A DNA stretch of 64,000 bases from Mucinivorans hirudinis (GTDB lineage: Bacteria > Bacteroidota > Bacteroidia > Bacteroidales > Rikenellaceae), in NCBI GenBank assembly GCA_000723505.1, contig HG934468.1, positions 1,830,798 to 1,894,797 of the forward strand. The letters run 5' to 3'. How positions within the stretch are numbered: position 1 is the stretch's first letter; each line of letters begins with the position of its first letter. Below, in pieces: positions 1 through 64,000 of the stretch. The notes beneath the pieces are model-generated. The model did no database searches. It was given only the letters and a program-made list of their open reading frames with translations, and had not been told where the DNA came from. The translations under genes were made by a program, and so were the position numbers.

Positions 1-1
1 A

Positions 2-136
2 GAGGATTGGTATGATGAGACCTTTGAGATGTGGCAAGATGTATTTGCCTATATCTCAGAGAGTGCCTATTTGCAGCTTTACAACACCGATGAAAATACT
101 CTGTTCAAATTAATAGAAAAACGAAAAGAAGAATGA
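2..136 (+). CDS. C-terminal end of a hypothetical protein (partial)
   Basis: An open frame enters from the left edge and ends at a TGA at 134-136, giving 44 residues ending KLIEKRKEE. Its stop overlaps the start of the next gene (ATGA), the tight coupling seen through this + strand cargo cluster. Too little is present to assign a family. Confidence 0.6.
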   Translation, partial: EDWYDETFEMWQDVFAYISESAYLQLYNTDENTLFKLIEKRKEE

Positions 137-507
137 CAAAAATAGTATGCTCGGTTTGTGGGTCAGAGGACGTGCAAGCCAAAGTTTGGACCAAGCCAAA
201 CGAGAATTTCGATAGAACCTGCGACTTTATCGACGAACTGATTGCCGAACCTGCCGACTGCTGGTGCTGCAACTGTGAGGAGAATCAGAAGTTGATTATT
301 GTCGAGGAGGTCAACAACGAGCCACCCCCAAAGCAATACACCTGCCCGGCGTGCCAAGAAGATGCACTGAAATATGCAATGATTGACACAGATGGCACCA
401 ATCTCGAAGAGGGCTACTCGTGCGGAGAATGCGGCGAGTGCTTTATCGGACTCGACAACCAAGAAGTAATCGAACATAACCCAGAAATAACAGAAGACAA
501 TGAATAG
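133..507 (+). CDS. Small zinc-ribbon protein
   Basis: A 124-aa acidic protein with Cys pairs suited to metal binding: CSVCG near the N-terminus, CWCCNC around residue 37, CPAC around 71 and CGECGEC around 97. The family is not recognised; zinc ribbons of this layout usually bind nucleic acid or protein. It overlaps the partial gene before it and the next gene by a few bases, so it is probably co-transcribed. No catalytic motif is visible. Confidence 0.8.
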   Translation: MTKIVCSVCGSEDVQAKVWTKPNENFDRTCDFIDELIAEPADCWCCNCEENQKLIIVEEVNNEPPPKQYTCPACQEDALKYAMIDTDGTNLEEGYSCGECGECFIGLDNQEVIEHNPEITEDNE

Positions 508-1207
508 AGAACTAATAGAAGACCTGCATCAATACTTTGAGCAGAAAGAGAATAGAACCGGCGAGGAGGTTAATTTCCTCAATCGACTGAAAAATGAGCT
601 GCCTTACTTTCAAGTGACAGCCGTCTCTCGTGAGGACCTTCAACGAGAAGGATTTAATGTTACCGATGTAGATGACTCCGATATGACCGAGATTGCTCGC
701 AAACTTGCGGATGACTACTGCGAACAACTATTCTGGCTAAGCCTCGAGATAATTGCAGATCAGGGCTTCGACATACCTAAATACCTCTGCCCTAAATGTG
801 GCAGCAGAGCGAATAGATACTGCTCTGACAGCAAGATATTTGATTGTTCCAATTGCGATAATGAGTGGAAACAAGAAGAATCGACCGGACGCTTTGTCTT
901 AGTCGAACATCCCGAAGAGAGCAAGTTTTACGCTGATTGTGAGGTTGGCTATGACTGTTACAACTCCGAGGACAACGGTGCGATGTACGTCCCTGAGCAT
1001 TTTTATACTGCCCACACCGGCGCAGTGCCCGACACAAATAAACTCTTCATCCCCGTAACGTGGCCGGAATCTCAAGAGTATTTCGAACTTCAATACGAAA
1101 AGGAGTCCATCTTCGAGCTATGCGAACCCATTGAGCATGGCAAAGCATTCGATGACTTCGGCAGTCAAGCGATCTGGGTGCCGCTTTCACTGATTAACAA
1201 GCAATGA
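500..1207 (+). CDS. Hypothetical protein with central zinc ribbon
   Basis: A 235-aa acidic protein. Residues about 96-118 carry CPKCG and CSNCD, a four-Cys zinc ribbon. The flanking parts match nothing I recognise. It overlaps the upstream gene by 8 nt and is followed at once by the next gene, so it belongs to the same operon. Function unknown. Confidence 0.8.
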   Translation: MNRELIEDLHQYFEQKENRTGEEVNFLNRLKNELPYFQVTAVSREDLQREGFNVTDVDDSDMTEIARKLADDYCEQLFWLSLEIIADQGFDIPKYLCPKCGSRANRYCSDSKIFDCSNCDNEWKQEESTGRFVLVEHPEESKFYADCEVGYDCYNSEDNGAMYVPEHFYTAHTGAVPDTNKLFIPVTWPESQEYFELQYEKESIFELCEPIEHGKAFDDFGSQAIWVPLSLINKQ

Positions 1208-1208
1208 T

Positions 1209-1715
1209 ATGGAAGCAATTACAATTAACCTCTCAGCGTATGGGCACGCCTTTGAGATTACTTTCACCGAAATAACGCCATTTCAATCTATCGCAGAGGC
1301 TCCCGATAATGTGTTGAGTCATATATTTGACCAGTTGGCGGAGATGAATATGCAGGGAGAGTTTGAAGCACAAGAGTATATCAACTCCAATGACGACGTG
1401 GTTAAATACCAAGGAAAGTGGCGAGTAGTACCAACCTTAGACTTTGCCCTTCTGTTACGTGTAGCCATCTGGGTAAACAACTACGGTCCCGACGAGGGGC
1501 TGAGCAGAGAGCTGTTTGCTGAAACTTATGGTTCGGTGATGGGCGACCACTACCTAACCAAATGGGATAGCGTCTACCGACATAATATTATCTCTATGGC
1601 TGCTTACTTTGGTAACGACTCAAAAGATGGGCAGCGATTTGTGGATATGGTAATGCGACAAACAACCAAGTACGAACAACGAATAAAAGCAAAGCACAAT
1701 GAACGAAGAACTTAG
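1209..1715 (+). CDS. Hypothetical protein
   Basis: A 168-aa acidic protein, no membrane segment or signal, rich in predicted helix in its second half. No family recognised. It follows the preceding stop by 1 nt and overlaps the next gene by 17 nt, so translation is likely coupled. Genes of this size and composition fill the cargo zones of Bacteroidales conjugative and mobilizable elements. Confidence 0.75.
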   Translation: MEAITINLSAYGHAFEITFTEITPFQSIAEAPDNVLSHIFDQLAEMNMQGEFEAQEYINSNDDVVKYQGKWRVVPTLDFALLLRVAIWVNNYGPDEGLSRELFAETYGSVMGDHYLTKWDSVYRHNIISMAAYFGNDSKDGQRFVDMVMRQTTKYEQRIKAKHNERRT

Positions 1716-1983
1716 AATAACTACAGACGAGGGCGATGTGGTCTACATTCATCTTTGCCCCAACAAAACGCCGATAGCCTACCAGCGAAAGAAAAAAGAG
1801 TTGGTTGAATGCTCCGGAATGACAGAGGCAGAAGCGGAAAATTGTCTTCTCAGACCAATTCCCATAGAACTGTTTTACAGTTACGACCAAGGTCTTTTCG
1901 GTATCGAAGCTGAGTGCCTTGCCTCCTGCGAGGTCTACAATCCTTATACCGGCGAGGAGATTCCGAACGATAATCTACCATAA
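1699..1983 (+). CDS. Hypothetical protein
   Basis: A 94-aa acidic protein starting inside the 3' end of the previous gene. No recognised domain. It has four Cys, but they are not arranged as a ribbon. Kept as real because it continues the tight same-strand packing and no competing frame exists. Confidence 0.7.
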   Translation: MNEELRITTDEGDVVYIHLCPNKTPIAYQRKKKELVECSGMTEAEAENCLLRPIPIELFYSYDQGLFGIEAECLASCEVYNPYTGEEIPNDNLP

Positions 1984-1994
1984 AAGAATCACTT

Positions 1995-2585
1995 ATGAGC
2001 AGAGAAAAAGGAAAACTAACAACGGCGGACTATCTGCCAATTGCGGAGTTTAATCGGTTGGTGGAGGGGCTGCACGCCGACGGGCTGTATATGTGGGAGC
2101 TCTATTGCAGGTTGTCGTTCTGCACGGCTCTGAGGGCTTCGGATGTGCTGACGCTCACGTGGGAAGATATTCTCGACCGGGAGTTTCTCGACAAAACCGA
2201 GCGGAAAACGCAAAAAGGACGGCGGATCACATTCAACCCCTCAGTCCAGCAGAAAATCAAAGAGTTATACCAGTTGCAAGGCGAACCCAACAAAAAAGGT
2301 TCGCCTTTTTTAAACCCCAAAACTAAATCAGCCTATTCTTTAGAGTACATCAACCGATTGCTCAAAGGGTTCAAGGTGCGTTACCGACTACCTATCAAGG
2401 CATTCTCGACCCACACTTTTCGCAAGACATTCGGGCGGTATGTCTACGAGAGCAACGGACGAAGTGCCGAGTCGCTGATATTGCTTAACTCGATATTCAG
2501 GCACTCAAGCATTGATATTACAAAGGTCTACATCGGACTGCGACAAGCCGAAATAGACAAAGTTTTTAACTCGATAAAATTCTAA
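1995..2585 (+). CDS. Catalytic-domain-only tyrosine recombinase
   Basis: A 196-aa tyrosine recombinase lacking the usual N-terminal arm and core-binding domain. Visible active-site elements are the first Arg (CTALRASDVLTLTW, about residue 47), a beta-hairpin Lys region, HTFRKTFG (about 142-149), FRHSS (about 168) and the nucleophile Tyr in ITKVYIG (about 178). Family members cut and rejoin DNA through a 3'-phosphotyrosine. At this length it may rely on a partner protein or act on a resolution site. It sits within cargo genes, not beside the main integrase at 23.1 kb. Confidence 0.88.
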   Translation: MSREKGKLTTADYLPIAEFNRLVEGLHADGLYMWELYCRLSFCTALRASDVLTLTWEDILDREFLDKTERKTQKGRRITFNPSVQQKIKELYQLQGEPNKKGSPFLNPKTKSAYSLEYINRLLKGFKVRYRLPIKAFSTHTFRKTFGRYVYESNGRSAESLILLNSIFRHSSIDITKVYIGLRQAEIDKVFNSIKF

Positions 2586-2588
2586 AAT

Positions 2589-2885
2589 ATGGAACATAAC
2601 CAAGAATACTACGACAAAGAGTTTACCTGCACAGAGAGCTCCATTACACGAGGTGAATTAGAGAGTTTACCCTGTCCATTCTGTACCGATGGGGTGAGCG
2701 ATGAGACGATGCAAAATATCATCAACCTCACCGATAACGCCACAAAACAGATAGTGCGAGAGAGAAACTTAGAGGGCATCAACATCAACGATGAAACATA
2801 CTACGAAATATGGTGGGCAGAGCTGGAGTCTGCAGTCATTCACTTCAAAATCCCCTATTACGAAGATCTACCAGAAACAGAATAG
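2589..2885 (+). CDS. Hypothetical protein
   Basis: A 98-aa acidic protein, starting 3 nt after the recombinase stop. A CPFC pair near residue 29 is the only metal-like motif. No family recognised. Confidence 0.7.
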   Translation: MEHNQEYYDKEFTCTESSITRGELESLPCPFCTDGVSDETMQNIINLTDNATKQIVRERNLEGININDETYYEIWWAELESAVIHFKIPYYEDLPETE

Positions 2886-2887
2886 CC

Positions 2888-3184
2888 ATGAAAAAAGTAA
2901 CCACATTAGAAAGTATCGCCAATATCATAGGGGCGACCGGCTTTAAGCAATACGCCAAAGATTACGGCAATAGTCGTGTGAACCTTGATGGCGATGTAGT
3001 TGATGTAATCAACCTACTGGAGAGCTATCGAGACGATGAAAAATTGATAGACCACTTCAACTGCTTCAAACGAGAGATGACCGACAAATACGCTTCGAGC
3101 AGCGTACCATTCTACAAAACCGATGCTTTCAACGAGCAGAACCAACAAGAAATCAATGAGTTTGGCTACATAGCCTCTATGTAG
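2888..3184 (+). CDS. Hypothetical protein
   Basis: A 98-aa protein beginning MKKVTTLESIANIIG. The frame is open further upstream to 2810, but the ATG at 2888 lies 2 nt after the previous stop and fits the operon spacing, so I use it. No domain recognised. Confidence 0.7.
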   Translation: MKKVTTLESIANIIGATGFKQYAKDYGNSRVNLDGDVVDVINLLESYRDDEKLIDHFNCFKREMTDKYASSSVPFYKTDAFNEQNQQEINEFGYIASM

Positions 3185-3212
3185 CCCCTAACCAATAAAA
3201 TAGAAACATACA

Positions 3213-6209
3213 ATGTATCAAATAATTCCACAACAAATATCGCAGTCCAAGCGAAAGGAGGTCAATGCGAAGATACTCTCAGCCATCGAGAGCGGCAACG
3301 GAGCTATCTCTGCCGAAGAGGTTTACAATCAATATACAGGCATCGGAGGTCTGCACGAGTTGAAGCAGGCGGACTTCTCATCTTACCACGACTTTGCACA
3401 GGCGAAACGTGAGGCGGAGATGGGTCAGTTCTTCACACCACACGAAATATGTAGCCAGATGGTCGAAGCGATTAAACCGCAGCCGAATGAGATGGTGATG
3501 GATATGTGTTGTGGAATGGGTAACTTTTTCAACTTCCTGCCAAACCAACACAACGTTTATGGGTTCGACATTGACCCGGATGCGGTGCGGGTGGCCAAAT
3601 ATCTCTATCCCAATGCAAATATCCAAGTCGCCAACCTCTGTACCCACAACCCAGAAGAGCGTTTTGACATCGTAATCGGCAACCCACCGTTCAACCTCGA
3701 CTTTGACGGCATTCAATCCCAGTTTTACTACTGCAACAAGGCGTACTGGATGCTCAAACCATCGGGGCTACTGATGATGATTGTGCCGGTGTCGTTCCTG
3801 CAAAACGAGTTCTGGCAGCGGCCAAAGGTCAATGCAATGAACCGTGACTTCTCGTTTATCGGGCAGACCAAACTTGCTGCCGATGCTTTCAAAAGCGTAG
3901 GCGTTGAGAAGTTCGAGACCAAAATTATGGTCTTTATGCGGGAGTCGAAAAACATCGAGATGAATCCCTACAACGCTGAGGAGTTTGTCTCGATGGAGAA
4001 ACTAACCACTCGTATTGCCCAAGCTAAGGGAATTACCGAGGAGTCCAAACTACAAATCAGACAGGAGACCAAAGAGGAGATTTCAGCCGAAAGCCGAGAG
4101 TTTGAATATAAACTCAAAAAATATCTCTACGAAATCAAAACCCACAAGTCACTCGAAAAGCATTACGACAAGGCTCTCGCCCTCGTTGCTAAGTTCCGTA
4201 ACCAGCGACCGCCCGAAGGGTGCACCCTCGATGAGCACAAGGCGTGGGAGAAGCGTAAACTCACCTACAACAAGGTGCTTGCGGTGCTCAAACGATATAT
4301 CAAAAATCAGAATGTCGTACACCGCAAAGAGATAGCATTAGTCAAGACGCAAAATGGCTTCAAGTTGAAGGGCTATGCACCGCATCTATTGGATAAGGTA
4401 GCTGTAAAATCCGTATCACTGAACGATATTTTATCCGTTGGGGCGAAGTTGCCACGTCCCGAAAAGATGACTGCCAAACTCCGACGACAATATGTCGCTG
4501 TCGAGCGGTTTATCGAACGCAAACGAAATGAATATAAACTGCAATCGAGAAGTTTTGAGACGATGCAGCGTGATGAGGCGTTGGATACTAAGATTCAGTC
4601 GCTTACATTCTACAATAAAGATATGCAGGCGTGCAGCTTCACCGAGCTGCAACAGCACGATATGGGGTTGGTGTTTCAGAAACGATACGCTCTTTTGAAC
4701 TGGCAACAGGGCTCAGGTAAAACGGCAGTAGCATATCATTACGGCAAGCACCGAGAGCCACACACCAAAAACACGGTTATTCTCGCTCCTGCAATCGCCA
4801 TTCACCTAACGTGGGAGCCATTTCTGCAACGGCACGGCGAGAGATACATCATCGCCAGCAAGCCCGAGCACCTTGTAAATGTACCCAAAGGAGCATTCAT
4901 TCTGCTGTCACTGACAATGATTAGCGAATTGGTGGGGCCGCTCAAAGAGTTTATGAAGGTGCGCTCCAATAAAATATGCCTCTTGTTTGATGAGTCGGAC
5001 GAAATTACTAACCCCTCAGCCAAACGCACACGGCAATCGCTCAACATATTCCGCAGGGCTAAATTCAAACTATTGGCAACTGGAACAACCACCCGAAACA
5101 ATATCGGTGAATTGTACTCGCAATTTGAGCTGCTCTACAACAACTCAGTCAATATGATGTGCAACGCCTACAACGTCTATTTCCAGAATAAAGATGGAGC
5201 GATTGAGAGCAAAACCAATGATCGCTACCGTGAACCGTTCCCTGCTCGTGGTGGTGCGGTGCTCTTCAAAGCGTGCTTCTGCCCGGGCAAGGCTTCAGTA
5301 TTTGGTATCGAAAAGCAGAATCAAGACGTTTACAACCAAGAACATTTGGCGGCACTTATCGAAAAGAGCATCATCACCCGCAAGTTCAAAGAGTTTGCCG
5401 GTGAGAAGTACGAGATTATCAACTACACCGTAACGCCCAGCGATGGTGAACGAGCCGTTTATCGTACTATCCTCGAAAAGTTTCACGAGATTCTGCACTT
5501 CTATTTCAACCCGATTGCCGACAAGAAGAAGGAGTCTCAGTTGAACCTTGTTCGACAAATACAACTGCTTATCAAGGCGTGTTCAGTGCCGCATAAGATG
5601 AGTGGTTATTTCGGATGTGGCTATCCACAAAAGGCAATCACTATCGAACACAAGCTCAGATACGAACTCAAAGGCAAAGTTGCAATTGGTTGCACCTCGC
5701 TTGATGCGGTGGAGCTATATACCGATTTTCTAAGTGAGCGATTCCCAGAACGACCGCTGTTTGTAGTTAGGGGCAATGTCGATTTCAAGCGTCGCCAAGC
5801 GATACTTGATAAGTTCGAGAAGACAGAGAACGGTCTATTAGTATGCACGCAGCAGAGCCTGAAGAGTTCTGCCAACGTACCGAGTTGCGAGGACATCATT
5901 ATCGAGTCATTGCAGTGGAACATCCCTCGTATGGAGCAGTTCTACTTCCGCTTTATCAGATTGGACTCCATTGGTATGCGTCGAGTTCACTACCTGACCT
6001 ACGAAGAGTCAATAGAGCAGAACCTAATGGCGTTGGTGCTCACCAAGGAGCGACTCAACGAATTTATCAAAAGCGGCGAGGTCAAAGATGAATCCGAAAT
6101 CTTCGAGGAGTTCGACATCTCACCCGACATCATCGAAACCCTCTTCCGTCGCGAACAGGACGAACAAGGAAAATTTCACATTCGATGGGGAGCTCAAAAT
6201 GTAAGTTAA
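3213..6209 (+). CDS. N6-adenine DNA methylase / SF2 helicase fusion
   Basis: A 998-aa fusion. The N-terminal part is an N6-adenine methyltransferase: GQFFTP near residue 74, AdoMet motif I DMCCGMGNF at 96-104 and catalytic NPPF at about 157-160. A charged helical linker (about 270-480) leads to an SF2 helicase/translocase: Walker A QQGSGKT at about 498-504, DESDE (motif II) near 591, TGTTTR (motif III) near 625 and FRFIRLDS (motif VI) near 912. No nuclease motif is evident. Methylase-helicase proteins are common cargo of Bacteroidales conjugative elements, where self-modification against host restriction is a plausible role. It could also be a type IIG/ISP-like restriction relative lacking its nuclease. 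Confidence 0.9.
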   Translation: MYQIIPQQISQSKRKEVNAKILSAIESGNGAISAEEVYNQYTGIGGLHELKQADFSSYHDFAQAKREAEMGQFFTPHEICSQMVEAIKPQPNEMVMDMCCGMGNFFNFLPNQHNVYGFDIDPDAVRVAKYLYPNANIQVANLCTHNPEERFDIVIGNPPFNLDFDGIQSQFYYCNKAYWMLKPSGLLMMIVPVSFLQNEFWQRPKVNAMNRDFSFIGQTKLAADAFKSVGVEKFETKIMVFMRESKNIEMNPYNAEEFVSMEKLTTRIAQAKGITEESKLQIRQETKEEISAESREFEYKLKKYLYEIKTHKSLEKHYDKALALVAKFRNQRPPEGCTLDEHKAWEKRKLTYNKVLAVLKRYIKNQNVVHRKEIALVKTQNGFKLKGYAPHLLDKVAVKSVSLNDILSVGAKLPRPEKMTAKLRRQYVAVERFIERKRNEYKLQSRSFETMQRDEALDTKIQSLTFYNKDMQACSFTELQQHDMGLVFQKRYALLNWQQGSGKTAVAYHYGKHREPHTKNTVILAPAIAIHLTWEPFLQRHGERYIIASKPEHLVNVPKGAFILLSLTMISELVGPLKEFMKVRSNKICLLFDESDEITNPSAKRTRQSLNIFRRAKFKLLATGTTTRNNIGELYSQFELLYNNSVNMMCNAYNVYFQNKDGAIESKTNDRYREPFPARGGAVLFKACFCPGKASVFGIEKQNQDVYNQEHLAALIEKSIITRKFKEFAGEKYEIINYTVTPSDGERAVYRTILEKFHEILHFYFNPIADKKKESQLNLVRQIQLLIKACSVPHKMSGYFGCGYPQKAITIEHKLRYELKGKVAIGCTSLDAVELYTDFLSERFPERPLFVVRGNVDFKRRQAILDKFEKTENGLLVCTQQSLKSSANVPSCEDIIIESLQWNIPRMEQFYFRFIRLDSIGMRRVHYLTYEESIEQNLMALVLTKERLNEFIKSGEVKDESEIFEEFDISPDIIETLFRREQDEQGKFHIRWGAQNVS

Positions 6210-6229
6210 ACAATAAAAAACATACAGAT

Positions 6230-6799
6230 ATGACAATCTATTTAGGACAACAACAATCTGACGGGGCGATTCGCTACGTCACCACATCGGAGTACAACAA
6301 CAGTCGCATCACTTCGATTCTGCGAAATTTTTATGCTCGTGAACCACGAGTGACGGCACTCATTGAACTGGGCAACTTAGTTATGATAAGACCCACTCCC
6401 TACGGCAAATCAAACGGGTATGGAGATAAGGTTCATTGCTATGCCGAGATTAGGGACGACAAAAAGGGCAAAGGCTCCCGTCTTCCTCGTTATGGCAGCG
6501 AGGCGGAGTTTCTGAAACTCGAAGGGCACCTATTTCTATACAAGGATGGCAAATGGCACTACCATTATGCTGATGGGTTCTCTGACATCCTACCCCCAAC
6601 ACTACCTATCGTCTCCAATAAACCGTTGGAGGGGCTGGAGTTCTACTACATAGATGAGAAGGGTGAAATATCCTACTTCTACGGACGTGACTACAAGGGT
6701 TGGGACGATATCGTAGCTAAATCCAACAACGACAAAACTCCAATCTTCGTCTTTCGCAACAACAAGCTCATCAGAACTATTAACCATCCTATAAATTAA
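6230..6799 (+). CDS. Hypothetical protein
   Basis: A 189-aa protein, rich in Tyr, Lys and aromatic pairs. The frame extends upstream to 6185, inside the methylase-helicase gene, but the ATG at 6230 (MTIYLGQQQ) follows that stop by 20 nt and is the more economical start. No family recognised. Confidence 0.7.
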   Translation: MTIYLGQQQSDGAIRYVTTSEYNNSRITSILRNFYAREPRVTALIELGNLVMIRPTPYGKSNGYGDKVHCYAEIRDDKKGKGSRLPRYGSEAEFLKLEGHLFLYKDGKWHYHYADGFSDILPPTLPIVSNKPLEGLEFYYIDEKGEISYFYGRDYKGWDDIVAKSNNDKTPIFVFRNNKLIRTINHPIN

Positions 6800-6806
6800 T
6801 AATACA

Positions 6807-8612
6807 ATGGGAAAAGAGATATACAAAGCGGTAGCCAATCTACCCGAAGAGTTAATCACACCCGAAATAGCCGCTGCCGCTATTGAAGAAGGTAAAATAG
6901 AACTATTGGACTATCTGCCGCATCGATACCTTACGGGTGAGGTGGTGGTTGGCATTATCGAAAAGAACGCCGATTCATACAGCTGGCGTGGATTTAACCT
7001 ATCGAGCCTACCCGAGGATATTCGCACCAAAGAGGTGTGCGAGTTTGCGGTCAAGAAGGACGATTCAAACATCGAGGCTGTTCCTGCCACATTGCGGAGT
7101 GCCAAAATGTTGGAGAAAATCCTGAATACCACCAAACGAAATATCCGGTATCTGCACCTATTTCCCGCTGAGGTGTGGACACTGGAGCTTGCCCTTACCG
7201 GAGTGAGAGATGTATATTTGGAAACTATCACTTCCTACGGTCCTCGTGGCGGTTATCACGGCTCAACGACTAAATCAGACGTTAAGCGGGTGCAGATACT
7301 ATTGAGCTATATCCCCAACGAGATTAAAACAAAAGAGTTCTATATGAGCTTGTTTGACCTCAAAATCAAACGAGAGGACATTGGAATTCTCACTCCTGAT
7401 AGATACAAAACAAAGGAATACTACCTCAAAGTCGCTGCAACCGAGTTCGAGCTTGTGCCGAAGCAGTTCTATGACTACGATATATTTGCGGTGGCGATTG
7501 AAAACAAGAAGATTTCGTTTGACGCACCATCATATCACTCATACTACAACAAGCCAACCACTGAACAACAAGCTGTAAAAGAGAGTCACAAACAACTGAT
7601 GGAGGCTGTGTTTGCCGTAATGGACGATGCAATGGCCGACAAGGTGATAGAAGCAGACCCGAATAACTTCAAAAGAGTGCCCGAGCAGTTCCAAACTCCT
7701 GAGCGTCTCATTGGTGCGATTGAGAAATGCGATCGTAATGTAGTGAAAATTTGCCGTGACACTCATCCCGAACTCTTTACGTTGGAGGTGTGTCAGGCAT
7801 ATATCCGCAAAAATTGTGAATTGCCAAAACTGCCGGAAACCATATGGACAGATGACTTTGTGAAATACTGCGAGCAATATGGGACTTCGCTTGAATGGTT
7901 CGAACAGATACCGAAGCATCTACAAACAAAAGAACACGTTGCGAGTATTGTCAAAAGGTCTCCTTGGGATGTTAGATGTGCTCGTCCGGAACTCATCTCA
8001 CCCGAGCAGGCTGTTGAACTCTATCGCAGTGATCGTAACTACAAAGCGTATATTCCAAAGCACTACCTGCAAGACTTTATGGACGACACAGGTCTTGATG
8101 AGAAGTTCTACGGCGGTGAGGTGTCGTTTGCTCAATTGCGAGAGGACAAAAAGCAATACACCTATTGCCGATTGGGTACTACCTACATCAGCATTCACGC
8201 TGACAGCAGCTATACCACGCCAAACATCATCACGGTAACACGCCGTTCCCCTCGCTCTTTCCGTCCGGAGGTAGTATTCCGCCAAGAGGTCAGCACATTC
8301 CACACAACGTGGCTCGAAAAGATGATCGCCGATTATGACCCTTCATTCGTGAAACCAACGGTCAGCAAAACGCTTAAACCCTACCAAGCGAATGGTTACT
8401 TCTCGCTGAAAAAGGTGGCTTCGGAGTATGGTGCCGACATCTACGCCAACGTGCTATTGGGTGAGCAGCTCTACTTCTCGGCAATGATTGATGGCGAGGT
8501 TATCCGCTACGGCTCATTGGAGAAGGTCAAAGAGGAACTCAAAGAGTTTCACACCGAGAGCATCGACATCGGCATTCCGGTCTCAGCGGCAGGGTTGCAG
8601 GTCGCAATCTGA
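6807..8612 (+). CDS. Helical-repeat protein (DUF4116-like layout)
   Basis: A 601-aa protein. From residue 10 to about 430 it is built of about a dozen degenerate units of roughly 30-40 residues with a 'lP..l.T.e....ai....' pattern: PEELITPE, PEDIRTKE, PNEIKTKE, TPDRYKTKE, PEQFQTPE, PKHLQTKE. This resembles the alpha-helical DUF4116 repeat style and suggests a protein-binding scaffold. The last 150 residues are a different, mixed alpha/beta part. No enzyme motif is seen. A strong terminator follows, closing the first transcription unit. Confidence 0.75.
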   Translation: MGKEIYKAVANLPEELITPEIAAAAIEEGKIELLDYLPHRYLTGEVVVGIIEKNADSYSWRGFNLSSLPEDIRTKEVCEFAVKKDDSNIEAVPATLRSAKMLEKILNTTKRNIRYLHLFPAEVWTLELALTGVRDVYLETITSYGPRGGYHGSTTKSDVKRVQILLSYIPNEIKTKEFYMSLFDLKIKREDIGILTPDRYKTKEYYLKVAATEFELVPKQFYDYDIFAVAIENKKISFDAPSYHSYYNKPTTEQQAVKESHKQLMEAVFAVMDDAMADKVIEADPNNFKRVPEQFQTPERLIGAIEKCDRNVVKICRDTHPELFTLEVCQAYIRKNCELPKLPETIWTDDFVKYCEQYGTSLEWFEQIPKHLQTKEHVASIVKRSPWDVRCARPELISPEQAVELYRSDRNYKAYIPKHYLQDFMDDTGLDEKFYGGEVSFAQLREDKKQYTYCRLGTTYISIHADSSYTTPNIITVTRRSPRSFRPEVVFRQEVSTFHTTWLEKMIADYDPSFVKPTVSKTLKPYQANGYFSLKKVASEYGADIYANVLLGEQLYFSAMIDGEVIRYGSLEKVKEELKEFHTESIDIGIPVSAAGLQVAI

Positions 8613-8638
8613 ACAGAAAAACAATAATAATCAATTTT

Positions 8639-8668
8639 GGGGTGGAGAGATTCACCCCTTTCTTTTTC
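8639..8668 (+). terminator. Intrinsic terminator
   Basis: GGGGTG (8639-8644) pairs with CACCCC (8653-8658) around an 8-nt loop, followed by TTTCTTTTT. It lies just downstream of the 601-aa repeat gene on the same strand. Confidence 0.75.
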
Positions 8669-8691
8669 CTATCCCTATTCTATTAATGAAC

Positions 8692-8736
8692 AAATAAGTA
8701 AATAATTGCGAGTGCGTCTCGCACCAAATAAGTAAA
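8692..8736. repeat. Direct repeat AAATAAGTAAA flanking a hairpin
   Basis: The 11-mer AAATAAGTAAA occurs at 8692-8702 and 8726-8736. Between the copies GCGAG (8708-8712) pairs with CTCGC (8718-8722). The unit lies between the terminator and the ATG at 8740, so it may be a leader or operator of the next operon. Role unknown. Confidence 0.4.
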
Positions 8737-8739
8737 GCG

Positions 8740-9399
8740 ATGAATATAAATGCGAAAAGAATCGAAGAGTTAGGCGGATTAGTAAGCCTGACGATGGAGC
8801 TAAATACACCGGATTTTCCCGAAGTTGATGAGAAAGAGATTACAGCCTATCTGTTTGATGGCTTTGGTATTGCTCAGTGTGAAGGGAGATATTTATTTCT
8901 GACATATCCCGGTGTCGGTAACGCAATGCTGGATGAACAGATGCGCCGTACCATCAATCAGAACCGCTATGGCAATCGCCTGCCCGATGACTTCAAAATA
9001 ACCGTTGATGACTTGGCAATGTGCTTTGCCGAGGTTGAAGAGATTAACCACGAGGAGTATGTCAGACAACTGATGAAGGGCATTTTCAGCAACTCGAAAT
9101 CCCTATTCAAAGGCACCAAAATGACACCTGATAAATTTCGAGAGTACAATCTGAGAATCATTATGGCTCCGTGCAAACACCTATTCATCTTCAAGGAACA
9201 CAATGAGTTTATGAAGGAGTTAGACGGTAAAGTCTATGCCGTAACCGACAAAAACGGCAATGTAATCTGCGACATATTGGAGGCAGATATGGTTACTTTC
9301 GACGACCAAGACATCATTTCGGATGGTGAAATTGTCTCCCTCGACTCAATCGAATTTGTACGCTCGCAGCGTGTAGAAATAATAATATTAAACAGATAG
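8740..9399 (+). CDS. Hypothetical protein
   Basis: A 219-aa acidic soluble protein, first gene of the second + strand cargo unit. It contains two acidic stretches and a mixed alpha/beta composition. No motif recognised. Confidence 0.75.
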   Translation: MNINAKRIEELGGLVSLTMELNTPDFPEVDEKEITAYLFDGFGIAQCEGRYLFLTYPGVGNAMLDEQMRRTINQNRYGNRLPDDFKITVDDLAMCFAEVEEINHEEYVRQLMKGIFSNSKSLFKGTKMTPDKFREYNLRIIMAPCKHLFIFKEHNEFMKELDGKVYAVTDKNGNVICDILEADMVTFDDQDIISDGEIVSLDSIEFVRSQRVEIIILNR

Positions 9400-9403
9400 A
9401 ACC

Positions 9404-10207
9404 ATGAAAAAATTCAATATCGAGGAGCTAAAAAAAGCACCTCAAAGAGCACTAATTATACAACACTATCAACCCGAGACTCCAATATTATGGCTCGTTC
9501 CCAAGTCCGGAGTTATAGTTGATGACCGAGTAGCTATAAGAATGCCCGAAACCGGTTATGTTACCGATGATGTGGTTTTGATCGATTCCGGCGGTGAGAT
9601 TCGAGACTGTGACGGCAATATGGTCGGCACGCTCTATTTTGCTGAGAGCAGTGATAATGCTCGCGTGTCGATAGAAGAACTGGGTAAAATGGTCGAGCAA
9701 CTACCCATCGGCGGTGCAATCGACTTTACGTGTGATGAAGATAGCGACCACTGGGGCATTCAAAAACTCCGTCTGTTTGATGGCGAGATTATCGCTATTG
9801 GCAGCTATGGCGGTGGAATGACCACAATGTTGGATCGCCAGTTTTCAAGCGAGGCAGAAGAGTTATATGCCTTTATAAAAGACTCACTCCACGACCACAC
9901 CCCAGATTGCGTCTATATGAAAGCCCCGACTCACTACAATCAACCTCATTACAATGAGGATATGACCAAGTGCATTGAGAAGCTCAAAGGCTGCACTAAC
10001 TACAACGATGCCGACAGAATACTCAAAGAGTTCGGCCTCTCATTATCAATCTATGGACACTATGAGTCTCCGGTCGCTTATGCTACCTATGCACTCTCTA
10101 TGGATAAGGAGGAACCCCGCTACATTACACTCTACTACGAATTCAAGAAAGTTGGGCACGATAGCTATGTGGCTGACAAAATAATCAAAATTGAAATAAA
10201 GGAATAG
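9404..10207 (+). CDS. Hypothetical protein
   Basis: A 267-aa soluble protein, 4 nt after the preceding gene. Predominantly beta in the first 90 residues and helical later. No family recognised. Confidence 0.75.
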   Translation: MKKFNIEELKKAPQRALIIQHYQPETPILWLVPKSGVIVDDRVAIRMPETGYVTDDVVLIDSGGEIRDCDGNMVGTLYFAESSDNARVSIEELGKMVEQLPIGGAIDFTCDEDSDHWGIQKLRLFDGEIIAIGSYGGGMTTMLDRQFSSEAEELYAFIKDSLHDHTPDCVYMKAPTHYNQPHYNEDMTKCIEKLKGCTNYNDADRILKEFGLSLSIYGHYESPVAYATYALSMDKEEPRYITLYYEFKKVGHDSYVADKIIKIEIKE

Positions 10208-10211
10208 GATT

Positions 10212-10583
10212 ATGAAACATTTGAAAGACCAAATTAAGAGTTTCGACGACCGCATCGTGGCTCTGAGAAAAGAGATAACCGAGGCGATTATTGACCTGCT
10301 TAAAAGTAATAAAATCACAGTAGTTACCTTGGCTGAAGAGCCTGACCACCTCTCTTATGTGGTATGGTTCGACGATGACGGATGTGGACACGACTGTGTG
10401 GTGCAAACCGTAATGCTCGACGGCGATAGCGATTTCGAGATTGAAGCATACAGCGAAAGCGTGGGTTACACCTTAACACTTTCGAGCAAAGATCACGACT
10501 TTTCCTGCACAAATGTGCATTGGCTCAGCGATATTCTCACAAGTATGAACTATACATTAACTAAAGAAAAAAATGGCAACTAA
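10212..10583 (+). CDS. Hypothetical protein
   Basis: A 123-aa acidic protein with a helical N-terminus and a beta-rich centre (VVWFDDDGCGHD around residue 55). No family recognised. Its last codons overlap the start of the next small gene. Confidence 0.7.
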   Translation: MKHLKDQIKSFDDRIVALRKEITEAIIDLLKSNKITVVTLAEEPDHLSYVVWFDDDGCGHDCVVQTVMLDGDSDFEIEAYSESVGYTLTLSSKDHDFSCTNVHWLSDILTSMNYTLTKEKNGN

Positions 10584-10743
10584 AACAGTTTATATCACCG
10601 TCCGTCTCGACATTGAGAACGACAAGGTGGAACAAATCACAGACGAAGATGTGCAAGAGCTTATCGCTGAAACCGATTACAGTTTCGGCAGTATGGGTGA
10701 CTTCAAGATTACTGACACCGAAATATGCGGCACCAATGACTAA
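10573..10743 (+). CDS. Small hypothetical protein (56 aa)
   Basis: A short frame, ATG at 10573 to TAA at 10741-10743, beginning MATKTVYITVRLDIEND. It overlaps both the preceding gene's 3' end and the next ATG (10736) in the way typical of this operon, and its composition matches the neighbours. No family assigned. Confidence 0.6.
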   Translation: MATKTVYITVRLDIENDKVEQITDEDVQELIAETDYSFGSMGDFKITDTEICGTND

Positions 10744-10984
10744 GGTAGTTTTTCGCAAATTCAAACAGGGCGGTGATATCATCGCCTTGTTTCCGGAGCA
10801 GGTCAATAACCTAATGGTGGGCTCCTATATGCACGTTGGACAACACTCAGATGCTGACTACACGGGAGTAATCGCCGCAACCACTCCAGCCACGGAGAGT
10901 GAGTACGCCAACCTTTTGGCTGAGCTGAAAAGTATCGGCTATGATGATTTGCAAGTAATGAAACGCTGTAAACCTAAATTTTAA
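10736..10984 (+). CDS. Hypothetical protein
   Basis: An 82-aa protein starting MTKVVFRKFKQGGDIIALFPEQ. The frame is open upstream to 10613, but that segment overlaps the 56-aa gene in another frame, so I use the ATG at 10736. Small proteins with this FRKFKxGGDIIALFP opening are frequent in Bacteroidales mobile elements. Function unknown. Confidence 0.7.
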   Translation: MTKVVFRKFKQGGDIIALFPEQVNNLMVGSYMHVGQHSDADYTGVIAATTPATESEYANLLAELKSIGYDDLQVMKRCKPKF

Positions 10985-10990
10985 TCCCTA

Positions 10991-11395
10991 ATGAAGACAA
11001 TCATAGTAACCGAAATAAGCGAAGGGATTGCATACTATCCCGAGCTACACAACTGGGTAAAGAGTTTCGATATCGACCCGGACGATGCCATGTTTGAACC
11101 GCTATCTCTGATGGATGGCGACCCGGACAAGCTCAAATGCGGCGACCGAGAGGTTTACTTTATGGATATTGATTTGGGCGACGCTAAGTTTATCCTGACC
11201 AGCGATGAGGTGAACGACGAGCAGAAAAAGATGCTCACCGAGTTTCACCAAGACGACTACCAAGAGAGATATACTGTTGGAGAATGCAACTGGGAGACAT
11301 TCAACAAAGCGACCAATGCTGTTGCTTATCGTGGCGGCAAAGGCTACCTCTATACTATCTGGCTTTACAATCAAACCAACAAAATAGCAAGCTGA
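10991..11395 (+). CDS. Hypothetical protein
   Basis: A 134-aa acidic soluble protein, 6 nt after the preceding stop. No recognised motif. Confidence 0.7.
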   Translation: MKTIIVTEISEGIAYYPELHNWVKSFDIDPDDAMFEPLSLMDGDPDKLKCGDREVYFMDIDLGDAKFILTSDEVNDEQKKMLTEFHQDDYQERYTVGECNWETFNKATNAVAYRGGKGYLYTIWLYNQTNKIAS

Positions 11396-11396
11396 T

Positions 11397-11639
11397 ATGC
11401 CACGAGAAAAGAAAACCACCGAACAAAAGCCCATTCCGATGGACAAACGCATCAAGCGAGTGTTGGACGACAGCTGGATTGCACCCGTCTATTTCAATGC
11501 CGCCATCACCGAACTACTCAACAAGTTCAACGCAATGAACGATGAGGAGCTCACTAAGTATATGGAGGGACTAATCGCTCCAACAACCGCCCGAGCACAC
11601 GTCAAAGAGATTTACAACCGACTAAATAATTCAGAATAG
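11397..11639 (+). CDS. Small basic-N-terminus hypothetical protein
   Basis: An 80-aa protein with a Lys-rich start (MPREKKTTEQK) followed by amphipathic helices. It may bind nucleic acid or a partner, but no family is recognised. Confidence 0.65.
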   Translation: MPREKKTTEQKPIPMDKRIKRVLDDSWIAPVYFNAAITELLNKFNAMNDEELTKYMEGLIAPTTARAHVKEIYNRLNNSE

Positions 11640-11723
11640 CTGTTTTCGCTCAATCAGAGAGCAAAATCTCATAAATAACGCTCAGTCAATGAGCAATTCT
11701 TCACTTGATTAAACTTAATAAAT

Positions 11724-12053
11724 ATGTCAATTCCTTGTATTAATAGAGTTATATGCCGTTGCTACAGCTCGGAAACACTCAGAAAAATCGAACGTTGGCT
11801 CGAAAATTTGACCGATAATTTTATTGATTCAGAATTAGCTTCAGACTCCATATCTTTCAACCTTGACCACGACTACGGTTTCCCTGCCCAAATGATGACG
11901 CAGATGACAGCCCAAATCAATGATGATAAGCTGAATATCTCCGTACTCACTTATGATCACTCACAGGAATACATTGCTCACCACGAATTCAAACAATGCA
12001 AATGGCATTGTTGTTACGAAAATGCGGTGCATCCACTGGTTGAAAGCCTATAA
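11724..12053 (+). CDS. Hypothetical protein
   Basis: A 109-aa protein of unknown family, separated from its neighbours by 84 and 147 nt, so probably its own unit. The upstream gap contains a small hairpin, GCTCA-GTCAA-TGAGC. Confidence 0.6.
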   Translation: MSIPCINRVICRCYSSETLRKIERWLENLTDNFIDSELASDSISFNLDHDYGFPAQMMTQMTAQINDDKLNISVLTYDHSQEYIAHHEFKQCKWHCCYENAVHPLVESL

Positions 12054-12110
12054 TCTACTCAATATGAAGACTAAAATAATCATAATCAAATAATATTCAT
12101 CAAAAAGCAT

Positions 12111-12118
12111 TATATTTG
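12111..12118 (+). promoter_or_regulatory. Bacteroidetes -7 box (TATATTTG)
   Basis: TATATTTG matches TAnnTTTG and lies about 80 nt upstream of the ATG at 12201, in the 147-nt gap with no gene. Confidence 0.55.
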
Positions 12119-12200
12119 TTATCGTTTCTTGGAACGAAATTCAATCAATAAATCTCTCAACAACAAACAAGTATGCTGCTGATAACTGTAACGATTAAAA

Positions 12201-12638
12201 ATGAAACAAGAATTATCAAAAGAAGAGATTTACCTTCTTGCAAGAATCGAGAAGGTAGATGCAGCAATTTTACTGCATATTCGGCATTTATTTGACGTTA
12301 AGTCTGTGCGTAGCAGGCTCATTCTGTATGAATACAATGAGCAGGCTAAGGACCGCCGGTTTAAGAAGGTGAATATTAAAAAAGCTCTGATGCAGAAGTA
12401 TGGTGTTTCAAAGACCTATGTCGAGCAAATAATTTACCACCAGAATGAACCTGCAAAGGGCAAACAATGCGTCAGATGTGGCAAACTAATTACCACCTAC
12501 TACTGGAACCGAAACGACGGTATTTGTAACAAGTGTAAAGAAAAAGGAATACTCAAATCGCTTGAAGATGAACAAGACAGAGATGTTGAGCATAATGAAG
12601 GCTCGACGAGGGGAACAGACCCTAATACTATTTCGTAA
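12201..12638 (+). CDS. Zinc-finger DNA-binding-like protein
   Basis: A 145-aa protein. Residues 1-85 are helical with an HTH-like stretch (KKALMQKYGVSKTYVEQII), and residues about 93-117 form a CxxC...CxxC zinc ribbon (CVRCG, CNKCK). The arrangement suggests a small DNA-binding regulator. The 3' end overlaps the next gene. Confidence 0.65.
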   Translation: MKQELSKEEIYLLARIEKVDAAILLHIRHLFDVKSVRSRLILYEYNEQAKDRRFKKVNIKKALMQKYGVSKTYVEQIIYHQNEPAKGKQCVRCGKLITTYYWNRNDGICNKCKEKGILKSLEDEQDRDVEHNEGSTRGTDPNTIS

Positions 12639-12861
12639 CGGGAATGTGTATGAAGCATACTATGCTGATGCCGAAAGGTTAGCCGTTCTATCGGGGGCAA
12701 AGAGCACTATTGTTGATGAGGTTCCTACGTTTTATGTAGCCTTTGAAGATATCTCTGTGCTGATGGATAGGCTATCAAAAGCTGACGTAGCGGTGTGCAT
12801 CTCTGAAATGCAAGATAGCGATGGCAACTTTGTTCCAACAATAAATTATGAAGAAGAATAG
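12562..12861 (+). CDS. MutS N-terminal-domain-like small protein
   Basis: A 99-aa protein. The segment LILFRNGNVYEAYYADAERLA resembles domain I of MutS ('LLFRVGDFYEAFGEDA'), here as a stand-alone domain with no ATPase. Such orphan domains occur in Bacteroidales mobile elements; their function is unknown. Starts at 12562, 12568 or 12595 are possible. The stop overlaps the start (12848) of the gene interrupted by IS256. Confidence 0.65.
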   Translation: MKMNKTEMLSIMKARRGEQTLILFRNGNVYEAYYADAERLAVLSGAKSTIVDEVPTFYVAFEDISVLMDRLSKADVAVCISEMQDSDGNFVPTINYEEE

Positions 12862-12933
12862 ATTTTTAGGGAGTGTAATATAAACTCTGTCCGGTAAATA
12901 TTTCGAGTTAAATTTCTACAAATATAATTTTTT

Positions 12934-13064
12934 CTTTTCGGCTTTACAAATGCTTTTTCAAGGCGGTTTTTGGATGTGTGCAAGGGCGGCGAGGCACGAG
13001 CCGTTTATATACCCTTGCTCACATCCGGAAACTGCCTTTTCTTTGCGTTTGGAAAACCGAAAAG
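12934..13064. repeat. 53-bp imperfect inverted repeat inside IS256
   Basis: Arms at 12934-12986 and 13012-13064 match at about 40 of 53 positions (outer CTTTTCGG, inner GGATGTG and GCAAGGG), with a 25-nt loop holding its own CGGC/GCCG pair. It lies between the transposase stop and the left end of the IS. Probably a terminator or insulating hairpin; not part of the transposition ends. Confidence 0.7.
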
Positions 13065-13076
13065 AATAAACAAGGG

Positions 13077-14294
13077 CTATAACTCCATAGGCATCCTTTC
13101 GCCAAACTTTATCCGTAATTGACCTGCTGTTAACGCCCAATTCGGAAGGGGTTGAGTCCATTTCTTGGAGATGTTGAGCACCGCTAAGTAGAGTAACTTC
13201 ATCAATGCCATATCATTAGGGAAAACACCCTTCGTCTTGGTAACTTTCCGTGCCTGACGATGAAATCCCTCAACAGCATTAGTTGTGTAGATAAGTCTGC
13301 GAATATGCTCATCATAAGCAAAATAGGCACTAAGCTTATCCCAATTTCGTCGCCACGAGCCTATAACAACAGGGTATTTCTGCCCCCATTTATCCTCCAA
13401 TTTATCAAGATTGAGTTCGGCTAAATCCAGAGTGGGAGCTTGATAGACCGTCTTCAAATCACCCATAAACTCCTTTTTGTCTTTGGAGGCAATGTATTTC
13501 AATGAGTTGCGGATTTGATGAACGATGCAGCTCTGAATGATTACTTGCGGGAAAATGGTGGCTATTGCCTCGGCAAAGCCCGTAAGGTTGTCAATGCAGG
13601 CAATCAAAACATCTTTCATCCCACGTGCTTTCAAATCGGTCAATACACTCAACCAGAAGTTCGCTCCCTCACTCTCAGATACATACATCCCGATTAACTC
13701 TTTGCGACCATCCTTATTGACTGCCAGCACATTATAAACGGCTCGGCTCTCCGTACGTCCACCATCTTTGACCTTGTAGTGCATCGCATCGAGCCAAACG
13801 ATAGTGTACATCGACTCCAAAGGACGACTTTGCCACTCCTTGACCTTGGGAACTATACGTTCGATAATTTCACTCAGCGTATTGTGCGATATCTCAACGT
13901 CATACATCTCTTCGATATGAGCAGATATATCCCTCAGGCTCATACCCATACCATACAAACTGATGATCTTGGAGGACATATTATCCGCCAAAATGGTCTC
14001 CCGTTTCCTGAGAATCTCGGGTGTAAAACTGCTATGACGATCCTGAGGTGTCTCTATTTCAATCTCACCTGCCATCGTTTTGACTCGTTTGCTTCCTCGA
14101 CCGTTACGCTTGTTGCCTTGCTGGCGTTCCGCCTCGTCGAGATGAGCTGCCATTTCGCCATCCAAAGCGGCTTCTAAAAATTCTTTCAACAGTGGAGCAA
14201 ATGCCCCATCTTTGCCCGTGAGTGACTCCCCACTCCGAAGCTGAGATAATGCCTTATCACGCATTATTTGATACTCCTGACTTCTCCTATCCAT
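13077..14294 (-). CDS. IS256-family transposase
   Basis: 405 aa, full length for the family. It has the mutator-type DDE core: WLDAMHYKV near residue 167 holds the first Asp, CIDNLTGF near 234 the second, and NAVEGFHRQARKV near 345 the Glu. The start MDRRSQEYQIMRDKAL lies 45 bp inside the right end. It catalyses cut-out/paste-in of its own element. Confidence 0.95.
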   Translation of the reverse strand: MDRRSQEYQIMRDKALSQLRSGESLTGKDGAFAPLLKEFLEAALDGEMAAHLDEAERQQGNKRNGRGSKRVKTMAGEIEIETPQDRHSSFTPEILRKRETILADNMSSKIISLYGMGMSLRDISAHIEEMYDVEISHNTLSEIIERIVPKVKEWQSRPLESMYTIVWLDAMHYKVKDGGRTESRAVYNVLAVNKDGRKELIGMYVSESEGANFWLSVLTDLKARGMKDVLIACIDNLTGFAEAIATIFPQVIIQSCIVHQIRNSLKYIASKDKKEFMGDLKTVYQAPTLDLAELNLDKLEDKWGQKYPVVIGSWRRNWDKLSAYFAYDEHIRRLIYTTNAVEGFHRQARKVTKTKGVFPNDMALMKLLYLAVLNISKKWTQPLPNWALTAGQLRIKFGERMPMEL

Positions 14295-15173
14295 AATACA
14301 AAGGTAAGTGTTTTTGGACAGAGTTCAGATTACAGTCTCGATTTTTATCATTCATCAATAACGGATGTACAGTGGTTTTGCTCTTGGGCGGAACCACTTC
14401 TTTTTTGATACTGATTGCCGTTATTGGTCTGTTTCGCTCCTGTATGGGCTACGATGAGATTGACATAGATAATAGCACTCAGGTCAGGCGTTACGAAATA
14501 CACAGAGCATACGTTACCGATTCAACCGAGAACGGCTACGAACTACTATGGTTCACCACGAACTATGTAACTCAAAAGCGATATGAAGAGATTCTGACTC
14601 GCAAACATATTTTTGACTCCTACCAAAAGCTCCAAGCGGAAGCAGGGGCACATTTTAACAATGACCTTATTAATACCGACATCTACAATTTTGTGGAGTG
14701 GGCAAAGAGATACGACATCGACCCGGATGTGCGGTTGACCAACATTTGGGTCTATGGTACTGAGTATAAAAAACTCTATCGACAACCGAATTTGACCTTT
14801 CCGGAGGTTCATACACCCTATAGTCCGGACATCGGCATACTTTTTTTGAAAGAAAATGATGTATATCCTTATAATTTTGAGTCTCCACAGACTTACAGGT
14901 ACTGGCAATGTGATATAACCTCCTTATCTGATGAACGTTACAACCACGTTACGGAAGAGGATTATAGACGGAGTTTGAAGTGACTTTCTCTGTAACGACA
15001 CCGCCATAACTATCAGAAAATTAAGAAAATAATGTTTGGATTGGTAGAGTTATTTTATTATTTTTGAGCACAAACAAAAAGTGATCGATTAAAATTAGAT
15101 TATCAATTGATGAGAAGCAGCACCTAATACAATTAAACTGTTTCTAAATTTAGATGCAATTCTATTATGACTA

Positions 15174-15713
15174 ATGGTATTGGAAAAAACGCAACTCAAG
15201 TTTGCGATTTCAAAAGAGAGCGGTGAATTAGTTGGTTTCGTATCACGTCACCACAAATCAAAAAAACTTATGGGAGTCCGAGAAGACTCCTACCACGGCA
15301 AAAAGATATGCCTGATCTCAGAGGAGCTCAAGGGCATAATCAAACCTGATAAGCTTTACGCCGTACAGTTAAAACCAATGCATAACCGCTCGGGTTATGT
15401 TGTAATCTCTGCCCAACTCCTGCTGTTTACAGCACAAGTAGAGACGATTATTATTCCAAGAAAGACTTATCAGGTCACAGTATCATTCGGCAACAAGGTG
15501 ATTTATTTCGACCCTCTGTGTGGTGCGAGTCCATCGAGCCGAACAATCTCTCGAGTTATCAGACTGCTACGACTGCGTGAGGACATTGGCAATATTGAAG
15601 GGGTCATCGACAACCTTATTCTTCAGGCTCAGCGGCTCACCGAGCAAATGGAGCGTGACGGCTATCTCTTACCTCTGACAACGGCAGAATGGCCCGACCA
15701 ACACAAGGAATAA
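15174..15713 (+). CDS. Hypothetical protein
   Basis: A 179-aa basic protein, beta-rich in the first half and helical at the C-terminus. No family recognised. Its last 25 nt overlap the RNase H-like gene. The 190-nt gap upstream (14984-15173) is A+T-rich with no clear promoter box. Confidence 0.7.
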   Translation: MVLEKTQLKFAISKESGELVGFVSRHHKSKKLMGVREDSYHGKKICLISEELKGIIKPDKLYAVQLKPMHNRSGYVVISAQLLLFTAQVETIIIPRKTYQVTVSFGNKVIYFDPLCGASPSSRTISRVIRLLRLREDIGNIEGVIDNLILQAQRLTEQMERDGYLLPLTTAEWPDQHKE

Positions 15714-16084
15714 CAACTGACGGTGCTCACTCGACTAAGAATCGGGTGACCCGTTATAGGGCAGTTGACATCTCCACCGGCGAAGAGCTTTTCATAAAAC
15801 ATCTCGGCAACCAAACGATAAACATTGGTGAATTTTTAGCAGTGGTAGAGGCTGCTCAATACATCCTCGAAAACGACTACTATCCGCGTGTGATTTTCAC
15901 GGATAGTGCGACTGCAATAGCTTGGTTCAAACAGAAGCGCACAGCGTCTAAAAAGCGTAACACAGCCCTTCTGAAAGCCGAGGTGTTTCTGAAAGCCTTT
16001 GCCGTGGAGATAGCAACTATAGAACTCCATCACTGGGATAACCGTGAATGGGGAGAGATACCTGCAGACTTTGGAGAAAAATAA
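15689..16084 (+). CDS. RNase H-fold protein
   Basis: A 131-aa protein with the RNase HI order of acidic residues: TDGA near residue 10, Glu in GEFLAVVEA near 48, TDSATAIAWF near 71 and a C-terminal Asp in NREWGEIPADFG. RNase HI removes RNA from RNA:DNA hybrids, but viroplasmin-like relatives in mobile elements are uncharacterised. The 3' end of this gene is repeated at 17786-17833, beyond hipBA. Confidence 0.8.
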   Translation: MARPTQGITTDGAHSTKNRVTRYRAVDISTGEELFIKHLGNQTINIGEFLAVVEAAQYILENDYYPRVIFTDSATAIAWFKQKRTASKKRNTALLKAEVFLKAFAVEIATIELHHWDNREWGEIPADFGEK

Positions 16085-16132
16085 TATTGACGCATTCAGC
16101 ACACAAAAACAGACATCAACATATCATATAAT

Positions 16133-16152
16133 AAATATAATCGTTATATTTG
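16133..16152 (+). promoter_or_regulatory. hipBA promoter with overlapping operator
   Basis: The -7 box TATATTTG (16145-16152) lies within a perfect inverted repeat AAATATAA-TCG-TTATATTT (16133-16151). A palindrome ATTATATAAT follows at 16157-16166, just before the hipB ATG. Overlap of operator and promoter suggests HipB autorepression, as known for HipB in E. coli (inference). Confidence 0.6.
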
Positions 16153-16176
16153 CACTATTATATAATGTGTTGAATT

Positions 16177-16497
16177 ATGGCAAAGAGTAGCATGGGAACA
16201 AAACTCCCTCGGAAATTAGAACAGAATATGCAGATTGTGGGCGAACAAATCAAGCTGGCTCGTTTGAGGCGGAATTTGAGTATTGCTCAGATTGCCGAGC
16301 GTGCGACCTGCTCTCCACTAACAATCTCTCGTGTCGAGAAAGGTGCCGCGACGGTATCTATGGGCATATACCTTCGAGTCTTATATGCTCTTCAGTTGGA
16401 GGAGGATGTACTGCTACTTGCCAAAGAAGATCCGATGGGACGTGCGTTGCAAGATTTGCAGTTGAAACAACGAGAGCGTGCATCTAAAAAGGAGTAA
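16177..16497 (+). CDS. hipB: HipB-like antitoxin/regulator
   Basis: A 106-aa protein with an XRE helix-turn-helix at residues about 25-75 (LSIAQIAERATCSPLTISRVEKG). In HipBA modules HipB binds operator DNA and HipA, neutralising the kinase. The gene lies 3 nt upstream of hipA and behind an operator-like inverted repeat. A basic N-terminal tail precedes the HTH. Confidence 0.88.
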   Translation: MAKSSMGTKLPRKLEQNMQIVGEQIKLARLRRNLSIAQIAERATCSPLTISRVEKGAATVSMGIYLRVLYALQLEEDVLLLAKEDPMGRALQDLQLKQRERASKKE

Positions 16498-16500
16498 GCG

Positions 16501-17757
16501 ATGAAAAAATTATTGGTGTATGCCGATTTTGATTGGCTCAAAGAGATAGAGCTCATAGGTGAGTTGAGCTACGAAACGCTTCGTGGCTCGGATTCTTATG
16601 GATTTAAGTTTAGCGAAGAGTGGCTCAGACAATATGGGTCGTTACAACTTAGCGATGATATAAACAGCTTCCCCGGAATGCAATATACCAAGCAGGGGCG
16701 TGATATTTTTGGATGTTTCTCTGATGCTCTTCCCGATCGCTGGGGGCGGACACTGCTAAATCGTAGAGAACAATTACTTGCCACAGAACAGAAGCGTCCC
16801 GTGCGCCGACTCTCTTCGTTTGATTATCTTATGGGGATTGACGACCATTCTCGTATGGGTGCTTTTCGCTTTAAGGAGAGCCTTGACGGAGAGTTTATCA
16901 ACGCCTCGAACCAAATCAAAGTTCCACCTCTGACCACCTTGAGAGAGTTGATGCACGCCTGCTCCGAAATAGAGAAAAGCGAAAGCAAAAATGTATTGCC
17001 GGAGAAAAAGTGGCTTAATCAACTCATATTTCCGGGAACTTCTCTCGGAGGTGCACGTCCAAAGGCAAGCGTGGTTGATGATAAAGGTACGTTGTATGTA
17101 GCAAAATTCCCCTCTCGTAACGATGATTATGATGTGGGGCTATGGGAGCACTTTTGTCATATATTGGCTATAAAAGCCGGGATAAATGCTGCTTCATCAA
17201 GCGTCTTGAAGAGTGACGAGCGATTTCACACGATGCTATCCAAAAGATTTGACAGAGTCGATAATGGCAAGCGAATACATTTTGCCTCGGCTATGACCTT
17301 GTTGGGGCTTAACGATGGTGATAACGCCTCAACGGGATATGGCTATTTAGATATAGTTGATTTTATCGTGCGAGGTTGCACACGAGTCGAGGAGAACTTA
17401 CAGGAACTCTATCGTCGTGTGGCTTTCAATATTGCTGTTGGAAATAGTGATGACCACTTTCGCAACCACGGGTTTTTGCTCACCGCCAAAGGATGGACGC
17501 TGTCACCTGCATACGATATGAACCCAACGCTAAATAACGAGCAGAGCCTGCTGATTAATCGTTCGACCAACCGTTCAGATTTGTCAATCCTTAAGAGTTC
17601 CTGTGCCCAGTATATGCTTGAAGAGCAGACGGCCACCAAGATAATTGAGGAGGTAGTTGATGCTATGAAAGATTGGAGAAAGATTGCAGCGGGGCTAAAA
17701 ATAGCAAAACGAGAGATTGATATGTTTGCGGCAAAATTAGATAAACCATCATTGTAA
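16501..17757 (+). CDS. hipA: HipA Ser/Thr kinase toxin
   Basis: 418 aa, close to the length of E. coli HipA (440 aa). It has the N-terminal subdomain, then the kinase: ATP-loop GGARPKA near residue 182, catalytic NSDDHFRNHG near 317 and the Mg-binding DMNPT near 342. HipA phosphorylates a tRNA synthetase (GltX in E. coli), inducing growth arrest. All key residues are present, so it should be active. The cassette sits between two copies of an RNase H gene end. Confidence 0.92.
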   Translation: MKKLLVYADFDWLKEIELIGELSYETLRGSDSYGFKFSEEWLRQYGSLQLSDDINSFPGMQYTKQGRDIFGCFSDALPDRWGRTLLNRREQLLATEQKRPVRRLSSFDYLMGIDDHSRMGAFRFKESLDGEFINASNQIKVPPLTTLRELMHACSEIEKSESKNVLPEKKWLNQLIFPGTSLGGARPKASVVDDKGTLYVAKFPSRNDDYDVGLWEHFCHILAIKAGINAASSSVLKSDERFHTMLSKRFDRVDNGKRIHFASAMTLLGLNDGDNASTGYGYLDIVDFIVRGCTRVEENLQELYRRVAFNIAVGNSDDHFRNHGFLLTAKGWTLSPAYDMNPTLNNEQSLLINRSTNRSDLSILKSSCAQYMLEEQTATKIIEEVVDAMKDWRKIAAGLKIAKREIDMFAAKLDKPSL

Positions 17758-17930
17758 TTATCCAACTTAGGGGTAAATCATATGAATAACCATGAATGGG
17801 GGCGAGATCCAGGCGGACTTTGGCGAAAAATAACTTGGCTTAATCTCTCATTCATAAATTTATAATCGACAAAATTATCCCAAAACAAGTGCCATAATCG
17901 ACAAAATTATCCACCTTGGGGGTAAATCAT
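17757..17930. repeat. Nested direct repeats downstream of hipA
   Basis: Two repeat families are interleaved. A 25-mer starting ATTATCC and ending GTAAATCAT occurs at 17757-17781 and 17906-17930 with 2 mismatches. ATAATCGACAAAATTATCC occurs at 17862-17880 and 17894-17912. They may mark past recombination or insertion at the cassette edge. Confidence 0.65.
17786..17833 (+). pseudogene. Duplicated 3' end of the RNase H gene
   Basis: ATAACC-tGAATGGGG...ACTTTGG-GAAAAATAA here matches the last 47 nt of the RNase H-like gene (16038-16084) with a few substitutions and one extra base. Only the terminal piece is present. The two copies bracket hipBA. Confidence 0.75.
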
Positions 17931-18025
17931 AATTATAATGGAAAAAAAATATCCATTTGCATCTGCAAGAGATTCTCTTTGCGACATCTAAAGCAATCAC
18001 GAACCCAACAATTCAGCTCATTAAT

Positions 18026-18121
18026 TTATTGAAAAGCACACAATCTATTGTCGGGAGTCATACTGAGCGTTCCGACCGTGCGATTGTGGTATTTGACAAC
18101 TATTTTATTTACTGATTTCAT
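18026..18121 (-). pseudogene. Truncated hipA remnant
   Basis: A 31-codon frame starting MKSVNKIVVKYHNRTVGTLS, the typical opening of HipA N-subdomain 1, but stopping at a TAA after CAFQ. No kinase domain follows. It overlaps the end of the hipB-like gene upstream by 17 nt, the usual hipBA coupling, so it is a broken toxin gene. Confidence 0.7.
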
Positions 18122-18431
18122 TGCGTCCCTTCTTTCTGTTTTTATTCTTGTTAATGATTTCAAGCTCTTCCATCGTGTTGTAGAGCGGTTCGGAAAGAAG
18201 CTCTTTAATGGCTTTGGTATAACCCAATGCTTTTGCCAGTGCCACATAGGATGCTAAAGAGATGGTATGCTTTTGCTCAAATTTAGCAATAGTTGGGGAT
18301 GGAACTCCACTAAGTTCAGAGAGAGCCTCGCGTGAAAGTCCCTTTTCTAATCTACGCTTTTGTAAGCTACCCGCAAGAGTGGCTAATAATTCATCAAGCG
18401 TATCAATATTGAAATTATAGAGCAATGGCAT
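18105..18431 (-). CDS. XRE-family (HipB-like) regulator of a broken hipBA pair
   Basis: A 108-aa protein with an XRE HTH at residues about 20-75 (LSREALSELSGVPSPTIAKFEQ). I use the ATG at 18431; the frame is open to 18518. Its partner toxin is reduced to 31 codons. It may persist as an orphan antitoxin or repressor, able to buffer a related HipA (inference). Confidence 0.75.
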   Translation of the reverse strand: MPLLYNFNIDTLDELLATLAGSLQKRRLEKGLSREALSELSGVPSPTIAKFEQKHTISLASYVALAKALGYTKAIKELLSEPLYNTMEELEIINKNKNRKKGRNEISK

Positions 18432-18562
18432 ACTATAGTATCTTAAATTGCGAAAAAACAACCTTATTGAATAACATTGTATCCAATACAAAGACAATGC
18501 CTTTTTGTCGGAAAACAAAACAATCTAAATTAAATTTGGTCGTTTGATATTTTATTGCGTAA

Positions 18563-18577
18563 TTTGCGTAACGCAAA
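18563..18577. promoter_or_regulatory. Palindromic operator candidate upstream of ATPase
   Basis: TTTGCGTAACGCAAA is a perfect 7+1+7 inverted repeat. GCGTAA also occurs just before (about 18557) and after (about 18581) it, so three GCGTAA units lie within 30 bp, about 25 nt upstream of the ATPase ATG. Likely a repressor or iteron-like binding site. Confidence 0.5.
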
Positions 18578-18603
18578 CAGCGTAACGACTAAAATGTAGC
18601 GAT

Positions 18604-19728
18604 ATGAAGCCAAATAATCCTTTCCTGATAACGGGATATTATAGCCCGGAGTATTTTTGTGATAGAACACAAGAGACCGAGACGATGATCAATGCTCTGC
18701 ACAACGGAAGGAACATCACCTTGATAGCTCCTCGCCGTATGGGAAAAACAGGGCTTATTAAAAATGTATTCTATAAACTACAAGAGCAGCAACCGGACAT
18801 TGTAACGCTCTATATGGACATCTACTCAACTCAAAATTTGGGCGACTTTATCCGGCTTTTTGCCAGTACGGTACTGGGCAAATTGGACTCAGCACCACAA
18901 AAGGCACTTAGCCGTGTGGGACAGTTTTTGAAAAGTTGCCGCCCGGCATTCACCTTCGATGAGCTGACAGGTGCACCGAAAGTAACTATTGACATCGCTA
19001 CATCGTCCGAGGAAACAACGCTCAAAGAGATTTTTGAATACCTACAATCGTCCGAAAAACGGTGTTATATCGCTATTGATGAGTTTCAGCAGATTGCCGA
19101 GTATCCCGAAAAGGGAGTGGAAGCACTATTGCGTTCCTATATTCAGTTTATACCGAGTATCAATTTCGTCTTTGCAGGGAGCAAACAGCACGTTATGCAG
19201 GAGATGTTTCTATCAGCAAAGCGTCCGTTTTACCAAAGCACACAGACGCTATCCATTGACAGAATCGACAAAGCGGAGTATTATCACTTTGCAGCAGAGT
19301 TTTTCGAGCAGCAAGGACGAGGGTTAAACGAGCCTACGTTTGATTACCTATACGATGAGTTCAACGGTCACACGTGGTACATTCAAGTGTTACTGAATCG
19401 GCTTTATGGATATAGTCAGCCGATAGATATTCAGTTGGTCCGTTATGCTGTTGAAGAGGTTGTTGCCGAATCGACTTACACTTATGAAAACCTTTTGGCA
19501 GCATACACCTCCACAAGCATAAAGTTGCTCAAAGCTGTTGCCAAAGCACGATGCGTCAAGGAGATAAACTCAGGTGAGTTCATTGGCGAGTATAAGCTCA
19601 AGGCGGCAAGCAGTGTAAACTCAGCCCTCAAAAAACTAATCAACAACGAGCTAATATACAAATCCGCAGATGGCTATATCGTGTACGACCGATTTATGGC
19701 GATGTGGCTGAGTGAGTTGATTTTCTAA
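18604..19728 (+). CDS. AAA/STAND-type ATP-binding protein
   Basis: A 374-aa P-loop ATPase of the family annotated 'ATP-binding protein/AAA_14-like archaeal ATPase'. Walker A is APRRMGKTGL (about residues 42-51) and Walker B is CYIAIDEFQQ (about 154-163). Residues 300-374 form a winged-helix-like tail. It is convergent with the retron reverse transcriptase, 19 nt apart. Members occur on mobile elements and in defence islands; substrate unknown. A link to the retron is unproven because it lies on the other strand. Confidence 0.85.
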   Translation: MKPNNPFLITGYYSPEYFCDRTQETETMINALHNGRNITLIAPRRMGKTGLIKNVFYKLQEQQPDIVTLYMDIYSTQNLGDFIRLFASTVLGKLDSAPQKALSRVGQFLKSCRPAFTFDELTGAPKVTIDIATSSEETTLKEIFEYLQSSEKRCYIAIDEFQQIAEYPEKGVEALLRSYIQFIPSINFVFAGSKQHVMQEMFLSAKRPFYQSTQTLSIDRIDKAEYYHFAAEFFEQQGRGLNEPTFDYLYDEFNGHTWYIQVLLNRLYGYSQPIDIQLVRYAVEEVVAESTYTYENLLAAYTSTSIKLLKAVAKARCVKEINSGEFIGEYKLKAASSVNSALKKLINNELIYKSADGYIVYDRFMAMWLSELIF

Positions 19729-19747
19729 CAAATAGGTCTTTAAACTT

Positions 19748-20608
19748 TTACTTGTTAGTGGACTTGACTTTATTGCAATACCTGCGTAGTCCGTCATAGC
19801 TTTTTCGCTTGATATCATTGTCTGAATGTTCCTTTGTTTCAGCATTCAATCTAACTAATCGTTTATAGTAGCTATGTTCCAATTTTAGGCGATTATTTTG
19901 GCAGACAACCCCTGTGATGATTGGATTATTTGTCTTATAGAAGGTTTTATTATGACTAATTCTGTATCCATCCTGCTTTAAAATGTCAAGAATATCCTGG
20001 ACTTTATCTTTAAAGCATTTCTTAGAAGAAAATGTCAAGTCATCTACAAAAGATGAAAATTTAATATCATTTTGCACTGCAAATACCTCAAGCTTTATCC
20101 CTGTTTTCATAAAAAGAAGATTTGCAAGAAGTGTGGACGTAGGAACCCCTTGAGGGAGCTGATATTTGTATGTAGTCAGTTGTGTTAATATTCTTGATAT
20201 AGTAGGAGTGCAGCCAATTTCAATAAAAAAATCAAATACTTGCGTGTTATTTATTGAAGGAAAATAGGATTTAAGATCTGTTGTAAATATATATTTGTTG
20301 CCTTGATGATGTTTGGCATTAAGAACATTGTCTTTTTTTGCCACACCTCCATAAGCGTATGAAGGGATATCAACATGAGAAAGTAGAAATCTATATATTC
20401 TCTTTTGAATCTTCTTTAATTCAATCTTTGTAGAGTTTAGTTGTCTCTTTTTGGGTTGACCATTGATAATAACAGGATTGCCTGTATTCTTGTCAATTTT
20501 TATTTTTTCCCACGAAATATAATAATCACCAATGTTATCAATAATATTCTGAATATTATTGATATCTGTTTTTAAGATGTAACATAGGTGCTTTATATTA
20601 GTGATCAT
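19748..20608 (-). CDS. Retron-type reverse transcriptase
   Basis: 286 aa. Retron hallmarks are visible: NAKHH (97-101, the NAxxH element), catalytic Asp111 in TTDLKSYFPSI, LPQG (151-154), FVDD (187-190) as the YxDD box and ITG (231-233) at the VTG position. Retron RTs copy the msd part of their own ncRNA into msDNA, priming from a 2'-OH guanosine. Upstream lie a small membrane gene and an ncRNA with matching a1/a2 repeats. FVDD replaces the usual YADD, which still keeps both Asp residues. Confidence 0.92.
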   Translation of the reverse strand: MITNIKHLCYILKTDINNIQNIIDNIGDYYISWEKIKIDKNTGNPVIINGQPKKRQLNSTKIELKKIQKRIYRFLLSHVDIPSYAYGGVAKKDNVLNAKHHQGNKYIFTTDLKSYFPSINNTQVFDFFIEIGCTPTISRILTQLTTYKYQLPQGVPTSTLLANLLFMKTGIKLEVFAVQNDIKFSSFVDDLTFSSKKCFKDKVQDILDILKQDGYRISHNKTFYKTNNPIITGVVCQNNRLKLEHSYYKRLVRLNAETKEHSDNDIKRKSYDGLRRYCNKVKSTNK

Positions 20609-20623
20609 AGTGTTAAAAAGAAA

Positions 20624-20860
20624 TTAGAGAGCTGATAAGTTGTAGATTAACTGTGCAATTATAAGTAGTAGTATAAGTATCCACTTTATTAATTTACACA
20701 CAGTGCGAAGGAGTCTATGAAAGCACACTACGCAATTTTCTAACGAAACAAAAAACAATGATAACTCATTGATTTTTTGAATTTTTCTCATCATTGAAGA
20801 GCAATGAGAGGATGATGTTTTTCCTCTTTTTGAAGGAACAATTTTGAAATTTTCTTTCAT
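20624..20860 (-). CDS. Small single-pass membrane protein of the retron
   Basis: A 78-aa protein with a basic, Ser-rich N-terminus and one strongly hydrophobic helix at about residues 57-74 (KWILILLLIIAQLIYN). It lies 15 nt upstream of the RT gene and 62 nt after the ncRNA, so all three share a transcript. Known retrons such as Ec48 carry a small membrane effector that permeabilises the cell when the retron is triggered. By position this is the effector candidate here, but its sequence alone proves nothing more than membrane insertion. Confidence 0.6.
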   Translation of the reverse strand: MKENFKIVPSKRGKTSSSHCSSMMRKIQKINELSLFFVSLENCVVCFHRLLRTVCKLIKWILILLLIIAQLIYNLSAL

Positions 20861-20922
20861 GTTTATAAATATTAAAAGTTAAACTGGCAATATTGCCATG
20901 TCCACAATCAATATTCAGTAAA

Positions 20923-21153
20923 TCAATTAATACTATAAACATTGTCCTTCTTTTTACTCTCTATTTTCACATGTCCAAAAAAATTGAAACATATTATATA
21001 AGGCATACTCTGATACGTCTTATTCAGGGCAAATAATCAGTTTATAGCAGTATAGACTATAAAGGGCTGTGCTGAATAGTAGTCAGATGTATGTCCCACG
21101 AAAACCTTTCGGTTGTGATTTGGTAATCACTTTAATTTGGTAGTATTAATTGA
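20923..21153 (-). ncRNA. Retron msr-msd ncRNA candidate
   Basis: Read on the - strand, a1 (21153-21141) and a2 (20935-20923) form a perfect 13-bp inverted repeat containing CAATTAATACTA. After a1 come two short msr hairpins: GTGATT-ACCA-AATCAC (21130-21115) and AACC-GAAA-GGTT (21114-21103). Then comes a long interrupted stem for msd (21096-21002): GG-CATAC-TCTGA-TATTCAG pairing with CTGAATA-TCAGA-GTATG-CC and an inner TTTATAG/CTATAAA hairpin. Size, order and position upstream of the RT fit retrons. The branching G cannot be fixed; a G near 21130 is plausible. Confidence 0.82.
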
Positions 21154-21402
21154 ATGGAATTGTCCTTCTTCCACTCCTATATTTCAAAGAACGAATACGT
21201 TGCAAAGATAAATATTTTATTACTAATTACAAATAAAATATCAAACCAATATAGGATTCAAGCAACAGATATCGCAACCAAAAGCACTGAGAAATCAGTG
21301 CTTTTTACGTTTAAACCAATGAAGTCAGGATTTGAAATAAACTTTTATCTTGGCAATAGACTATTCTATATTCGAGAGCAAGAACTTTGTTTCGGCATAT
21401 GA
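21154..21402 (+). CDS. Uncertain small ORF
   Basis: An 82-codon frame reading away from the retron. It has a hydrophobic patch (INILLLITNKI) and no recognised family. It overlaps the retron promoter on the opposite strand. It may be a spurious frame in A+T-rich DNA. Confidence 0.25.
   Translation: MELSFFHSYISKNEYVAKINILLLITNKISNQYRIQATDIATKSTEKSVLFTFKPMKSGFEINFYLGNRLFYIREQELCFGI
21203..21210 (-). promoter_or_regulatory. Retron promoter -7 box (TATCTTTG)
   Basis: On the - strand TATCTTTG matches TAnnTTTG and lies about 50 nt upstream of a1. It is the best candidate promoter for the ncRNA, membrane protein and RT unit. Confidence 0.6.
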
Positions 21403-21631
21403 GAATGTATATACTACCTTGGATAAACCAATGGCGAAATCACTACCTATATTGATGCAAGCATCACAGAGACGATTTTAAGCGCAGAAATTATATATTG
21501 TTGATTATCTGCATTTTATCCAGTTCTTAGCCAATCGCTGTAACTTTCTGATTTAGAATAATATATACTTCCTGCATCGGTAAATAACTCGCTGATTTAC
21601 AGCAAATTACATTCAAAACATTTTTACTTTA

Positions 21632-21657
21632 AGTGCTCAAAATGAGCACTTTTTTTG
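21632..21657 (+). terminator. Intrinsic terminator
   Basis: AGTGCTCA (21632-21639) and TGAGCACT (21643-21650) form an 8-bp stem with an AAA loop, followed by seven T residues. Confidence 0.8.
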
Positions 21658-21782
21658 TTTTACTTTTATTCTAAGTAAACTTCCGTTTACTCTGTTTTAC
21701 TACATTTTCCGACCATTTTCTTAGCCATTTCTTAGCCAATGTCAGACGGGTTGAATTTCTTTGACCCAGAATGTCGTCAGTT

Positions 21783-21842
21783 TAGACGAAGTTAGACGAG
21801 GATGGACGAGCTTAGACACCAGTAGACGCAGATAGACGGAGA
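21783..21842 (+). repeat. Six TAGACG iterons at exact 10-bp spacing
   Basis: Units start at 21783, 21793, 21803, 21813, 21823 and 21833: TAGACGaagt, TAGACGagga, TgGACGagct, TAGACaccag, TAGACGcaga, TAGACGgaga. A 10-bp step places all copies on one helix face. A related array precedes the decayed module at 60.1 kb, so the array travels with this gene family. Likely binding sites for the integrase, its HTH partner or an initiator. Confidence 0.8.
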
Positions 21843-21928
21843 TAACAGGCGAAATAACCTTCCACAACCTTGGAGATATAATAGGTGAAATAACTATTGA
21901 TGACATTTTCGTCTTCATATATTCCACT

Positions 21929-21966
21929 TGTAACGTTACAGAGCATCCTAATGGTGCTCTTTTTTA
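21929..21966 (+). terminator. Palindrome plus terminator before the integration genes
   Basis: TGTAACGTTACA (21929-21940) is a perfect 12-bp palindrome. It abuts GAGCATC (21941-21947) pairing with GGTGCTC (21953-21959, one G-T pair), then TTTTTTT. This would insulate the genes at 21997 onward from upstream transcription. Confidence 0.65.
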
Positions 21967-21996
21967 TTTCTCGATAACCGTCATAATAAATAATAT

Positions 21997-23145
21997 ATGA
22001 GTAGCAATTTTGAAATCACAAAGACCTGTGAGCTTTGTGGCAGTAGCTTTATTGCCAGAAAACTCACCACACAGTACTGTTCTCATCAGTGCTCACAGCG
22101 TGCCTATAAACTCAGAAAAAGAGATGAACGAATAAAGGCAGTAGCTGATAGCGAAACAACAACGTTTGGATTAGCACAAAAAAAATCAAACGAATTTAAC
22201 CCAATTCAAAACGATTCCACTAGTCTTAATAGAAAAGAGTTTTTAAATGTGCTAGAGGCATCGGAATTATTAGGTGTTTGTAGAGCAACAATCAACAACT
22301 ACTGCGTTCAAGGCAAATTAAAATGTATTAAGATGAATAGGAAAATTTTTATCAGGCGCAATGACATTGAGCAGCTCTTTGAAAGTGCGCCACCCTACGT
22401 GGTGACTCCACGAAAAGCAAAAACGCAAGAACCGACTGAGGCGGTATCTGAAGAGTGTATTACCGAATTTTACACGGCAGATGAGTTGGCAACGAAATTT
22501 GGGTACTCCAAATCTGCTATTCATAAAATGGCAGCAAGTAAACACATTCCCAAAACGACTCATAATGGTAGCTATCTGTACAGCAAGAGACACTTTGACG
22601 AAGCATTTGCCGGAAAACAAGTTGATGAGTCAATTACTGAATGGTACACAGTGGAGCAAATTATGGAGCTCTACTCTATGACCAAAAATTCGGTTTACTC
22701 CTTAACCAGCGAACGGGCAATCACCAAAAAGAACCAATCCGGCAAGACTCTCTATGATAAATCAGAGATAGATACAATTCTTCAGCCTCGATTGGGAGAT
22801 GCTTCAATCGTCGAGTGGTACACAAACGATGAGATTAAAGATGTATACGGTTTTGAGCCGGGATATGTCGCAAGTTTTGTCTTCAAGAACAAAATCCCCA
22901 AGAAACGGATCGGAAACAAAGGCTACTACTCCAAACAGCACTTTGACAAAGCGGTCGCCGAGCGTAAACCATCCACAGAGTACATTACTGTCGATAAAGC
23001 AATGGAGTTATACCGTATGAGCAGAGATGCTGTATATGCCTGCGTAAAACGTCACAACATACCTAAGATTAAAGAGGGGCCAATCATCAAACTGCAAAAG
23101 TCGGCACTCGAAGCATTGTTTAATCCAGTAAAATTATACATATAG
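21997..23145 (+). CDS. Zinc-finger / multi-HTH DNA-binding protein of the integration module
   Basis: A 382-aa protein. The N-terminus has a Cys cluster, CELCGSSFIA...YCSHQCSQRAYK (residues about 11-42), like a TRASH-type finger. Four to five excisionase-like (HTH_17) units follow: LNVLEASELLGVCRATINNYC near 77, TADELATKFGYSKSAIHKM near 161, TVEQIMELYSMTKNSVYSL near 220, TNDEIKDVYGFEPGYVASF near 275 and TVDKAMELYRMSRDAVYAC near 328. Tandem HTH units could bind the phased TAGACG array just upstream. It is followed at 2 nt by the integrase and probably acts with it in recombination directionality or repression. Confidence 0.85.
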   Translation: MSSNFEITKTCELCGSSFIARKLTTQYCSHQCSQRAYKLRKRDERIKAVADSETTTFGLAQKKSNEFNPIQNDSTSLNRKEFLNVLEASELLGVCRATINNYCVQGKLKCIKMNRKIFIRRNDIEQLFESAPPYVVTPRKAKTQEPTEAVSEECITEFYTADELATKFGYSKSAIHKMAASKHIPKTTHNGSYLYSKRHFDEAFAGKQVDESITEWYTVEQIMELYSMTKNSVYSLTSERAITKKNQSGKTLYDKSEIDTILQPRLGDASIVEWYTNDEIKDVYGFEPGYVASFVFKNKIPKKRIGNKGYYSKQHFDKAVAERKPSTEYITVDKAMELYRMSRDAVYACVKRHNIPKIKEGPIIKLQKSALEALFNPVKLYI

Positions 23146-23147
23146 TT

Positions 23148-24260
23148 ATGGCAAAAAAGTCAGCAACCCTACGACAAGATGAAATTTCAAAAGGACGAAT
23201 TTCTCTTTACATTCAGTATTATCCCCCTATTCGTAATCCACGCACGATGAAGATGGTGCAACGTGAGACACTGAACATCTATCTCCACAAAAACCCTGCG
23301 GATGACATCGAGCGAAAGCACAATGAGGATATGATGGTCAAAGCAAAGACCATTCACGCACAGCGAGTGCAATCCATCGTCAATGATGAATACGACTTCT
23401 TTGACAAACACCTGCTTGATGAGGATTTCCTGAAATACTACTACGAGTATGTAAAGACCAAGCCCGGCAAATGGCTCTATGTGTTTCAGCATTTTATCCG
23501 ATTCGTTGACGGCAAATGTTCGTTCAAAGAGGTTACGGTCGATCTATGTCGCCGTTTTGGCGAATATCTGCTCAACGATGCCACACAACTCGAAAATAGC
23601 AATGTGAAGTTAAAAACGAACTCCGCAGCCGGCTATTTTTCGACATTCAGAGCTATGCTAAAAATAGCTTATCGAGAGAAACGGCTCAAGGAGAACGTAA
23701 ATGACTACATCGAAAAGATTCAGTGGGAACAAACCAAGCGTGAGTACCTCACCTTTGATGAAGTGCAAAAGCTTATCGACACTCCGTGCGATATACCTGT
23801 GCTAAAATACGCCTCGATGTTTTCAATAATGACAGGGCTGCGTATCAGTGATATTCTCCAGCTCGAATGGGAACACATCGTCAACCTTCCTCGCCAAGGG
23901 TGGTCAATCCGTATGGTTACGCAGAAGACCAAAACGCAAGCCAATCTACCTATTAGCGATGAAGCCCTCGAATGGTGCGGTAAACGCACGACAGGACGTG
24001 TATTTAAGAATCTTCAGCGGTCAATGGTGCAGTTCCCATTGCAAAGATGGATTAAAGAGGCCGGGATTGAAAAGCATATCACGTTCCATTGCTTTCGCCA
24101 CACATTTGCAGCATTACAGCTCTCCTCGGGCGAGGATATATACACAGTATCGAAGATGTTGACGCACAAACACGTCTCAACTACTGAGATTTATGCTGAT
24201 TTGGTTAGCGAAAAGAAAGTGAAATCGGCAAACCGAATCTCGTTTAAGAAAAAGGAGTGA
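23148..24260 (+). CDS. Tyrosine integrase of the element
   Basis: A 370-aa integrase with all domains: an N-terminal arm-binding-type part (to about 90), SAM-like core-binding domain (about 90-195) and catalytic domain with Arg in TGLRISDILQLEW (about 227), Lys in TQKTK (about 260), HCFRHTFAA (about 309-317), the LTHKH box (about 334) and nucleophile Tyr in TTEIYADL (about 344). It should integrate and excise the element at an att site. No tRNA gene or obvious att repeat is visible nearby, so the ends are not fixed here. Confidence 0.95.
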   Translation: MAKKSATLRQDEISKGRISLYIQYYPPIRNPRTMKMVQRETLNIYLHKNPADDIERKHNEDMMVKAKTIHAQRVQSIVNDEYDFFDKHLLDEDFLKYYYEYVKTKPGKWLYVFQHFIRFVDGKCSFKEVTVDLCRRFGEYLLNDATQLENSNVKLKTNSAAGYFSTFRAMLKIAYREKRLKENVNDYIEKIQWEQTKREYLTFDEVQKLIDTPCDIPVLKYASMFSIMTGLRISDILQLEWEHIVNLPRQGWSIRMVTQKTKTQANLPISDEALEWCGKRTTGRVFKNLQRSMVQFPLQRWIKEAGIEKHITFHCFRHTFAALQLSSGEDIYTVSKMLTHKHVSTTEIYADLVSEKKVKSANRISFKKKE

Positions 24261-24353
24261 TAGTCGATTTATGCAAAATATTTTTCGACTTTTCCGAAAA
24301 CATTAAACCGCTCGTAAATGTATGCTCTATTCTTTTTGAAATAGCATACAACT

Positions 24354-24746
24354 ATGGCAAACGGCACACTAACTTTTGATCAGCTCCCACAGGCAGTTGA
24401 GACACTAAACAAAAATATCGAGTCGCTTATCGGACTGGTAAATACGATGAGTGAACGCATATCGGTGATTGAGCAGACAATGACAGGTAGAGAGATTCCT
24501 ATGGACGTAGAAGAGGCTTCGGTCTTAATTAAACGCACCAAAGGGACTCTCTACAAAATGGTCTGCAACAAAGAGGTTCCATTTCACAAGAAGGGCAACC
24601 GGCTTATCTTTTACAAAAATGAGCTACTGGATTGGCTCTCGGATGATACCAACAATGAAGCAGGAGCAAGTGGCATTGTATCGACTGTTGTTGACGAGTC
24701 CGAGATTACCGATTTAGCAAAATTAATACGCAAGAACCGAGTATAA
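24354..24746 (+). CDS. Excisionase-like HTH protein
   Basis: A 130-aa protein with a coiled N-terminal region (LNKNIESLIGLVNTMSERISV) and an HTH_17/excisionase domain at about residues 52-95 (MDVEEASVLIKRTKGTLYKMV...LIFYKNELLDWL). Such proteins commonly follow integrases in Bacteroidales elements and bias recombination towards excision or control transcription. Confidence 0.8.
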   Translation: MANGTLTFDQLPQAVETLNKNIESLIGLVNTMSERISVIEQTMTGREIPMDVEEASVLIKRTKGTLYKMVCNKEVPFHKKGNRLIFYKNELLDWLSDDTNNEAGASGIVSTVVDESEITDLAKLIRKNRV

Positions 24747-24763
24747 TTCTTAATCAAAACACT

Positions 24764-25012
24764 ATGACACAACAAATTGCCACGCAAATACAGCAAGAGT
24801 ACACAACTATTATGAAAGAGACAAAGGAGTTGCTTAATGCAGCGTTCGATGCGGTTGACTTAACATTCAAAGAACATCTTCGGGACATCCATCATCAAGA
24901 TGCCTTGAATAGAGCAATAAACTCATCAAAAAGTGCGTGTGATTCTTTGACTGAGTATCGTATTCGATTGGAAATGATGCTGAGTCTTACTCAAACAATG
25001 GACAAAAAATAA
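24764..25012 (+). CDS. Small helical hypothetical protein
   Basis: An 82-aa all-helical protein, 17 nt after the excisionase-like gene. No family recognised. It may be an accessory of the same operon. Confidence 0.6.
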   Translation: MTQQIATQIQQEYTTIMKETKELLNAAFDAVDLTFKEHLRDIHHQDALNRAINSSKSACDSLTEYRIRLEMMLSLTQTMDKK

Positions 25013-25023
25013 CCGAGAAGTGT

Positions 25024-25031
25024 TATCTTTG
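25024..25031 (+). promoter_or_regulatory. -7 box (TATCTTTG) of the Hc1-like gene
   Basis: TATCTTTG matches TAnnTTTG, 37 nt upstream of the ATG at 25069. Confidence 0.65.
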
Positions 25032-25068
25032 CACTCCAAATTTTATAACAACTAAAAAACAAATTACG

Positions 25069-25242
25069 ATGAAAGAACTACTTGAAAAAATCGAAGCTGC
25101 ATATGCGGCATTCAAAACTGACGCTACGGCTCAGGCTGAAAATGGCAACAAAGCTGCCGGAACTCGTGCTCGCAAGGCATCCTTGGAACTTGAGAAATTG
25201 ATGAAAGAGTTTCGCAAAACCTCTATCGAGGCTTCAAAATAG
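25069..25242 (+). CDS. Histone H1-like (Hc1) nucleoid protein
   Basis: A 57-aa protein starting MKELLEKIEAAYAAFKTDA and containing AGTRARKASLELEKLMKEFRK. This is the small Hc1-type protein seen in Bacteroidetes, a Lys/Ala-rich helical DNA compaction protein. It has its own promoter and terminator. Its position at the edge of the integration module suggests an architectural role for the element, but housekeeping copies also exist. Confidence 0.8.
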   Translation: MKELLEKIEAAYAAFKTDATAQAENGNKAAGTRARKASLELEKLMKEFRKTSIEASK

Positions 25243-25265
25243 TCTGTGTGACTTTGAAGCGTTAC

Positions 25266-25296
25266 TGAGATCCCAGCAACGGGGTCTCAGTTTTTT
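25266..25296 (+). terminator. Intrinsic terminator after Hc1
   Basis: TGAGATCCC (25266-25274) pairs with GGGGTCTCA (25281-25289; one G-T pair) around AGCAAC, followed by TTTTTT. Confidence 0.85.
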
Positions 25297-25567
25297 ATTC
25301 TATGACCCTGCGTGCAATCCAGAGAAACACCATAAAGATAAAAAATGAGATGGTGAGTAAGGTGATTATGGATAACCAAATAGGGAAACCAAGCCCCCAA
25401 CTAAGAGCAAAAGCCGTACCCTCCAAAATGCCCAGTGGATTTATAGACTCCAACTGAAACACATCACTCTGGGGAGCTATCAGAAAAGACAATACACAAA
25501 ACAGCAATATCAGCCCAGCGACCGATATTGCTATTGTTTTGAGGTTGTATTTGGTGATGTTGGTCAA
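25295..25567 (-). CDS. Two-TM small membrane protein
   Basis: A 90-aa protein with two hydrophobic helices (about residues 12-31 and 58-84). The frame begins with TTG directly after the HU stop codon, so it may be translated by coupling. No family recognised. Confidence 0.5.
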   Translation of the reverse strand: MTNITKYNLKTIAISVAGLILLFCVLSFLIAPQSDVFQLESINPLGILEGTAFALSWGLGFPIWLSIITLLTISFFIFMVFLWIARRVIE

Positions 25568-25840
25568 CTACTTGATTACCTTTTGAAACTCTTTGGCCGG
25601 TTTAAACGCGGCTATTTTATGGGCAGGGATAGTAATGGTCGTGTTCTTAGAGATGTTACGAGCCACCTTTTCTGCGCGCTCTTTAATCAGAAAAGTGCCG
25701 AAGCCTCTGAGGTAAATATTCTCACCCTCAGCCATCGTGCTCTTAATCGAGTCCATTGAAGCCTCAATAACGGCAGCAATAGTGCCTTTTTCAATACCGG
25801 TTTTTTTAGCCACCGAGCTTATTAATTCTGCTTTTGTCAT
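25568..25840 (-). CDS. HU-family DNA-binding protein
   Basis: A 90-aa HU/IHF protein: MTKAELISSVAKKTG start, dimer core, GFGTF turn (about residues 46-50) and C-terminal FKPAKEFQ. I use the ATG at 25840, not the upstream extension to 25894, because it matches the family N-terminus. HU bends DNA and supports recombination and nucleoid structure. A -7 box lies 25 nt upstream. Confidence 0.92.
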   Translation of the reverse strand: MTKAELISSVAKKTGIEKGTIAAVIEASMDSIKSTMAEGENIYLRGFGTFLIKERAEKVARNISKNTTITIPAHKIAAFKPAKEFQKVIK

Positions 25841-25864
25841 TGTTATATTATTATAGTTATAACA

Positions 25865-25872
25865 CAAAGGTA
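25865..25872 (-). promoter_or_regulatory. -7 box (TACCTTTG) of HU gene
   Basis: On the - strand TACCTTTG matches TAnnTTTG, 25 nt upstream of the HU start codon. Confidence 0.65.
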
Positions 25873-26197
25873 ATGACAAAGGTTGGAATATCAAGCTGTC
25901 TCCCGCACTAAATTTCGCGGCTAACGACTTGATTTATACAGTGTAATATAGTTCAGAATCTATGTTTAGCTTTTGATTATTAGCAGGTTGCCTTTCTGCT
26001 CATCAAAGATGTACGTTACAATGGCAGAGTTACTATACAGCCAGTGATTACTGCATAGTTGTTGGTTTTAATATCTCTCTGAAATCAAGTTCACAACCTG
26101 TCTTTTGGTCAACAAGATACATATCGTATTCTTTAATCCCTTTTTTCTCTGCCATTGAGTGAAGAATCTTTTTATTGATTTCTGATATTTTTGTTCG

Positions 26198-27347
26198 CTG
26201 AATTCAACCTGCAAATGCAACTGAATTCTGGTTAATAATTTGTTTAAATTTTTCCTTTGGCGTGAGGTATCCGAGTCTTTTACGAGGTCTATTATTTAGT
26301 TTGTTTTCAATCCATTTAATCTGCTTGTCGGTTATCTCACTAAAATCCGTACCCTTTGGGATATATTGCCTGATAAGTCCATTAGTATTCTCATTGGCAC
26401 CACGTTCCCACGAATGGTAAGGTTTACAAAAATAGAAATTTAATTCTAATTTTTGTGCAATTTCCTCGTGTTTAGCAAATTCTTTTCCATTGTCAGCCGT
26501 CATAGTGTGTATAAGTTCTTTGACTTTTTTCAATGCAGATGTGGTTTTTTCGGCTAATGGGGTGGCTTCTTTCCCCGACAGCTTACGAATCCAAACTCTA
26601 CTTGTTGCTCTGTCATTTATGGTAAGAATCGCTCCTTTGTGGTTCTTACCGATAATGGTATCAATTTCTAAATCCCCGAATCGTTCTTTAAGCTCAACAA
26701 CTGCTGGTCGCTGGTCTATATCTATCCTGTTTGGAATAAACCCACGCCCAGCATTCTTTGAGCCTCGTTTTGCATATTTTCGTCCTTGCCTTCGTAGTAG
26801 TTTGTAGAGTTCCCCACCACTTAGTTTATCCGCCCAAATCCATTTGTAAATGGTTTCGTGCGAGACCATTTCTTTACCCAACAGTCTGCATCTACCTGTA
26901 ATTTGTTCGGGGCTAAACCCTATCTTTAACATCCTTTTAACTCTTTTTTGCATTTTGAGAGTAAAGGTCTGTTTATGCCGTTTGCTCTTTTTTCGCTCAT
27001 CAGCTTTTCGTTGAGCCAAATCCATTACATATTTACCACTGCGTTTATCACAGTTTCGTCTTAGTTCTCGGCTGATAGTACTTTTTGAAACCCCGATAGT
27101 TTCGGCTATCTCTTTTTGTGGATACGACTTTTGCTGCATTGCAAAAATTGTGTATCTTTGCTCTACGGTTAATTGTTTGCTCATCTGCAACTGATTTTTT
27201 GGACGGAGGAGGCTGCAAGATACAAATTTTTATCCATTCAGCGGAGGCGGGCGATGAGGTTTCCCTTATCCCCCCTCTCTGAAAAAATATGCTTGCTTCT
27301 TAACAGTACTCCTTACCGCCATCAGTTGCATTTATAAGTTGAACTCA
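26198..27347 (-). mobile_element. IS30-family insertion sequence
   Basis: About 1150 bp. Ends are imperfect inverted repeats of about 26 bp: left TGAATTCAACCTGCAAATGC at 26199 and the right-hand complement TGAGTTCAACTTATAAATGC ending at 27347, about 4 mismatches. A target duplication cannot be seen clearly; removing 26198-27347 restores the host frame. Confidence 0.88.
26204..27184 (-). CDS. IS30-family transposase
   Basis: 326 aa from MSKQLTVEQRYTIFAM. It has an N-terminal HTH (KEIAETIGVSKSTISRELRRN) and the IS30 DDE core: DLEIDTIIG (first Asp), TADNGKEF (second Asp) and the Glu in GANENTNGLIRQY (about 265-277). Full length for the family, with no disruption. Confidence 0.94.
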   Translation of the reverse strand: MSKQLTVEQRYTIFAMQQKSYPQKEIAETIGVSKSTISRELRRNCDKRSGKYVMDLAQRKADERKKSKRHKQTFTLKMQKRVKRMLKIGFSPEQITGRCRLLGKEMVSHETIYKWIWADKLSGGELYKLLRRQGRKYAKRGSKNAGRGFIPNRIDIDQRPAVVELKERFGDLEIDTIIGKNHKGAILTINDRATSRVWIRKLSGKEATPLAEKTTSALKKVKELIHTMTADNGKEFAKHEEIAQKLELNFYFCKPYHSWERGANENTNGLIRQYIPKGTDFSEITDKQIKWIENKLNNRPRKRLGYLTPKEKFKQIINQNSVAFAG

Positions 27348-28366
27348 AGTTCCATAATAGATGGCAGTAGGTTGCTTAAGCTCAATTTTTAGCGTTTTTC
27401 TATCTACTATATTTTTTGCACAGCATAAAAGTCTCCACTCCTTTTCATACTCCCAATCCACTGCTTTGTTTAGGAACATTTTTTCGGGAAATAACTGATC
27501 ATGCTGAGGTATATTTGCTTCAAAGCCGTTACTCGTCAATATCCGATGTACAATTGCATTGCCAGCATAATCAGTCGCATCGTATCTATCATTTGTATAG
27601 ATTACAGGATATAATAGTGCTGTTTTTCTGTCATCACAATTTTTATTGTCCACACAATTATTGCAGACAAGAAAATCCCAACCTCTTAAATCATATTCAA
27701 GCACAAATCCTTTATGGTAGTCTGAGTAATGTGACCACATTGTGATAGACTTCACATCCTCGCTAAAACATGCAATCTTGTTGATTTCCTTAGCCCCTAT
27801 TCTACAGTGGTGTAGAAATTGTTTTATTTCTTCTTTGATCTGTTCATCAGTTGCTTTAAATTGATTATGAATCTGCTTAATATCTGCAAGTGACATTTTC
27901 AGATAACTTTCAACAATTTTTTTGGCAGTTTTTTTGCCATAATATTTTTCTTGAGCTTCAGGCAATTTCCGATTTGCACGTATGTATTTCCATATTGTTT
28001 TAAGATTCTCATATGAGGATTCCTCCTTGATTCTCTGAAAAATAAAATCTTCATCTGCATAGTATAGCGAGTCGTAGGGATCATTGAACATAGAAGCTGA
28101 AACAGCCCAGATAACATCTTTATCAAAGGCATCAAAATTCAACTCATTGCATGTTCTGTATCTATACAATTTTGCAGGAAAGTTGTCAATTACAGGCTTC
28201 CTAATAGCTGTTAATGCCGTACAATAATCTTCTGAGGAAACATCACCAGTGATAATATTACCATACAGTAACGATGCGAATTCTTTCCGAAAATTATTCT
28301 CCATACGAAGAGTGTTTTTGTTTATATATGATTAAACCGTCGCTGTATGATTTGAACGAATAATTA

Positions 28367-30691
28367 CTAATAATTTACTATAAACCCATGTTTCGTCAAT
28401 GTTTCCAAATTTTTTTGACAAGCATAGACATATTTGCCATCAAGGGGGAATTTGCCATCGACTATAGCTTTCATCGTATTCCATTGCCAGTCTTTTAGAA
28501 TATGCCGTCTTTTATCCCATTCAACCATTTGCTTAACTACGTCCATAGTTATTGATGAATACTCAGTCATTTTCACTGGCGGTGCAACCGGTTCATCCTG
28601 CATATCATCTGCTTTAGCCAGCAAATCAATATTGCGAGCACAGATTATCTCATATATACGCATAGCCCTTGATCGGTCAATGTCAGCAATGGCTCGATTA
28701 TGTTTAATTCTATTTGCCATCTCGAAAGCGACAGTCTGCTGTTTGATATCTAAGAACTCGGATTCCTTGCCCCAAATCTCGATTTCACGCCACAATTTGT
28801 ATGGTATTGACTTTAGTAACTCTATCTCATATTTTTGACGCTCCTTTTCTTCATCAGTCTCAACTATAGCATTGCGTTTAGCTAATTGACCTTTATCAGC
28901 CATCTCGCCTTCGATATCTTGAATGTTTACATTCCATTGTGCACTCTTAATGGTTTGCCAGCACTCCTCCTTCTTTGCCCATTCAATATAGTGGGAACTT
29001 GGTGAGTTGTTGATAATAAACTTATTTAATTGCTTCATCAAGTCATACAGAAATGTCTGAAGTGCCTCTGAAATAGATTGATTCTTCCATATCTTAAACA
29101 AATCCAATCTATAATCAGTCAGATAGCCCAGCAAGGCTATTGCATAGGGCACAACAGCGTTCCTCATCTCGCCAATATTATTTGGCTTAACACCATAGAG
29201 ATTTTCTGCTTTTTTGAAGATAATAATCTTGGCTATTGTATCTTCGAAATATATGCTATTTATCTTTCTCTGAAGGTTGTTGTTGATAAACTGGGCATAG
29301 TTCTTCTCGTTACCCCTAACGACTATATGAGGACCAATAACTAATTTCTTTCCATCCCACACCTCTTGATACGCATTGACAAACTTAGCAAGCTCAACCT
29401 TGGTGAACATCTGTTTTTTCGGATATTTTAAGTCAAACTGCTTTTGACGAGCTTTTGTAAATCCATCTTTCTGGCGAATGTTCTTGTATTGACCTCTCGC
29501 ACGTTCAAAGAACCAATTTGTCTGAATATTATTACTCTCAGTAATAGGGGTAAGAATATACCTTGACAGTTTTTCAAACTCGATCAAAAATGGGTTGTTA
29601 GCCGTAAAGTCTGCATCATTAACCTTATTCTGAGTATTGGCAAATCTCGAAATTTGAGAAACTATATCTGCAAACTCGTCTTGCTTTTTAATAACAGAGA
29701 GTTTGACTGCTACAGAAATATTAGATATATCTGCTTTATCTTTCTTCCAAGTATGATAAATAGAAGCTGTGGTTTGCCCACCGTTTACTATTTGCAGATT
29801 AGATACTTTACTGATAAACCGTCCGGTCGTGTCTAATTCAATATGGTCTGCAGTTGCTGCAATACCATTATTAAACGCAAGAAACATGTGAGGCTCCTTC
29901 TGAATAGTGTTTCGTATACCTTTGTTTATTTTACCGGTAAATTGAAGAAATGAGCGAACGTTCTGTTCTAATAGTCTTGCTCCAAAGCGTTCATATAGAT
30001 TTGCTAATCCTAGCCCCGGCATAATAGCAATATATGCCTGATAGTCGCTATTTTCGGCTTGGGTTGTAAGACATGGCACGACAACACCTTCGTCGCTGAA
30101 CGAGATTTCAATCGGAATCCGAGATGATTCAGAAATATTGTAGAGGTAATTGATATCTAATATGCGATAAAAAATCTTATATCCAGAGATAGTTTGAGCA
30201 GCAGGAAAGTCACCTTTGTATTCTCCGTTAGTTAGTATCGTAGCATTAACCCTGACAAGATTCTCTTTAAGCTCTTTGTAATTTGCAAGAGTATTGGCAA
30301 ATTCAAATATTGACGATGACTCTTCTATCTCATTGACGTACTCTCCGTAAATTGCTTTTCTGAAAAAATTTGTAATACGGGTTGTTGCTTGGTCGATTCT
30401 CTCCTTTGGAATACGTTGAATTGTATCATCACCTAAGAATAAGGAGATGAAAATATCCACTGTTTCATAGTTGTCAGATAAGGCATAAGCATTAATTTTA
30501 TGCTGATTTTTTGTGCCAAGCGCCTTCTCATCATACGCAAGATAGACGTTTTCGGTTTCCCCTCCTTCAGCGAGCAAATCAATAGCCATTTGAGTAAATA
30601 GCTGCTCTTGCGATGCTCCTTCCTCCGATGAGTCTTGCATGGAACGGATCTCTTGAATCAGAGATGAGTAGTATTTGTTAATCTCTTGCAT
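28367..30691 (-). CDS. AIPR-family (abortive infection) protein
   Basis: 774 aa. The AIPR signature region is clear: FLAFNNGIAAT, then QIVNGGQTTASIYH, ISRFANTQNKVNDADF and NWFFERARGQYKN. AIPR proteins were named from the abortive-infection phage-resistance determinant AbiR-type loci and recur in RM-like operons; their biochemical activity is unclear. It overlaps the preceding PD-(D/E)XK gene by 14 nt and so is translationally coupled to it. Confidence 0.9.
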   Translation of the reverse strand: MQEINKYYSSLIQEIRSMQDSSEEGASQEQLFTQMAIDLLAEGGETENVYLAYDEKALGTKNQHKINAYALSDNYETVDIFISLFLGDDTIQRIPKERIDQATTRITNFFRKAIYGEYVNEIEESSSIFEFANTLANYKELKENLVRVNATILTNGEYKGDFPAAQTISGYKIFYRILDINYLYNISESSRIPIEISFSDEGVVVPCLTTQAENSDYQAYIAIMPGLGLANLYERFGARLLEQNVRSFLQFTGKINKGIRNTIQKEPHMFLAFNNGIAATADHIELDTTGRFISKVSNLQIVNGGQTTASIYHTWKKDKADISNISVAVKLSVIKKQDEFADIVSQISRFANTQNKVNDADFTANNPFLIEFEKLSRYILTPITESNNIQTNWFFERARGQYKNIRQKDGFTKARQKQFDLKYPKKQMFTKVELAKFVNAYQEVWDGKKLVIGPHIVVRGNEKNYAQFINNNLQRKINSIYFEDTIAKIIIFKKAENLYGVKPNNIGEMRNAVVPYAIALLGYLTDYRLDLFKIWKNQSISEALQTFLYDLMKQLNKFIINNSPSSHYIEWAKKEECWQTIKSAQWNVNIQDIEGEMADKGQLAKRNAIVETDEEKERQKYEIELLKSIPYKLWREIEIWGKESEFLDIKQQTVAFEMANRIKHNRAIADIDRSRAMRIYEIICARNIDLLAKADDMQDEPVAPPVKMTEYSSITMDVVKQMVEWDKRRHILKDWQWNTMKAIVDGKFPLDGKYVYACQKNLETLTKHGFIVNY

Positions 30692-31685
30692 ATATATTTA
30701 CGGTATTAAAGACTGTATTTTCAGGGATTAGATATTCGTTGCAATTATCTATTATCACAGAGTACTTTACATCACCTATACCATCTCTCAATTCAGACTC
30801 TTTGATTCTTGGGAAATCTCCCTCTATTTTGTAAAAATTTTCGTTTCGTGTTTTGTAATGCCTATTATTGTATATTCCTTTATCCTTCTCAAAATATCCT
30901 ACCTCCATGAGTTTTTGATTGAAGAGGTTGAAAGTAACAAAATCACTATTTATCAGCTCAGATATTTCAGTGATTATTTGATTTAAAGACTCCCCATTGC
31001 CATCGGAAGTTTCAACTGATAGATGATACAGATACAGATAATCCAATAAATTTTCGTCTAATTGGCGTTCGCTGCTTATGGATAATCGCTGGTGATTATT
31101 AGTTACCGTTGTTTTGACCTCTAATGCCCAACCTCTGTATTGAAAATCTCTCAAAGCACGATCGACTCCTACCCAACACGAAAGTGTAGTATGGTGGGGA
31201 AATCCTCTATTTAGAAATTTTCTAAGCAAAAAGAGTTCTCCATATAAGCCTTGCTGTTCGGCAGCTGATAGTCCATTGCTATTGAAACTATCAAATAATG
31301 CTTTCCACTTTTCTAATTGCTCTAAAACTTTTTTTATAACTCTCTTTTGATCAGTGATTGACGATACTGCGCTGATTAAATTTTCACATAGAATAGCAAA
31401 GATCTCGAGTAATTCCGATTTAGACAGCTTTATTATCAACAAATTACTATCCTCAAATGAAGTGTCTGACTGGATGTATACACTGACATCTTTGAGTCTA
31501 TTTAGCTGCGAAATATTAACTTCAAGCTTCGCAGAATATGAAATGGCGATACCGCAGTACTTTTCGTGCATCTCGTAAATACAGTATATATATTGCGATA
31601 AATCGGCTGAATATAACTTTTTAAGAAGACTCGGAGAATTAGCCTTAGCCAAATCATTCCATATAATATGTACTCTATTCATCAT
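30678..31685 (-). CDS. PD-(D/E)XK nuclease-fold protein (DUF4420)
   Basis: 335 aa from MMNRVHIIWND; the ATGATGAATAG junction overlaps the Z1 stop, which fixes this start rather than the extension to 31712. The nuclease core is visible at LYGELFLLRKF (Glu), VGVDRALRDFQYRG and WALEVKTTVTNNHQ (the EVK triad), about residues 160-195. DUF4420 proteins are predicted restriction endonucleases and are the probable DNA-cutting subunit of this operon. Confidence 0.88.
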   Translation of the reverse strand: MMNRVHIIWNDLAKANSPSLLKKLYSADLSQYIYCIYEMHEKYCGIAISYSAKLEVNISQLNRLKDVSVYIQSDTSFEDSNLLIIKLSKSELLEIFAILCENLISAVSSITDQKRVIKKVLEQLEKWKALFDSFNSNGLSAAEQQGLYGELFLLRKFLNRGFPHHTTLSCWVGVDRALRDFQYRGWALEVKTTVTNNHQRLSISSERQLDENLLDYLYLYHLSVETSDGNGESLNQIITEISELINSDFVTFNLFNQKLMEVGYFEKDKGIYNNRHYKTRNENFYKIEGDFPRIKESELRDGIGDVKYSVIIDNCNEYLIPENTVFNTVNIYARD

Positions 31686-34473
31686 TTTCGGCATTATCGT
31701 TATACACATCAAAATCTTCTTCGGATTCTCTGAACTTATCTATCAGCAAGCCGTTTATTGCATACTCTTCCGAATGTCCGGTCTGGCTACTGGGAAAAGA
31801 GATAGCTAGTCCGATAAATGGCTCATCTGTATTGCTAAATTTGACCTCATCGTTAGGTAAATTAGCACCGTCTGGGTCTAAAGGGTAAATAATGAGTAAC
31901 GGATTTGTTTTATCTCTAAAACCCTCTTCTCTCACAATCTTTGGCTTTGGATACTCTTTCGTCCATTTAGCATCAACTTGCTTAGATCTAATATGTGCCT
32001 TATCCAACACCCCTTGAGACAAGTCAATAAACTCATCGGTTTGGTTACCTACAATGTGATTTTTTCGAATTAAATACGAGTCTTTAGGCGAATTATCAGA
32101 CCTATTACGAATGAAACAACCAGCCTCTAATCCATTTGATAGACTTAACTTTGACTTGTTGCTCTTTTTATTCATAAGAGCAACACTCCAATTAATAAGT
32201 TCTCCGCTTTGATTTAATTTGTAGATAAAACGGATTATGCCTTCCGCATCAAATCCTTTTAGATTCTCAGCTACCTTAAATGACGACAGATAATTGCAAA
32301 TACTATCGGAATTAACATTACGCCATAAGTAATTTACTTTTAAATCACCTTTTCTCTCTGGATTGCCTAAAGAAGAGATGAAATTGTCAGTATGCACCTT
32401 ATTCGAATGAATAGCACCTCTGTCTAATGATAGTTGATACGTTTCGATAAGCTTACCTGACCACGAGATTCTAATTGTATTGACATTCCGCATTTTACTT
32501 ACCGCAGTAATTTGCAAACAACCTGGGTGGGTACGCACTTTCAAGGCATAGTCTTCTGGGGTACTGCCGGATTCAGCAAGGTAATTAAACTCTTCTCTAA
32601 GTTCTTCGCTTGCAAGTGTAATGTGTCGGAACCATTCGTTGAGTTCACAACTCGTATACAAGCGACACAAATCAACATAACCAGGACGGTAGCCAAACCA
32701 ACGTCCCATTTGCATCAATGTGTCGTACATTTTTGATGCTCTCAAATAGTAACTTACAGATAACCCCTCTAAAGTTAAACCTCGTGAGAGCTTATCTCCA
32801 CCAACAGCAATTACCGATAATCCACTTTTATCGTTCTCGTAATACTTCAGTGCATCTAATGATGTTCCATTTATTGCTTTAACCTCTATCTTTGTCGATG
32901 CTCGGTATAATAGTTCCTTTATTTCGTCCCATTTATGAACCTTTATATCAGAGTCCATATCTTTCAGTGGCGACTCTATGATATTTTGTGTGGTTGTTTT
33001 ATAAGAGATGTAATCTGGCGTATCGATTTCATAAGCCTCTCGTATCTCTTCTATTACACTTGGAATATTCTGTTCAATTCCTCTTCTGTAAAATTGGAAT
33101 TGTGAATCAACAAGCTCTTTTACGTGATTTTGCCATGCAACGAAACGTGTAACATGGACTAACATGGAATTATGTTTCGTTTCCTGCCCTCGTGCGATAC
33201 GCACGGCACAAGTGATAATAAAACTTTTTATTGCTGTTTTTAGAGATTCCGGAATATCACTTGGCTTATCAGCATCCCTTTTATGACCGTCAGGTATATA
33301 GTCATTATAATCATTAATAGAGCGGACAATAGGTAGGATATTATCGTCATCGTCATCTACTAAAGCAGAAGTGCCAAAGATTTTATCTGGTCCAATATAA
33401 TTACTCGGAGCTGGCAGATTGATGATAAAGTCACGAGGGAATAAGTCGTCTTCTGACAGGGGAATGAAAATATTTGCAAATGGAGTTGCTGTATATCCAA
33501 TATATCCAGAACGACTAAATAATGAGAGAATATTTCTAATACCTGCATTAATTGCAGTTGGTGATTCATTCTCTTTTTTTGTATTGATTGAGGCGTTGTC
33601 TGCCTCATCGTCAATAACCAGAAGAGATTTATTGACTATTTTTTTCGTTCCGTCAACATCCGTTGTTGTATGCGACAATAGCCACTTATGCAATCGTTTT
33701 AATACAGTTGCATTCTTTTTTACTACGACTAATATTGGTTGTGGTGTATTAAAGTTTACTCCTAAGGTTTCAGCGGCACGTTTTGTGAAGTCACCTTTAT
33801 CTGCACTTGTTGTTATGGAGCTTGCTATCGCATTTTCATATCCAGGTATTAAACCAACTCCTCGTTTGGTTGTTTGATTAAGCGTATAAGCCCTTTCAAA
33901 TTGAGTGTCAAAGCCAAGAAAGCCTTCATCCAAACGAAGCTGAGTTTGACTTCTTAGATTATTGTGAATACCTGCCAATACAATTATCAAATTGAACCCT
34001 GAATCCGCAGCTTTGCATATCAATCCAGTATAGTTTGCTGTCTTACCAGACTGCACCTGGCCAACAACAAGTCCTTTTTTACCAATAATAACATCTTGTT
34101 GAGTCGGATCGTACAATTTATCCAAAATTTGATCTGTTAAGGCATCGAGATTTGAAATAATATCTGGAGCAAAACCTTTGTTATTGCTGAGATAATCTTT
34201 GTATCTACCCCAAAACTGCCAGTGAGTTATCGGATGCTTCGATTTAAAAGACTTAATCCAAGGCTCTCTACGTTCTTTTGCTTCCAATATCTTAAACGAA
34301 TCAATCCTGACTCTGTACATTTCAAGGAGTGCGGCTTTCAGTTTCGTTTTATCCACTTCCGCGTAAACGGGCATTGAGATAATATTGTTTATTGCACTAT
34401 CAATATCATGATCTGTAATTGTTGTCTGTTCGCCGATAAACAGACGGCACATTGTTATCGCTTTATCTATCAT
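31675..34473 (-). CDS. Z1-domain SF2 helicase/ATPase
   Basis: 932 aa. Walker A GQVQSGKT (138-145) followed by IIVLAGIHNNLRSQTQ is diagnostic of Z1 proteins. A DDEADN Walker B lies near residue 286, a YTATPFANI motif near 325, and SRGLTLEGLSVSYYLRAS near 590 as a motif V/VI region. Z1 proteins co-occur with GHKL ATPases, DUF4420 nucleases and C5 methylases in predicted restriction-like systems and probably translocate or remodel DNA. Confidence 0.92.
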   Translation of the reverse strand: MIDKAITMCRLFIGEQTTITDHDIDSAINNIISMPVYAEVDKTKLKAALLEMYRVRIDSFKILEAKERREPWIKSFKSKHPITHWQFWGRYKDYLSNNKGFAPDIISNLDALTDQILDKLYDPTQQDVIIGKKGLVVGQVQSGKTANYTGLICKAADSGFNLIIVLAGIHNNLRSQTQLRLDEGFLGFDTQFERAYTLNQTTKRGVGLIPGYENAIASSITTSADKGDFTKRAAETLGVNFNTPQPILVVVKKNATVLKRLHKWLLSHTTTDVDGTKKIVNKSLLVIDDEADNASINTKKENESPTAINAGIRNILSLFSRSGYIGYTATPFANIFIPLSEDDLFPRDFIINLPAPSNYIGPDKIFGTSALVDDDDDNILPIVRSINDYNDYIPDGHKRDADKPSDIPESLKTAIKSFIITCAVRIARGQETKHNSMLVHVTRFVAWQNHVKELVDSQFQFYRRGIEQNIPSVIEEIREAYEIDTPDYISYKTTTQNIIESPLKDMDSDIKVHKWDEIKELLYRASTKIEVKAINGTSLDALKYYENDKSGLSVIAVGGDKLSRGLTLEGLSVSYYLRASKMYDTLMQMGRWFGYRPGYVDLCRLYTSCELNEWFRHITLASEELREEFNYLAESGSTPEDYALKVRTHPGCLQITAVSKMRNVNTIRISWSGKLIETYQLSLDRGAIHSNKVHTDNFISSLGNPERKGDLKVNYLWRNVNSDSICNYLSSFKVAENLKGFDAEGIIRFIYKLNQSGELINWSVALMNKKSNKSKLSLSNGLEAGCFIRNRSDNSPKDSYLIRKNHIVGNQTDEFIDLSQGVLDKAHIRSKQVDAKWTKEYPKPKIVREEGFRDKTNPLLIIYPLDPDGANLPNDEVKFSNTDEPFIGLAISFPSSQTGHSEEYAINGLLIDKFRESEEDFDVYNDNAENDE

Positions 34474-34475
34474 AT

Positions 34476-35942
34476 CTATTCAAGTGTTGATACAATCTCA
34501 GGAAAGTTATTGAATGGCTCTAAGCACATAATAAATGCTTTTGCTTGCTCTGAGCTTTTGCCCAAAATAATCTGATTCTTATATATTTGTTTGAGATTTG
34601 CCACTATTACCTCTATGTCTGAGCCCTCAAACGGTTTTTTCTGATTATCTCCTTGTTCTGACTCTTTGATGAATATAGATTTAGAAGGAATAGTTTCTTC
34701 AATAAAACGAAGCATTTGCTCAATGGCTCTCTCCGGTTCTGATTGAGCTAACTCTTTAAACTCCTGAATTAATAGGTGTTCCCTATTTATTACAAAAGAC
34801 CATTTATCTCCCTTTTTTTTATCCAACCAAAGTGGCTGAAAATCCTGCCCAGCTCTTTGTTTAATTATTCTTCCGCGATGACGAAACGCTTCACATCCTT
34901 GACTTCTGACCTGCATTGCATAAGCTCTGAGTTGATCTTTGCAAGCTAATGGAGGTCTGGCGGTAGATTTTTTTATATCAATTTGCCACTCGGAGTCCAG
35001 TTTGTTTGGTAAATCTATTTGAATACGAACAAGTTTGTAATGCTCTTCTTTGCGGAATAGACCCAACCAATCACCAGCCAATAATAGTCGCTTACCTCTA
35101 TAGACATAGAATCCTTGTTGAGCACCCCAACCGTTCAAACCTTCTGCCTTTTTATATACACCCTCACTTATTTTGCTTTTATGAGGTAAAATATATCCCT
35201 TCATCACAGCTCCGCCTTGTATGTAGTCGTCAGGAAACGTCTGCGTAGCTACCTCTGTGAGCAAGAAAGGATTCCATGATTCTACTTCTTTACCCCAGAA
35301 ATATATCTTTGTCTTTCTTTCCTCAATAAATCGGTGAAATGTCATGGCAACGTGATATTTTACCTTTTCCATCAATTCTGAAAATTTACCCATTGCGTTG
35401 TTGTCTGCGCACGAGGTAGCAGCTGGCAGAATTCTATCTAATTTACTCCATACTACTAATGTCCCGGATTCTTGATTATCCAAATGTGCTTTATACTCTT
35501 GAGGGACATACCGGAGCAACTCCCACTTATGTGATTGATTAACATAGTCAAGATCCCATGTCCAAAAAGTTGAATCGCCCCCCTTCTTTTTACTTAGCAC
35601 TGATAACATTCTGCATTGAGAAAAGGAAGCTGTTTTTAGTCCCAATCCAAAGCGTCCTAAATCACTTTCGTCCCTATCAGCAAGTGGGTTTTGTGCCCCA
35701 GGACGCATAGCTTGAACAATCTCTTCTGCATTCATTCCATCTCCGTCATCTAGGATTGTAATATGAGAGTCGCCTCCATTCCATGTAGAATTGATGTGAA
35801 TGTTTTTGGCATTAGCAGATATTGAGTTATCAATAATATCAGCAACAGCCGTTTCGAGACTATAACCAATTGCCCGAAAGGTTTCAATCATTGAAGCAGC
35901 CTCAGGAACAGCCGATATTTTTTCTATGTCGTTGTAATTCAT
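34476..35942 (-). CDS. GHKL (Hsp90/MutL-like) ATPase
   Basis: 488 aa. The N-terminal ATP fold shows DIIDNSISA (N box, about residues 35-43), DDGDGM (G1, about 65-70) and GRFGLGLKTA (G2, about 93-102). MutL-type ATPases act as nucleotide-driven clamps. The start overlaps the methylase stop by 4 nt (ATGA). A role as the ATP-gated sensor or clamp of the system is inferred from MutL and MORC relatives. Confidence 0.9.
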   Translation of the reverse strand: MNYNDIEKISAVPEAASMIETFRAIGYSLETAVADIIDNSISANAKNIHINSTWNGGDSHITILDDGDGMNAEEIVQAMRPGAQNPLADRDESDLGRFGLGLKTASFSQCRMLSVLSKKKGGDSTFWTWDLDYVNQSHKWELLRYVPQEYKAHLDNQESGTLVVWSKLDRILPAATSCADNNAMGKFSELMEKVKYHVAMTFHRFIEERKTKIYFWGKEVESWNPFLLTEVATQTFPDDYIQGGAVMKGYILPHKSKISEGVYKKAEGLNGWGAQQGFYVYRGKRLLLAGDWLGLFRKEEHYKLVRIQIDLPNKLDSEWQIDIKKSTARPPLACKDQLRAYAMQVRSQGCEAFRHRGRIIKQRAGQDFQPLWLDKKKGDKWSFVINREHLLIQEFKELAQSEPERAIEQMLRFIEETIPSKSIFIKESEQGDNQKKPFEGSDIEVIVANLKQIYKNQIILGKSSEQAKAFIMCLEPFNNFPEIVSTLE

Positions 35943-37180
35943 AATCTTTTGAGCTGCTCTATGAGTTTATTAGCTATCTTATCCGCCATGAGAACAGGTA
36001 CTGCATTCCCAATTTGCTTGAACGCATTTGTTCTACCTCCTTCAAAGAAGTAGTTGTCAGGGAACGACTGTATTCTTGCGGCTTCTCGAATAGAAATAGA
36101 TCTAATTTGCTTCAGGTCTGGATAGATATAATAATGTCCGTCCATTGCAATATGAGCCACAACTGTATGACTACAACCTATATTATCAACAACCTGAAAT
36201 CTATTCAAAAATGATTTCTGATTTGAATGTGTTTTCAACTCATCTGGAAGCGTGGCATAATTTAGTCTCTTTCGTTCATTAAGCCACATAGTGATAGCTC
36301 TTCGGTAAATTTCGATATCACGAGTATTATGAGGCCTTACAATATGTTGGGTAACAAACTCATCATTCGATCTAATTTTAGATTCATTGAGATATGTATT
36401 GCATGGCTTTGTATAGAGGGTTGTTTGTTCGCCGGTTCCGGGCGCTAACCACGGTAAGTCATAAAACAAATCTCGTAATATCTCATTGTTGTTTTCAACT
36501 TGTTCGAACTCAGGATATGAGAGTTTCAGCTCTTTTTGCCAACCAATAAGAATTACTCGTTTTCTATTCTGGATTACACCAAATTTTGATGCATCTAATA
36601 TCCTGTAATCAAGGTTATAGCCAGCTTCTTCAATGCCTTTTTTAATATTTTCAAAATGTTCACCATTCTTTGCCGACAATATGCCTGGAACATTTTCGAA
36701 AACAAACATTTTGGGCTTATACCTCTGTAAAAACTGAAGATAATATTTATAAAGAAAATTACGTGGGTCCGTCTCCATGCTTTGTGGATCTCGCGCTCTA
36801 CCTGCCACTGAATACGCTTGACAAGGAGGCCCACCAATGACAATGTCAACAGAATCTTCTTGCTTTAATTTGTCAATCCGATCAAAAATACTATCAATCG
36901 TTTTGTCAGAGATCTCAATATTAATAACCGAATCTAATACATCTGCTGTACCGTGAGACCAAAATTCATCCCTTGAGATTTGACCTTTCAAGTATTGGGT
37001 ATATATGCCAAGTTTATCTTTTGCTGTAGCCAATTGATGATAAACCATCCTGGTTTTTAAAGTATCACAAGCATGCGTATTCATTTCGACGTGGGCAATA
37101 GGAGTATATCCTTGTCGGATAAACCCTTCAGAAAGTCCTCCAGCTCCAGCAAATAAATCTATAAATTTTAGTGGCTTCAT
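35939..37180 (-). CDS. DNA (cytosine-5) methyltransferase
   Basis: 413 aa with all main C5 motifs: FAGAGGLSEG (I), GGPPCQAYS (IV, catalytic Cys), FENVPGIL (VI), QNRKRVILIG (VIII), REAARIQSFPDNY (IX) and QIGNAVPV (X). The target recognition domain lies between VIII and IX; its specificity cannot be read. It would protect the host from the co-encoded nuclease. Confidence 0.95.
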   Translation of the reverse strand: MKPLKFIDLFAGAGGLSEGFIRQGYTPIAHVEMNTHACDTLKTRMVYHQLATAKDKLGIYTQYLKGQISRDEFWSHGTADVLDSVINIEISDKTIDSIFDRIDKLKQEDSVDIVIGGPPCQAYSVAGRARDPQSMETDPRNFLYKYYLQFLQRYKPKMFVFENVPGILSAKNGEHFENIKKGIEEAGYNLDYRILDASKFGVIQNRKRVILIGWQKELKLSYPEFEQVENNNEILRDLFYDLPWLAPGTGEQTTLYTKPCNTYLNESKIRSNDEFVTQHIVRPHNTRDIEIYRRAITMWLNERKRLNYATLPDELKTHSNQKSFLNRFQVVDNIGCSHTVVAHIAMDGHYYIYPDLKQIRSISIREAARIQSFPDNYFFEGGRTNAFKQIGNAVPVLMADKIANKLIEQLKRL

Positions 37181-37184
37181 AATT

Positions 37185-37472
37185 TTATCTTACAAAAATA
37201 TATTTCGACGCGATGTCGAATGTAGCGTCAGCATCTGGCTCAATGTTGCCATCATCATCTATTCTTGTTAACTCTGATAACGGGTATATATCACAACTTG
37301 GATTATCTTCTAATCCATCAATACATAACTTCAAACTTGAGGTATTTATGATTAAGGCTGGTGATTTTGGATAACAATCTTTATTTTCAACGTACTCCTG
37401 AATTATATCGAAAATCTGCTCGTTAAAAGCCTGTAGATCTTGTATTGTATCTTGTCTCATATATTTATTCAT
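37185..37472 (-). CDS. Small acidic protein heading the defence operon
   Basis: 95 aa, 4 nt upstream of the methylase. The IS4 end supplies the first ATG (MNKYMRQD). Joining across the IS and one 9-bp duplication gives an original start MNNKYMRQD, so the protein is nearly unchanged, but its upstream DNA is replaced by IS sequence. Family not recognised. Confidence 0.7.
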   Translation of the reverse strand: MNKYMRQDTIQDLQAFNEQIFDIIQEYVENKDCYPKSPALIINTSSLKLCIDGLEDNPSCDIYPLSELTRIDDDGNIEPDADATFDIASKYIFVR

Positions 37473-38923
37473 TATTAACCGACTAAAATCGGATTTTTGT
37501 TAATTATTTCTGCAATCGTTTAGTAATCAGCATGTATTTCCGCATAAATAGTCATTTCAAAATACCTACCCCCCTCAAAATAGTGCCATTTGTATCGTTG
37601 GGGCTCGGCTCGATGAGCAAAAATTAGCCCCTTTTCGCTTGTGATAAGTGCGTTTGCAGTTCTGAATCATCCAAAAAATATCCAGATAACTCGTCAAATG
37701 TATCCTCACCAACACCGCAACAGTCGAAAATGCTTTGTCAGTCTGCGTTTTGACTTTCAACACCGTCAAAAGTAGATGAGCAATGAGCGTTATCCATATC
37801 TGCGTCTTAATTCCATTCTCGGTCTCAGAGTAGAAAAAGTGTAGTTGAAAATTCTGCTTCAACTTCTTAAACAACAGCTCTATTTGCCAGCGGCACTTGT
37901 AGATAAAAGCCACATCCTCTGCACTGATTTGAAAGTTATTGGTGATAAAAACCAATATCCGACCCTTTTCATCACGATAAACAACTTTCCTTAAACAAAC
38001 CTTCTTCTGCTCCTTATTATCCTTATAATTCAGATGAATGTGCTCCTCTGATATTACTCCAAACTCTTTGTCGTTCAGCACTTTCTCTGAAATAACCTCC
38101 TGTACCTCGTAAACAGCATTGCGTTTCAACCGTCCGACAAACCAAACTCCCTCTTCTGTCCAGCGGGCATATTGCCCATAGTCGTTGTACGCCTTGTCGA
38201 AACAAATCATACTCCCTGCTGTGAGGTTGAGCTTGCTCAGAAATTTCTTATCGTGCATTTTTGCCTCGCTTATATTGACGTGCTTGGCACAATCGGCGTG
38301 AGCGTCTATCATCATATGCACCTTCAATCCACCCTTCTTCTTACCATCTCCTTTGGGGTTACGACCTACCCCCTTCATTATGTCCGAAAATAGGCGAATA
38401 GTGGTAGAATCGAAGATGTAAAACTTCTCAAAATCCACCCCCTTAATTCGGCTGACCGACAAAAGTGGCGAGTAGTGGCTCAATAACTCAAAGTAGTAAT
38501 CCCTGAACAAAACCTCATCTCTATCTCGCAAAGCATCGCCTATGGTGCTTTTGGCGGGCGATTTATCTAGCCCCAAATAGCTCAACTTGCCTTGCAAGCC
38601 CTGCATTGCTGCTGCAATCTCGCCCACAGAATCACACCTGCTAAAGACCCCAAAGAGCAAAGTTATCAACTGCTCCCACGAGCGAAATCGTTTGTAGTAC
38701 CTATCCGATTTGTGACGGTGAACTAACAGGTCAAACTTCGCTCTTGGCAGAAAATCTACAATCTGTTTGAAAATCGGCTGACCGACTAAATTTTTATAAC
38801 TATCTTTGCCCATAGTTGAATCTTGTATTGTTTGCACTTACAAAATTACAACTATCGGGGTAATTCTCTTCAAAGGGGATTACCCCTCTCTTTTTTTCTC
38901 AACTTTTTTGTCGGTCAGTAATG
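37470..38923 (-). mobile_element. IS4-family element, copy 1
   Basis: 1454 bp. Terminal inverted repeats run CATTATTAACCGAC at the left and, complemented, CATTACTGACCGAC at the right. It is flanked by a 9-bp target duplication ATATTTATT (37461-37469 and 38924-38932). It sits between the XRE controller and the rest of the defence operon. Copy 2 at 58.3 kb differs at only a few bases. Confidence 0.93.
37575..38837 (-). CDS. IS4-family transposase (copy 1)
   Basis: 420 aa, DUF4372-type N-terminus then an IS4 DDE core: FDSTTIRLF (first Asp), CFDKAYNDYG (second Asp) and the Y-x2-R-x3-E-x6-K signature in YKCRWQIELLFKKLKQN (about residues 316-332). Intact. Confidence 0.94.
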   Translation of the reverse strand: MQTIQDSTMGKDSYKNLVGQPIFKQIVDFLPRAKFDLLVHRHKSDRYYKRFRSWEQLITLLFGVFSRCDSVGEIAAAMQGLQGKLSYLGLDKSPAKSTIGDALRDRDEVLFRDYYFELLSHYSPLLSVSRIKGVDFEKFYIFDSTTIRLFSDIMKGVGRNPKGDGKKKGGLKVHMMIDAHADCAKHVNISEAKMHDKKFLSKLNLTAGSMICFDKAYNDYGQYARWTEEGVWFVGRLKRNAVYEVQEVISEKVLNDKEFGVISEEHIHLNYKDNKEQKKVCLRKVVYRDEKGRILVFITNNFQISAEDVAFIYKCRWQIELLFKKLKQNFQLHFFYSETENGIKTQIWITLIAHLLLTVLKVKTQTDKAFSTVAVLVRIHLTSYLDIFWMIQNCKRTYHKRKGANFCSSSRAPTIQMALF

Positions 38924-38971
38924 ATATTTATTATTCATTTAGCCACAAATTCGCTCATTAGGTTTTGTTGA

Positions 38972-39172
38972 TTATTTACTTTTATTCAGTAGATCGCGTC
39001 TATCAACAGATAGAAGTTTTGCTATTTTATCGAGATTCTCAAGCGATGGTTGGATAACATTTGTACACCACTTGGACACAGTCGAGGGATCTTTGCCCAA
39101 TTGCTTTGCTAACCATTTCCCCGTTCTTCCTTGCTCGACAAGCACAACTTTTATCCGATTTATATTTTCCAT
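38972..39172 (-). CDS. XRE-family controller protein
   Basis: A 66-aa HTH protein from MENINRIKVVLVEQ; HTH at GKWLAKQLGKDPSTVSKWCTN. An alternative start at 39193 would be nearly leaderless. It precedes the defence operon on the same strand, as controller (C) proteins do in RM systems. The IS4 insertion now separates it from the methylase and effector genes. Confidence 0.82.
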   Translation of the reverse strand: MENINRIKVVLVEQGRTGKWLAKQLGKDPSTVSKWCTNVIQPSLENLDKIAKLLSVDRRDLLNKSK

Positions 39173-39199
39173 TACTTCAGTTTTTATCGACATTAAATA

Positions 39200-39207
39200 C
39201 AAAAGTA
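39200..39207 (-). promoter_or_regulatory. Promoter of the defence operon (TACTTTTG) with TGTATACA site
   Basis: On the - strand TACTTTTG matches TAnnTTTG and lies 28 nt upstream of the controller ATG. A perfect palindrome TGTATACA (39222-39229) sits 15 nt further upstream and may be the controller's operator. Confidence 0.55.
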
Positions 39208-39278
39208 TTGAAAATAATGTATGTATACAAAATAAATTTGAAAAACTTTTGTTCGGCTTATAATTCTGTATAACAACC

Positions 39279-40046
39279 TTATACAGCACATACATTACTT
39301 ACATCTATCAAGCTTGTGTCAGATGTTAACGATGCCACGTATTTCACCCCATTGTTGAGTTCAAACTTCAAAAATGCACCATCTTGTCGGACGTTTGATA
39401 TTTGTTCAAAATTGACGGGGAAAGGTTGGTTGCCACCTTCGAAAATTACCCCTTCACGACCATAACGAAAGCTGGTAACGTGGGGGAAATTCTGCAAATA
39501 TCGTTTTGCGAGATGGGTGGTGATGAAATAGCTGTGGAGCTCATCAAACATATTTAAGACTTCTAATCCGGCTTTACGAGCCTTGCGAACGGTTGATGTA
39601 GTACCGCTGCGGGGTTTGCCACTATCATAAGCGATAAGTTCGCTACTGTTGGCAATCATCCAGTCGTTGCGTTTGTGGTAGGCATCTTTGTCATAACCCC
39701 TATCGGTGATAAACTCTCGATGATCAGCGGCTTCGTAGATTCTTTTGTAGCGTTGCTTATCCTTGGGGCTATACATTAACTCTTGTCCCATAAATGGGAT
39801 TGCGGCGATTAACACAATGTCTGGGTATTTCGTTTTGAGTTTCAGCACCTCTTCGGCACAAAGCATATCCCAGCCGATGACCATGCCACAGATATAAACA
39901 TTCTTACCCTCTTGATAGCACTCTTCGAGACAGAATGTGAGTTCGGTTCGGATTACGTTTTCGAGATTAGCATCGTGGCGATTGTCTGATGTTGTGAGCA
40001 ATCTATTACCAGTGAACGCTACGGTTTTTTCTTTGGCGATTTCCAT
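39279..40046 (-). CDS. SLOG-superfamily Rossmann protein
   Basis: 255 aa from MEIAKEKTVAFTGNR. Features of the YpsA/DUF1273-like SLOG fold are VAFTGNR (beta1-loop), NVYICGMVIGWDMLCAEEVL (GxxxGxD nucleotide-binding loop), AAIPFMGQE and YDSGKPRSGTTSTVRKARKAG. A C-terminal tail of about 75 residues is added. SLOG proteins bind nucleotide-derived ligands and are common in defence-linked loci. I use the ATG at 40046; the upstream frame overlaps a structured RNA. Confidence 0.8.
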   Translation of the reverse strand: MEIAKEKTVAFTGNRLLTTSDNRHDANLENVIRTELTFCLEECYQEGKNVYICGMVIGWDMLCAEEVLKLKTKYPDIVLIAAIPFMGQELMYSPKDKQRYKRIYEAADHREFITDRGYDKDAYHKRNDWMIANSSELIAYDSGKPRSGTTSTVRKARKAGLEVLNMFDELHSYFITTHLAKRYLQNFPHVTSFRYGREGVIFEGGNQPFPVNFEQISNVRQDGAFLKFELNNGVKYVASLTSDTSLIDVSNVCAV

Positions 40047-40082
40047 GACTTTTAGTTTTTTTAGTCTTGTAGGAATCGCATC

Positions 40083-40163
40083 AAAAAAAAGGTGCGACCC
40101 CAACAAGCTCAAAAGTCGAGGCATCGCCAAACGCCCTATCAAGAAAGCAAGTCAGGGCGCACC
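40083..40163 (-). terminator. 73-nt closed RNA structure ending in U8
   Basis: On the - strand GGTGCG (40163-40158) pairs with CGCACC (40096-40091), closing a 73-nt element immediately followed by TTTTTTTT (40090-40083). Inside, CGCCCT can pair with AGGGCG. A palindrome ATATCT-TT-AGATAT (40164-40177) precedes it. It lies 37 nt upstream of the SLOG start, so it could be an attenuator, or the terminator of a short transcript. Confidence 0.5.
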
Positions 40164-40177
40164 ATATCTTTAGATAT

Positions 40178-40468
40178 AATACACCTGTCATGCTTACCCT
40201 CTTGATCTAATTTTTGGCGATTTTCGACTCTTGGATAAACAAAATATGTTGGTGTGCAAATTTTCTGCACTACGCAAAAGTAGTTATTTTCTTTGGAATA
40301 GCATTAATTTTCATAGATTATTGTATAGGTAGTGAGCCATACCAAAGGCAGATAGTTGCCTTTTCATTTAAAAAGATTAGCAAACTTGGACAAAGCAAGT
40401 ATTGTCAAGCATATGTAACTTTGCACTTGCTTAATCAATCGAAATAATAACATCAAAATTTAAAAGAA
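40178..40468 (+). other. Non-coding gap before the zinc-ribbon genes
   Basis: About 290 nt with no gene on either strand. It separates the SLOG gene (- strand) from the + strand trio. The only element I can support is the -7 box at 40416. Confidence 0.5.
40416..40423 (+). promoter_or_regulatory. -7 box (TAACTTTG)
   Basis: TAACTTTG matches TAnnTTTG, 45 nt upstream of the zinc-ribbon gene at 40469, and likely drives the three-gene + strand unit. Confidence 0.6.
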
Positions 40469-40741
40469 ATGGAACAGAAGATTTGTCAGAGTTGCGGTAT
40501 GCCAATGGTAACACCTGAAGAATTTGGAACAAATAATGATGGTAGTCTCAATCAAGATTATTGTTGTTATTGTTATAAAGATGGTAACTTTACATCCCAG
40601 TTTACAATGGATGAAATGATTGCACACTGTGCTCAATATGTGGAGGATTTTAATAGTGACTCCGACACTAAACTGACTAAAGAACAAGCTATTGAACAAA
40701 TGAAACAGGACTTCCCAACCCTCAAGCGTTGGAGTAAATAG
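40469..40741 (+). CDS. Zinc-ribbon domain protein
   Basis: A 90-aa protein of the 'putative zinc ribbon' family: CQSCGMPM near residue 6 and YCCYCYKDG near 32 supply the Cys ligands, ending in TLKRWSK. It is a close paralogue of the first 90 residues of the AraC-type gene at 41265. Probably a regulator or partner of that protein. Confidence 0.85.
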   Translation: MEQKICQSCGMPMVTPEEFGTNNDGSLNQDYCCYCYKDGNFTSQFTMDEMIAHCAQYVEDFNSDSDTKLTKEQAIEQMKQDFPTLKRWSK

Positions 40742-40752
40742 ATATCAAAAAC

Positions 40753-41265
40753 ATGAAAGAGTTTACAAAAGCACTTATATCAGATAAATCGAGTGACAAA
40801 TTTGCCGATGAACAAAAGCTGTTCGGGCAATTTGTCGGTGATTGGGATTTTGAATGGATTGATGGCAAAGGAACGGATAAGGAGAGGCACGTTAGAGGTG
40901 AATGGTTGTTTTCATGGATATTAGATGGCGCAGCAATTCAAGATGTATTTATTTGTCCCTCACGTGCTGAACGTTTGAAAAACGAACAACCTGATGCAAC
41001 TTATGGCACCACATTGAGGGTCTATAATCCAACGAGTGGAACTTGGAATATTTGTTTCGCCTATTATGGTAGCATGGTCACCTTGGAAGCTAAACAAGAA
41101 GGGGAACAAATTGTTGTAAGAATGTTGCATACCAATGGTTTTATAAAGCATTGGGTATTTTCAGACATAACCGATAATTCGTTTCATTGGGAAGATAAGA
41201 TGTCGCTGGACAATGGAGCAACATGGGTAGTTACAGGAGAGCTGTTTGCAACCCGTAAAGAGTAA
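40753..41265 (+). CDS. DUF1579-like ligand-binding/lipocalin-type protein
   Basis: A 170-aa beta-rich protein. LFGQFVGDWDFEW, GEWLFSWILDGAAIQDVF and TYGTTLRVYNPTSGTWNI follow the pattern of DUF1579 and related small beta-barrel proteins. Its stop overlaps the ATG of the AraC-type gene, so they are co-expressed. Ligand unknown. Confidence 0.75.
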   Translation: MKEFTKALISDKSSDKFADEQKLFGQFVGDWDFEWIDGKGTDKERHVRGEWLFSWILDGAAIQDVFICPSRAERLKNEQPDATYGTTLRVYNPTSGTWNICFAYYGSMVTLEAKQEGEQIVVRMLHTNGFIKHWVFSDITDNSFHWEDKMSLDNGATWVVTGELFATRKE

Positions 41266-42407
41266 TGTTAATGGAACAAACTAAAATCGAAGCGATTTGT
41301 CAAAGTTGCGGTATGCCGATGTTGGCAACCGAGCATTTCGGAACAAAAAGCGACAATAGTCCTTCAGCGGACTATTGTTGTTATTGCTTTCAGAGTGGGC
41401 ATTTTACCCACGACATGAGCATAGAAGATGCTATCGAAAGCAATGTCTCTTATATGGATGGCTCTGAGAAGATAGATGGGAGAACTTTGACCAAAAGCGA
41501 AGCTGCCCTTAGAATGCATGTTCAATTTCCCTCTTTGAAACGATGGTCAGCACACGAAAGCACCCACAAAGAATATTTCAAAGCCATAAATCGCGCTGTT
41601 GATTACATAAACGAACACTTAAATCAACCCGTAAATTTATATGACTTAGCCAACATCGTAAATATTTCAGAGTTCCATTTTCACCGGATATTCAAAGCAT
41701 TGGTGGGCGAAAGTCCCGGAGAATATATACAGCGTTTACGTTTGGAGAAGGCGATATTTAAACTCCAAACGACCAAATTAACACTTACGGAAATTGCAGA
41801 ACAAATAGGATATCAAAGTCCTCATGCGCTATCCAAGGCTTTCAAAAAACGTTTTGGAACATCACCATCTGTTTTTCGTGCACAACCTTCTGATTTATCT
41901 TTTCCTATCAACGAGCCCGAATTTTTACTCATAGAGCCTGAGATAAAAGAGATAAACCCCAAAAAGGTTATGACTTTTCAAATTGCGAACCCCTTTGAAA
42001 ACAAAGATGCCTTTGTTCAAGGATGGAGGAAATTGGTCCAATTTATGAATGTCACTGGTATTCCCGATGCGACCCACGAATATTTAAGTTTGAGTCGTGA
42101 TGTGTCGACCATTACGGAGTCGAGTAAATGCCGTACTTATGTCTGTATCTCCACAAATCCGAATATCAAACCCGAAGGCGAGTTTGGACAGCAAATTATA
42201 GCAGGTGGGTTGTATGCAGTATTTACCTATAAGGGAGCATACAAAAACCTTGAGTCAGTCTATTGCTCTATATACCGTAACTGGATTCCCAATAGTAAAT
42301 ACGAATTACGAGATGTCGCTTTTTTTGAGAAATATCTAAATACTCCGGATGTTGTGTCTCAAGATGAGTTGCTAACAGAAGTGTATATCCCCGTTTCTAT
42401 CCTTTGA
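41265..42407 (+). CDS. AraC-family regulator: zinc ribbon + AraC HTH + GyrI-like domain
   Basis: 380 aa in three parts: a zinc ribbon (about residues 10-95, ending LKRWSAH, paralogous to the 40469 protein), AraC HTH (about 108-208, FHFHRIFKALVGESPGEYIQRLRLEKA and GYQSPHALSKAFKKRFG) and a C-terminal GyrI-like effector domain (about 225-380). SoxS/Rob-type regulators with GyrI domains bind small cationic or amphiphilic compounds. Start at 41265, or at the ATG at 41271. Confidence 0.88.
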   Translation: MLMEQTKIEAICQSCGMPMLATEHFGTKSDNSPSADYCCYCFQSGHFTHDMSIEDAIESNVSYMDGSEKIDGRTLTKSEAALRMHVQFPSLKRWSAHESTHKEYFKAINRAVDYINEHLNQPVNLYDLANIVNISEFHFHRIFKALVGESPGEYIQRLRLEKAIFKLQTTKLTLTEIAEQIGYQSPHALSKAFKKRFGTSPSVFRAQPSDLSFPINEPEFLLIEPEIKEINPKKVMTFQIANPFENKDAFVQGWRKLVQFMNVTGIPDATHEYLSLSRDVSTITESSKCRTYVCISTNPNIKPEGEFGQQIIAGGLYAVFTYKGAYKNLESVYCSIYRNWIPNSKYELRDVAFFEKYLNTPDVVSQDELLTEVYIPVSIL

Positions 42408-42441
42408 TATAGGTAAAATGGATACTGAGTTTTCATAGACT

Positions 42442-43461
42442 TTATGTCAGCCACGGATTCTTATACGGGTCATAATCAGTCTGGAACGTTGACAGCTGCC
42501 AGTCTGTGATGGGTTGCTTATCATCTGCCAGCTTGCGGGGAATCTGAGGGTTTAGGCGAAGTTTTGAGGCATCGTTCAGCCACTTCATTGAGTCCTCGTA
42601 GTCTCGCATCCGCACCACGCCAACGTTGTTCGGAGCTACTAATTTTGTCAATTCATAGACCGCCAAGCGAACCATATGTTTCTTGAGGTTGTAGTTCCGG
42701 GGGTCTCCCAACACGATGTTGTGGCCCACGATAGGCACATCGGCATTGACATCCATTCCAGGATAGAAAACTTTGCCCTCATACACCACATACTCGTGCC
42801 CCTCCAAGTTATAATCGTTATATGCCGAGGCATAATCGGCAATAGCACCCCAGCAATCGGACTCTAAGGGGTCGACATTGTTATCAAAGCTCTCCAGCGA
42901 CATCAGTGTATAGAACGCCCCATTGAATAAAACTACACTCCACAGAGTGTAATCTACGGGCAGCCATTCATCAACCTCTTTCTCCACCCAGCCATTGACC
43001 AGCGGAATACGAATATCCGAGAACTTATAGCCGTTGTCGTTGAGGCAACGATAGACAATGCCGTTGTAAAGCACAATATCACCCACACGATAGGTCTCAA
43101 ACTGAGAATAGCGGGGCAAGTCATCAGGGTTGAGATTCGTATCGACATACTCCTCCCAAAACTCTTTGGTTGCTGGAGTCTTGTAGCCGCTCATCGAGCG
43201 AATCACCTCGTAGATGCGTCCATCGAAGTAGATATGCACGCCAACAGGAAAGGTTATCTTGCGGTCGTGCTCGGCAATGAACTTGCCTTTGAGAAACTCT
43301 TTCTCAATCTCGTAGTTCTCGCTGAGATACTCCGTTATACTCATTTCGGCGGACTGCTCGGCTTGAATAAAACGCTCGCCATCGCCACGGGTAAGTTGAG
43401 CAAGGGCATCGGCTGTGATGATGCCCAAGTAGTCGTTATCGTTTAAAAATCGTCTGTACAT
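42442..43461 (-). CDS. Phage-type structural protein candidate
   Basis: 339 aa, 4 nt downstream of the terminase gene on the same strand, the slot for portal-proximal or connector proteins. Two repeats resemble carbohydrate-binding/adaptor modules (YRVGDIVLYNGIVYRCL near residue 125 and WSVVLFNGAFYTLM near 173). No firm family. No further structural genes follow, so the prophage is truncated here. Confidence 0.6.
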   Translation of the reverse strand: MYRRFLNDNDYLGIITADALAQLTRGDGERFIQAEQSAEMSITEYLSENYEIEKEFLKGKFIAEHDRKITFPVGVHIYFDGRIYEVIRSMSGYKTPATKEFWEEYVDTNLNPDDLPRYSQFETYRVGDIVLYNGIVYRCLNDNGYKFSDIRIPLVNGWVEKEVDEWLPVDYTLWSVVLFNGAFYTLMSLESFDNNVDPLESDCWGAIADYASAYNDYNLEGHEYVVYEGKVFYPGMDVNADVPIVGHNIVLGDPRNYNLKKHMVRLAVYELTKLVAPNNVGVVRMRDYEDSMKWLNDASKLRLNPQIPRKLADDKQPITDWQLSTFQTDYDPYKNPWLT

Positions 43462-44017
43462 TTTTCTAATAGTTAAATCCGTTATAGACCGCCGGAGCCG
43501 TCACGATGCCACTGTCGCCGTTGTCAGTTCCGCTTTTGAACTTGTACCAGCTATCACGCAGGTAGTAGCAAAGCAGATAATCAAGACAGTCTGAAAGGTG
43601 TCCATACTTCTCATACTTTACACCGGTTTTGGGGTCGGTGGTCTTATGCTTTGCTTTCGTGCCGTCTTCGTTGCGGAGCTGGTAAATCAAATCCTCAGTA
43701 AGTTTGCGGCACTTCAAATCAATCTCAATCGTCCAGCCATTGTAGCCGTCAAATAGCTCGTTGGCAAACTCGCATCGTGTCACCTGTGGTGGCTGTTTGC
43801 GGAGCAGTTTCAGTTTTGGACGCAAAATCCCCTTGCCAAAAGTCTCCATAATTACCGTGTAGTTGTTCACCCCGTCTTCCGTAGCAGAAGAGCGTTGCAA
43901 TCCTGACGGGTCGCCTGTAACATCTACGCCGCCAATATGCTTCTCTCGATAGAGTTTTTGTTGCATCCGTCGAGCTAATGCCGGAGTGTTGTTCTCTTTG
44001 TCTTGTGGTTTGCCTAA

Positions 44018-46169
44018 CCCAACTTCAACGCCAAAAAGTTTTTTCGGTGTTTTTTTGCTCAAAAACGGGGGTGATTTCATACTATTGAGTTGATTTTCAG
44101 AAGATGCTTATTTGGTGAAGTGCTTTGTAATACCCACGGGAGTAAATTTTATGTTGTACCTTAGCGGGCATGTACTTCACATCGAACATACGCGTGAGCC
44201 CCGAGCACGGCAGGGAACTCCCTTATTATAAAATCAAGGAGTCCTTCCGTGATGTTATAGGACGTGTGCATACCCGTGTAATGTTGACTCCGGGCTACCT
44301 TCCCGATTTGTGCAGCGATGAGATTGTGCAGATTCGCCGCGGTCTGACCTATATGATGGAGCAGAGTGCGTATATCCCAGCTCAGCAGGCGATGTTTACT
44401 GCCGATCCCAGAGGAGAGTACAGTGAAGAGGTTCGTGGATACATCGAGAAGTTTTGGAGTCAGATAAAGGGTAGCGGCAAGATTGATTCCGCACGGGCAA
44501 GTTATGATGAGGCAGAACGCAAAGCCCGCAAATTAATAGATGTCAACACAATACAGCATACAGATGCACGTGAGGCAGGTGCAGAGAATGTATGCCTTCA
44601 GGCGATACGCGAACTACAGCTCGACACATTTCTGCGACGCGAAGGATGGTCGGAGCGTAAGATAAATTCCACACTGGCATCCTTGATTATCCGGACTGTA
44701 TATTCCCCATCGGAATGGGCGGCACTACGTATACTCGACGAGAATTCTGCCGCAATGGAGCTTCTGACGGGTCAGTTTGGCGACTGCCCGACTCAGCGCG
44801 AGGTATATGCGGCTGCTCCATCGCTTTATGCCTTGAAAGACAAGCTAGAGCGTCATCTGTGCTCTCGCACCGACTCGTTGTTTAATCTCACTAACCGGGT
44901 GATGCTCTTCGATTTGACCAACTTCTATTTCGAGGGTAGCAAGACAGGCTCAAAGAAGGCAAAGTTTGGTCGCTCGAAGGAGAAACGCTCAGACTGTCGC
45001 CTTCTTGTCCTCGCCTTGGCAATCAATACTGAAGGCTTTATCCGATACAGTTCAATCCTTGCCGGCAACACAGCCGACCCCGATTCACTACCGGCGATGG
45101 TGGAGGGCATTATCTCGAAGAATCCGGTCTCGACAAACCCCCAACAGAAAGTTATGGTGGTCATCGATGCAGGAATAGCCACGGAAGCCAATCTCGGATT
45201 GCTCAAAGAACGAGGATATAATTACCTTTGTGTCAGCAGAACCAAGCTCAAAGATTATACTCTCAAAGAGGAAGGTCGCTCTGTTACGGTATTTGATAGT
45301 CGCAAGCGTCCCATTACTATAGCCCAAGTCGAGCACCGGGAGGGAGGCGACTTCTACCTTCGCATTACCTCCCCCGCCAAAGCAATGACCGAACATTCCA
45401 TGAACCAACAGTGGCGAGAGCGTTTCGAGCTTGAACTCACAAAGGCACGCAACGCTCTTACGGCAAAAGGAGGCACAAAGAGATACGACAAGGTGGTGGA
45501 GCGTGTTGGACGTGCACTCGGTAAATACCCCTCTGTATCCAAGTATTACCAAATAGACTACATCCGCTCGGGTGAGAATCCCGAACACATGTCAGATATC
45601 CGCTGGCAAATCAAAATCAGCCAAGAAGAGACTGAGCAACGCTTTGGCACATACTTCCTGCGCACCAACATAGCCACCCTTGACGAGCGAACTACGTGGG
45701 AGTACTATAACTTGATTAGAGAGATAGAGACATCAAACCGGCAACTCAAAACAGACCTGGAATTGCGCCCCATCTACCATCAGACAGATAACAACTCCGA
45801 TGCCCATCTATTCTTCGGACTACTATCATACTGGATTGTAAACACAGTTCGACACAAACTAAAGTTACAAGGCATAACTCATTACTGGACTGAATTAAAG
45901 CGCATTCTATCCACCCAAAAGGCTATTACCACCAAAGCAGAAAACGCACTCGGAGAACAAATAGAACTACGCATCTGTTCGGACCCCACAGATGCCGCCT
46001 CGGAACTATATCGAATCCTCGGATACAACCCCATACCATTTAGACGACACACAATCAAAACTGCACCACCACCTCCGAATTGAAAAATCTGTAGTACCCA
46101 CGCAGAAAGCCAAAAACAGATAAGGCTTAAAGAACAGAGGATTTGCATACATATTACGTTGAAGTTGGG
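44018..46169 (+). mobile_element. IS1634-like element, possibly nested in a small inverted-repeat element
   Basis: The outer boundaries are perfect 13-bp inverted repeats CCCAACTTCAACG (44018-44030) and its complement (46157-46169), flanked by a 4-bp duplication CTAA (44014-44017, 46170-46173). TACCCACG also occurs directly repeated at 44131-44138 and 46095-46102, close to the transposase gene. This may be the target duplication of an inner IS (44139-46094) inside a 196-bp MITE-like element. Confidence 0.8.
44170..46083 (+). CDS. IS1634-like transposase
   Basis: 637 aa. DDE transposase with FDLTNFYFEGS (first Asp, near residue 252), MVVIDAGIATEANL (second Asp, near 330) and REIETSNRQLKTDLELRPIYHQ (Glu, near 520), the last matching the 'LRPIYH' box of IS1634-type enzymes. 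Intact. Confidence 0.9.
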   Translation: MYFTSNIRVSPEHGRELPYYKIKESFRDVIGRVHTRVMLTPGYLPDLCSDEIVQIRRGLTYMMEQSAYIPAQQAMFTADPRGEYSEEVRGYIEKFWSQIKGSGKIDSARASYDEAERKARKLIDVNTIQHTDAREAGAENVCLQAIRELQLDTFLRREGWSERKINSTLASLIIRTVYSPSEWAALRILDENSAAMELLTGQFGDCPTQREVYAAAPSLYALKDKLERHLCSRTDSLFNLTNRVMLFDLTNFYFEGSKTGSKKAKFGRSKEKRSDCRLLVLALAINTEGFIRYSSILAGNTADPDSLPAMVEGIISKNPVSTNPQQKVMVVIDAGIATEANLGLLKERGYNYLCVSRTKLKDYTLKEEGRSVTVFDSRKRPITIAQVEHREGGDFYLRITSPAKAMTEHSMNQQWRERFELELTKARNALTAKGGTKRYDKVVERVGRALGKYPSVSKYYQIDYIRSGENPEHMSDIRWQIKISQEETEQRFGTYFLRTNIATLDERTTWEYYNLIREIETSNRQLKTDLELRPIYHQTDNNSDAHLFFGLLSYWIVNTVRHKLKLQGITHYWTELKRILSTQKAITTKAENALGEQIELRICSDPTDAASELYRILGYNPIPFRRHTIKTAPPPPN

Positions 46170-47213
46170 CTAATATCTCCTCTATGATGTAAAGTTTCTT
46201 ATTCTCATAATCCACCTGAGCCAGCAGTACTGACATTTGCGGAGCAACGTTGAAGTCCCAAACGGTAATCAGTGGCCTGGTTGGGTCATAGACTTTCTCT
46301 TTGAGTCCTGTGATAAGGTGCTTTGAGCCGTCAAACTTTCCGTAGATTGCCATATCGTTTGCCTCCACAAAATCCCAGTTACCATATAGCAGACGCTCTT
46401 TGGTGGCTTGGTCAGATATTTTGTTGAGTGCCGCCTCGTAGGTCTGACGAAAGCCGATATCGGGGTTATCAAAGACGCTGAATGGAACGTAAAACTCACC
46501 CTCTCGACAGGTAACTCTATCGCCGTTATCGTCCTGCACAAATCGCCCACGCACCCAGTTGGTCGTCGGGTTGGTGGTAAGTAACATCTTCGACACCATA
46601 AAGGTCTCGTGCGTTCGCCAACGAAGACGGGAAAACAAAACCTCTATAGCCTTCTGCGAAATCTCTGACACCTCATCCACGGCACATATAGTCGCCTCCA
46701 TCGACCCAAACCGCTCAAAGTTCGGGTCAGAGGGTTGGTCGGCCATATCGAGCATCAAGATCACCGAGTCGTTCCAAAACCGCAGCGTACCGGCAATGTT
46801 GTTGACACGGTAATGCACATCTTCTACAAGCCCCCACCGCTTAATCACCATTCGAATCGTGTTCCAAGTCGATTCTTTGAGTGACTTCAATGTCTTACGG
46901 GCGACAACCGCCCGAATCTCCCCAAACCTGATACAACTACTCACCAACCAAACCGAAGCAAGGTAACTCTTGCCTCCGCCGGCCGCGCCACCTCCGAGTA
47001 TGAGTTGTGGAATGTTGTGATTACCGCATTTGCCACAAAATGGCTTGTATTGCGGATTGTTGTTTTGGTCGTGACCGATGAGTTGTTGCTGGATAAATCC
47101 ACCACACAACGGACACTCCGGCTGCAACAGTTTCCATAGCTCATACTGCTTTGGCGAGGGGCTGAAGTCGATGTGGAGATTGTCGGGCGCAATGAGTTTA
47201 CGCAACTTCCCCA

Positions 47214-47648
47214 TTAGGCTATCTCGATTGTGATGTTTTTCTCTTTGCTGAGAATTTCGTTCAATCGGTCAGAGGTTGATCTCGACTCTGTTACCTTTCC
47301 CTTGATGGTGTTATTTCCAACAATGATGCAACCAGCCGAGTCAGCGTCCGTTGTTCCGGAGTGAATAAGAATACCCAGAAAATGAGGCACATCGTGCAGG
47401 TATGGCAACACTCGTTTGAACTTTGGGCTCATCTGCATCGTCACTTTGTAGGTGCCGTATGGTATAGCAGTTTCTGCATAGACCTTCTCTTTGCATCGGC
47501 ACGCTATGCCCTGCGGAGTGTCGGGACATAGCAACGGGAGGATTCTCACTTTGTCCTCAATGGTGTTGCAGAAGAACTCGCCGTCGATGAACAGGTCGCC
47601 CACGGTGTAGGTTTCGCCTTTGAATTTGCGTTTTAGAAGTAGTTTCAT
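47214..47648 (-). CDS. DUF5675-family protein
   Basis: 144 aa. It has the KRKFKGETYTVGDLFIDG opening, a central IPYGTYKV and IHSGTTDADSAGCIIVG. DUF5675 proteins are found in Bacteroidetes prophages beside lysis or packaging genes. The His-Asp/Ser-Gly-Cys arrangement resembles an L,D-transpeptidase-type pocket, but activity is unknown. Its stop overlaps the terminase start. Confidence 0.8.
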   Translation of the reverse strand: MKLLLKRKFKGETYTVGDLFIDGEFFCNTIEDKVRILPLLCPDTPQGIACRCKEKVYAETAIPYGTYKVTMQMSPKFKRVLPYLHDVPHFLGILIHSGTTDADSAGCIIVGNNTIKGKVTESRSTSDRLNEILSKEKNITIEIA

Positions 47649-47724
47649 CTTTGAATGTATTTCGATTTACACTCAAAGAATAGGCGTATTGCTCGCTGAA
47701 AGTTTGAATTTTATGCCCTAACGC

Positions 47725-47758
47725 CAAAAAAGCCGAAACGTATCATACGCCTCGGCTT
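47725..47758 (-). terminator. Intrinsic terminator after HU gene
   Basis: On the - strand AAGCCGA (47758-47752) pairs with TCGGCTT (47736-47730), followed by a T tract at 47730-47725. It ends the transcript of the HU gene just upstream. Confidence 0.75.
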
Positions 47759-47777
47759 ATAAAATATCATATCAATC

Positions 47778-48086
47778 CTACTTTTTCTTTGCCTCTTTTG
47801 AAAGTTTGTCTATCGTTTCATCAGTGGGCTTAAACTTTCGAGTAGCTCGGAATGCAACCGATGCTTTAGAAGGTATTTGCACTTGTGAGCGATTCTTTGG
47901 GTGAACTGTCACTTTGGGTTTATGATATTTGAGAGAAAACTTACCAAAGTTGGCAATATTGACCTCTTCCCCATTTTCCAAAGCCCTTAAAATCTCTTCA
48001 AACAATGGTTCTACAATTTTATTGACCTCCCACTGTGCGTAATCGGTTTTCCGTGCTATTTCGGCTACAAGTATTCGTTTATCCAT
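47778..48086 (-). CDS. HU-like DNA-binding protein (prophage-linked)
   Basis: A 102-aa HU/IHF-family protein: MDKRILVAEIARKTDYAQWEVN, NIANFGKFSLKYH arm turn and a Lys-rich tail. It is shorter in the arm and more basic than the HU at 25.6 kb. It lies upstream of the terminase cluster with its own promoter and terminator, probably a packaging or recombination accessory. Confidence 0.85.
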   Translation of the reverse strand: MDKRILVAEIARKTDYAQWEVNKIVEPLFEEILRALENGEEVNIANFGKFSLKYHKPKVTVHPKNRSQVQIPSKASVAFRATRKFKPTDETIDKLSKEAKKK

Positions 48087-48112
48087 CCAATCATCTTGTT
48101 ATTTAGAACGCG

Positions 48113-48120
48113 CAAAGATA
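48113..48120 (-). promoter_or_regulatory. -7 box (TATCTTTG) of the second HU gene
   Basis: On the - strand TATCTTTG lies 26 nt upstream of the HU start codon. Confidence 0.65.
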
Positions 48121-48143
48121 GCGATTTGTCTCGATTTATTGAG

Positions 48144-48265
48144 CTATTTGGCGATGTGTATATACTCTGAATAAGTGATTTCAACGTGTGGATTGTCGCT
48201 CGTGATAGTTTGATGTACGGCTTTGACCTTTTTCCATAAGAGCCAGCGACGTTTGTATTCTACTC
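48144..48265 (-). pseudogene. Possible 3' remnant of a phage gene
   Basis: On the - strand an open stretch reads VEYKRRWLLWKKVKAVHQ and ends EYIHIAK-stop at 48144. It has no start codon and no upstream continuation in frame. Its composition is protein-like, so it may be the tail of a lost prophage gene. Weak support. Confidence 0.3.
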
Positions 48266-48349
48266 ATACCGCTTGACATAGATGACTACACCCTTACACG
48301 ACAATCAAAATAACCCATTTACGTTACGGAAACTTTGTTATTCTGAGAT

Positions 48350-51300
48350 TTATAATTTCGTCATAGTTATTGAAGTAGCTGTTTTATCATTCGTCAGAAA
48401 TACATAACGTCCGTTAGTAGCATCTCCATATACACCTATTTCACCCGTACCACCGGTAATAGCTATATTCCACCCCTGCGGAGCTTTAATCAATATACCT
48501 GCATAGGTGCTTGCTGGCATTGCAGCAAAGGTAAGTGTTCCGAATGTGAGCGTGATGGAGTTTAAACTGCCCAGATTAGCTGCACCTATATTGAATAGCT
48601 CGACTCTTATAACACCCGGAATAGTTCTGTCTCCAAGATCATAAGAAGCTGATGTATTAGCTTTCTGCAATACAATACTATTAACAATATCGTAAGGCAG
48701 ATAATTTCCATTCCCCGCAGACACTGTTGGCATGCCCGTAATATCTGCTGTAAGATATGGGTAAGTGGTGGTTTTTTTCCACCCTTGCGTGCCCCAAAAG
48801 GTCATAAATGGCAATAGAGAGAAATAATTAGTTGTCAGGCGATTAATTCCCATTGGAAACCTTCCGTAGGGAAATTGAGTAATGGTTTTAATATCCGGTA
48901 TCGGTTCATAAAGTGCTTGAGGATTTGAACCTCCAAAATCATTGTATCCCAGTCCCGATAGAAAGAAACAATTTTCAACGGTGTAGAAAGGAACTTTGTT
49001 ATTACTCAAATTAGCTTCCCCAGCTGCATTTTTAATAAGATACTCAGGAACATATCCCACTATCGGAGCATACCCGGCAACAGCGCCTTCTTCAGGTGAT
49101 TTATTTATAGGAGAATGAGCCAGATATATACATCGATTGACATATGCCGAGCCAGATGCCTCTTTAGTATTGTATCCTGTGTTATGCCCTACAATTCCTC
49201 CAGCATAGCCGGTAGCGATGATAGGTATAGCGCCGCCCGTGTTATAATAGAGGCAATCTTCTACAATATTGGTGTTGTATCCCACGACACCTCCTGCTGT
49301 AGCTTTTCCTGTGGCAGTTATCGACCCAGTAGATTGGCTCTCTCTTACTTTACCATTATTGGCTCCGGCGATACCACCTACACCTTGTGCTATATCACCA
49401 TAGCCGGATATATCTCCATAATTTGTGCATTTAATTACTTCACCGAAAGCAGTTGCCTCAGTTGTGGGATCAGTATACAGCCAGTTCCAGTCGTTTTCGC
49501 CCACGATTCCACCAGCGTAATATTTAGTGTTACTATATACATTATAGGTTGCTATAATTGTTCCGTAGTTAGTGCATCCTGATATTATGGGTGTAAGTGG
49601 TGGCGGATCCTTCGGAAAAGTTCCACACTGTTGTAGCCCCACTATCCCCCCTACACGTGGAATAGGATATTTTTCATCGTCATAGCGGATATATTCACTG
49701 TTAATTGTTGGTTTGATTGTTCTGCTACCGTTAGTACAGTTGGTTATTTTTCCTTTATAGTTGTTATAAGCTGCTATTCCACCCACAACCATAGTCCCTG
49801 TAATATCTGCCATATTTGTACAATTACTAACCTCTCCCCCTCCTGCTGAACCGCTATAAGCCACAATACCACCTGTACGAGATGTCACCCCTGTAGCCTT
49901 ATTGATTACTTTGGCATTATTAACAAGATTATCTAATTTTCCGCCATCATTGAGTCCTACATACATTGCGGCATTTATGGCATTATTTATCACATTTTGA
50001 GATAATGCACACCCTACATTGGTAAGATCACTGACTGTGCTGGCATAATCGACCCACTCGAATAGTGCTACATAATACGCATACCATATTGCCTCCCATT
50101 TATCGACATTTTCAGTGGTAATCTTCAGATTTTTGATGGTTGCGCTTGTCCTATCACCACTTGAGTATTGTTTTTTGCCATCAAATGTGCCTTTAAACAA
50201 TCCTCTTACTATTGCATCGTTAAAATCGGCAGTAGCGCCCACGTCGTTCCCTCTTATTGTACTATTTGCCGCCCCGATATAATCCATGTTAGAAAACTCC
50301 TGAACATAGGTTTTGAATTCTGTCAGTCCGGCGTCTCCTACCTTTCCTGTCTGATAACTGATATTTCGCATCTGAATAGGGGTGCGAATGTAGTGTGTAG
50401 TTGGAGATGCCGAGGGTTTGTCATATACACCACGCGCATAATGCGGCAAGCAGTAGCCATAGGTTTTGAAAGATAAGCCTGTGCTGAACTTAGCTTTGAT
50501 GGCTGCGGGCGTATTGGTGTGACTGGGTTGAATACCGCCCTTGTCTGCGCTATTTACACGACCGAATGGGTAGTTGTTTTGTGTCATTGGGTATAACACG
50601 CACTCCTTGGCCTCTCCGTTGAAACTTACGCTTTCTGCCCCTGGCGGAACTATACCATCACAAGCCAGAGTCTCTTTGAGCTCATTGTTTCCCACACCCA
50701 TTAAAAGCTTTGCGCTTTGGTTAATTGTCCAAACCTCCAAAGGCACTAATAATCCATAACCTGCATCGATGATGGTGTATGCACCCAATTCACTTTCATT
50801 TTTTATTGTATTTTTCAGTTCGGTACTGTTAAAGTAGTACAAACCTATACTTTCATTACTTCCATCGCTATATTTTTCGTAATATGTGACCACTCCTTCA
50901 TGGTCAACCTCGTCGAACGAGTATATATATTTCAAACCGGCTTTCCACTCAATATTTGTTGGCAGAGTGTAGTTAATGGTTCTCTCGGAGCCTGCTGTTC
51001 CCTTCCAATAGACCACATCGATTGTTGCATTGGTCAATGTCTGAGGAATCATCATAAGATAACCATCTTTCTCCATTAGATAGTTGTAATTTACGGAGGG
51101 GTCTTTTTTGAGCGATTCGTCAGCCTTAACCCCCGGATTAAACGCCGTTACTCCTTGATTACCCAATCCGGTCCATACAATACCCTCAGAGTCAAGATCC
51201 AGAGAGCCACTGCGATAGACATCTTTGAGAGTAATGCTCTTCACCTTTGATGTCGGGTCGGGACTTGTGGCACAGAAGCTGACACACGAGAGGGCGTGTT

Positions 51301-51823
51301 TCATCGGAAGAATTATGTCATTTGCCTTCTCTGGGTTCAGTAGTGCGGTAACGATAAGGTCGGGCTGCTTTTTGACATCGGTTGGGACAATATATTCGAT
51401 TGTTGGTGCGACGCCATTGCCATTATCTTTCACATATACACCCTCTTTTCCGCTTTCAGTAGCATAGGCTATCGTTGATTCGATTGCATAAGCCAAAAAC
51501 GAGAGGTTGCGACCATCGGGCCAGAACATATGCGGCGTATAATCCCACGCTGAGTTGGTATTATTTAAGACTGTTTGACGATAGAGACTCTTACCATCGG
51601 CATAATTACCCGTATGGCTGTATGCTATAAGATTAAGATTTTCATAAGCATCCAAGTTCTCTTGTGGAGTTCCTCGTGTTAAAGTAGCATTTGTACGAAA
51701 AGCTATCGATCCATCTCGGTTTGTGGGGCTATCATCTATGTTTTCGAGCATATTATTTGTACATCCGCCAAGGAGTAGCAGCGTAAACAAGGCGTATAGT
51801 AATCCTATCTTTTTCATCGTCAA
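48350..51823 (-). CDS. Large fimbrillin-like surface lipoprotein with GLUG repeats
   Basis: 1157 aa. Signal peptide with lipobox LLLLGGCTNN (Cys about residue 21). The N-terminal third resembles fimbrillin/Mfa-like domains (SIAFRTNATLTRGTP, FWPDGRNLSFLAYA). The centre carries GLUG-type units such as GGIVGLQQCGTF, GGIVGENDWNW, GVGGIAGANNGKV and AGGVVGYNTNIV. The C-terminus is beta-rich. Last gene of the fimbrial operon and likely a tip adhesin; the tip role is inferred from operon position and size. Confidence 0.85.
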   Translation of the reverse strand: MTMKKIGLLYALFTLLLLGGCTNNMLENIDDSPTNRDGSIAFRTNATLTRGTPQENLDAYENLNLIAYSHTGNYADGKSLYRQTVLNNTNSAWDYTPHMFWPDGRNLSFLAYAIESTIAYATESGKEGVYVKDNGNGVAPTIEYIVPTDVKKQPDLIVTALLNPEKANDIILPMKHALSCVSFCATSPDPTSKVKSITLKDVYRSGSLDLDSEGIVWTGLGNQGVTAFNPGVKADESLKKDPSVNYNYLMEKDGYLMMIPQTLTNATIDVVYWKGTAGSERTINYTLPTNIEWKAGLKYIYSFDEVDHEGVVTYYEKYSDGSNESIGLYYFNSTELKNTIKNESELGAYTIIDAGYGLLVPLEVWTINQSAKLLMGVGNNELKETLACDGIVPPGAESVSFNGEAKECVLYPMTQNNYPFGRVNSADKGGIQPSHTNTPAAIKAKFSTGLSFKTYGYCLPHYARGVYDKPSASPTTHYIRTPIQMRNISYQTGKVGDAGLTEFKTYVQEFSNMDYIGAANSTIRGNDVGATADFNDAIVRGLFKGTFDGKKQYSSGDRTSATIKNLKITTENVDKWEAIWYAYYVALFEWVDYASTVSDLTNVGCALSQNVINNAINAAMYVGLNDGGKLDNLVNNAKVINKATGVTSRTGGIVAYSGSAGGGEVSNCTNMADITGTMVVGGIAAYNNYKGKITNCTNGSRTIKPTINSEYIRYDDEKYPIPRVGGIVGLQQCGTFPKDPPPLTPIISGCTNYGTIIATYNVYSNTKYYAGGIVGENDWNWLYTDPTTEATAFGEVIKCTNYGDISGYGDIAQGVGGIAGANNGKVRESQSTGSITATGKATAGGVVGYNTNIVEDCLYYNTGGAIPIIATGYAGGIVGHNTGYNTKEASGSAYVNRCIYLAHSPINKSPEEGAVAGYAPIVGYVPEYLIKNAAGEANLSNNKVPFYTVENCFFLSGLGYNDFGGSNPQALYEPIPDIKTITQFPYGRFPMGINRLTTNYFSLLPFMTFWGTQGWKKTTTYPYLTADITGMPTVSAGNGNYLPYDIVNSIVLQKANTSASYDLGDRTIPGVIRVELFNIGAANLGSLNSITLTFGTLTFAAMPASTYAGILIKAPQGWNIAITGGTGEIGVYGDATNGRYVFLTNDKTATSITMTKL

Positions 51824-51899
51824 TTGAATAAAAATTATTATAGTGAGCTGCGGGGGTAATCAGCCCCCGCAACCCTGTATTTACATAATTTGAAGTTGA

Positions 51900-53018
51900 T
51901 TAGAGTGTAATATCAACCACGCCTGTACCTGTACCTGCTGTGCCACCCCAATTGTAGTTTTCCCAATCAGAAAGGGTTACGCTGAATTTAAGTTCACGAT
52001 TCTTGAACCAAGAGTCGAAATCAACCACATAGATATAGCGAAGCCCTTGTTTCCAAACATGTGCGTTACCATCTATTTGTATTGCACTTAAGTTTATCGT
52101 TCCATCTGCTTTACCATTGGTAATCTCTGTTCCTGCCAAGTCATAAGCTTGGAACTTGAATGTGATTGTGCTGGTGGCGATAAAAGGAAGTGGCATAAGC
52201 ATTAATGAGCTTGTTGCCATATCAGTTGCAAAAGTACCGCTACCACCGGGCAGATACGCACCAGTAACCCCTTTGTATAGTGGATCTTCGCGGTCTGTAT
52301 CAGGAGTATCAGTTTTTGTAGTAATACCTTGTCCAATAGTAAAGTTTTTGTAAACTTCAGTTTGAGTACCATCAGCAGTCCAGTGACTGTCTACACCTTT
52401 GCCTTCAGTTCCAAATTTGTAAGTACCTTTCGCACCTACGTTGTTGAACTGGATATCAGTGATTACAACGTTACCCAAAGTGCTAATATTATTCTTAACA
52501 CCCAAGTTTACTTGTGACAATAGGTGGTTGAATGGCAAAACAACAGCAACTCCTGTCGAACCATCGGTTGATGGAGCGTAAGTCTCGGTAGCAGCTGCAC
52601 CAAGAAGGTCTTCATTGGCATTAGTGTTTACTGTGTAAGCAAATCCAACGCCCGCAGTAGCAAGAGAGGAAGCAGTTACGCCCGTTTGTGAAGGATAGAT
52701 TGAGTAGAACTCATTTTTGTAGCCACTTTTCAAAAAACGTTTAGTAGCCGGAGCCCAAGATGTTGTATAGGTCAACCTGTCTGTAAAGTACTCAGAGTAG
52801 GTTGCACCGTCGTCGTCTGTGGTAAGGGCAAATACATCAACACCATCTGTTTGCAGGTCTGTAAGCACTGTTTCAGCAGCTTTTGACGACAAAGCACCCG
52901 AAATAGCGCTGAACTTAATAAGTCCCTTTTCGCTGTTGACATTGTCAGCAACTTCATTCTTCGAGCAGCTTGAAAGGATTAGGGTTAATGCTGCAAAACC
53001 CATCAGAATTTTTTTCAT
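51900..53018 (-). CDS. Fimbrillin-family lipoprotein (structural subunit candidate)
   Basis: 372 aa. Lipobox LTLILSSCSKN (Cys about residue 19), then a fimbrillin-like two-domain beta protein: LIKFSAISGALSSKAAE, FYSIYPSQTG and VVLPFNHLLSQVNLGVKN (the transthyretin-like fold with a conserved HxLS/V strand). Bacteroidales subunits are lipidated, exported, then cleaved and polymerised by strand exchange. It lies between DUF5119 and the adhesin gene. Confidence 0.88.
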   Translation of the reverse strand: MKKILMGFAALTLILSSCSKNEVADNVNSEKGLIKFSAISGALSSKAAETVLTDLQTDGVDVFALTTDDDGATYSEYFTDRLTYTTSWAPATKRFLKSGYKNEFYSIYPSQTGVTASSLATAGVGFAYTVNTNANEDLLGAAATETYAPSTDGSTGVAVVLPFNHLLSQVNLGVKNNISTLGNVVITDIQFNNVGAKGTYKFGTEGKGVDSHWTADGTQTEVYKNFTIGQGITTKTDTPDTDREDPLYKGVTGAYLPGGSGTFATDMATSSLMLMPLPFIATSTITFKFQAYDLAGTEITNGKADGTINLSAIQIDGNAHVWKQGLRYIYVVDFDSWFKNRELKFSVTLSDWENYNWGGTAGTGTGVVDITL

Positions 53019-53077
53019 TGTTTTTTTTGTTTTTAATAGTGAGTAAATTTATGTTAATTAGAAAATGGTTTAAAACA

Positions 53078-54112
53078 TCAAAATGGCACGGGAATAATTA
53101 TAGCATCACCCCAATCATCTAATGACACATCCCAGTCGGCTTTGTCGTTTTCGAGAGTAATATCTACACGAATGATAATATCCTCCATTATAGGTTTGTT
53201 TGCCAACCTTTCGGCATTGAGTCTTGCTATCTGAGCCGTTAGCTGATTGGTGACATCGAACACAAATGGCGGCGGTTCACGACCACTTGGATATTGAACC
53301 GTTATCTCCAATTCGTATTTGCGTTCGGGCAGATCGAGTGGAGGGCCAAAAGTCGAAAAGGTGGCGGAAATAGTTCCCTCGGTTTCAGATTGAAGCCTCA
53401 AGCCATTCAAATTGAACTGGTGCGTGACATTGCTATGTCCCGGCATACGACTTGCCAAAAAGTTAGAACCCGAAAACCCTCGTAGCGAACCCTTTGCCCT
53501 GCCCACACCATTCAATGCCTTTACATTATGTAGATTGACAATAACAACACAATTGAGAACCACACGGCAAGGAACAAACTCCAAACTGTCCTCAATGTAA
53601 TTGGTAGGGGTAGAAAATCCATTCTTTCCATTCTTATATTTGAGCACAAAAGCACGCTTACCCTCAACTGTCAAATCAATCGTAGAACGAGTAGCAAGAG
53701 TATCAGGGTTGTTTACGATCACCTCACCGGGCTGTGCCCTGAATGCACTCATCATGGGCGTGACATATGCTTCGAAACTATCAAACCCATCTGTACCTCG
53801 ATAACGTATATAGTTACGCTGAGTCTCAGATTCCGAATACATATAGTCGTTAAAAACCAAGACATTATATTCACCTTCGTCCAATGCAAGCGTTTTACGT
53901 CTATGGTCTTCCATATATATCTTGGGATTTGACAAAGGGTATACCATAAGGGTAGCCATCGGATTCTGAACATTGGTTCGTGATGGCTGCCAATCGTTCT
54001 TGACAAGCAATATCGGAGATGAGGCTACATACAAATCACGCTGTTTTGTACAACCCGACAATAGAGATAAAATCAGGGATAGTAATAGTGCGTATTTTAT
54101 TGTTTTCATCAT
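53078..54112 (-). CDS. DUF5119 fimbrial accessory lipoprotein
   Basis: 344 aa from MMKTIKYALLLSLILSLLSG with lipobox LLSGCTKQ. The ATG overlaps the stop of the upstream gene (ATGA), so I use 54112 and not the longer frame to 54208. DUF5119 proteins occur with DUF3575 and fimbrillin genes and are thought to anchor or start assembly of the fimbria (role inferred, Mfa2/FimB-like position). Confidence 0.85.
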   Translation of the reverse strand: MMKTIKYALLLSLILSLLSGCTKQRDLYVASSPILLVKNDWQPSRTNVQNPMATLMVYPLSNPKIYMEDHRRKTLALDEGEYNVLVFNDYMYSESETQRNYIRYRGTDGFDSFEAYVTPMMSAFRAQPGEVIVNNPDTLATRSTIDLTVEGKRAFVLKYKNGKNGFSTPTNYIEDSLEFVPCRVVLNCVVIVNLHNVKALNGVGRAKGSLRGFSGSNFLASRMPGHSNVTHQFNLNGLRLQSETEGTISATFSTFGPPLDLPERKYELEITVQYPSGREPPPFVFDVTNQLTAQIARLNAERLANKPIMEDIIIRVDITLENDKADWDVSLDDWGDAIIIPVPF

Positions 54113-55923
54113 TTCTGCCCTCCTCTCTTTTGGTATTCGATTAGCCACACAAGGCTGAATCGCACTTTGGTTATCGACAATCCTCTCCAGTTGCCGGTCT
54201 GCTGCCACATAAGGTGATATTTACCCTCTTTGTCATATTCGGGTTGGTGATAGTGGCGGTATTCTGTGGTTGACAGCCAACCTGCACCGATGCCAGCCTC
54301 AAAAGAGAGTTGCTTGCCGATAGGGAAAGCATATCCTGCCGTCAGACCCACCGACCATGTGCCGTCGCCCTGAACGCCATCTATCCACTGGGCATCGTAT
54401 CGCTGCCAATATCTGCCGTAAACGCCTACGTTCCACCCTTTGAGGGGCTTTGCCCAATTCGCATTCGCACCCTCTCTTCTTTCGCTCACCCCAAACCAAT
54501 AACGACCTTCAATGCCATACTCCAATGTCTGAAGAGCGTAGAGATTTTTACTGCTACGCCAATAGGAGTAGGCAAAGTCGCCAATAACCGAGAAATGTTC
54601 GCCAATAGGAACTTCAATACCAAGGTTTGCCGCACCAAGAGCATCATAAAGTAGATTAGTGCGCAGTGCGATCGGATATTTGGTAATCAGTTCGGGTTCG
54701 GGTTCTGGCTCTGGTTCGGGCTCAACTATCACAATTAGTTCGGGCTCAGGCTCTATGATGGTCACTTCAATAGGTTCAAAGTCGATATCAACAGGTTTGC
54801 CGGGATTATATACCACAAACAACGAAGCTCCGGTTCGCAGGTAGCGGTAGTAGTTGGGCAGAATATAGTTCTTATATAGCCGCCCACCGTCCATTTTTGC
54901 AATCTGTGCTTGTCGTTGCAGGTCGGTGATGTTAGGATTATCTATTATTGATAAAACCTGCTCTTTCATAGGCAGTTTAGGGTCTGCCAGTGCCATACGA
55001 CGAAAACCGTCCCAGTTTTCACCCTTGGCAACAGTAATAATCTGATCTTCTCGCAGGCGAGGATAGGTGGAGAGCAGATAATTTTTAAGCGTATTGGCTC
55101 GTCGCTCCGAGAGTCGTTTATTATAATCGGGCGGCCCTTCGGGCGATGCATAAGCAACAATGCGCAATGAATCAATATAATCGGCACTCTTGAGGTGTAG
55201 CAGAGAATCTATCTGTGAGAGAGTTTGAGTATTCGTGAGATAGGTTTTGTCTAAATTATCTTTATCCCAACGATAATAGATAGTTACTACTATCTGCTCA
55301 TCAATAGCCCCTTCAATCTTTTTGGTTAGAGTTGGGTCGAGTGCAGGGTCAATAATACTGAAATCCATACCCGTCTGCTCAAACATCTGGCTGCCATCAA
55401 GAAATGGCACTCGCTTATAACGAGCCACGGCATAGTCCACCTTCTCTGGATAACCCTTAGCCAAAGAGAAGAAAATATCGCTCTGGTGTTTATCTTCAAT
55501 AGGCGAGTTAATCAAACTTACCTCAACAGCATTTCGGTCGCTAACGGCAGAGATGTAAAACGAAAAATCGGACTCCAAGAGCCACGAAAATTGGTCTCTC
55601 AACCATTGACGAACAACAGCCCCCCGAATAGATGCAAAGTTTATGGCAGCTATATTCCCCTTCTCCGACGCAGGAATAACCGATACAATTCTAATATGCT
55701 GTTTATGCTCCGAAATTAGAGTGCGGTTATTAATTATGTCCGATTTCAAGGCAGCTAACACCCTCTTATTATCCCCATAGGCAGCATACAAGGTCTCGCT
55801 ACCATATCTGAAATCAATCGAAAAGTTATTTGTAGACTCTTTTTGCTGTGCAAAGCAAATCCCTACTATACCCCAAAAGGCAAGTAGAAGTAACAATATG
55901 CGTCTTGATATTTGTAACATCAT
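54109..55923 (-). CDS. OmpA-like / DUF3575 outer-membrane protein
   Basis: 604 aa. Signal peptide (cleavage near CFAQQ), an extended periplasmic part, an OmpA-like peptidoglycan-binding segment (RIVAYASPEGPPDYNKRLSERRANTLKNYL, about residues 253-282), an acidic Pro-Glu linker (about 395-410) and a C-terminal DUF3575 beta-barrel (about 415-604). It likely links fimbria assembly to the outer membrane and cell wall. Confidence 0.87.
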   Translation of the reverse strand: MMLQISRRILLLLLAFWGIVGICFAQQKESTNNFSIDFRYGSETLYAAYGDNKRVLAALKSDIINNRTLISEHKQHIRIVSVIPASEKGNIAAINFASIRGAVVRQWLRDQFSWLLESDFSFYISAVSDRNAVEVSLINSPIEDKHQSDIFFSLAKGYPEKVDYAVARYKRVPFLDGSQMFEQTGMDFSIIDPALDPTLTKKIEGAIDEQIVVTIYYRWDKDNLDKTYLTNTQTLSQIDSLLHLKSADYIDSLRIVAYASPEGPPDYNKRLSERRANTLKNYLLSTYPRLREDQIITVAKGENWDGFRRMALADPKLPMKEQVLSIIDNPNITDLQRQAQIAKMDGGRLYKNYILPNYYRYLRTGASLFVVYNPGKPVDIDFEPIEVTIIEPEPELIVIVEPEPEPEPEPELITKYPIALRTNLLYDALGAANLGIEVPIGEHFSVIGDFAYSYWRSSKNLYALQTLEYGIEGRYWFGVSERREGANANWAKPLKGWNVGVYGRYWQRYDAQWIDGVQGDGTWSVGLTAGYAFPIGKQLSFEAGIGAGWLSTTEYRHYHQPEYDKEGKYHLMWQQTGNWRGLSITKVRFSLVWLIEYQKRGGQK

Positions 55924-56027
55924 AATTTGTTATCTCTATTTTTGCACTCGGCAACTTTATGTGCAAAACCGGTAAGGGTTACTCCCACAAAAAGTATCGT
56001 TATTATCGCTATCTTATTCATCTTCAT
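55920..56027 (-). CDS. Small signal-peptide-like protein (35 aa)
   Basis: A short frame from ATG 56027 to TGA 55920-55922, reading MKMNKIAIITILFVGVTLTG then FAHKVAECKNRDNKL. It is hydrophobic like a signal peptide or single helix, and its stop overlaps the next ATG. It fits the operon spacing between the Rrf2 gene and DUF3575. Possibly a secreted or membrane micro-protein. Confidence 0.5.
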   Translation of the reverse strand: MKMNKIAIITILFVGVTLTGFAHKVAECKNRDNKL

Positions 56028-56044
56028 ATATTTTGTTATTTCAA

Positions 56045-56476
56045 CTAAGCATTATCAAATAATCTCTTTGCATTGTCTGTGATATTGATAGTTGAGAATT
56101 TATTTTTCACATTGTCAATCACCCCGTGAAAAAGCGAAAAAACGCCACACTCTTCGCATCTTTTTGTGTCGCATTTCAGCTCTTTAATCAACTCTTTGCA
56201 ACATTCGAAGTGCGGCTCACCCTCCAAAACAACCAATATTGTATGCAACGAAATCTCCTTGGGGTCTTTGGCATAAATAAACCCCGGAGTAGTTCCTCCA
56301 ACACGACTACGGAGAATGCCTGCCCTGGTTAATTGATTCAATGCCGGCATCAGAGCACGTACATTCATATTGTAATGTTCGGCAATCTCAGGTGCTGAAA
56401 TATACCTATTCTCCTCATAGCCTTGTACCAAGTACCGACAGGCTATAATTCCTAATCGTGTTGCTATCCGTATCAT
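56045..56476 (-). CDS. Rrf2-family transcriptional regulator
   Basis: 143 aa. Winged HTH (YISAPEIAEHYNMNVRALMPALNQLTRAGIL, about residues 26-56), then the Rrf2 wing and a Cys cluster (CCKELIKELKCDTKRCEECG, about 92-111) that could hold an Fe-S cluster. Rrf2 regulators sense redox, iron or NO. It sits early in the fimbrial operon and overlaps the upstream gene (ATGA). Confidence 0.85.
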   Translation of the reverse strand: MIRIATRLGIIACRYLVQGYEENRYISAPEIAEHYNMNVRALMPALNQLTRAGILRSRVGGTTPGFIYAKDPKEISLHTILVVLEGEPHFECCKELIKELKCDTKRCEECGVFSLFHGVIDNVKNKFSTINITDNAKRLFDNA

Positions 56477-56745
56477 AACATTTTAATTTCTCCTCTCACA
56501 GTTGTTGTTTTTGCATTAGGTATTGAATCCCAAAGTCTTTTGAGCTCATCGTCGCACACTTGTTCAAAGACAGAGTTCTGCATAATACCTTCAACCACCT
56601 CTTTTTCAAATATTTTATCTTCAATCTTTTCGCAAACCAAGTAGCGAGCGAGTTTCTCCGCTGCAGTCTTAGAGGTACTACTAACCTCTTTCAAGAAGAT
56701 GTTTTCAGTAATATCGCAATTCACCACAGTTCCAAAAATTAGCAT
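56473..56745 (-). CDS. Hypothetical protein, first gene of the fimbrial operon
   Basis: 90 aa from MLIFGTVVNCDITENIFLKE. The frame is open to 56853 and beyond into the 21-bp repeat, but the family-like start is not known; 56745 is chosen because the upstream part is low-complexity and Cys-rich. It is acidic and helical with no recognised domain, and is coupled to Rrf2 by a stop/start overlap. Confidence 0.55.
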   Translation of the reverse strand: MLIFGTVVNCDITENIFLKEVSSTSKTAAEKLARYLVCEKIEDKIFEKEVVEGIMQNSVFEQVCDDELKRLWDSIPNAKTTTVRGEIKML

Positions 56746-57025
56746 CGACTTTACTTGTCTGCATAAGTAAATACACTGACAACATGCACCCGATGATTTC
56801 GATAATAAGACTACACAAAAGGATCTATGTGAAAATTGCTTTGTTCCACACAAAGCAATGATTAGATAAACATCTGATATATTAATAATTAGAAATAATA
56901 ATGTTTGCTGAATAATTATTAGATATAGATTTAACTGTGAATGTGAATTCTATTCAATTATAGAACAGATAATTATGCAATTTTATTCTGTTCCATAATG
57001 CTGCAACAAAATTAAAAACAATAAT

Positions 57026-57862
57026 ATGAAAGTATGTAATACAACAGCCTGTCAAACGTGTCATTCGAATGATAAACAGAGTTTTAAGTTATTAGTATTC
57101 CCTTGTGGAAGGATTGCTCCACCTAAGAAAGTAGCCGATCGTCTACTATTTGTTCTCTCTGGTAGATTGTCGGTGAAAGCTGATGGACAAGATGAGTTTT
57201 TTTGCGATAAAGATGAGATTATCCTCTTAGTAAGAGATAAGAAATATGAAGTTACTGTATTGGAAGACACAAAATTGCTTGTACTCACATTTGCCACAAC
57301 TTATCAAATCTGTGATAAGATGGGGCTTAGGGATGCAAAACACATTCTGGATGCCACTCGATATAAATTTCACTCGCTTCCCATTAGAGAACCTATGAAA
57401 TTAATATTAGAATCAGTATTATACTATCTACGTGATAATATTACTTGCGGTCATTGGCAAAAAGCTAAGTTCCTTGAATTTTTTGTTGTCTATTGGAATT
57501 ACTATACCTTGGAAGAGATCTGCCATTTCTTTTATCCGGTAATCAATAAGGATATCGGATTTCATGCTAAGGTAATGGCGAATTGTACCAAAGCTAAGAC
57601 GGTAAAAGAGCTAGCTCGGCTATGTGGATATAGTTTAACCCCTTTCAACAAACTATTTTTGGAGCATTTTCAACATTCGTCACCCTACAAATGGATGCTG
57701 CAACAAAACGCACCTCTTATCAAAGCCAGACTACTGGATAAAACAGTTCCGATAAAAGCAATTGCTGCTGAATTTGGCTTTACTGACCAAACTCATCTGA
57801 ATAGATATTGCAAGCGTTACTTTAATACCACTGCACTTCAGATAAGAAATCGAAACGACTAA
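57026..57862 (+). CDS. AraC-family regulator inside the inverton
   Basis: 278 aa. N-terminal cupin-like sensing part with Cys residues (CNTTACQTC), C-terminal AraC HTH (VKELARLCGYSLTPFNKLFLEHF and IKAIAAEFGFTDQTHLNRYCKRYF, about residues 190-272). It is divergent from the fimbrial operon in the present orientation and is a natural activator or repressor of it. Confidence 0.85.
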   Translation: MKVCNTTACQTCHSNDKQSFKLLVFPCGRIAPPKKVADRLLFVLSGRLSVKADGQDEFFCDKDEIILLVRDKKYEVTVLEDTKLLVLTFATTYQICDKMGLRDAKHILDATRYKFHSLPIREPMKLILESVLYYLRDNITCGHWQKAKFLEFFVVYWNYYTLEEICHFFYPVINKDIGFHAKVMANCTKAKTVKELARLCGYSLTPFNKLFLEHFQHSSPYKWMLQQNAPLIKARLLDKTVPIKAIAAEFGFTDQTHLNRYCKRYFNTTALQIRNRND

Positions 57863-57964
57863 AAATCAGTTATTTGTTGCTTGGAATTAATAATATCCTA
57901 ATAACAAGTACTAATATCCCAAATTAACACATTTACATATCGTAAATAAAACAATTAAGTAGAT

Positions 57965-57972
57965 TACCTTTG
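57965..57972 (+). promoter_or_regulatory. Outward promoter -7 box near the right repeat (TACCTTTG)
   Basis: TACCTTTG lies 35 nt inside the right 21-bp repeat and points out of the segment to the right. If the segment were flipped it would point to the left, through the left repeat and into the fimbrial operon. No comparable box is seen on the - strand between the left repeat and the operon. Confidence 0.6.
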
Positions 57973-58079
57973 CAGTGAAGTATGTGACTAGCTCAAAGGT
58001 ATTGCCTATTGCTTTGTGTGGAACAAAGAAAGAATATAAACATATACCTTGCTCATTACAAAGGTAATACAATTTTCGA

Positions 58080-58336
58080 TTATAATAGTGAAACTTGCGA
58101 ATTTGCTTCATCAAGCACAACTTGATCGAAAGATTTCAGGTACACATTCGTCACGCTTTCGGTACAATGCCCCAACCCTTCGCTGATAATGGCAACCGAA
58201 ATCCCCTTCTCTTTGGCTACCGTTGCCCACGAGTGACGTGCCACATAAGTGGTGAGGTTCTGACTCACACCAACCATCTCTGCTATCTTTTTTAACGTGT
58301 TGTTCTGCCAAACAAGTACATTCCGATATTTTTTAT
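58080..58336 (-). pseudogene. C-terminal fragment of an invertase-type tyrosine recombinase
   Basis: Open from the IS4 boundary: KYRNVLVWQNNTLKKIAEM, then LTTYVARHSWATVAKEKGI, GLGHCTESVTNVYL and a stop at 58080. The RHSWATxA, LGH and nucleophilic Tyr boxes match Bacteroidales DNA-invertase recombinases. The N-terminal two thirds are missing, cut off by IS4 copy 2 with no remainder on its other side. An ATG at 58277 is internal, not the true start. Confidence 0.85.
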
Positions 58337-59791
58337 CATTATTAACCGACTAAAATCGGATTTTTGTTAATTATTTCTGCAATCGTTTAGTAATCAGCAT
58401 GTATTTCCGCATAAATAGTCATTTCAAAATACCTACCCCCCCTCAAAATAGTGCCATTTGTATCGTTGGGGCTCGGCTCGATGAGCAAAAATTAGCCCCT
58501 TTTCGCTTGTGATAAGTGCGTTTGCAGTTCTGAATCATCCAAAAAATATCCAGATAACTCGTCAAATGTATCCTCACCAACACCGCAACAGTCGAAAATG
58601 CTTTGTCAGTCTGCGTTTTGACTTTCAACACCGTCAAAAGTAGATGAGCAATGAGCGTTATCCATATCTGCGTCTTAATTCCATTCTCGGTCTCAGAGTA
58701 GAAAAAGTGTAGTTGAAAATTCTGCTTCAACTTCTTAAACAACAGCTCTATTTGCCAGCGGCACTTGTAGATAAAAGCCACATCCTCTGCACTGATTTGA
58801 AAGTTATTGGTGATAAAAACCAATATCCGACCCTTTTCATCACGATAAACAACTTTCCTTAAACAAACCTTCTTCTGCTCCTTATTATCCTTATAATTCA
58901 GATGAATGTGCTCCTCTGATATTACTCCAAACTCTTTGTCGTTCAGCACTTTCTCTGAAATAACCTCCTGTACCTCGTAAACAGCATTGCGTTTCAACCG
59001 TCCGACAAACCAAACTCCCTCTTCTGTCCAGCGGGCATATTGCCCATAGTCGTTGTACGCCTTGTCGAAACAAATCATACTCCCTGCTGTGAGGTTGAGC
59101 TTGCTCAGAAATTTCTTATCGTGCATTTTTGCCTCGCTTATATTGACGTGCTTGGCACAATCGGCGTGAGCGTCTATCATCATATGCACCTTCAATCCAC
59201 CCTTCTTCTTACCATCTCCTTTGGGGTTACGACCTACCCCCTTCATTATGTCCGAAAATAGGCGAATAGTGGTAGAATCGAAGATGTAAAACTTCTCAAA
59301 ATCCACCCCCTTAATTCGGCTGACCGACAAAAGTGGCGAGTAGTGGCTCAATAACTCAAAGTAGTAATCCCTGAACAAAACCTCATCTCTATCTCGCAAA
59401 GCATCGCCTATGGTGCTTTTGGCGGGCGATTTATCTAGCCCCAAATAGCTCAACTTGCCTTGCAAGCCCTGCATTGCTGCTGCAATCTCGCCCACAGAAT
59501 CACACCTGCTAAAGACCCCAAAGAGCAAAGTTATCAACTGCTCCCACGAGCGAAATCGTTTGTAGTACCTATCCGATTTGTGGCGGTGAACTAACAGGTC
59601 AAACTTCGCTCTTGGCAGAAAATCTACAACCTGTTTGAAAATCGGCTGACCGACTAAATTTTTATAACTATCTTTGCCCATAGTTGAATCTTGTATTGTT
59701 TGCACTTACAAAATTACAACTATCGGGGTAATTCTCTTCAAAGGGGATTACCCCTCTCTTTTTTTCTCAACTTTTTTGTCGGTCAGTAATG
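58337..59791 (-). mobile_element. IS4-family element, copy 2
   Basis: 1455 bp, same ends as copy 1 and nearly identical (one extra C in a C-run near 58441 and two substitutions near 59582 and 59629). The flanking 9-mers ATTTTTTAT and ATAAAATTA do not match, so there is no target duplication. That points to a deletion or rearrangement beside the IS after insertion. Confidence 0.92.
58443..59705 (-). CDS. IS4-family transposase (copy 2)
   Basis: 420 aa, identical to copy 1 except Val for Ile at residue 26 (FKQVVDFLP). All DDE and YREK residues are present. Confidence 0.94.
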   Translation of the reverse strand: MQTIQDSTMGKDSYKNLVGQPIFKQVVDFLPRAKFDLLVHRHKSDRYYKRFRSWEQLITLLFGVFSRCDSVGEIAAAMQGLQGKLSYLGLDKSPAKSTIGDALRDRDEVLFRDYYFELLSHYSPLLSVSRIKGVDFEKFYIFDSTTIRLFSDIMKGVGRNPKGDGKKKGGLKVHMMIDAHADCAKHVNISEAKMHDKKFLSKLNLTAGSMICFDKAYNDYGQYARWTEEGVWFVGRLKRNAVYEVQEVISEKVLNDKEFGVISEEHIHLNYKDNKEQKKVCLRKVVYRDEKGRILVFITNNFQISAEDVAFIYKCRWQIELLFKKLKQNFQLHFFYSETENGIKTQIWITLIAHLLLTVLKVKTQTDKAFSTVAVLVRIHLTSYLDIFWMIQNCKRTYHKRKGANFCSSSRAPTIQMALF

Positions 59792-59920
59792 ATAAAATTA
59801 GAAAACGCTAATAAATAAGTAATTTATTGATATTTAGCGTCATCAGTACATATTCGGAAGCCTCTGCAACTCATTGATTATCAGCATTGTTACAGGTTAT
59901 GCATCGTAAATAGTCCTTGA

Positions 59921-59978
59921 TTATCAACGATTAACAACGAGTAACAACGATTAAGAACGCACTGATTTCAAGTGCGTT
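59921..59978 (+). repeat. Four 10-bp AACGA repeats followed by a hairpin
   Basis: TTATCAACGA, TTAACAACGA, GTAACAACGA, TTAAGAACGc start at 59921, 59931, 59941 and 59951. The last unit runs into AACGCACT (59956-59963), which pairs with AGTGCGTT (59971-59978) before a T-rich stretch, a terminator-like end. The 10-bp step is the same as in the TAGACG arrays. Confidence 0.6.
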
Positions 59979-60108
59979 GTTTATTTTTAGTCTGTTCGTT
60001 GCTTAGTGTTGTTTACGCTTATTATGAGCTATTTTTCTACATCATTTCTTCAGCGGACACGTATATCGTTTCTGCCGATTCTTTATTTTTCCGAGAATGT
60101 GGAAAATT

Positions 60109-60153
60109 TAGACGAGCGTGCACGAGCATAGACGGACTTAGACGAGATAGACA
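60109..60153 (+). repeat. Second TAGACG phased array (relic)
   Basis: Units start at 60109, 60119, 60129, 60139 and 60148 (TAGACG, TGCACG, TAGACG, TAGACG, TAGACA), 10-bp steps except the last (9). It precedes a decayed copy of the gene type that follows the array at 21.8 kb. Confidence 0.75.
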
Positions 60154-60187
60154 AGAACGAAAATTATAAATTGAAAGAATATAGATT

Positions 60188-60325
60188 ATGAGCAGCAACA
60201 TTTCCGTCCAAAAAATATGCGAACTGTGCGGCAAAAAATTCATTGCCCAAAAAACCATTACTTAATATTGTTCGCCACAATGCTCCCAACGTGCATACAA
60301 AAACAGACTCCGAATACTAATATAG
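60188..60325 (+). pseudogene. Decayed copy of the zinc-finger/HTH integration protein
   Basis: Starts MSSNISVQKICELCGKKFIA, homologous to the protein at 21997, then a TAA after QKTIT, then continues YCSPQCSQRAYKNRLRILI to a second stop at 60323. Only the Cys-finger region survives; the HTH repeats and the integrase are gone. Confidence 0.75.
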
Positions 60326-60386
60326 AGGCTGTTATAGAGGATTACGAACAAATATCGAAACCTTTTCCTGTTCGCTTCGAAAAATA

Positions 60387-60428
60387 GGGAGTGTAATATT
60401 TACCAGACAGAGTTTATATTACACTCCC
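60387..60428. repeat. IS256-end scrap, 42-bp near palindrome
   Basis: GGGAGTGTAATA (60387-60398) and its complement at 60417-60428 bracket a stretch that, read on the - strand, matches the first 34 nt or so of the IS256 element at 12869 (one C/T difference in the CTGTCyGG region). A solo end, with no transposase. Confidence 0.7.
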
Positions 60429-60521
60429 GTGCAAACCTCAAACTTTGCCCACACGAAAACCAGTAGAACCATATTGTTTAATGCCGAGTTAATATAGTTA
60501 TCGCTATTAGAAAAAAAGAGT

Positions 60522-60529
60522 TATCTTTG
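60522..60529 (+). promoter_or_regulatory. -7 box (TATCTTTG) of a short transcript
   Basis: TATCTTTG matches TAnnTTTG. No ORF follows; a hairpin with a T tract starts a few nt downstream. Confidence 0.55.
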
Positions 60530-60533
60530 CACC

Positions 60534-60590
60534 AAGTGAGAAAACTATATCGTAGATTTTGTTCAGGGATATATATATATTCACTTTTTT
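60534..60590 (+). ncRNA. Possible small RNA with terminator
   Basis: AAGTGA (60534-60539) pairs with TCACTT (60581-60586), followed by T residues; inside, TATATC can pair with GATATA. A promoter box lies just upstream, so the transcript would be about 55 nt. Family not recognised. Confidence 0.35.
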
Positions 60591-60610
60591 AATAATCATA
60601 GTTCGTTAAA

Positions 60611-60740
60611 AAAATATGTTCCTCCTTCCCCGCACTTGCAGGGGGTGGCTTATATGCGATGAAAATCGCGTGATTGCCTTGGGTTGAAACCCTGTGGCAA
60701 GCGCGGTTTGGCAATGGAAGATATTGTGGGGATTGCTACG
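60611..60740. other. Structured, G+C-richer stretch of unknown role
   Basis: Several short stems are close together: CCCC-GCACTTGC-AGGGG, GCGAT-GAAA-ATCGC (GNRA-type loop), and TTGCC...GGGT-TGAA-ACCC...GGCAA. Base composition differs from the A+T-rich flanks. Could be a leader RNA or riboswitch-like element upstream of ffh, or a repeat remnant. It does not show the SRP RNA core. Confidence 0.3.
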
Positions 60741-60778
60741 TGTTAAATACTTTTTTGACGAAATATTGTTATGACGAG

Positions 60779-60822
60779 GCTTCTGAAAATTCCAAAACAA
60801 CTAACGGCTAATTTTCAGAAGC
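60779..60822. repeat. 13-bp perfect inverted repeat upstream of ffh
   Basis: GCTTCTGAAAATT (60779-60791) and AATTTTCAGAAGC (60810-60822) with an 18-nt loop. No T tract follows, so not a standard terminator. Possible regulatory site or MITE end. Confidence 0.5.
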
Positions 60823-60890
60823 TCCCATAAGTGAATGCCGAGGATACTTAGAGTACTCCACCCACCAACGATTAACGACCAACCAAAAAT

Positions 60891-62225
60891 ATGTTTGAGA
60901 ATTTAAGCGAAAGATTAGAGAGGTCATTTAAGATACTCAAAGGGCAGGGCAAGATTACAGAAATCAACGTTGCCGAGAGCCTCAAGGATGTTCGCCGCGC
61001 ACTTATCGAGGCGGACGTAAACTATAAGGTTGCCAAAACCTTTATTGACGATGTGAAGGTTAAGGCTGTGGGCACGGAGGTGCTCACGGCGGTCAATCCC
61101 TCGCAGATGATTGTCAAGATTGTGCACGATGAACTCGCTGCGCTAATGGGTGGCAAGGCGGTGGAAATCAACCTCAAAGATTCGCCCTCGATCATTCTTG
61201 TGGCAGGTCTGCAAGGTTCGGGTAAGACCACCTTTTCGGGCAAGTTGGCAAATATGCTCAAGAAGAAGGGGCGCGGTGTTATGCTTATCGCAGGTGATAT
61301 TTATCGCCCTGCGGCAATAGACCAGCTCAAGATTCTGGGCGAGCAAATTGGCGTTGAGGTATACTCCGAACCCGAGAATAAGAATGCTGTTCAGTTAGTC
61401 GAAAACGGTATTAAGTATGCCAAGAGTAAGGGCACGAATACCATTATTGTCGATACGGCAGGGCGTTTGGCTATCGACGAGCAGATGATGCAGGAGATTA
61501 CGGCTATAAAGCGTGCAATCAGTCCGAGCGAGACGCTCTTTGTTGTCGATTCTATGACCGGTCAGGATGCCGTGAACACAGCTAAGGAGTTCAACGATAA
61601 ACTTGATTTTGACGGCGTTGTGCTCACCAAGTTGGATGGCGACACCCGCGGCGGTGCTGCAATCTCGATTCGTGCGGTTGTCAATAAGCCTCTCAAATTC
61701 GTCTCCAACGGCGAGAAGATGGAGGCACTCGATGTCTTCCATCCCGAACGTATGGCTGACCGCATCCTTGGTATGGGTGATATTGTCTCGCTGGTAGAAA
61801 AAGCTCAGGAGCAATTCGACGAGGAGGAGGCGCGCAAGCTCCAGAGCAAACTCAGAAAGGATACCTTCAATTTCGATGACTTCTTGAAGCAGATTCAGCA
61901 AATCAAGAAGATGGGCAACATTAAGGATATAGCCTCAATGATACCCGGTATAGGCAAGGCACTAAAAAATGTGGAGATGGACAACTCGATGTTCAAGCAG
62001 ACAGAGGCGATTATTTACTCTATGACCCCTGCCGAGCGCGAAAATCCGGCACTTATCAACGGCTCGCGCAAGCAACGTATTGCCAAAGGTAGCGGCGTTG
62101 AGGTTGCCGATGTGAACAGGCTATTAACGCAGTTCGACCAAACCCGCAAAATGATGAAGATGGTAGCAGGTGGCGGTTTGCAGAAGGCGGCAGCACTAAA
62201 CAATAAAAAGAAAAAGAAGAGGTAA
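60891..62225 (+). CDS. ffh: Signal recognition particle GTPase Ffh
   Basis: 444 aa, the usual length for SRP54/Ffh. N domain (FENLSERLERSFKILKGQG), GTPase G domain with GLQGSGKTTFSGKL (G1, about residues 107-120), DTAGR (G3), TKLDGDTRGG (G4) and the Met-rich M domain (residues about 300-434) with RIAKGSG. Ffh binds signal sequences on ribosomes with the SRP RNA and delivers them to FtsY. Core chromosomal gene, marking the right edge of the mobile region. Confidence 0.98.
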   Translation: MFENLSERLERSFKILKGQGKITEINVAESLKDVRRALIEADVNYKVAKTFIDDVKVKAVGTEVLTAVNPSQMIVKIVHDELAALMGGKAVEINLKDSPSIILVAGLQGSGKTTFSGKLANMLKKKGRGVMLIAGDIYRPAAIDQLKILGEQIGVEVYSEPENKNAVQLVENGIKYAKSKGTNTIIVDTAGRLAIDEQMMQEITAIKRAISPSETLFVVDSMTGQDAVNTAKEFNDKLDFDGVVLTKLDGDTRGGAAISIRAVVNKPLKFVSNGEKMEALDVFHPERMADRILGMGDIVSLVEKAQEQFDEEEARKLQSKLRKDTFNFDDFLKQIQQIKKMGNIKDIASMIPGIGKALKNVEMDNSMFKQTEAIIYSMTPAERENPALINGSRKQRIAKGSGVEVADVNRLLTQFDQTRKMMKMVAGGGLQKAAALNNKKKKKR

Positions 62226-62242
62226 CTGAGCGTGAAATAAAT

Positions 62243-62278
62243 ACAATGGTTTGCTAAAAATTTTTAGCAAACCATTGT
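62243..62278. terminator. 36-bp perfect palindrome / bidirectional terminator
   Basis: ACAATGGTTTGCTAAAAA (62243-62260) and TTTTTAGCAAACCATTGT (62261-62278) are exact complements with no spacer. In RNA the centre would open into a loop, giving a T run on each strand. It separates ffh from the ars operon. Confidence 0.75.
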
Positions 62279-62293
62279 TAATTTACAATTTTT

Positions 62294-62311
62294 GTTCGTA
62301 TATTTGCGAAC
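62294..62311 (+). promoter_or_regulatory. ArsR operator over promoter, site 1
   Basis: GTTCG-TATATTTG-CGAAC: an inverted repeat wrapped exactly around the -7 box TATATTTG, 13 nt before the arsR ATG. Repressor binding would cover the promoter. Confidence 0.75.
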
Positions 62312-62324
62312 GGAAAAAGAGATT

Positions 62325-62648
62325 ATGGCAAAAGATTACACACCAAAAGAGGAGCAGATAGCTCGATTTGCAAAGGCGTTGGGACATCCGGCACGAGTGG
62401 CGATATTGAGGTTTTTGGCATCGCAGGATTGCTGTTTTTTTGGCGACATACACGAAGTGCTGCCCATTGCCAAAGCGACTGTATCACAGCACTTAACTGA
62501 GCTGAAAAATGCAGGGCTGATTCAGGGCGAGATTCAACCGCCAAAGGTGAAATACTGCATCGACCCCTCGCAGTGGGCATTGGCAAAGGAGTTAATCGGC
62601 GAGTTTATGAGTTGCTGTAATCCTGAAAGCGGCAAGTGCTGCAAATAG
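62325..62648 (+). CDS. ArsR/SmtB-family metalloregulator
   Basis: 107 aa from MAKDYTPKEEQIARFAK; the frame extends to 62292, but that would put the operator inside the gene. Winged HTH with HPARVAILRFLASQDCCFFGDI and ATVSQHLTELKNAGLI. Thiol ligands are available at CC (residues about 42-43) and a C-terminal CCNPESGKCCK tail, suited to As(III) or another soft metal. It represses the downstream genes until the metal binds. Confidence 0.92.
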   Translation: MAKDYTPKEEQIARFAKALGHPARVAILRFLASQDCCFFGDIHEVLPIAKATVSQHLTELKNAGLIQGEIQPPKVKYCIDPSQWALAKELIGEFMSCCNPESGKCCK

Positions 62649-62668
62649 AAACTTTTTCTGCAAAGATT

Positions 62669-62686
62669 GTTCGTATTTTTGCGAAT
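62669..62686 (+). promoter_or_regulatory. ArsR operator over promoter, site 2
   Basis: GTTCG-TATTTTTG-CGAAT, the same layout as site 1 around a second -7 box, 22 nt before the thioredoxin-like gene. The two sites are near-identical, so one regulator probably controls both. Confidence 0.72.
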
Positions 62687-62708
62687 TACAAACTAAAAAA
62701 ACATAGAT

Positions 62709-62942
62709 ATGGAAATCAAAGTATTGGGCACGGGTTGTGCGGGGTGCAAGGCACTCTATGAAACCACGAAACAGGCAGTAGCCGAATCCGGCATTGATGC
62801 CACTGTTGTAAAGGTGGAGGATTTGATGCAGATTATGAATTACAATGTTATGTCGATGCCAGCTTTGGTGATTGACGAAAAGGTGGTGTCCAAGGGGCAG
62901 AGACTCTCCCTTGCTCAGGTTAAGGAGTTAATTACTAAATAA
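62709..62942 (+). CDS. Thioredoxin-family small redox protein
   Basis: 77 aa with GTGCAGCKALYE (CxxC at about residues 10-13) and YNVMSMPALVIDEKVVSKG, the pattern of 'redox-active disulfide protein 2' (thioredoxin_3 fold). It probably carries electrons to the ars-linked membrane proteins downstream. Confidence 0.9.
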   Translation: MEIKVLGTGCAGCKALYETTKQAVAESGIDATVVKVEDLMQIMNYNVMSMPALVIDEKVVSKGQRLSLAQVKELITK

Positions 62943-62951
62943 TCAGAGACG

Positions 62952-63350
62952 ATGAAGCGAATACTTTCAATCACCATAGCTGCCCTTGTGATGGTCTCTT
63001 GCGGCAGTGGCACTTCAAAAAAGCAGACGGCAACGGAGACAAAATCAGCAGATGTAACCGAGGTTCTCTACTTCCACGGCAAGAAACGCTGCATCACCTG
63101 CAACGCCATTGAAAAGCTGACTAAAGAGGTTGTCGATTCTCTTTCAAACGACAAAATAGTTATGAAGGTTATCGACATCACCCAAGACGAGGCTACGGCG
63201 GACAAATACGAAATTACGTGGTCATCGCTTATTCTCGACCGTGGTGGCAAGGTGGAGAACCTGACCGAGATGGGATTTGGATATGCGAAGAATCAACCTG
63301 CCCTGTTCAAAGCGAAACTCACTGAGGCACTTATCAAAATCGCCGAATAA
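62952..63350 (+). CDS. ArsF-like (nitrophenyl compound nitroreductase subunit) lipoprotein
   Basis: 132 aa. Lipoprotein signal (ALVMVSCGSG, Cys about residue 17), then a thioredoxin-like domain with YFHGKKRCITCNAIEKLT (CxxC). It matches the ArsF family found beside ArsG-type permeases in Bacteroidetes. Its stop overlaps the next ATG by 1 nt. Confidence 0.85.
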   Translation: MKRILSITIAALVMVSCGSGTSKKQTATETKSADVTEVLYFHGKKRCITCNAIEKLTKEVVDSLSNDKIVMKVIDITQDEATADKYEITWSSLILDRGGKVENLTEMGFGYAKNQPALFKAKLTEALIKIAE

Positions 63351-64000
63351 TGGAATGGTTGCAACAACTCTTAGATAGCAGCACCGTTCCTTTGGTTACG
63401 GCATTTCTGTTGGGATTGCTCACGGCGGTTAGCCCCTGTCCATTGGCGACCAATATCACCGCCATCGGATTTATCAGCAAAGACATCGAGAGCCGCCACC
63501 GCATATTTTGGAACGGGATACTCTATACTGTTGGGCGAATTATCACCTATGCAGGTATCGGGTTTATCCTTATTCCTATTCTGCGTGAGGGGGCGAGTAT
63601 CTATGCTATCCAGAAGACAATCGGCAAGTATGGCGAGATTGTGATTGCTCCGGCACTTATCCTCATAGGGCTTTTTATGCTCTTTGGTGAGCGACTCAAT
63701 CTGCCTAAATTCGGATTTAAGGGTGGTTCAGAGAACCTCAAAAAGCGTGGTGGTTGGGGTGCATTGCTCTTGGGGGTGCTCTTCTCGCTGGCATTTTGCC
63801 CATCGAGCGGTATTTTCTATTTCGGAATGTTGATGCCAATGGCGGCGGCTGAAACGGGAGGTTATCTATTGCCGTTTGTGTTTGCCATCGCAACAGGGCT
63901 GCCCGTGATTATCGTGGCGTGGATATTGGCATATAGCGTAGCGGGGCTTGGTAAGTTCTACCACCGTATGCAGAGTTTTCAAAAAGTTATGAATTTCGTT
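63350..64000 (+). CDS. ArsG-family / CcdA-like membrane permease (partial)
   Basis: The frame starts MEWLQQLLDSSTVPLVTAFL and runs off the window with 217 codons and no stop. Six or so hydrophobic helices, with TAVSPCPLATNITAIGF and LAFCPSSGIFYFGMLMP carrying the Pro-Cys and Cys-Pro pairs of DsbD/CcdA-type electron carriers. ArsG-family proteins are annotated as organoarsenical efflux permeases. It works with the CxxC proteins encoded upstream. Confidence 0.87.
   Translation, partial: MEWLQQLLDSSTVPLVTAFLLGLLTAVSPCPLATNITAIGFISKDIESRHRIFWNGILYTVGRIITYAGIGFILIPILREGASIYAIQKTIGKYGEIVIAPALILIGLFMLFGERLNLPKFGFKGGSENLKKRGGWGALLLGVLFSLAFCPSSGIFYFGMLMPMAAAETGGYLLPFVFAIATGLPVIIVAWILAYSVAGLGKFYHRMQSFQKVMNFV

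Follow-up and report, generated by a model that had tools for sequence, protein, structure and literature searches.

A Helix-Phased Repeat Array Ahead of an HTH-Integrase Operon in Mucinivorans hirudinis: Putative Sites of the Adjacent HTH Protein

The Locus

The stretch of DNA considered here, a 64,000-nucleotide piece of the Mucinivorans hirudinis genome (the window), contains a short array of direct repeats that precedes the gene of a multi-HTH protein, and this gene is followed by that of a tyrosine integrase. The features on which the discussion rests are the following.

21573..21583, +: att core TGCATCGGTAA, resembling the last mnmE codons (FCIGK-stop); putative left end of the element
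21631..21663, +: terminator-like element separating att core and array: hairpin (9-nt arms, 100% complementary) and then a T run
21783..21842, +: TAGACG-like array, six units at 10-bp steps (sequence reading, lag-10 score)
21997..23145, +: gene of a 382-aa protein with a Cys motif, a long helix and five winged-HTH units
22240..22389, +: HTH unit 1 (HTH1, aa 82-131), the unit covarying with the array
22282..22311, +: recognition helix of HTH1 (aa 96-105; AlphaFold2 model, mutual information, leave-one-out)
23148..24260, +: tyrosine integrase with Arm-DNA-bind_5 and SAM-like domains
24354..24746, +: small single-HTH_17 protein downstream of the integrase, candidate excisionase
59900..59910, +: degenerate att core with one mismatch; putative right end of the array's element and left end of a decayed one
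59904..59959, +: 10-bp array of another kind (AACGATTA type) beside the att core; candidate arm sites for the integrase
60109..60153, +: further array of TAGACG type (TAGACG three times, TGCACG once, and TAGACA as the last unit, one 9-bp step on)
60188..60343, +: dead copy of the Cys-motif region of a 21997-type gene, with internal stops and without HTH
60891-62225: gene named ffh by eye

The array is as regular as originally predicted: its six units follow one another in exact 10-bp phase, four of them exact TAGACG (at 21783, 21793, 21823 and 21833) and two with a single mismatch (TGGACG at 21803 and TAGACA at 21813), and a seventh, at 21843, is decayed. Its lag-10 segment score of 27.5 is the maximum of the window, and 60 Markov-shuffled 64-kb windows reach at most 15.0; the second-best score, 25.0, belongs to the AACGATTA-type segment at 59904-59959. 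Might TAGACG simply be a common genomic word? This was ruled out, because the word is not enriched in the 64-kb window (22 observed, 20.05 expected) and because nowhere in the 3.15-Mb genome, a single contig, do two exact TAGACG stand 10 bp apart except in the two arrays of the window. The second of these, at 60109, had been overlooked in the original prediction and directly precedes the dead remnant of a 21997-type gene. Among 107 mechanical ORFs of at least 150 aa in the window and five neighbouring stretches, three have a significant 10-bp array within 225 bp upstream: the 21997 gene, its paralogue (L008/L002), and one weak case.

The 21997 gene starts 155 bp after the end of the array. Four to five tandem excisionase-type HTH units had been read from its sequence, and both counts hold: Pfam finds four HTH_17 stretches, and the AlphaFold2 model (mean pLDDT 82, pTM 0.41) displays five winged-HTH units, with the wing strands of HTH1 at residues 111-120. 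The excisionase domain model TIGR01764 scores 42.9 bits on the protein, above the NCBIfam cut-off of 28.8, and the best solved-structure profile match of HTH1 is the Xis of mycobacteriophage Pukovnik (E 1.2e-7). Foldseek also matched one HTH unit to Pukovnik Xis (TMt 0.82, rmsd 1.0, E 0.064), as well as to BldC-DNA and RdfS; the E-values of these single-domain matches are weak (0.06 and above) and their TMt high, and the rows ranked first by E-value, extended alignments of TM about 0.1 and rmsd >20, were disregarded. The protein is thus of the excisionase-type winged-HTH kind, but with 382 aa, five winged HTH and a Cys motif it is not a small single-domain excisionase; relatives with one HTH and about 120 aa do exist. 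The integrase gene starts 2 bp past the stop codon of the 21997 gene, and the two genes are adjacent in the seven loci inspected, the integrase being recognised by eye.

With its matching att core, the element to which the array belongs is an integrative element of the mnmE 3'-end kind, and the first array unit lies 210 bp from the core at 21573. The DNA to the left of this core is that of another element and not mnmE; the true mnmE, with its own core at contig position 1713244, is elsewhere in the genome. Cores occur on the contig at 1713244, 1731638, 1852370 (window 21573) and 1890697 (window 59900, degenerate), a pattern that points to three stacked elements plus a remnant, lying between mnmE and ffh; the element spans of 18.4, 120.7 and 38.3 kb are derived from the core positions alone. 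The first element of the stack, at the true mnmE, shows no HTH-repeat gene (L011 11244-12552; an integrase-like gene, named by eye, comes soon after the core), and in this one element no significant array was found between core and integrase (score 7.5, p 0.21).

As cargo, the element in the window carries an Mza-type defence system (28367-37180; PADLOC models MzaB, MzaC, MzaD and MzaE), which a cytosine methyltransferase gene adjoins. A retron-type reverse transcriptase (19748-20608, -; best PADLOC model RT_VI) lies to the left of the att core, hence probably in the neighbouring element. Two near-identical transposase-like copies, one residue apart by eye, are present at 37575-38837 and 58443-59705, further transposase-like genes were named by eye at 26204-27190 and 13077-14294, and at 16177-17757 a gene for a small HTH protein precedes one for a HipA-like protein (by eye), with only weak candidate-defence matches in PADLOC.

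Arrays Beside Homologous Genes

Homologues were collected from three overlapping genome samples, in which 24/101 relatives, 50/268 members of the family and 68/393 of the order were positive at E ≤ 1e-10; the hits of 12 genomes of the order sample were left out (G401, G459, G470, G484, G488, G511, G550, G564, G566, G616, G631 and G634). Partial or duplicate pieces (L036-L040, L086) and a weak match (L004) were omitted, and two copies had no usable ORF (the remnant L003 and the contig-end copy L035), which left 110 loci. One of them, L068, was unscored for arrays owing to its short upstream region, giving 109, and L049, with N runs upstream, was counted as a miss.

A lag-10 segment significant at p ≤ 0.01 (400 bp upstream, 300 shuffles) accompanies 93/109 homologues across Bacteroidales, some of these matches being AACGATTA-like repeats by the att core that are distinct from the gene-proximal array; under the same settings, 16/109 have no significant lag-10 array. 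A repeat run with 100 shuffles gave lag 10 in 98/109 and lags 6-9, 16 and 17 in 2-5/109; lags 11 and 12 are raised too (45/109 and 31/109), and lags 13, 14 and 15 were found in 12/109, 6/109 and 16/109. The AACGATTA-like repeats, present near the att core in several related loci as well, are taken for integrase arm sites and are candidates for this role. The setting recurs together with the array: an att core stands 227-654 bp before the gene in 93/110 loci, and the C-terminus of MnmE is encoded upstream in 88/110. In NZ_OY725936, an annotated plasmid record, the order is mnmE, HTH protein, integrase, hypothetical protein and mobilization protein.

A second set was drawn from named genomes (Bacteroides, Parabacteroides, Alistipes, Coprobacter, Paraprevotella and others). 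It consists of the best 80 of 181 matching stretches from an alignment-based scan, 77 of them usable; it was picked by similarity to proteins with known arrays, and it overlaps the first set. Within the last 140 bp, lag 10 is significant in 76/77 and lags 8, 9, 13 and 14 in 0-4, and the att core is present in 64/77. A scan of the named-genome contigs with a single protein returned zero matches. Viral contigs contributed two matching loci, and of nine further loci inspected arrays were parsed in seven, L140 and L142 being missed by the search pattern.

The original prediction had proposed a search for TAGACG arrays beside homologues of the 21997 gene. What is conserved is the position of the array (93/109) and not its letters: among the units are TAGAC, GTTGAC, TGAGAC, TTTTAC, GGTAC, TGCAAT, GGCAC and TTGCAC. 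Another TAGAC-type 10-bp array, in which the remaining bases differ, occurs at L035, the contig-end copy from the same genus (G002).

Covariation of Array Letters with HTH1

If the letters change from one element to the next, do they follow any part of the protein? For this comparison the gene-proximal array was taken by rule from the last 225 bp, with arm-type motifs masked. In 11 loci (L027, L077, L081, L083, L088, L095, L108, L120, L122, L123 and L127) the span was set by hand after HTH1 and array had been viewed side by side, and L118 was dropped after the same view, so that 109 arrays remained, 70 of them non-redundant.

In these 70 loci, the closer two HTH1 sequences are to each other, the more alike are their arrays (Mantel r 0.53, p 0.0005); for the Cys part and for the rest of the protein the correlation is weaker (0.30 and 0.29). 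The partial correlations separate them further: HTH1 given the Cys part retains 0.48 and the Cys part given HTH1 0.15, and, over the 1,225 pairs in which the rest is long enough, HTH1 given the rest retains 0.56 and the rest given HTH1 0.09. In the 477 pairs whose rest is at least 60% identical, the median array similarity is 0.39 at an HTH1 identity below 0.5 (n=179; background 0.31), and 0.82 at an identity of at least 0.9 (n=85).

Within HTH1, two residue-base pairs stand out in mutual information: N101 and array column 8 (z 15.4), and A97 and column 0 (z 15.2), followed at a distance by a value of 9.1. These z-scores come from permutations that take no account of relatedness, and the remaining positions of the proteins served as the control. 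A scan of positions in the 45 longer proteins likewise ranks N101 first (z 11.2) and A97 second (z 10.0), and the maxima elsewhere are 5.9 in the Cys part, 5.2 in HTH2, 5.2 in HTH3 and 8.2 in HTH5 (T331). The preferences can be read as a code. At residue 101, Arg goes with G (0.91, 33 loci), and Lys, Asn and Gly with T (0.71, 0.83 and 0.88), while Tyr is mixed; at residue 97, Arg goes with C (0.79), Thr with A (0.76), Pro with T (0.73), Met with T (1.0) and Ala with G (0.74), while Gln is mixed (G 0.46); and Arg96 goes with C (0.86).

The code was then used for leave-one-out prediction, relatives with an HTH1 identity of at least 80% being excluded and a stricter cut set at 60%; here too the common array register was fitted on all 70 loci, the tested locus included. 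At the 80% cut residue 101 predicts its base in 61/69 (majority 35), residue 97 in 52/63 (majority 15) and residue 96 in 56/65 (majority 52), and two control positions reach 30/68 (majority 28) and 21/66 (majority 35). At the 60% cut the figures are 55/66 (majority 34), 52/63 (majority 15) and 47/55 (majority 50), so that residue 96, hardly above the majority at the first cut and below it at the second, adds little. Six new HTH1 sequences held out in the named set, too few to be informative, gave 5/5 for residue 101 (majority 5), 4/6 for residue 97 (majority 2) and 6/6 for residue 96 (majority 6); Thr97 followed by Ser98 went with T rather than A in both held-out cases. The window protein, with R96, A97 and N101, fits all three bases of its unit T-A-G-A-C (C, G and T, respectively), and the paralogue L002, with R96, M97 and R101, fits two of three. 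A97 and N101 thus appear to be the main base-specifying positions, R96 being weaker.

The paralogue offers a natural swap within one genome. Between the window copy and L002 the DNA from att core to array is identical at 203/211 positions, the array at 24/57 (42%), the spacer to the ATG at 60/108, the Cys part at 125/135 (93%), the linker at 73/102, the recognition-helix half of HTH1 at 39/72 (54%), its wing half at 80/81 (99%), HTH2-5 at 695/753 and the integrase at 1079/1113 (97%). Array and HTH1 helix segments have both changed, and the Cys codons between them were kept.

The swap also bears on the integrase. Since the arrays are unlike in spite of integrases that are 97% identical, the array was rejected as a set of integrase arm-type sites, a role that the AACGATTA-type repeats on the core side fit better than the TAGACG array does. 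The original prediction had called the pairing a non-standard arm-site layout. This is right insofar as it is not the layout of integrase arm sites; direct repeats at one helix turn are, however, normal for excisionases and RDFs, according to passages of PMC7498355.

Collectively, these data support the view that HTH1 specifies the array, the other HTH units, the Cys motif and the integrase varying largely independently of it. Given the conservation of arrays beside homologues and the residue-level covariation with the recognition helix, it is very probable, as far as comparison of sequences can tell, that the adjacent HTH protein binds at the repeats. To this extent the earlier interpretation stands. 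Its other half, a one-to-one match of HTH units and repeats, does not: the array units share one specificity, that of HTH1, and the number of units does not track protein length, used here as a proxy for the number of HTH units (Spearman -0.18, p 0.13, n=70, some of the proteins being cut by contig ends or broken). Even where the protein has only 100-149 aa (n=14, including L097 and L100, both from longer genes that are broken), the array counts 4-8 units. A filament on one helix face, the remaining part of that interpretation, is plausible by analogy, because HTH1 is nearest to a phage Xis for which filament formation is reported (Pukovnik Xis, in a title in the reference list of PMC7498355).

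Known Systems

Where does such an arrangement belong? Its closest likeness is to the excisionase/RDF group (Apl, lambda Xis, Pukovnik Xis and RdfS), with a winged HTH and direct repeats at one helix turn in the att region; BldC is a regulator with the same fold. Passages of PMC7498355 state that the direct repeats bound by RDFs are spaced by about one helix turn and that Apl of phage 186 binds att and a region between two phage promoters; for RdfS, passages of PMC11963761 estimate one protein per 10 bp and report binding to its own promoter also. The window array has this RDF-type spacing and place, and the 21997 protein would be what binds there. Unlike in Apl, Xis and RdfS, there are one to five HTH units and a Cys motif per chain, and the sites form a variable, decodable set that changes with HTH1.

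The second relative is Tn4555, a mobilizable transposon of Bacteroides, whose TnpA is a distant homologue (about 29% identical to the 21997 protein in an alignment covering 83% of the latter). TnpA likewise has a Cys motif and HTH and is encoded upstream of the integrase, and tnpC and a gene of the excisionase family come further along. Both the window element and Tn4555 have a small HTH_17 gene of its own besides. The 21997 gene resembles tnpA in homology, in its position before a tyrosine integrase gene and in the 10-bp array upstream, and Tn4555 has GTTGAC-type 10-bp arrays at -166 and -77 before tnpA, hence two arrays in place of the one in the window. Two GTTGAC-type arrays before a tnpA-type gene were seen at L131 5826-5940 and L133 3848-3965 (Tn4555 and a relative). 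Tn4555 differs further in that it sits in a conjugative plasmid and not at mnmE, and its cargo is given in passages on it as a beta-lactamase gene. Deletion of its tnpA made insertion essentially random, according to a passage of the review PMC5704250. The passages on Tn4555 in open-licence PMC papers gave no description of its arrays, and among titles and abstract openings of the open-licence PMC literature none was found that describes such an HTH-array arrangement in Bacteroidales.

SGI1-type islands, of Gammaproteobacteria, share the attachment end, the 3' end of trmE/mnmE (abstract of PMC8409611); tandem integration is reported for SGI1 in the title of PMC2297512, and its integrase is placed in the IntCTnDOT subgroup with Bacteroidetes integrases in passages of PMC8138268.

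Proposed Function

The mechanism that we consider probable, if by no wide measure, is that the element's own TnpA-type protein reads the array through HTH1 and forms a bent filament in the att arm and operon leader, private to each element. One copy of the protein would dock by HTH1 on each 10-bp unit, and the docked copies would align on one helix face into a short bent filament, as with excisionase-type proteins. From its location both in the integrase-side att arm, about 210 bp from the core, and in the operon leader ahead of the HTH and integrase genes, this filament would give shape to the recombination complex as well as tune the expression of the two genes, much as Apl of phage 186 works at att and between promoters. 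The extra HTH units may contact the integrase or partner DNA, and, since many elements share, and stack at, one chromosomal site, differing HTH1-array pairs would keep the complex of one element apart from those of the others.

A combined role as att site and operator is favoured over either alone, and the spacing of the array points both ways. In 59 loci the register-aligned distance from core to array clusters (199-201 in 20/59, 208-211 in 11/59) and that from array to ATG does so far less, locus pairs agreeing within 1 bp in 14% and 5%, respectively. A TANNTTTG box, which we take to be the Bacteroides -7 box, stands upstream of the array in 35/70 non-redundant loci and in 5/70 shuffled ones. 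Thirty loci have a core as well as a TANNTTTG box, and in these the array is set most tightly relative to the box: the distance from box to first unit is 69 bp in 11; the pair agreement is 21% for the box, 9% for the core and 8% for the ATG, and the resultant at 10.5 bp is 0.76, 0.29 and 0.25. A cruder measure of spacing gave no difference (MAD 11.5 for the core, 9.0 for the box and 9.5 for the ATG).

Could the array be an operator and nothing else, that is, an autoregulatory site in the HTH-integrase leader whose diversity reflects immunity-like repressor-operator types, with no part in recombination? The promoter-like box in half of the loci (35/70), its recurrent 69-bp distance (11/30) and the adjacency of the two genes speak for this reading, which we nevertheless hold to be rather unlikely: the core-to-array distance clusters too and the array-to-ATG distance is the more variable (14% vs 5%, 59 loci), one genome has three co-resident elements of one type, and the Tn4555 homologue has a genetic role in integration, as passages of PMC5704250 have it. 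The opposite reduction, in which the HTH protein is the excisionase and the array its X sites, a pure recombination-directionality site, draws on the TIGR01764 score (42.9 vs the cut-off of 28.8), on the helix-phased direct repeats known for RDFs (passages of PMC7498355) and on the single-domain fold matches to Pukovnik Xis and RdfS. We regard it as unlikely, because the window element has a separate small HTH_17 gene after the integrase, Tn4555 has its own gene annotated as excisionase family, and tnpA of Tn4555 acts in integration targeting (passages of PMC5704250).

The effect of TnpA on target choice (same source, in passages) and the second TAGACG-type array at 60109 would fit a targeting tag, by which chromosomal arrays of the same type attract new copies. 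This is very improbable, as exact 10-bp TAGACG pairs are confined to the two arrays of the window in the 3.15-Mb genome, both arrays precede gene copies and not plain chromosomal DNA, and the mnmE end is common to loci with different array types (MnmE C-terminus in 88/110). The chance that the coupling of array and HTH1 is mere neighbourhood and joint inheritance is slightly smaller still. The two do lie within about 600 bp, but the intervening Cys-motif codons covary far less (partial r 0.15 vs 0.48) and are 93% identical between the window and L002 with both flanking segments changed; the coupling is maximal at recognition-helix residues, and at an HTH1 identity below 0.6 residue 97 still predicts 52/63 and residue 101 55/66.

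Diversity and Outlook

How many types are there, and do they avoid each other? Residues 96, 97 and 101 occur in 29 combinations in 69 non-redundant loci. Co-resident pairs share a combination in 3/10 cases (all in one genome), against 12% of random pairs and 5% among non-redundant loci. There is thus no sign of same-type exclusion within one genome, 3/10 co-resident pairs being of the same type, some with an element not at mnmE. A broader idea, which we put forward tentatively and with some doubt, is that HTH1-array pairs are swappable address codes, private channels of recombination and regulation for elements that stack at one site.

If this is true, a DNA address would be readable from a few residues of one helix. 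Apl and RdfS read DNA loosely, according to passages of PMC7498355 and PMC11963761, respectively; the elements described here offer a large natural set of protein-site pairs of one architecture with changing letters, and with it a readable residue-to-base code for the excisionase fold. TnpA of Tn4555, known genetically, gains a concrete candidate binding site. Finally, the sharing of a single attachment gene by many mobile elements of gut Bacteroidales receives a possible explanation that can be put to the test.
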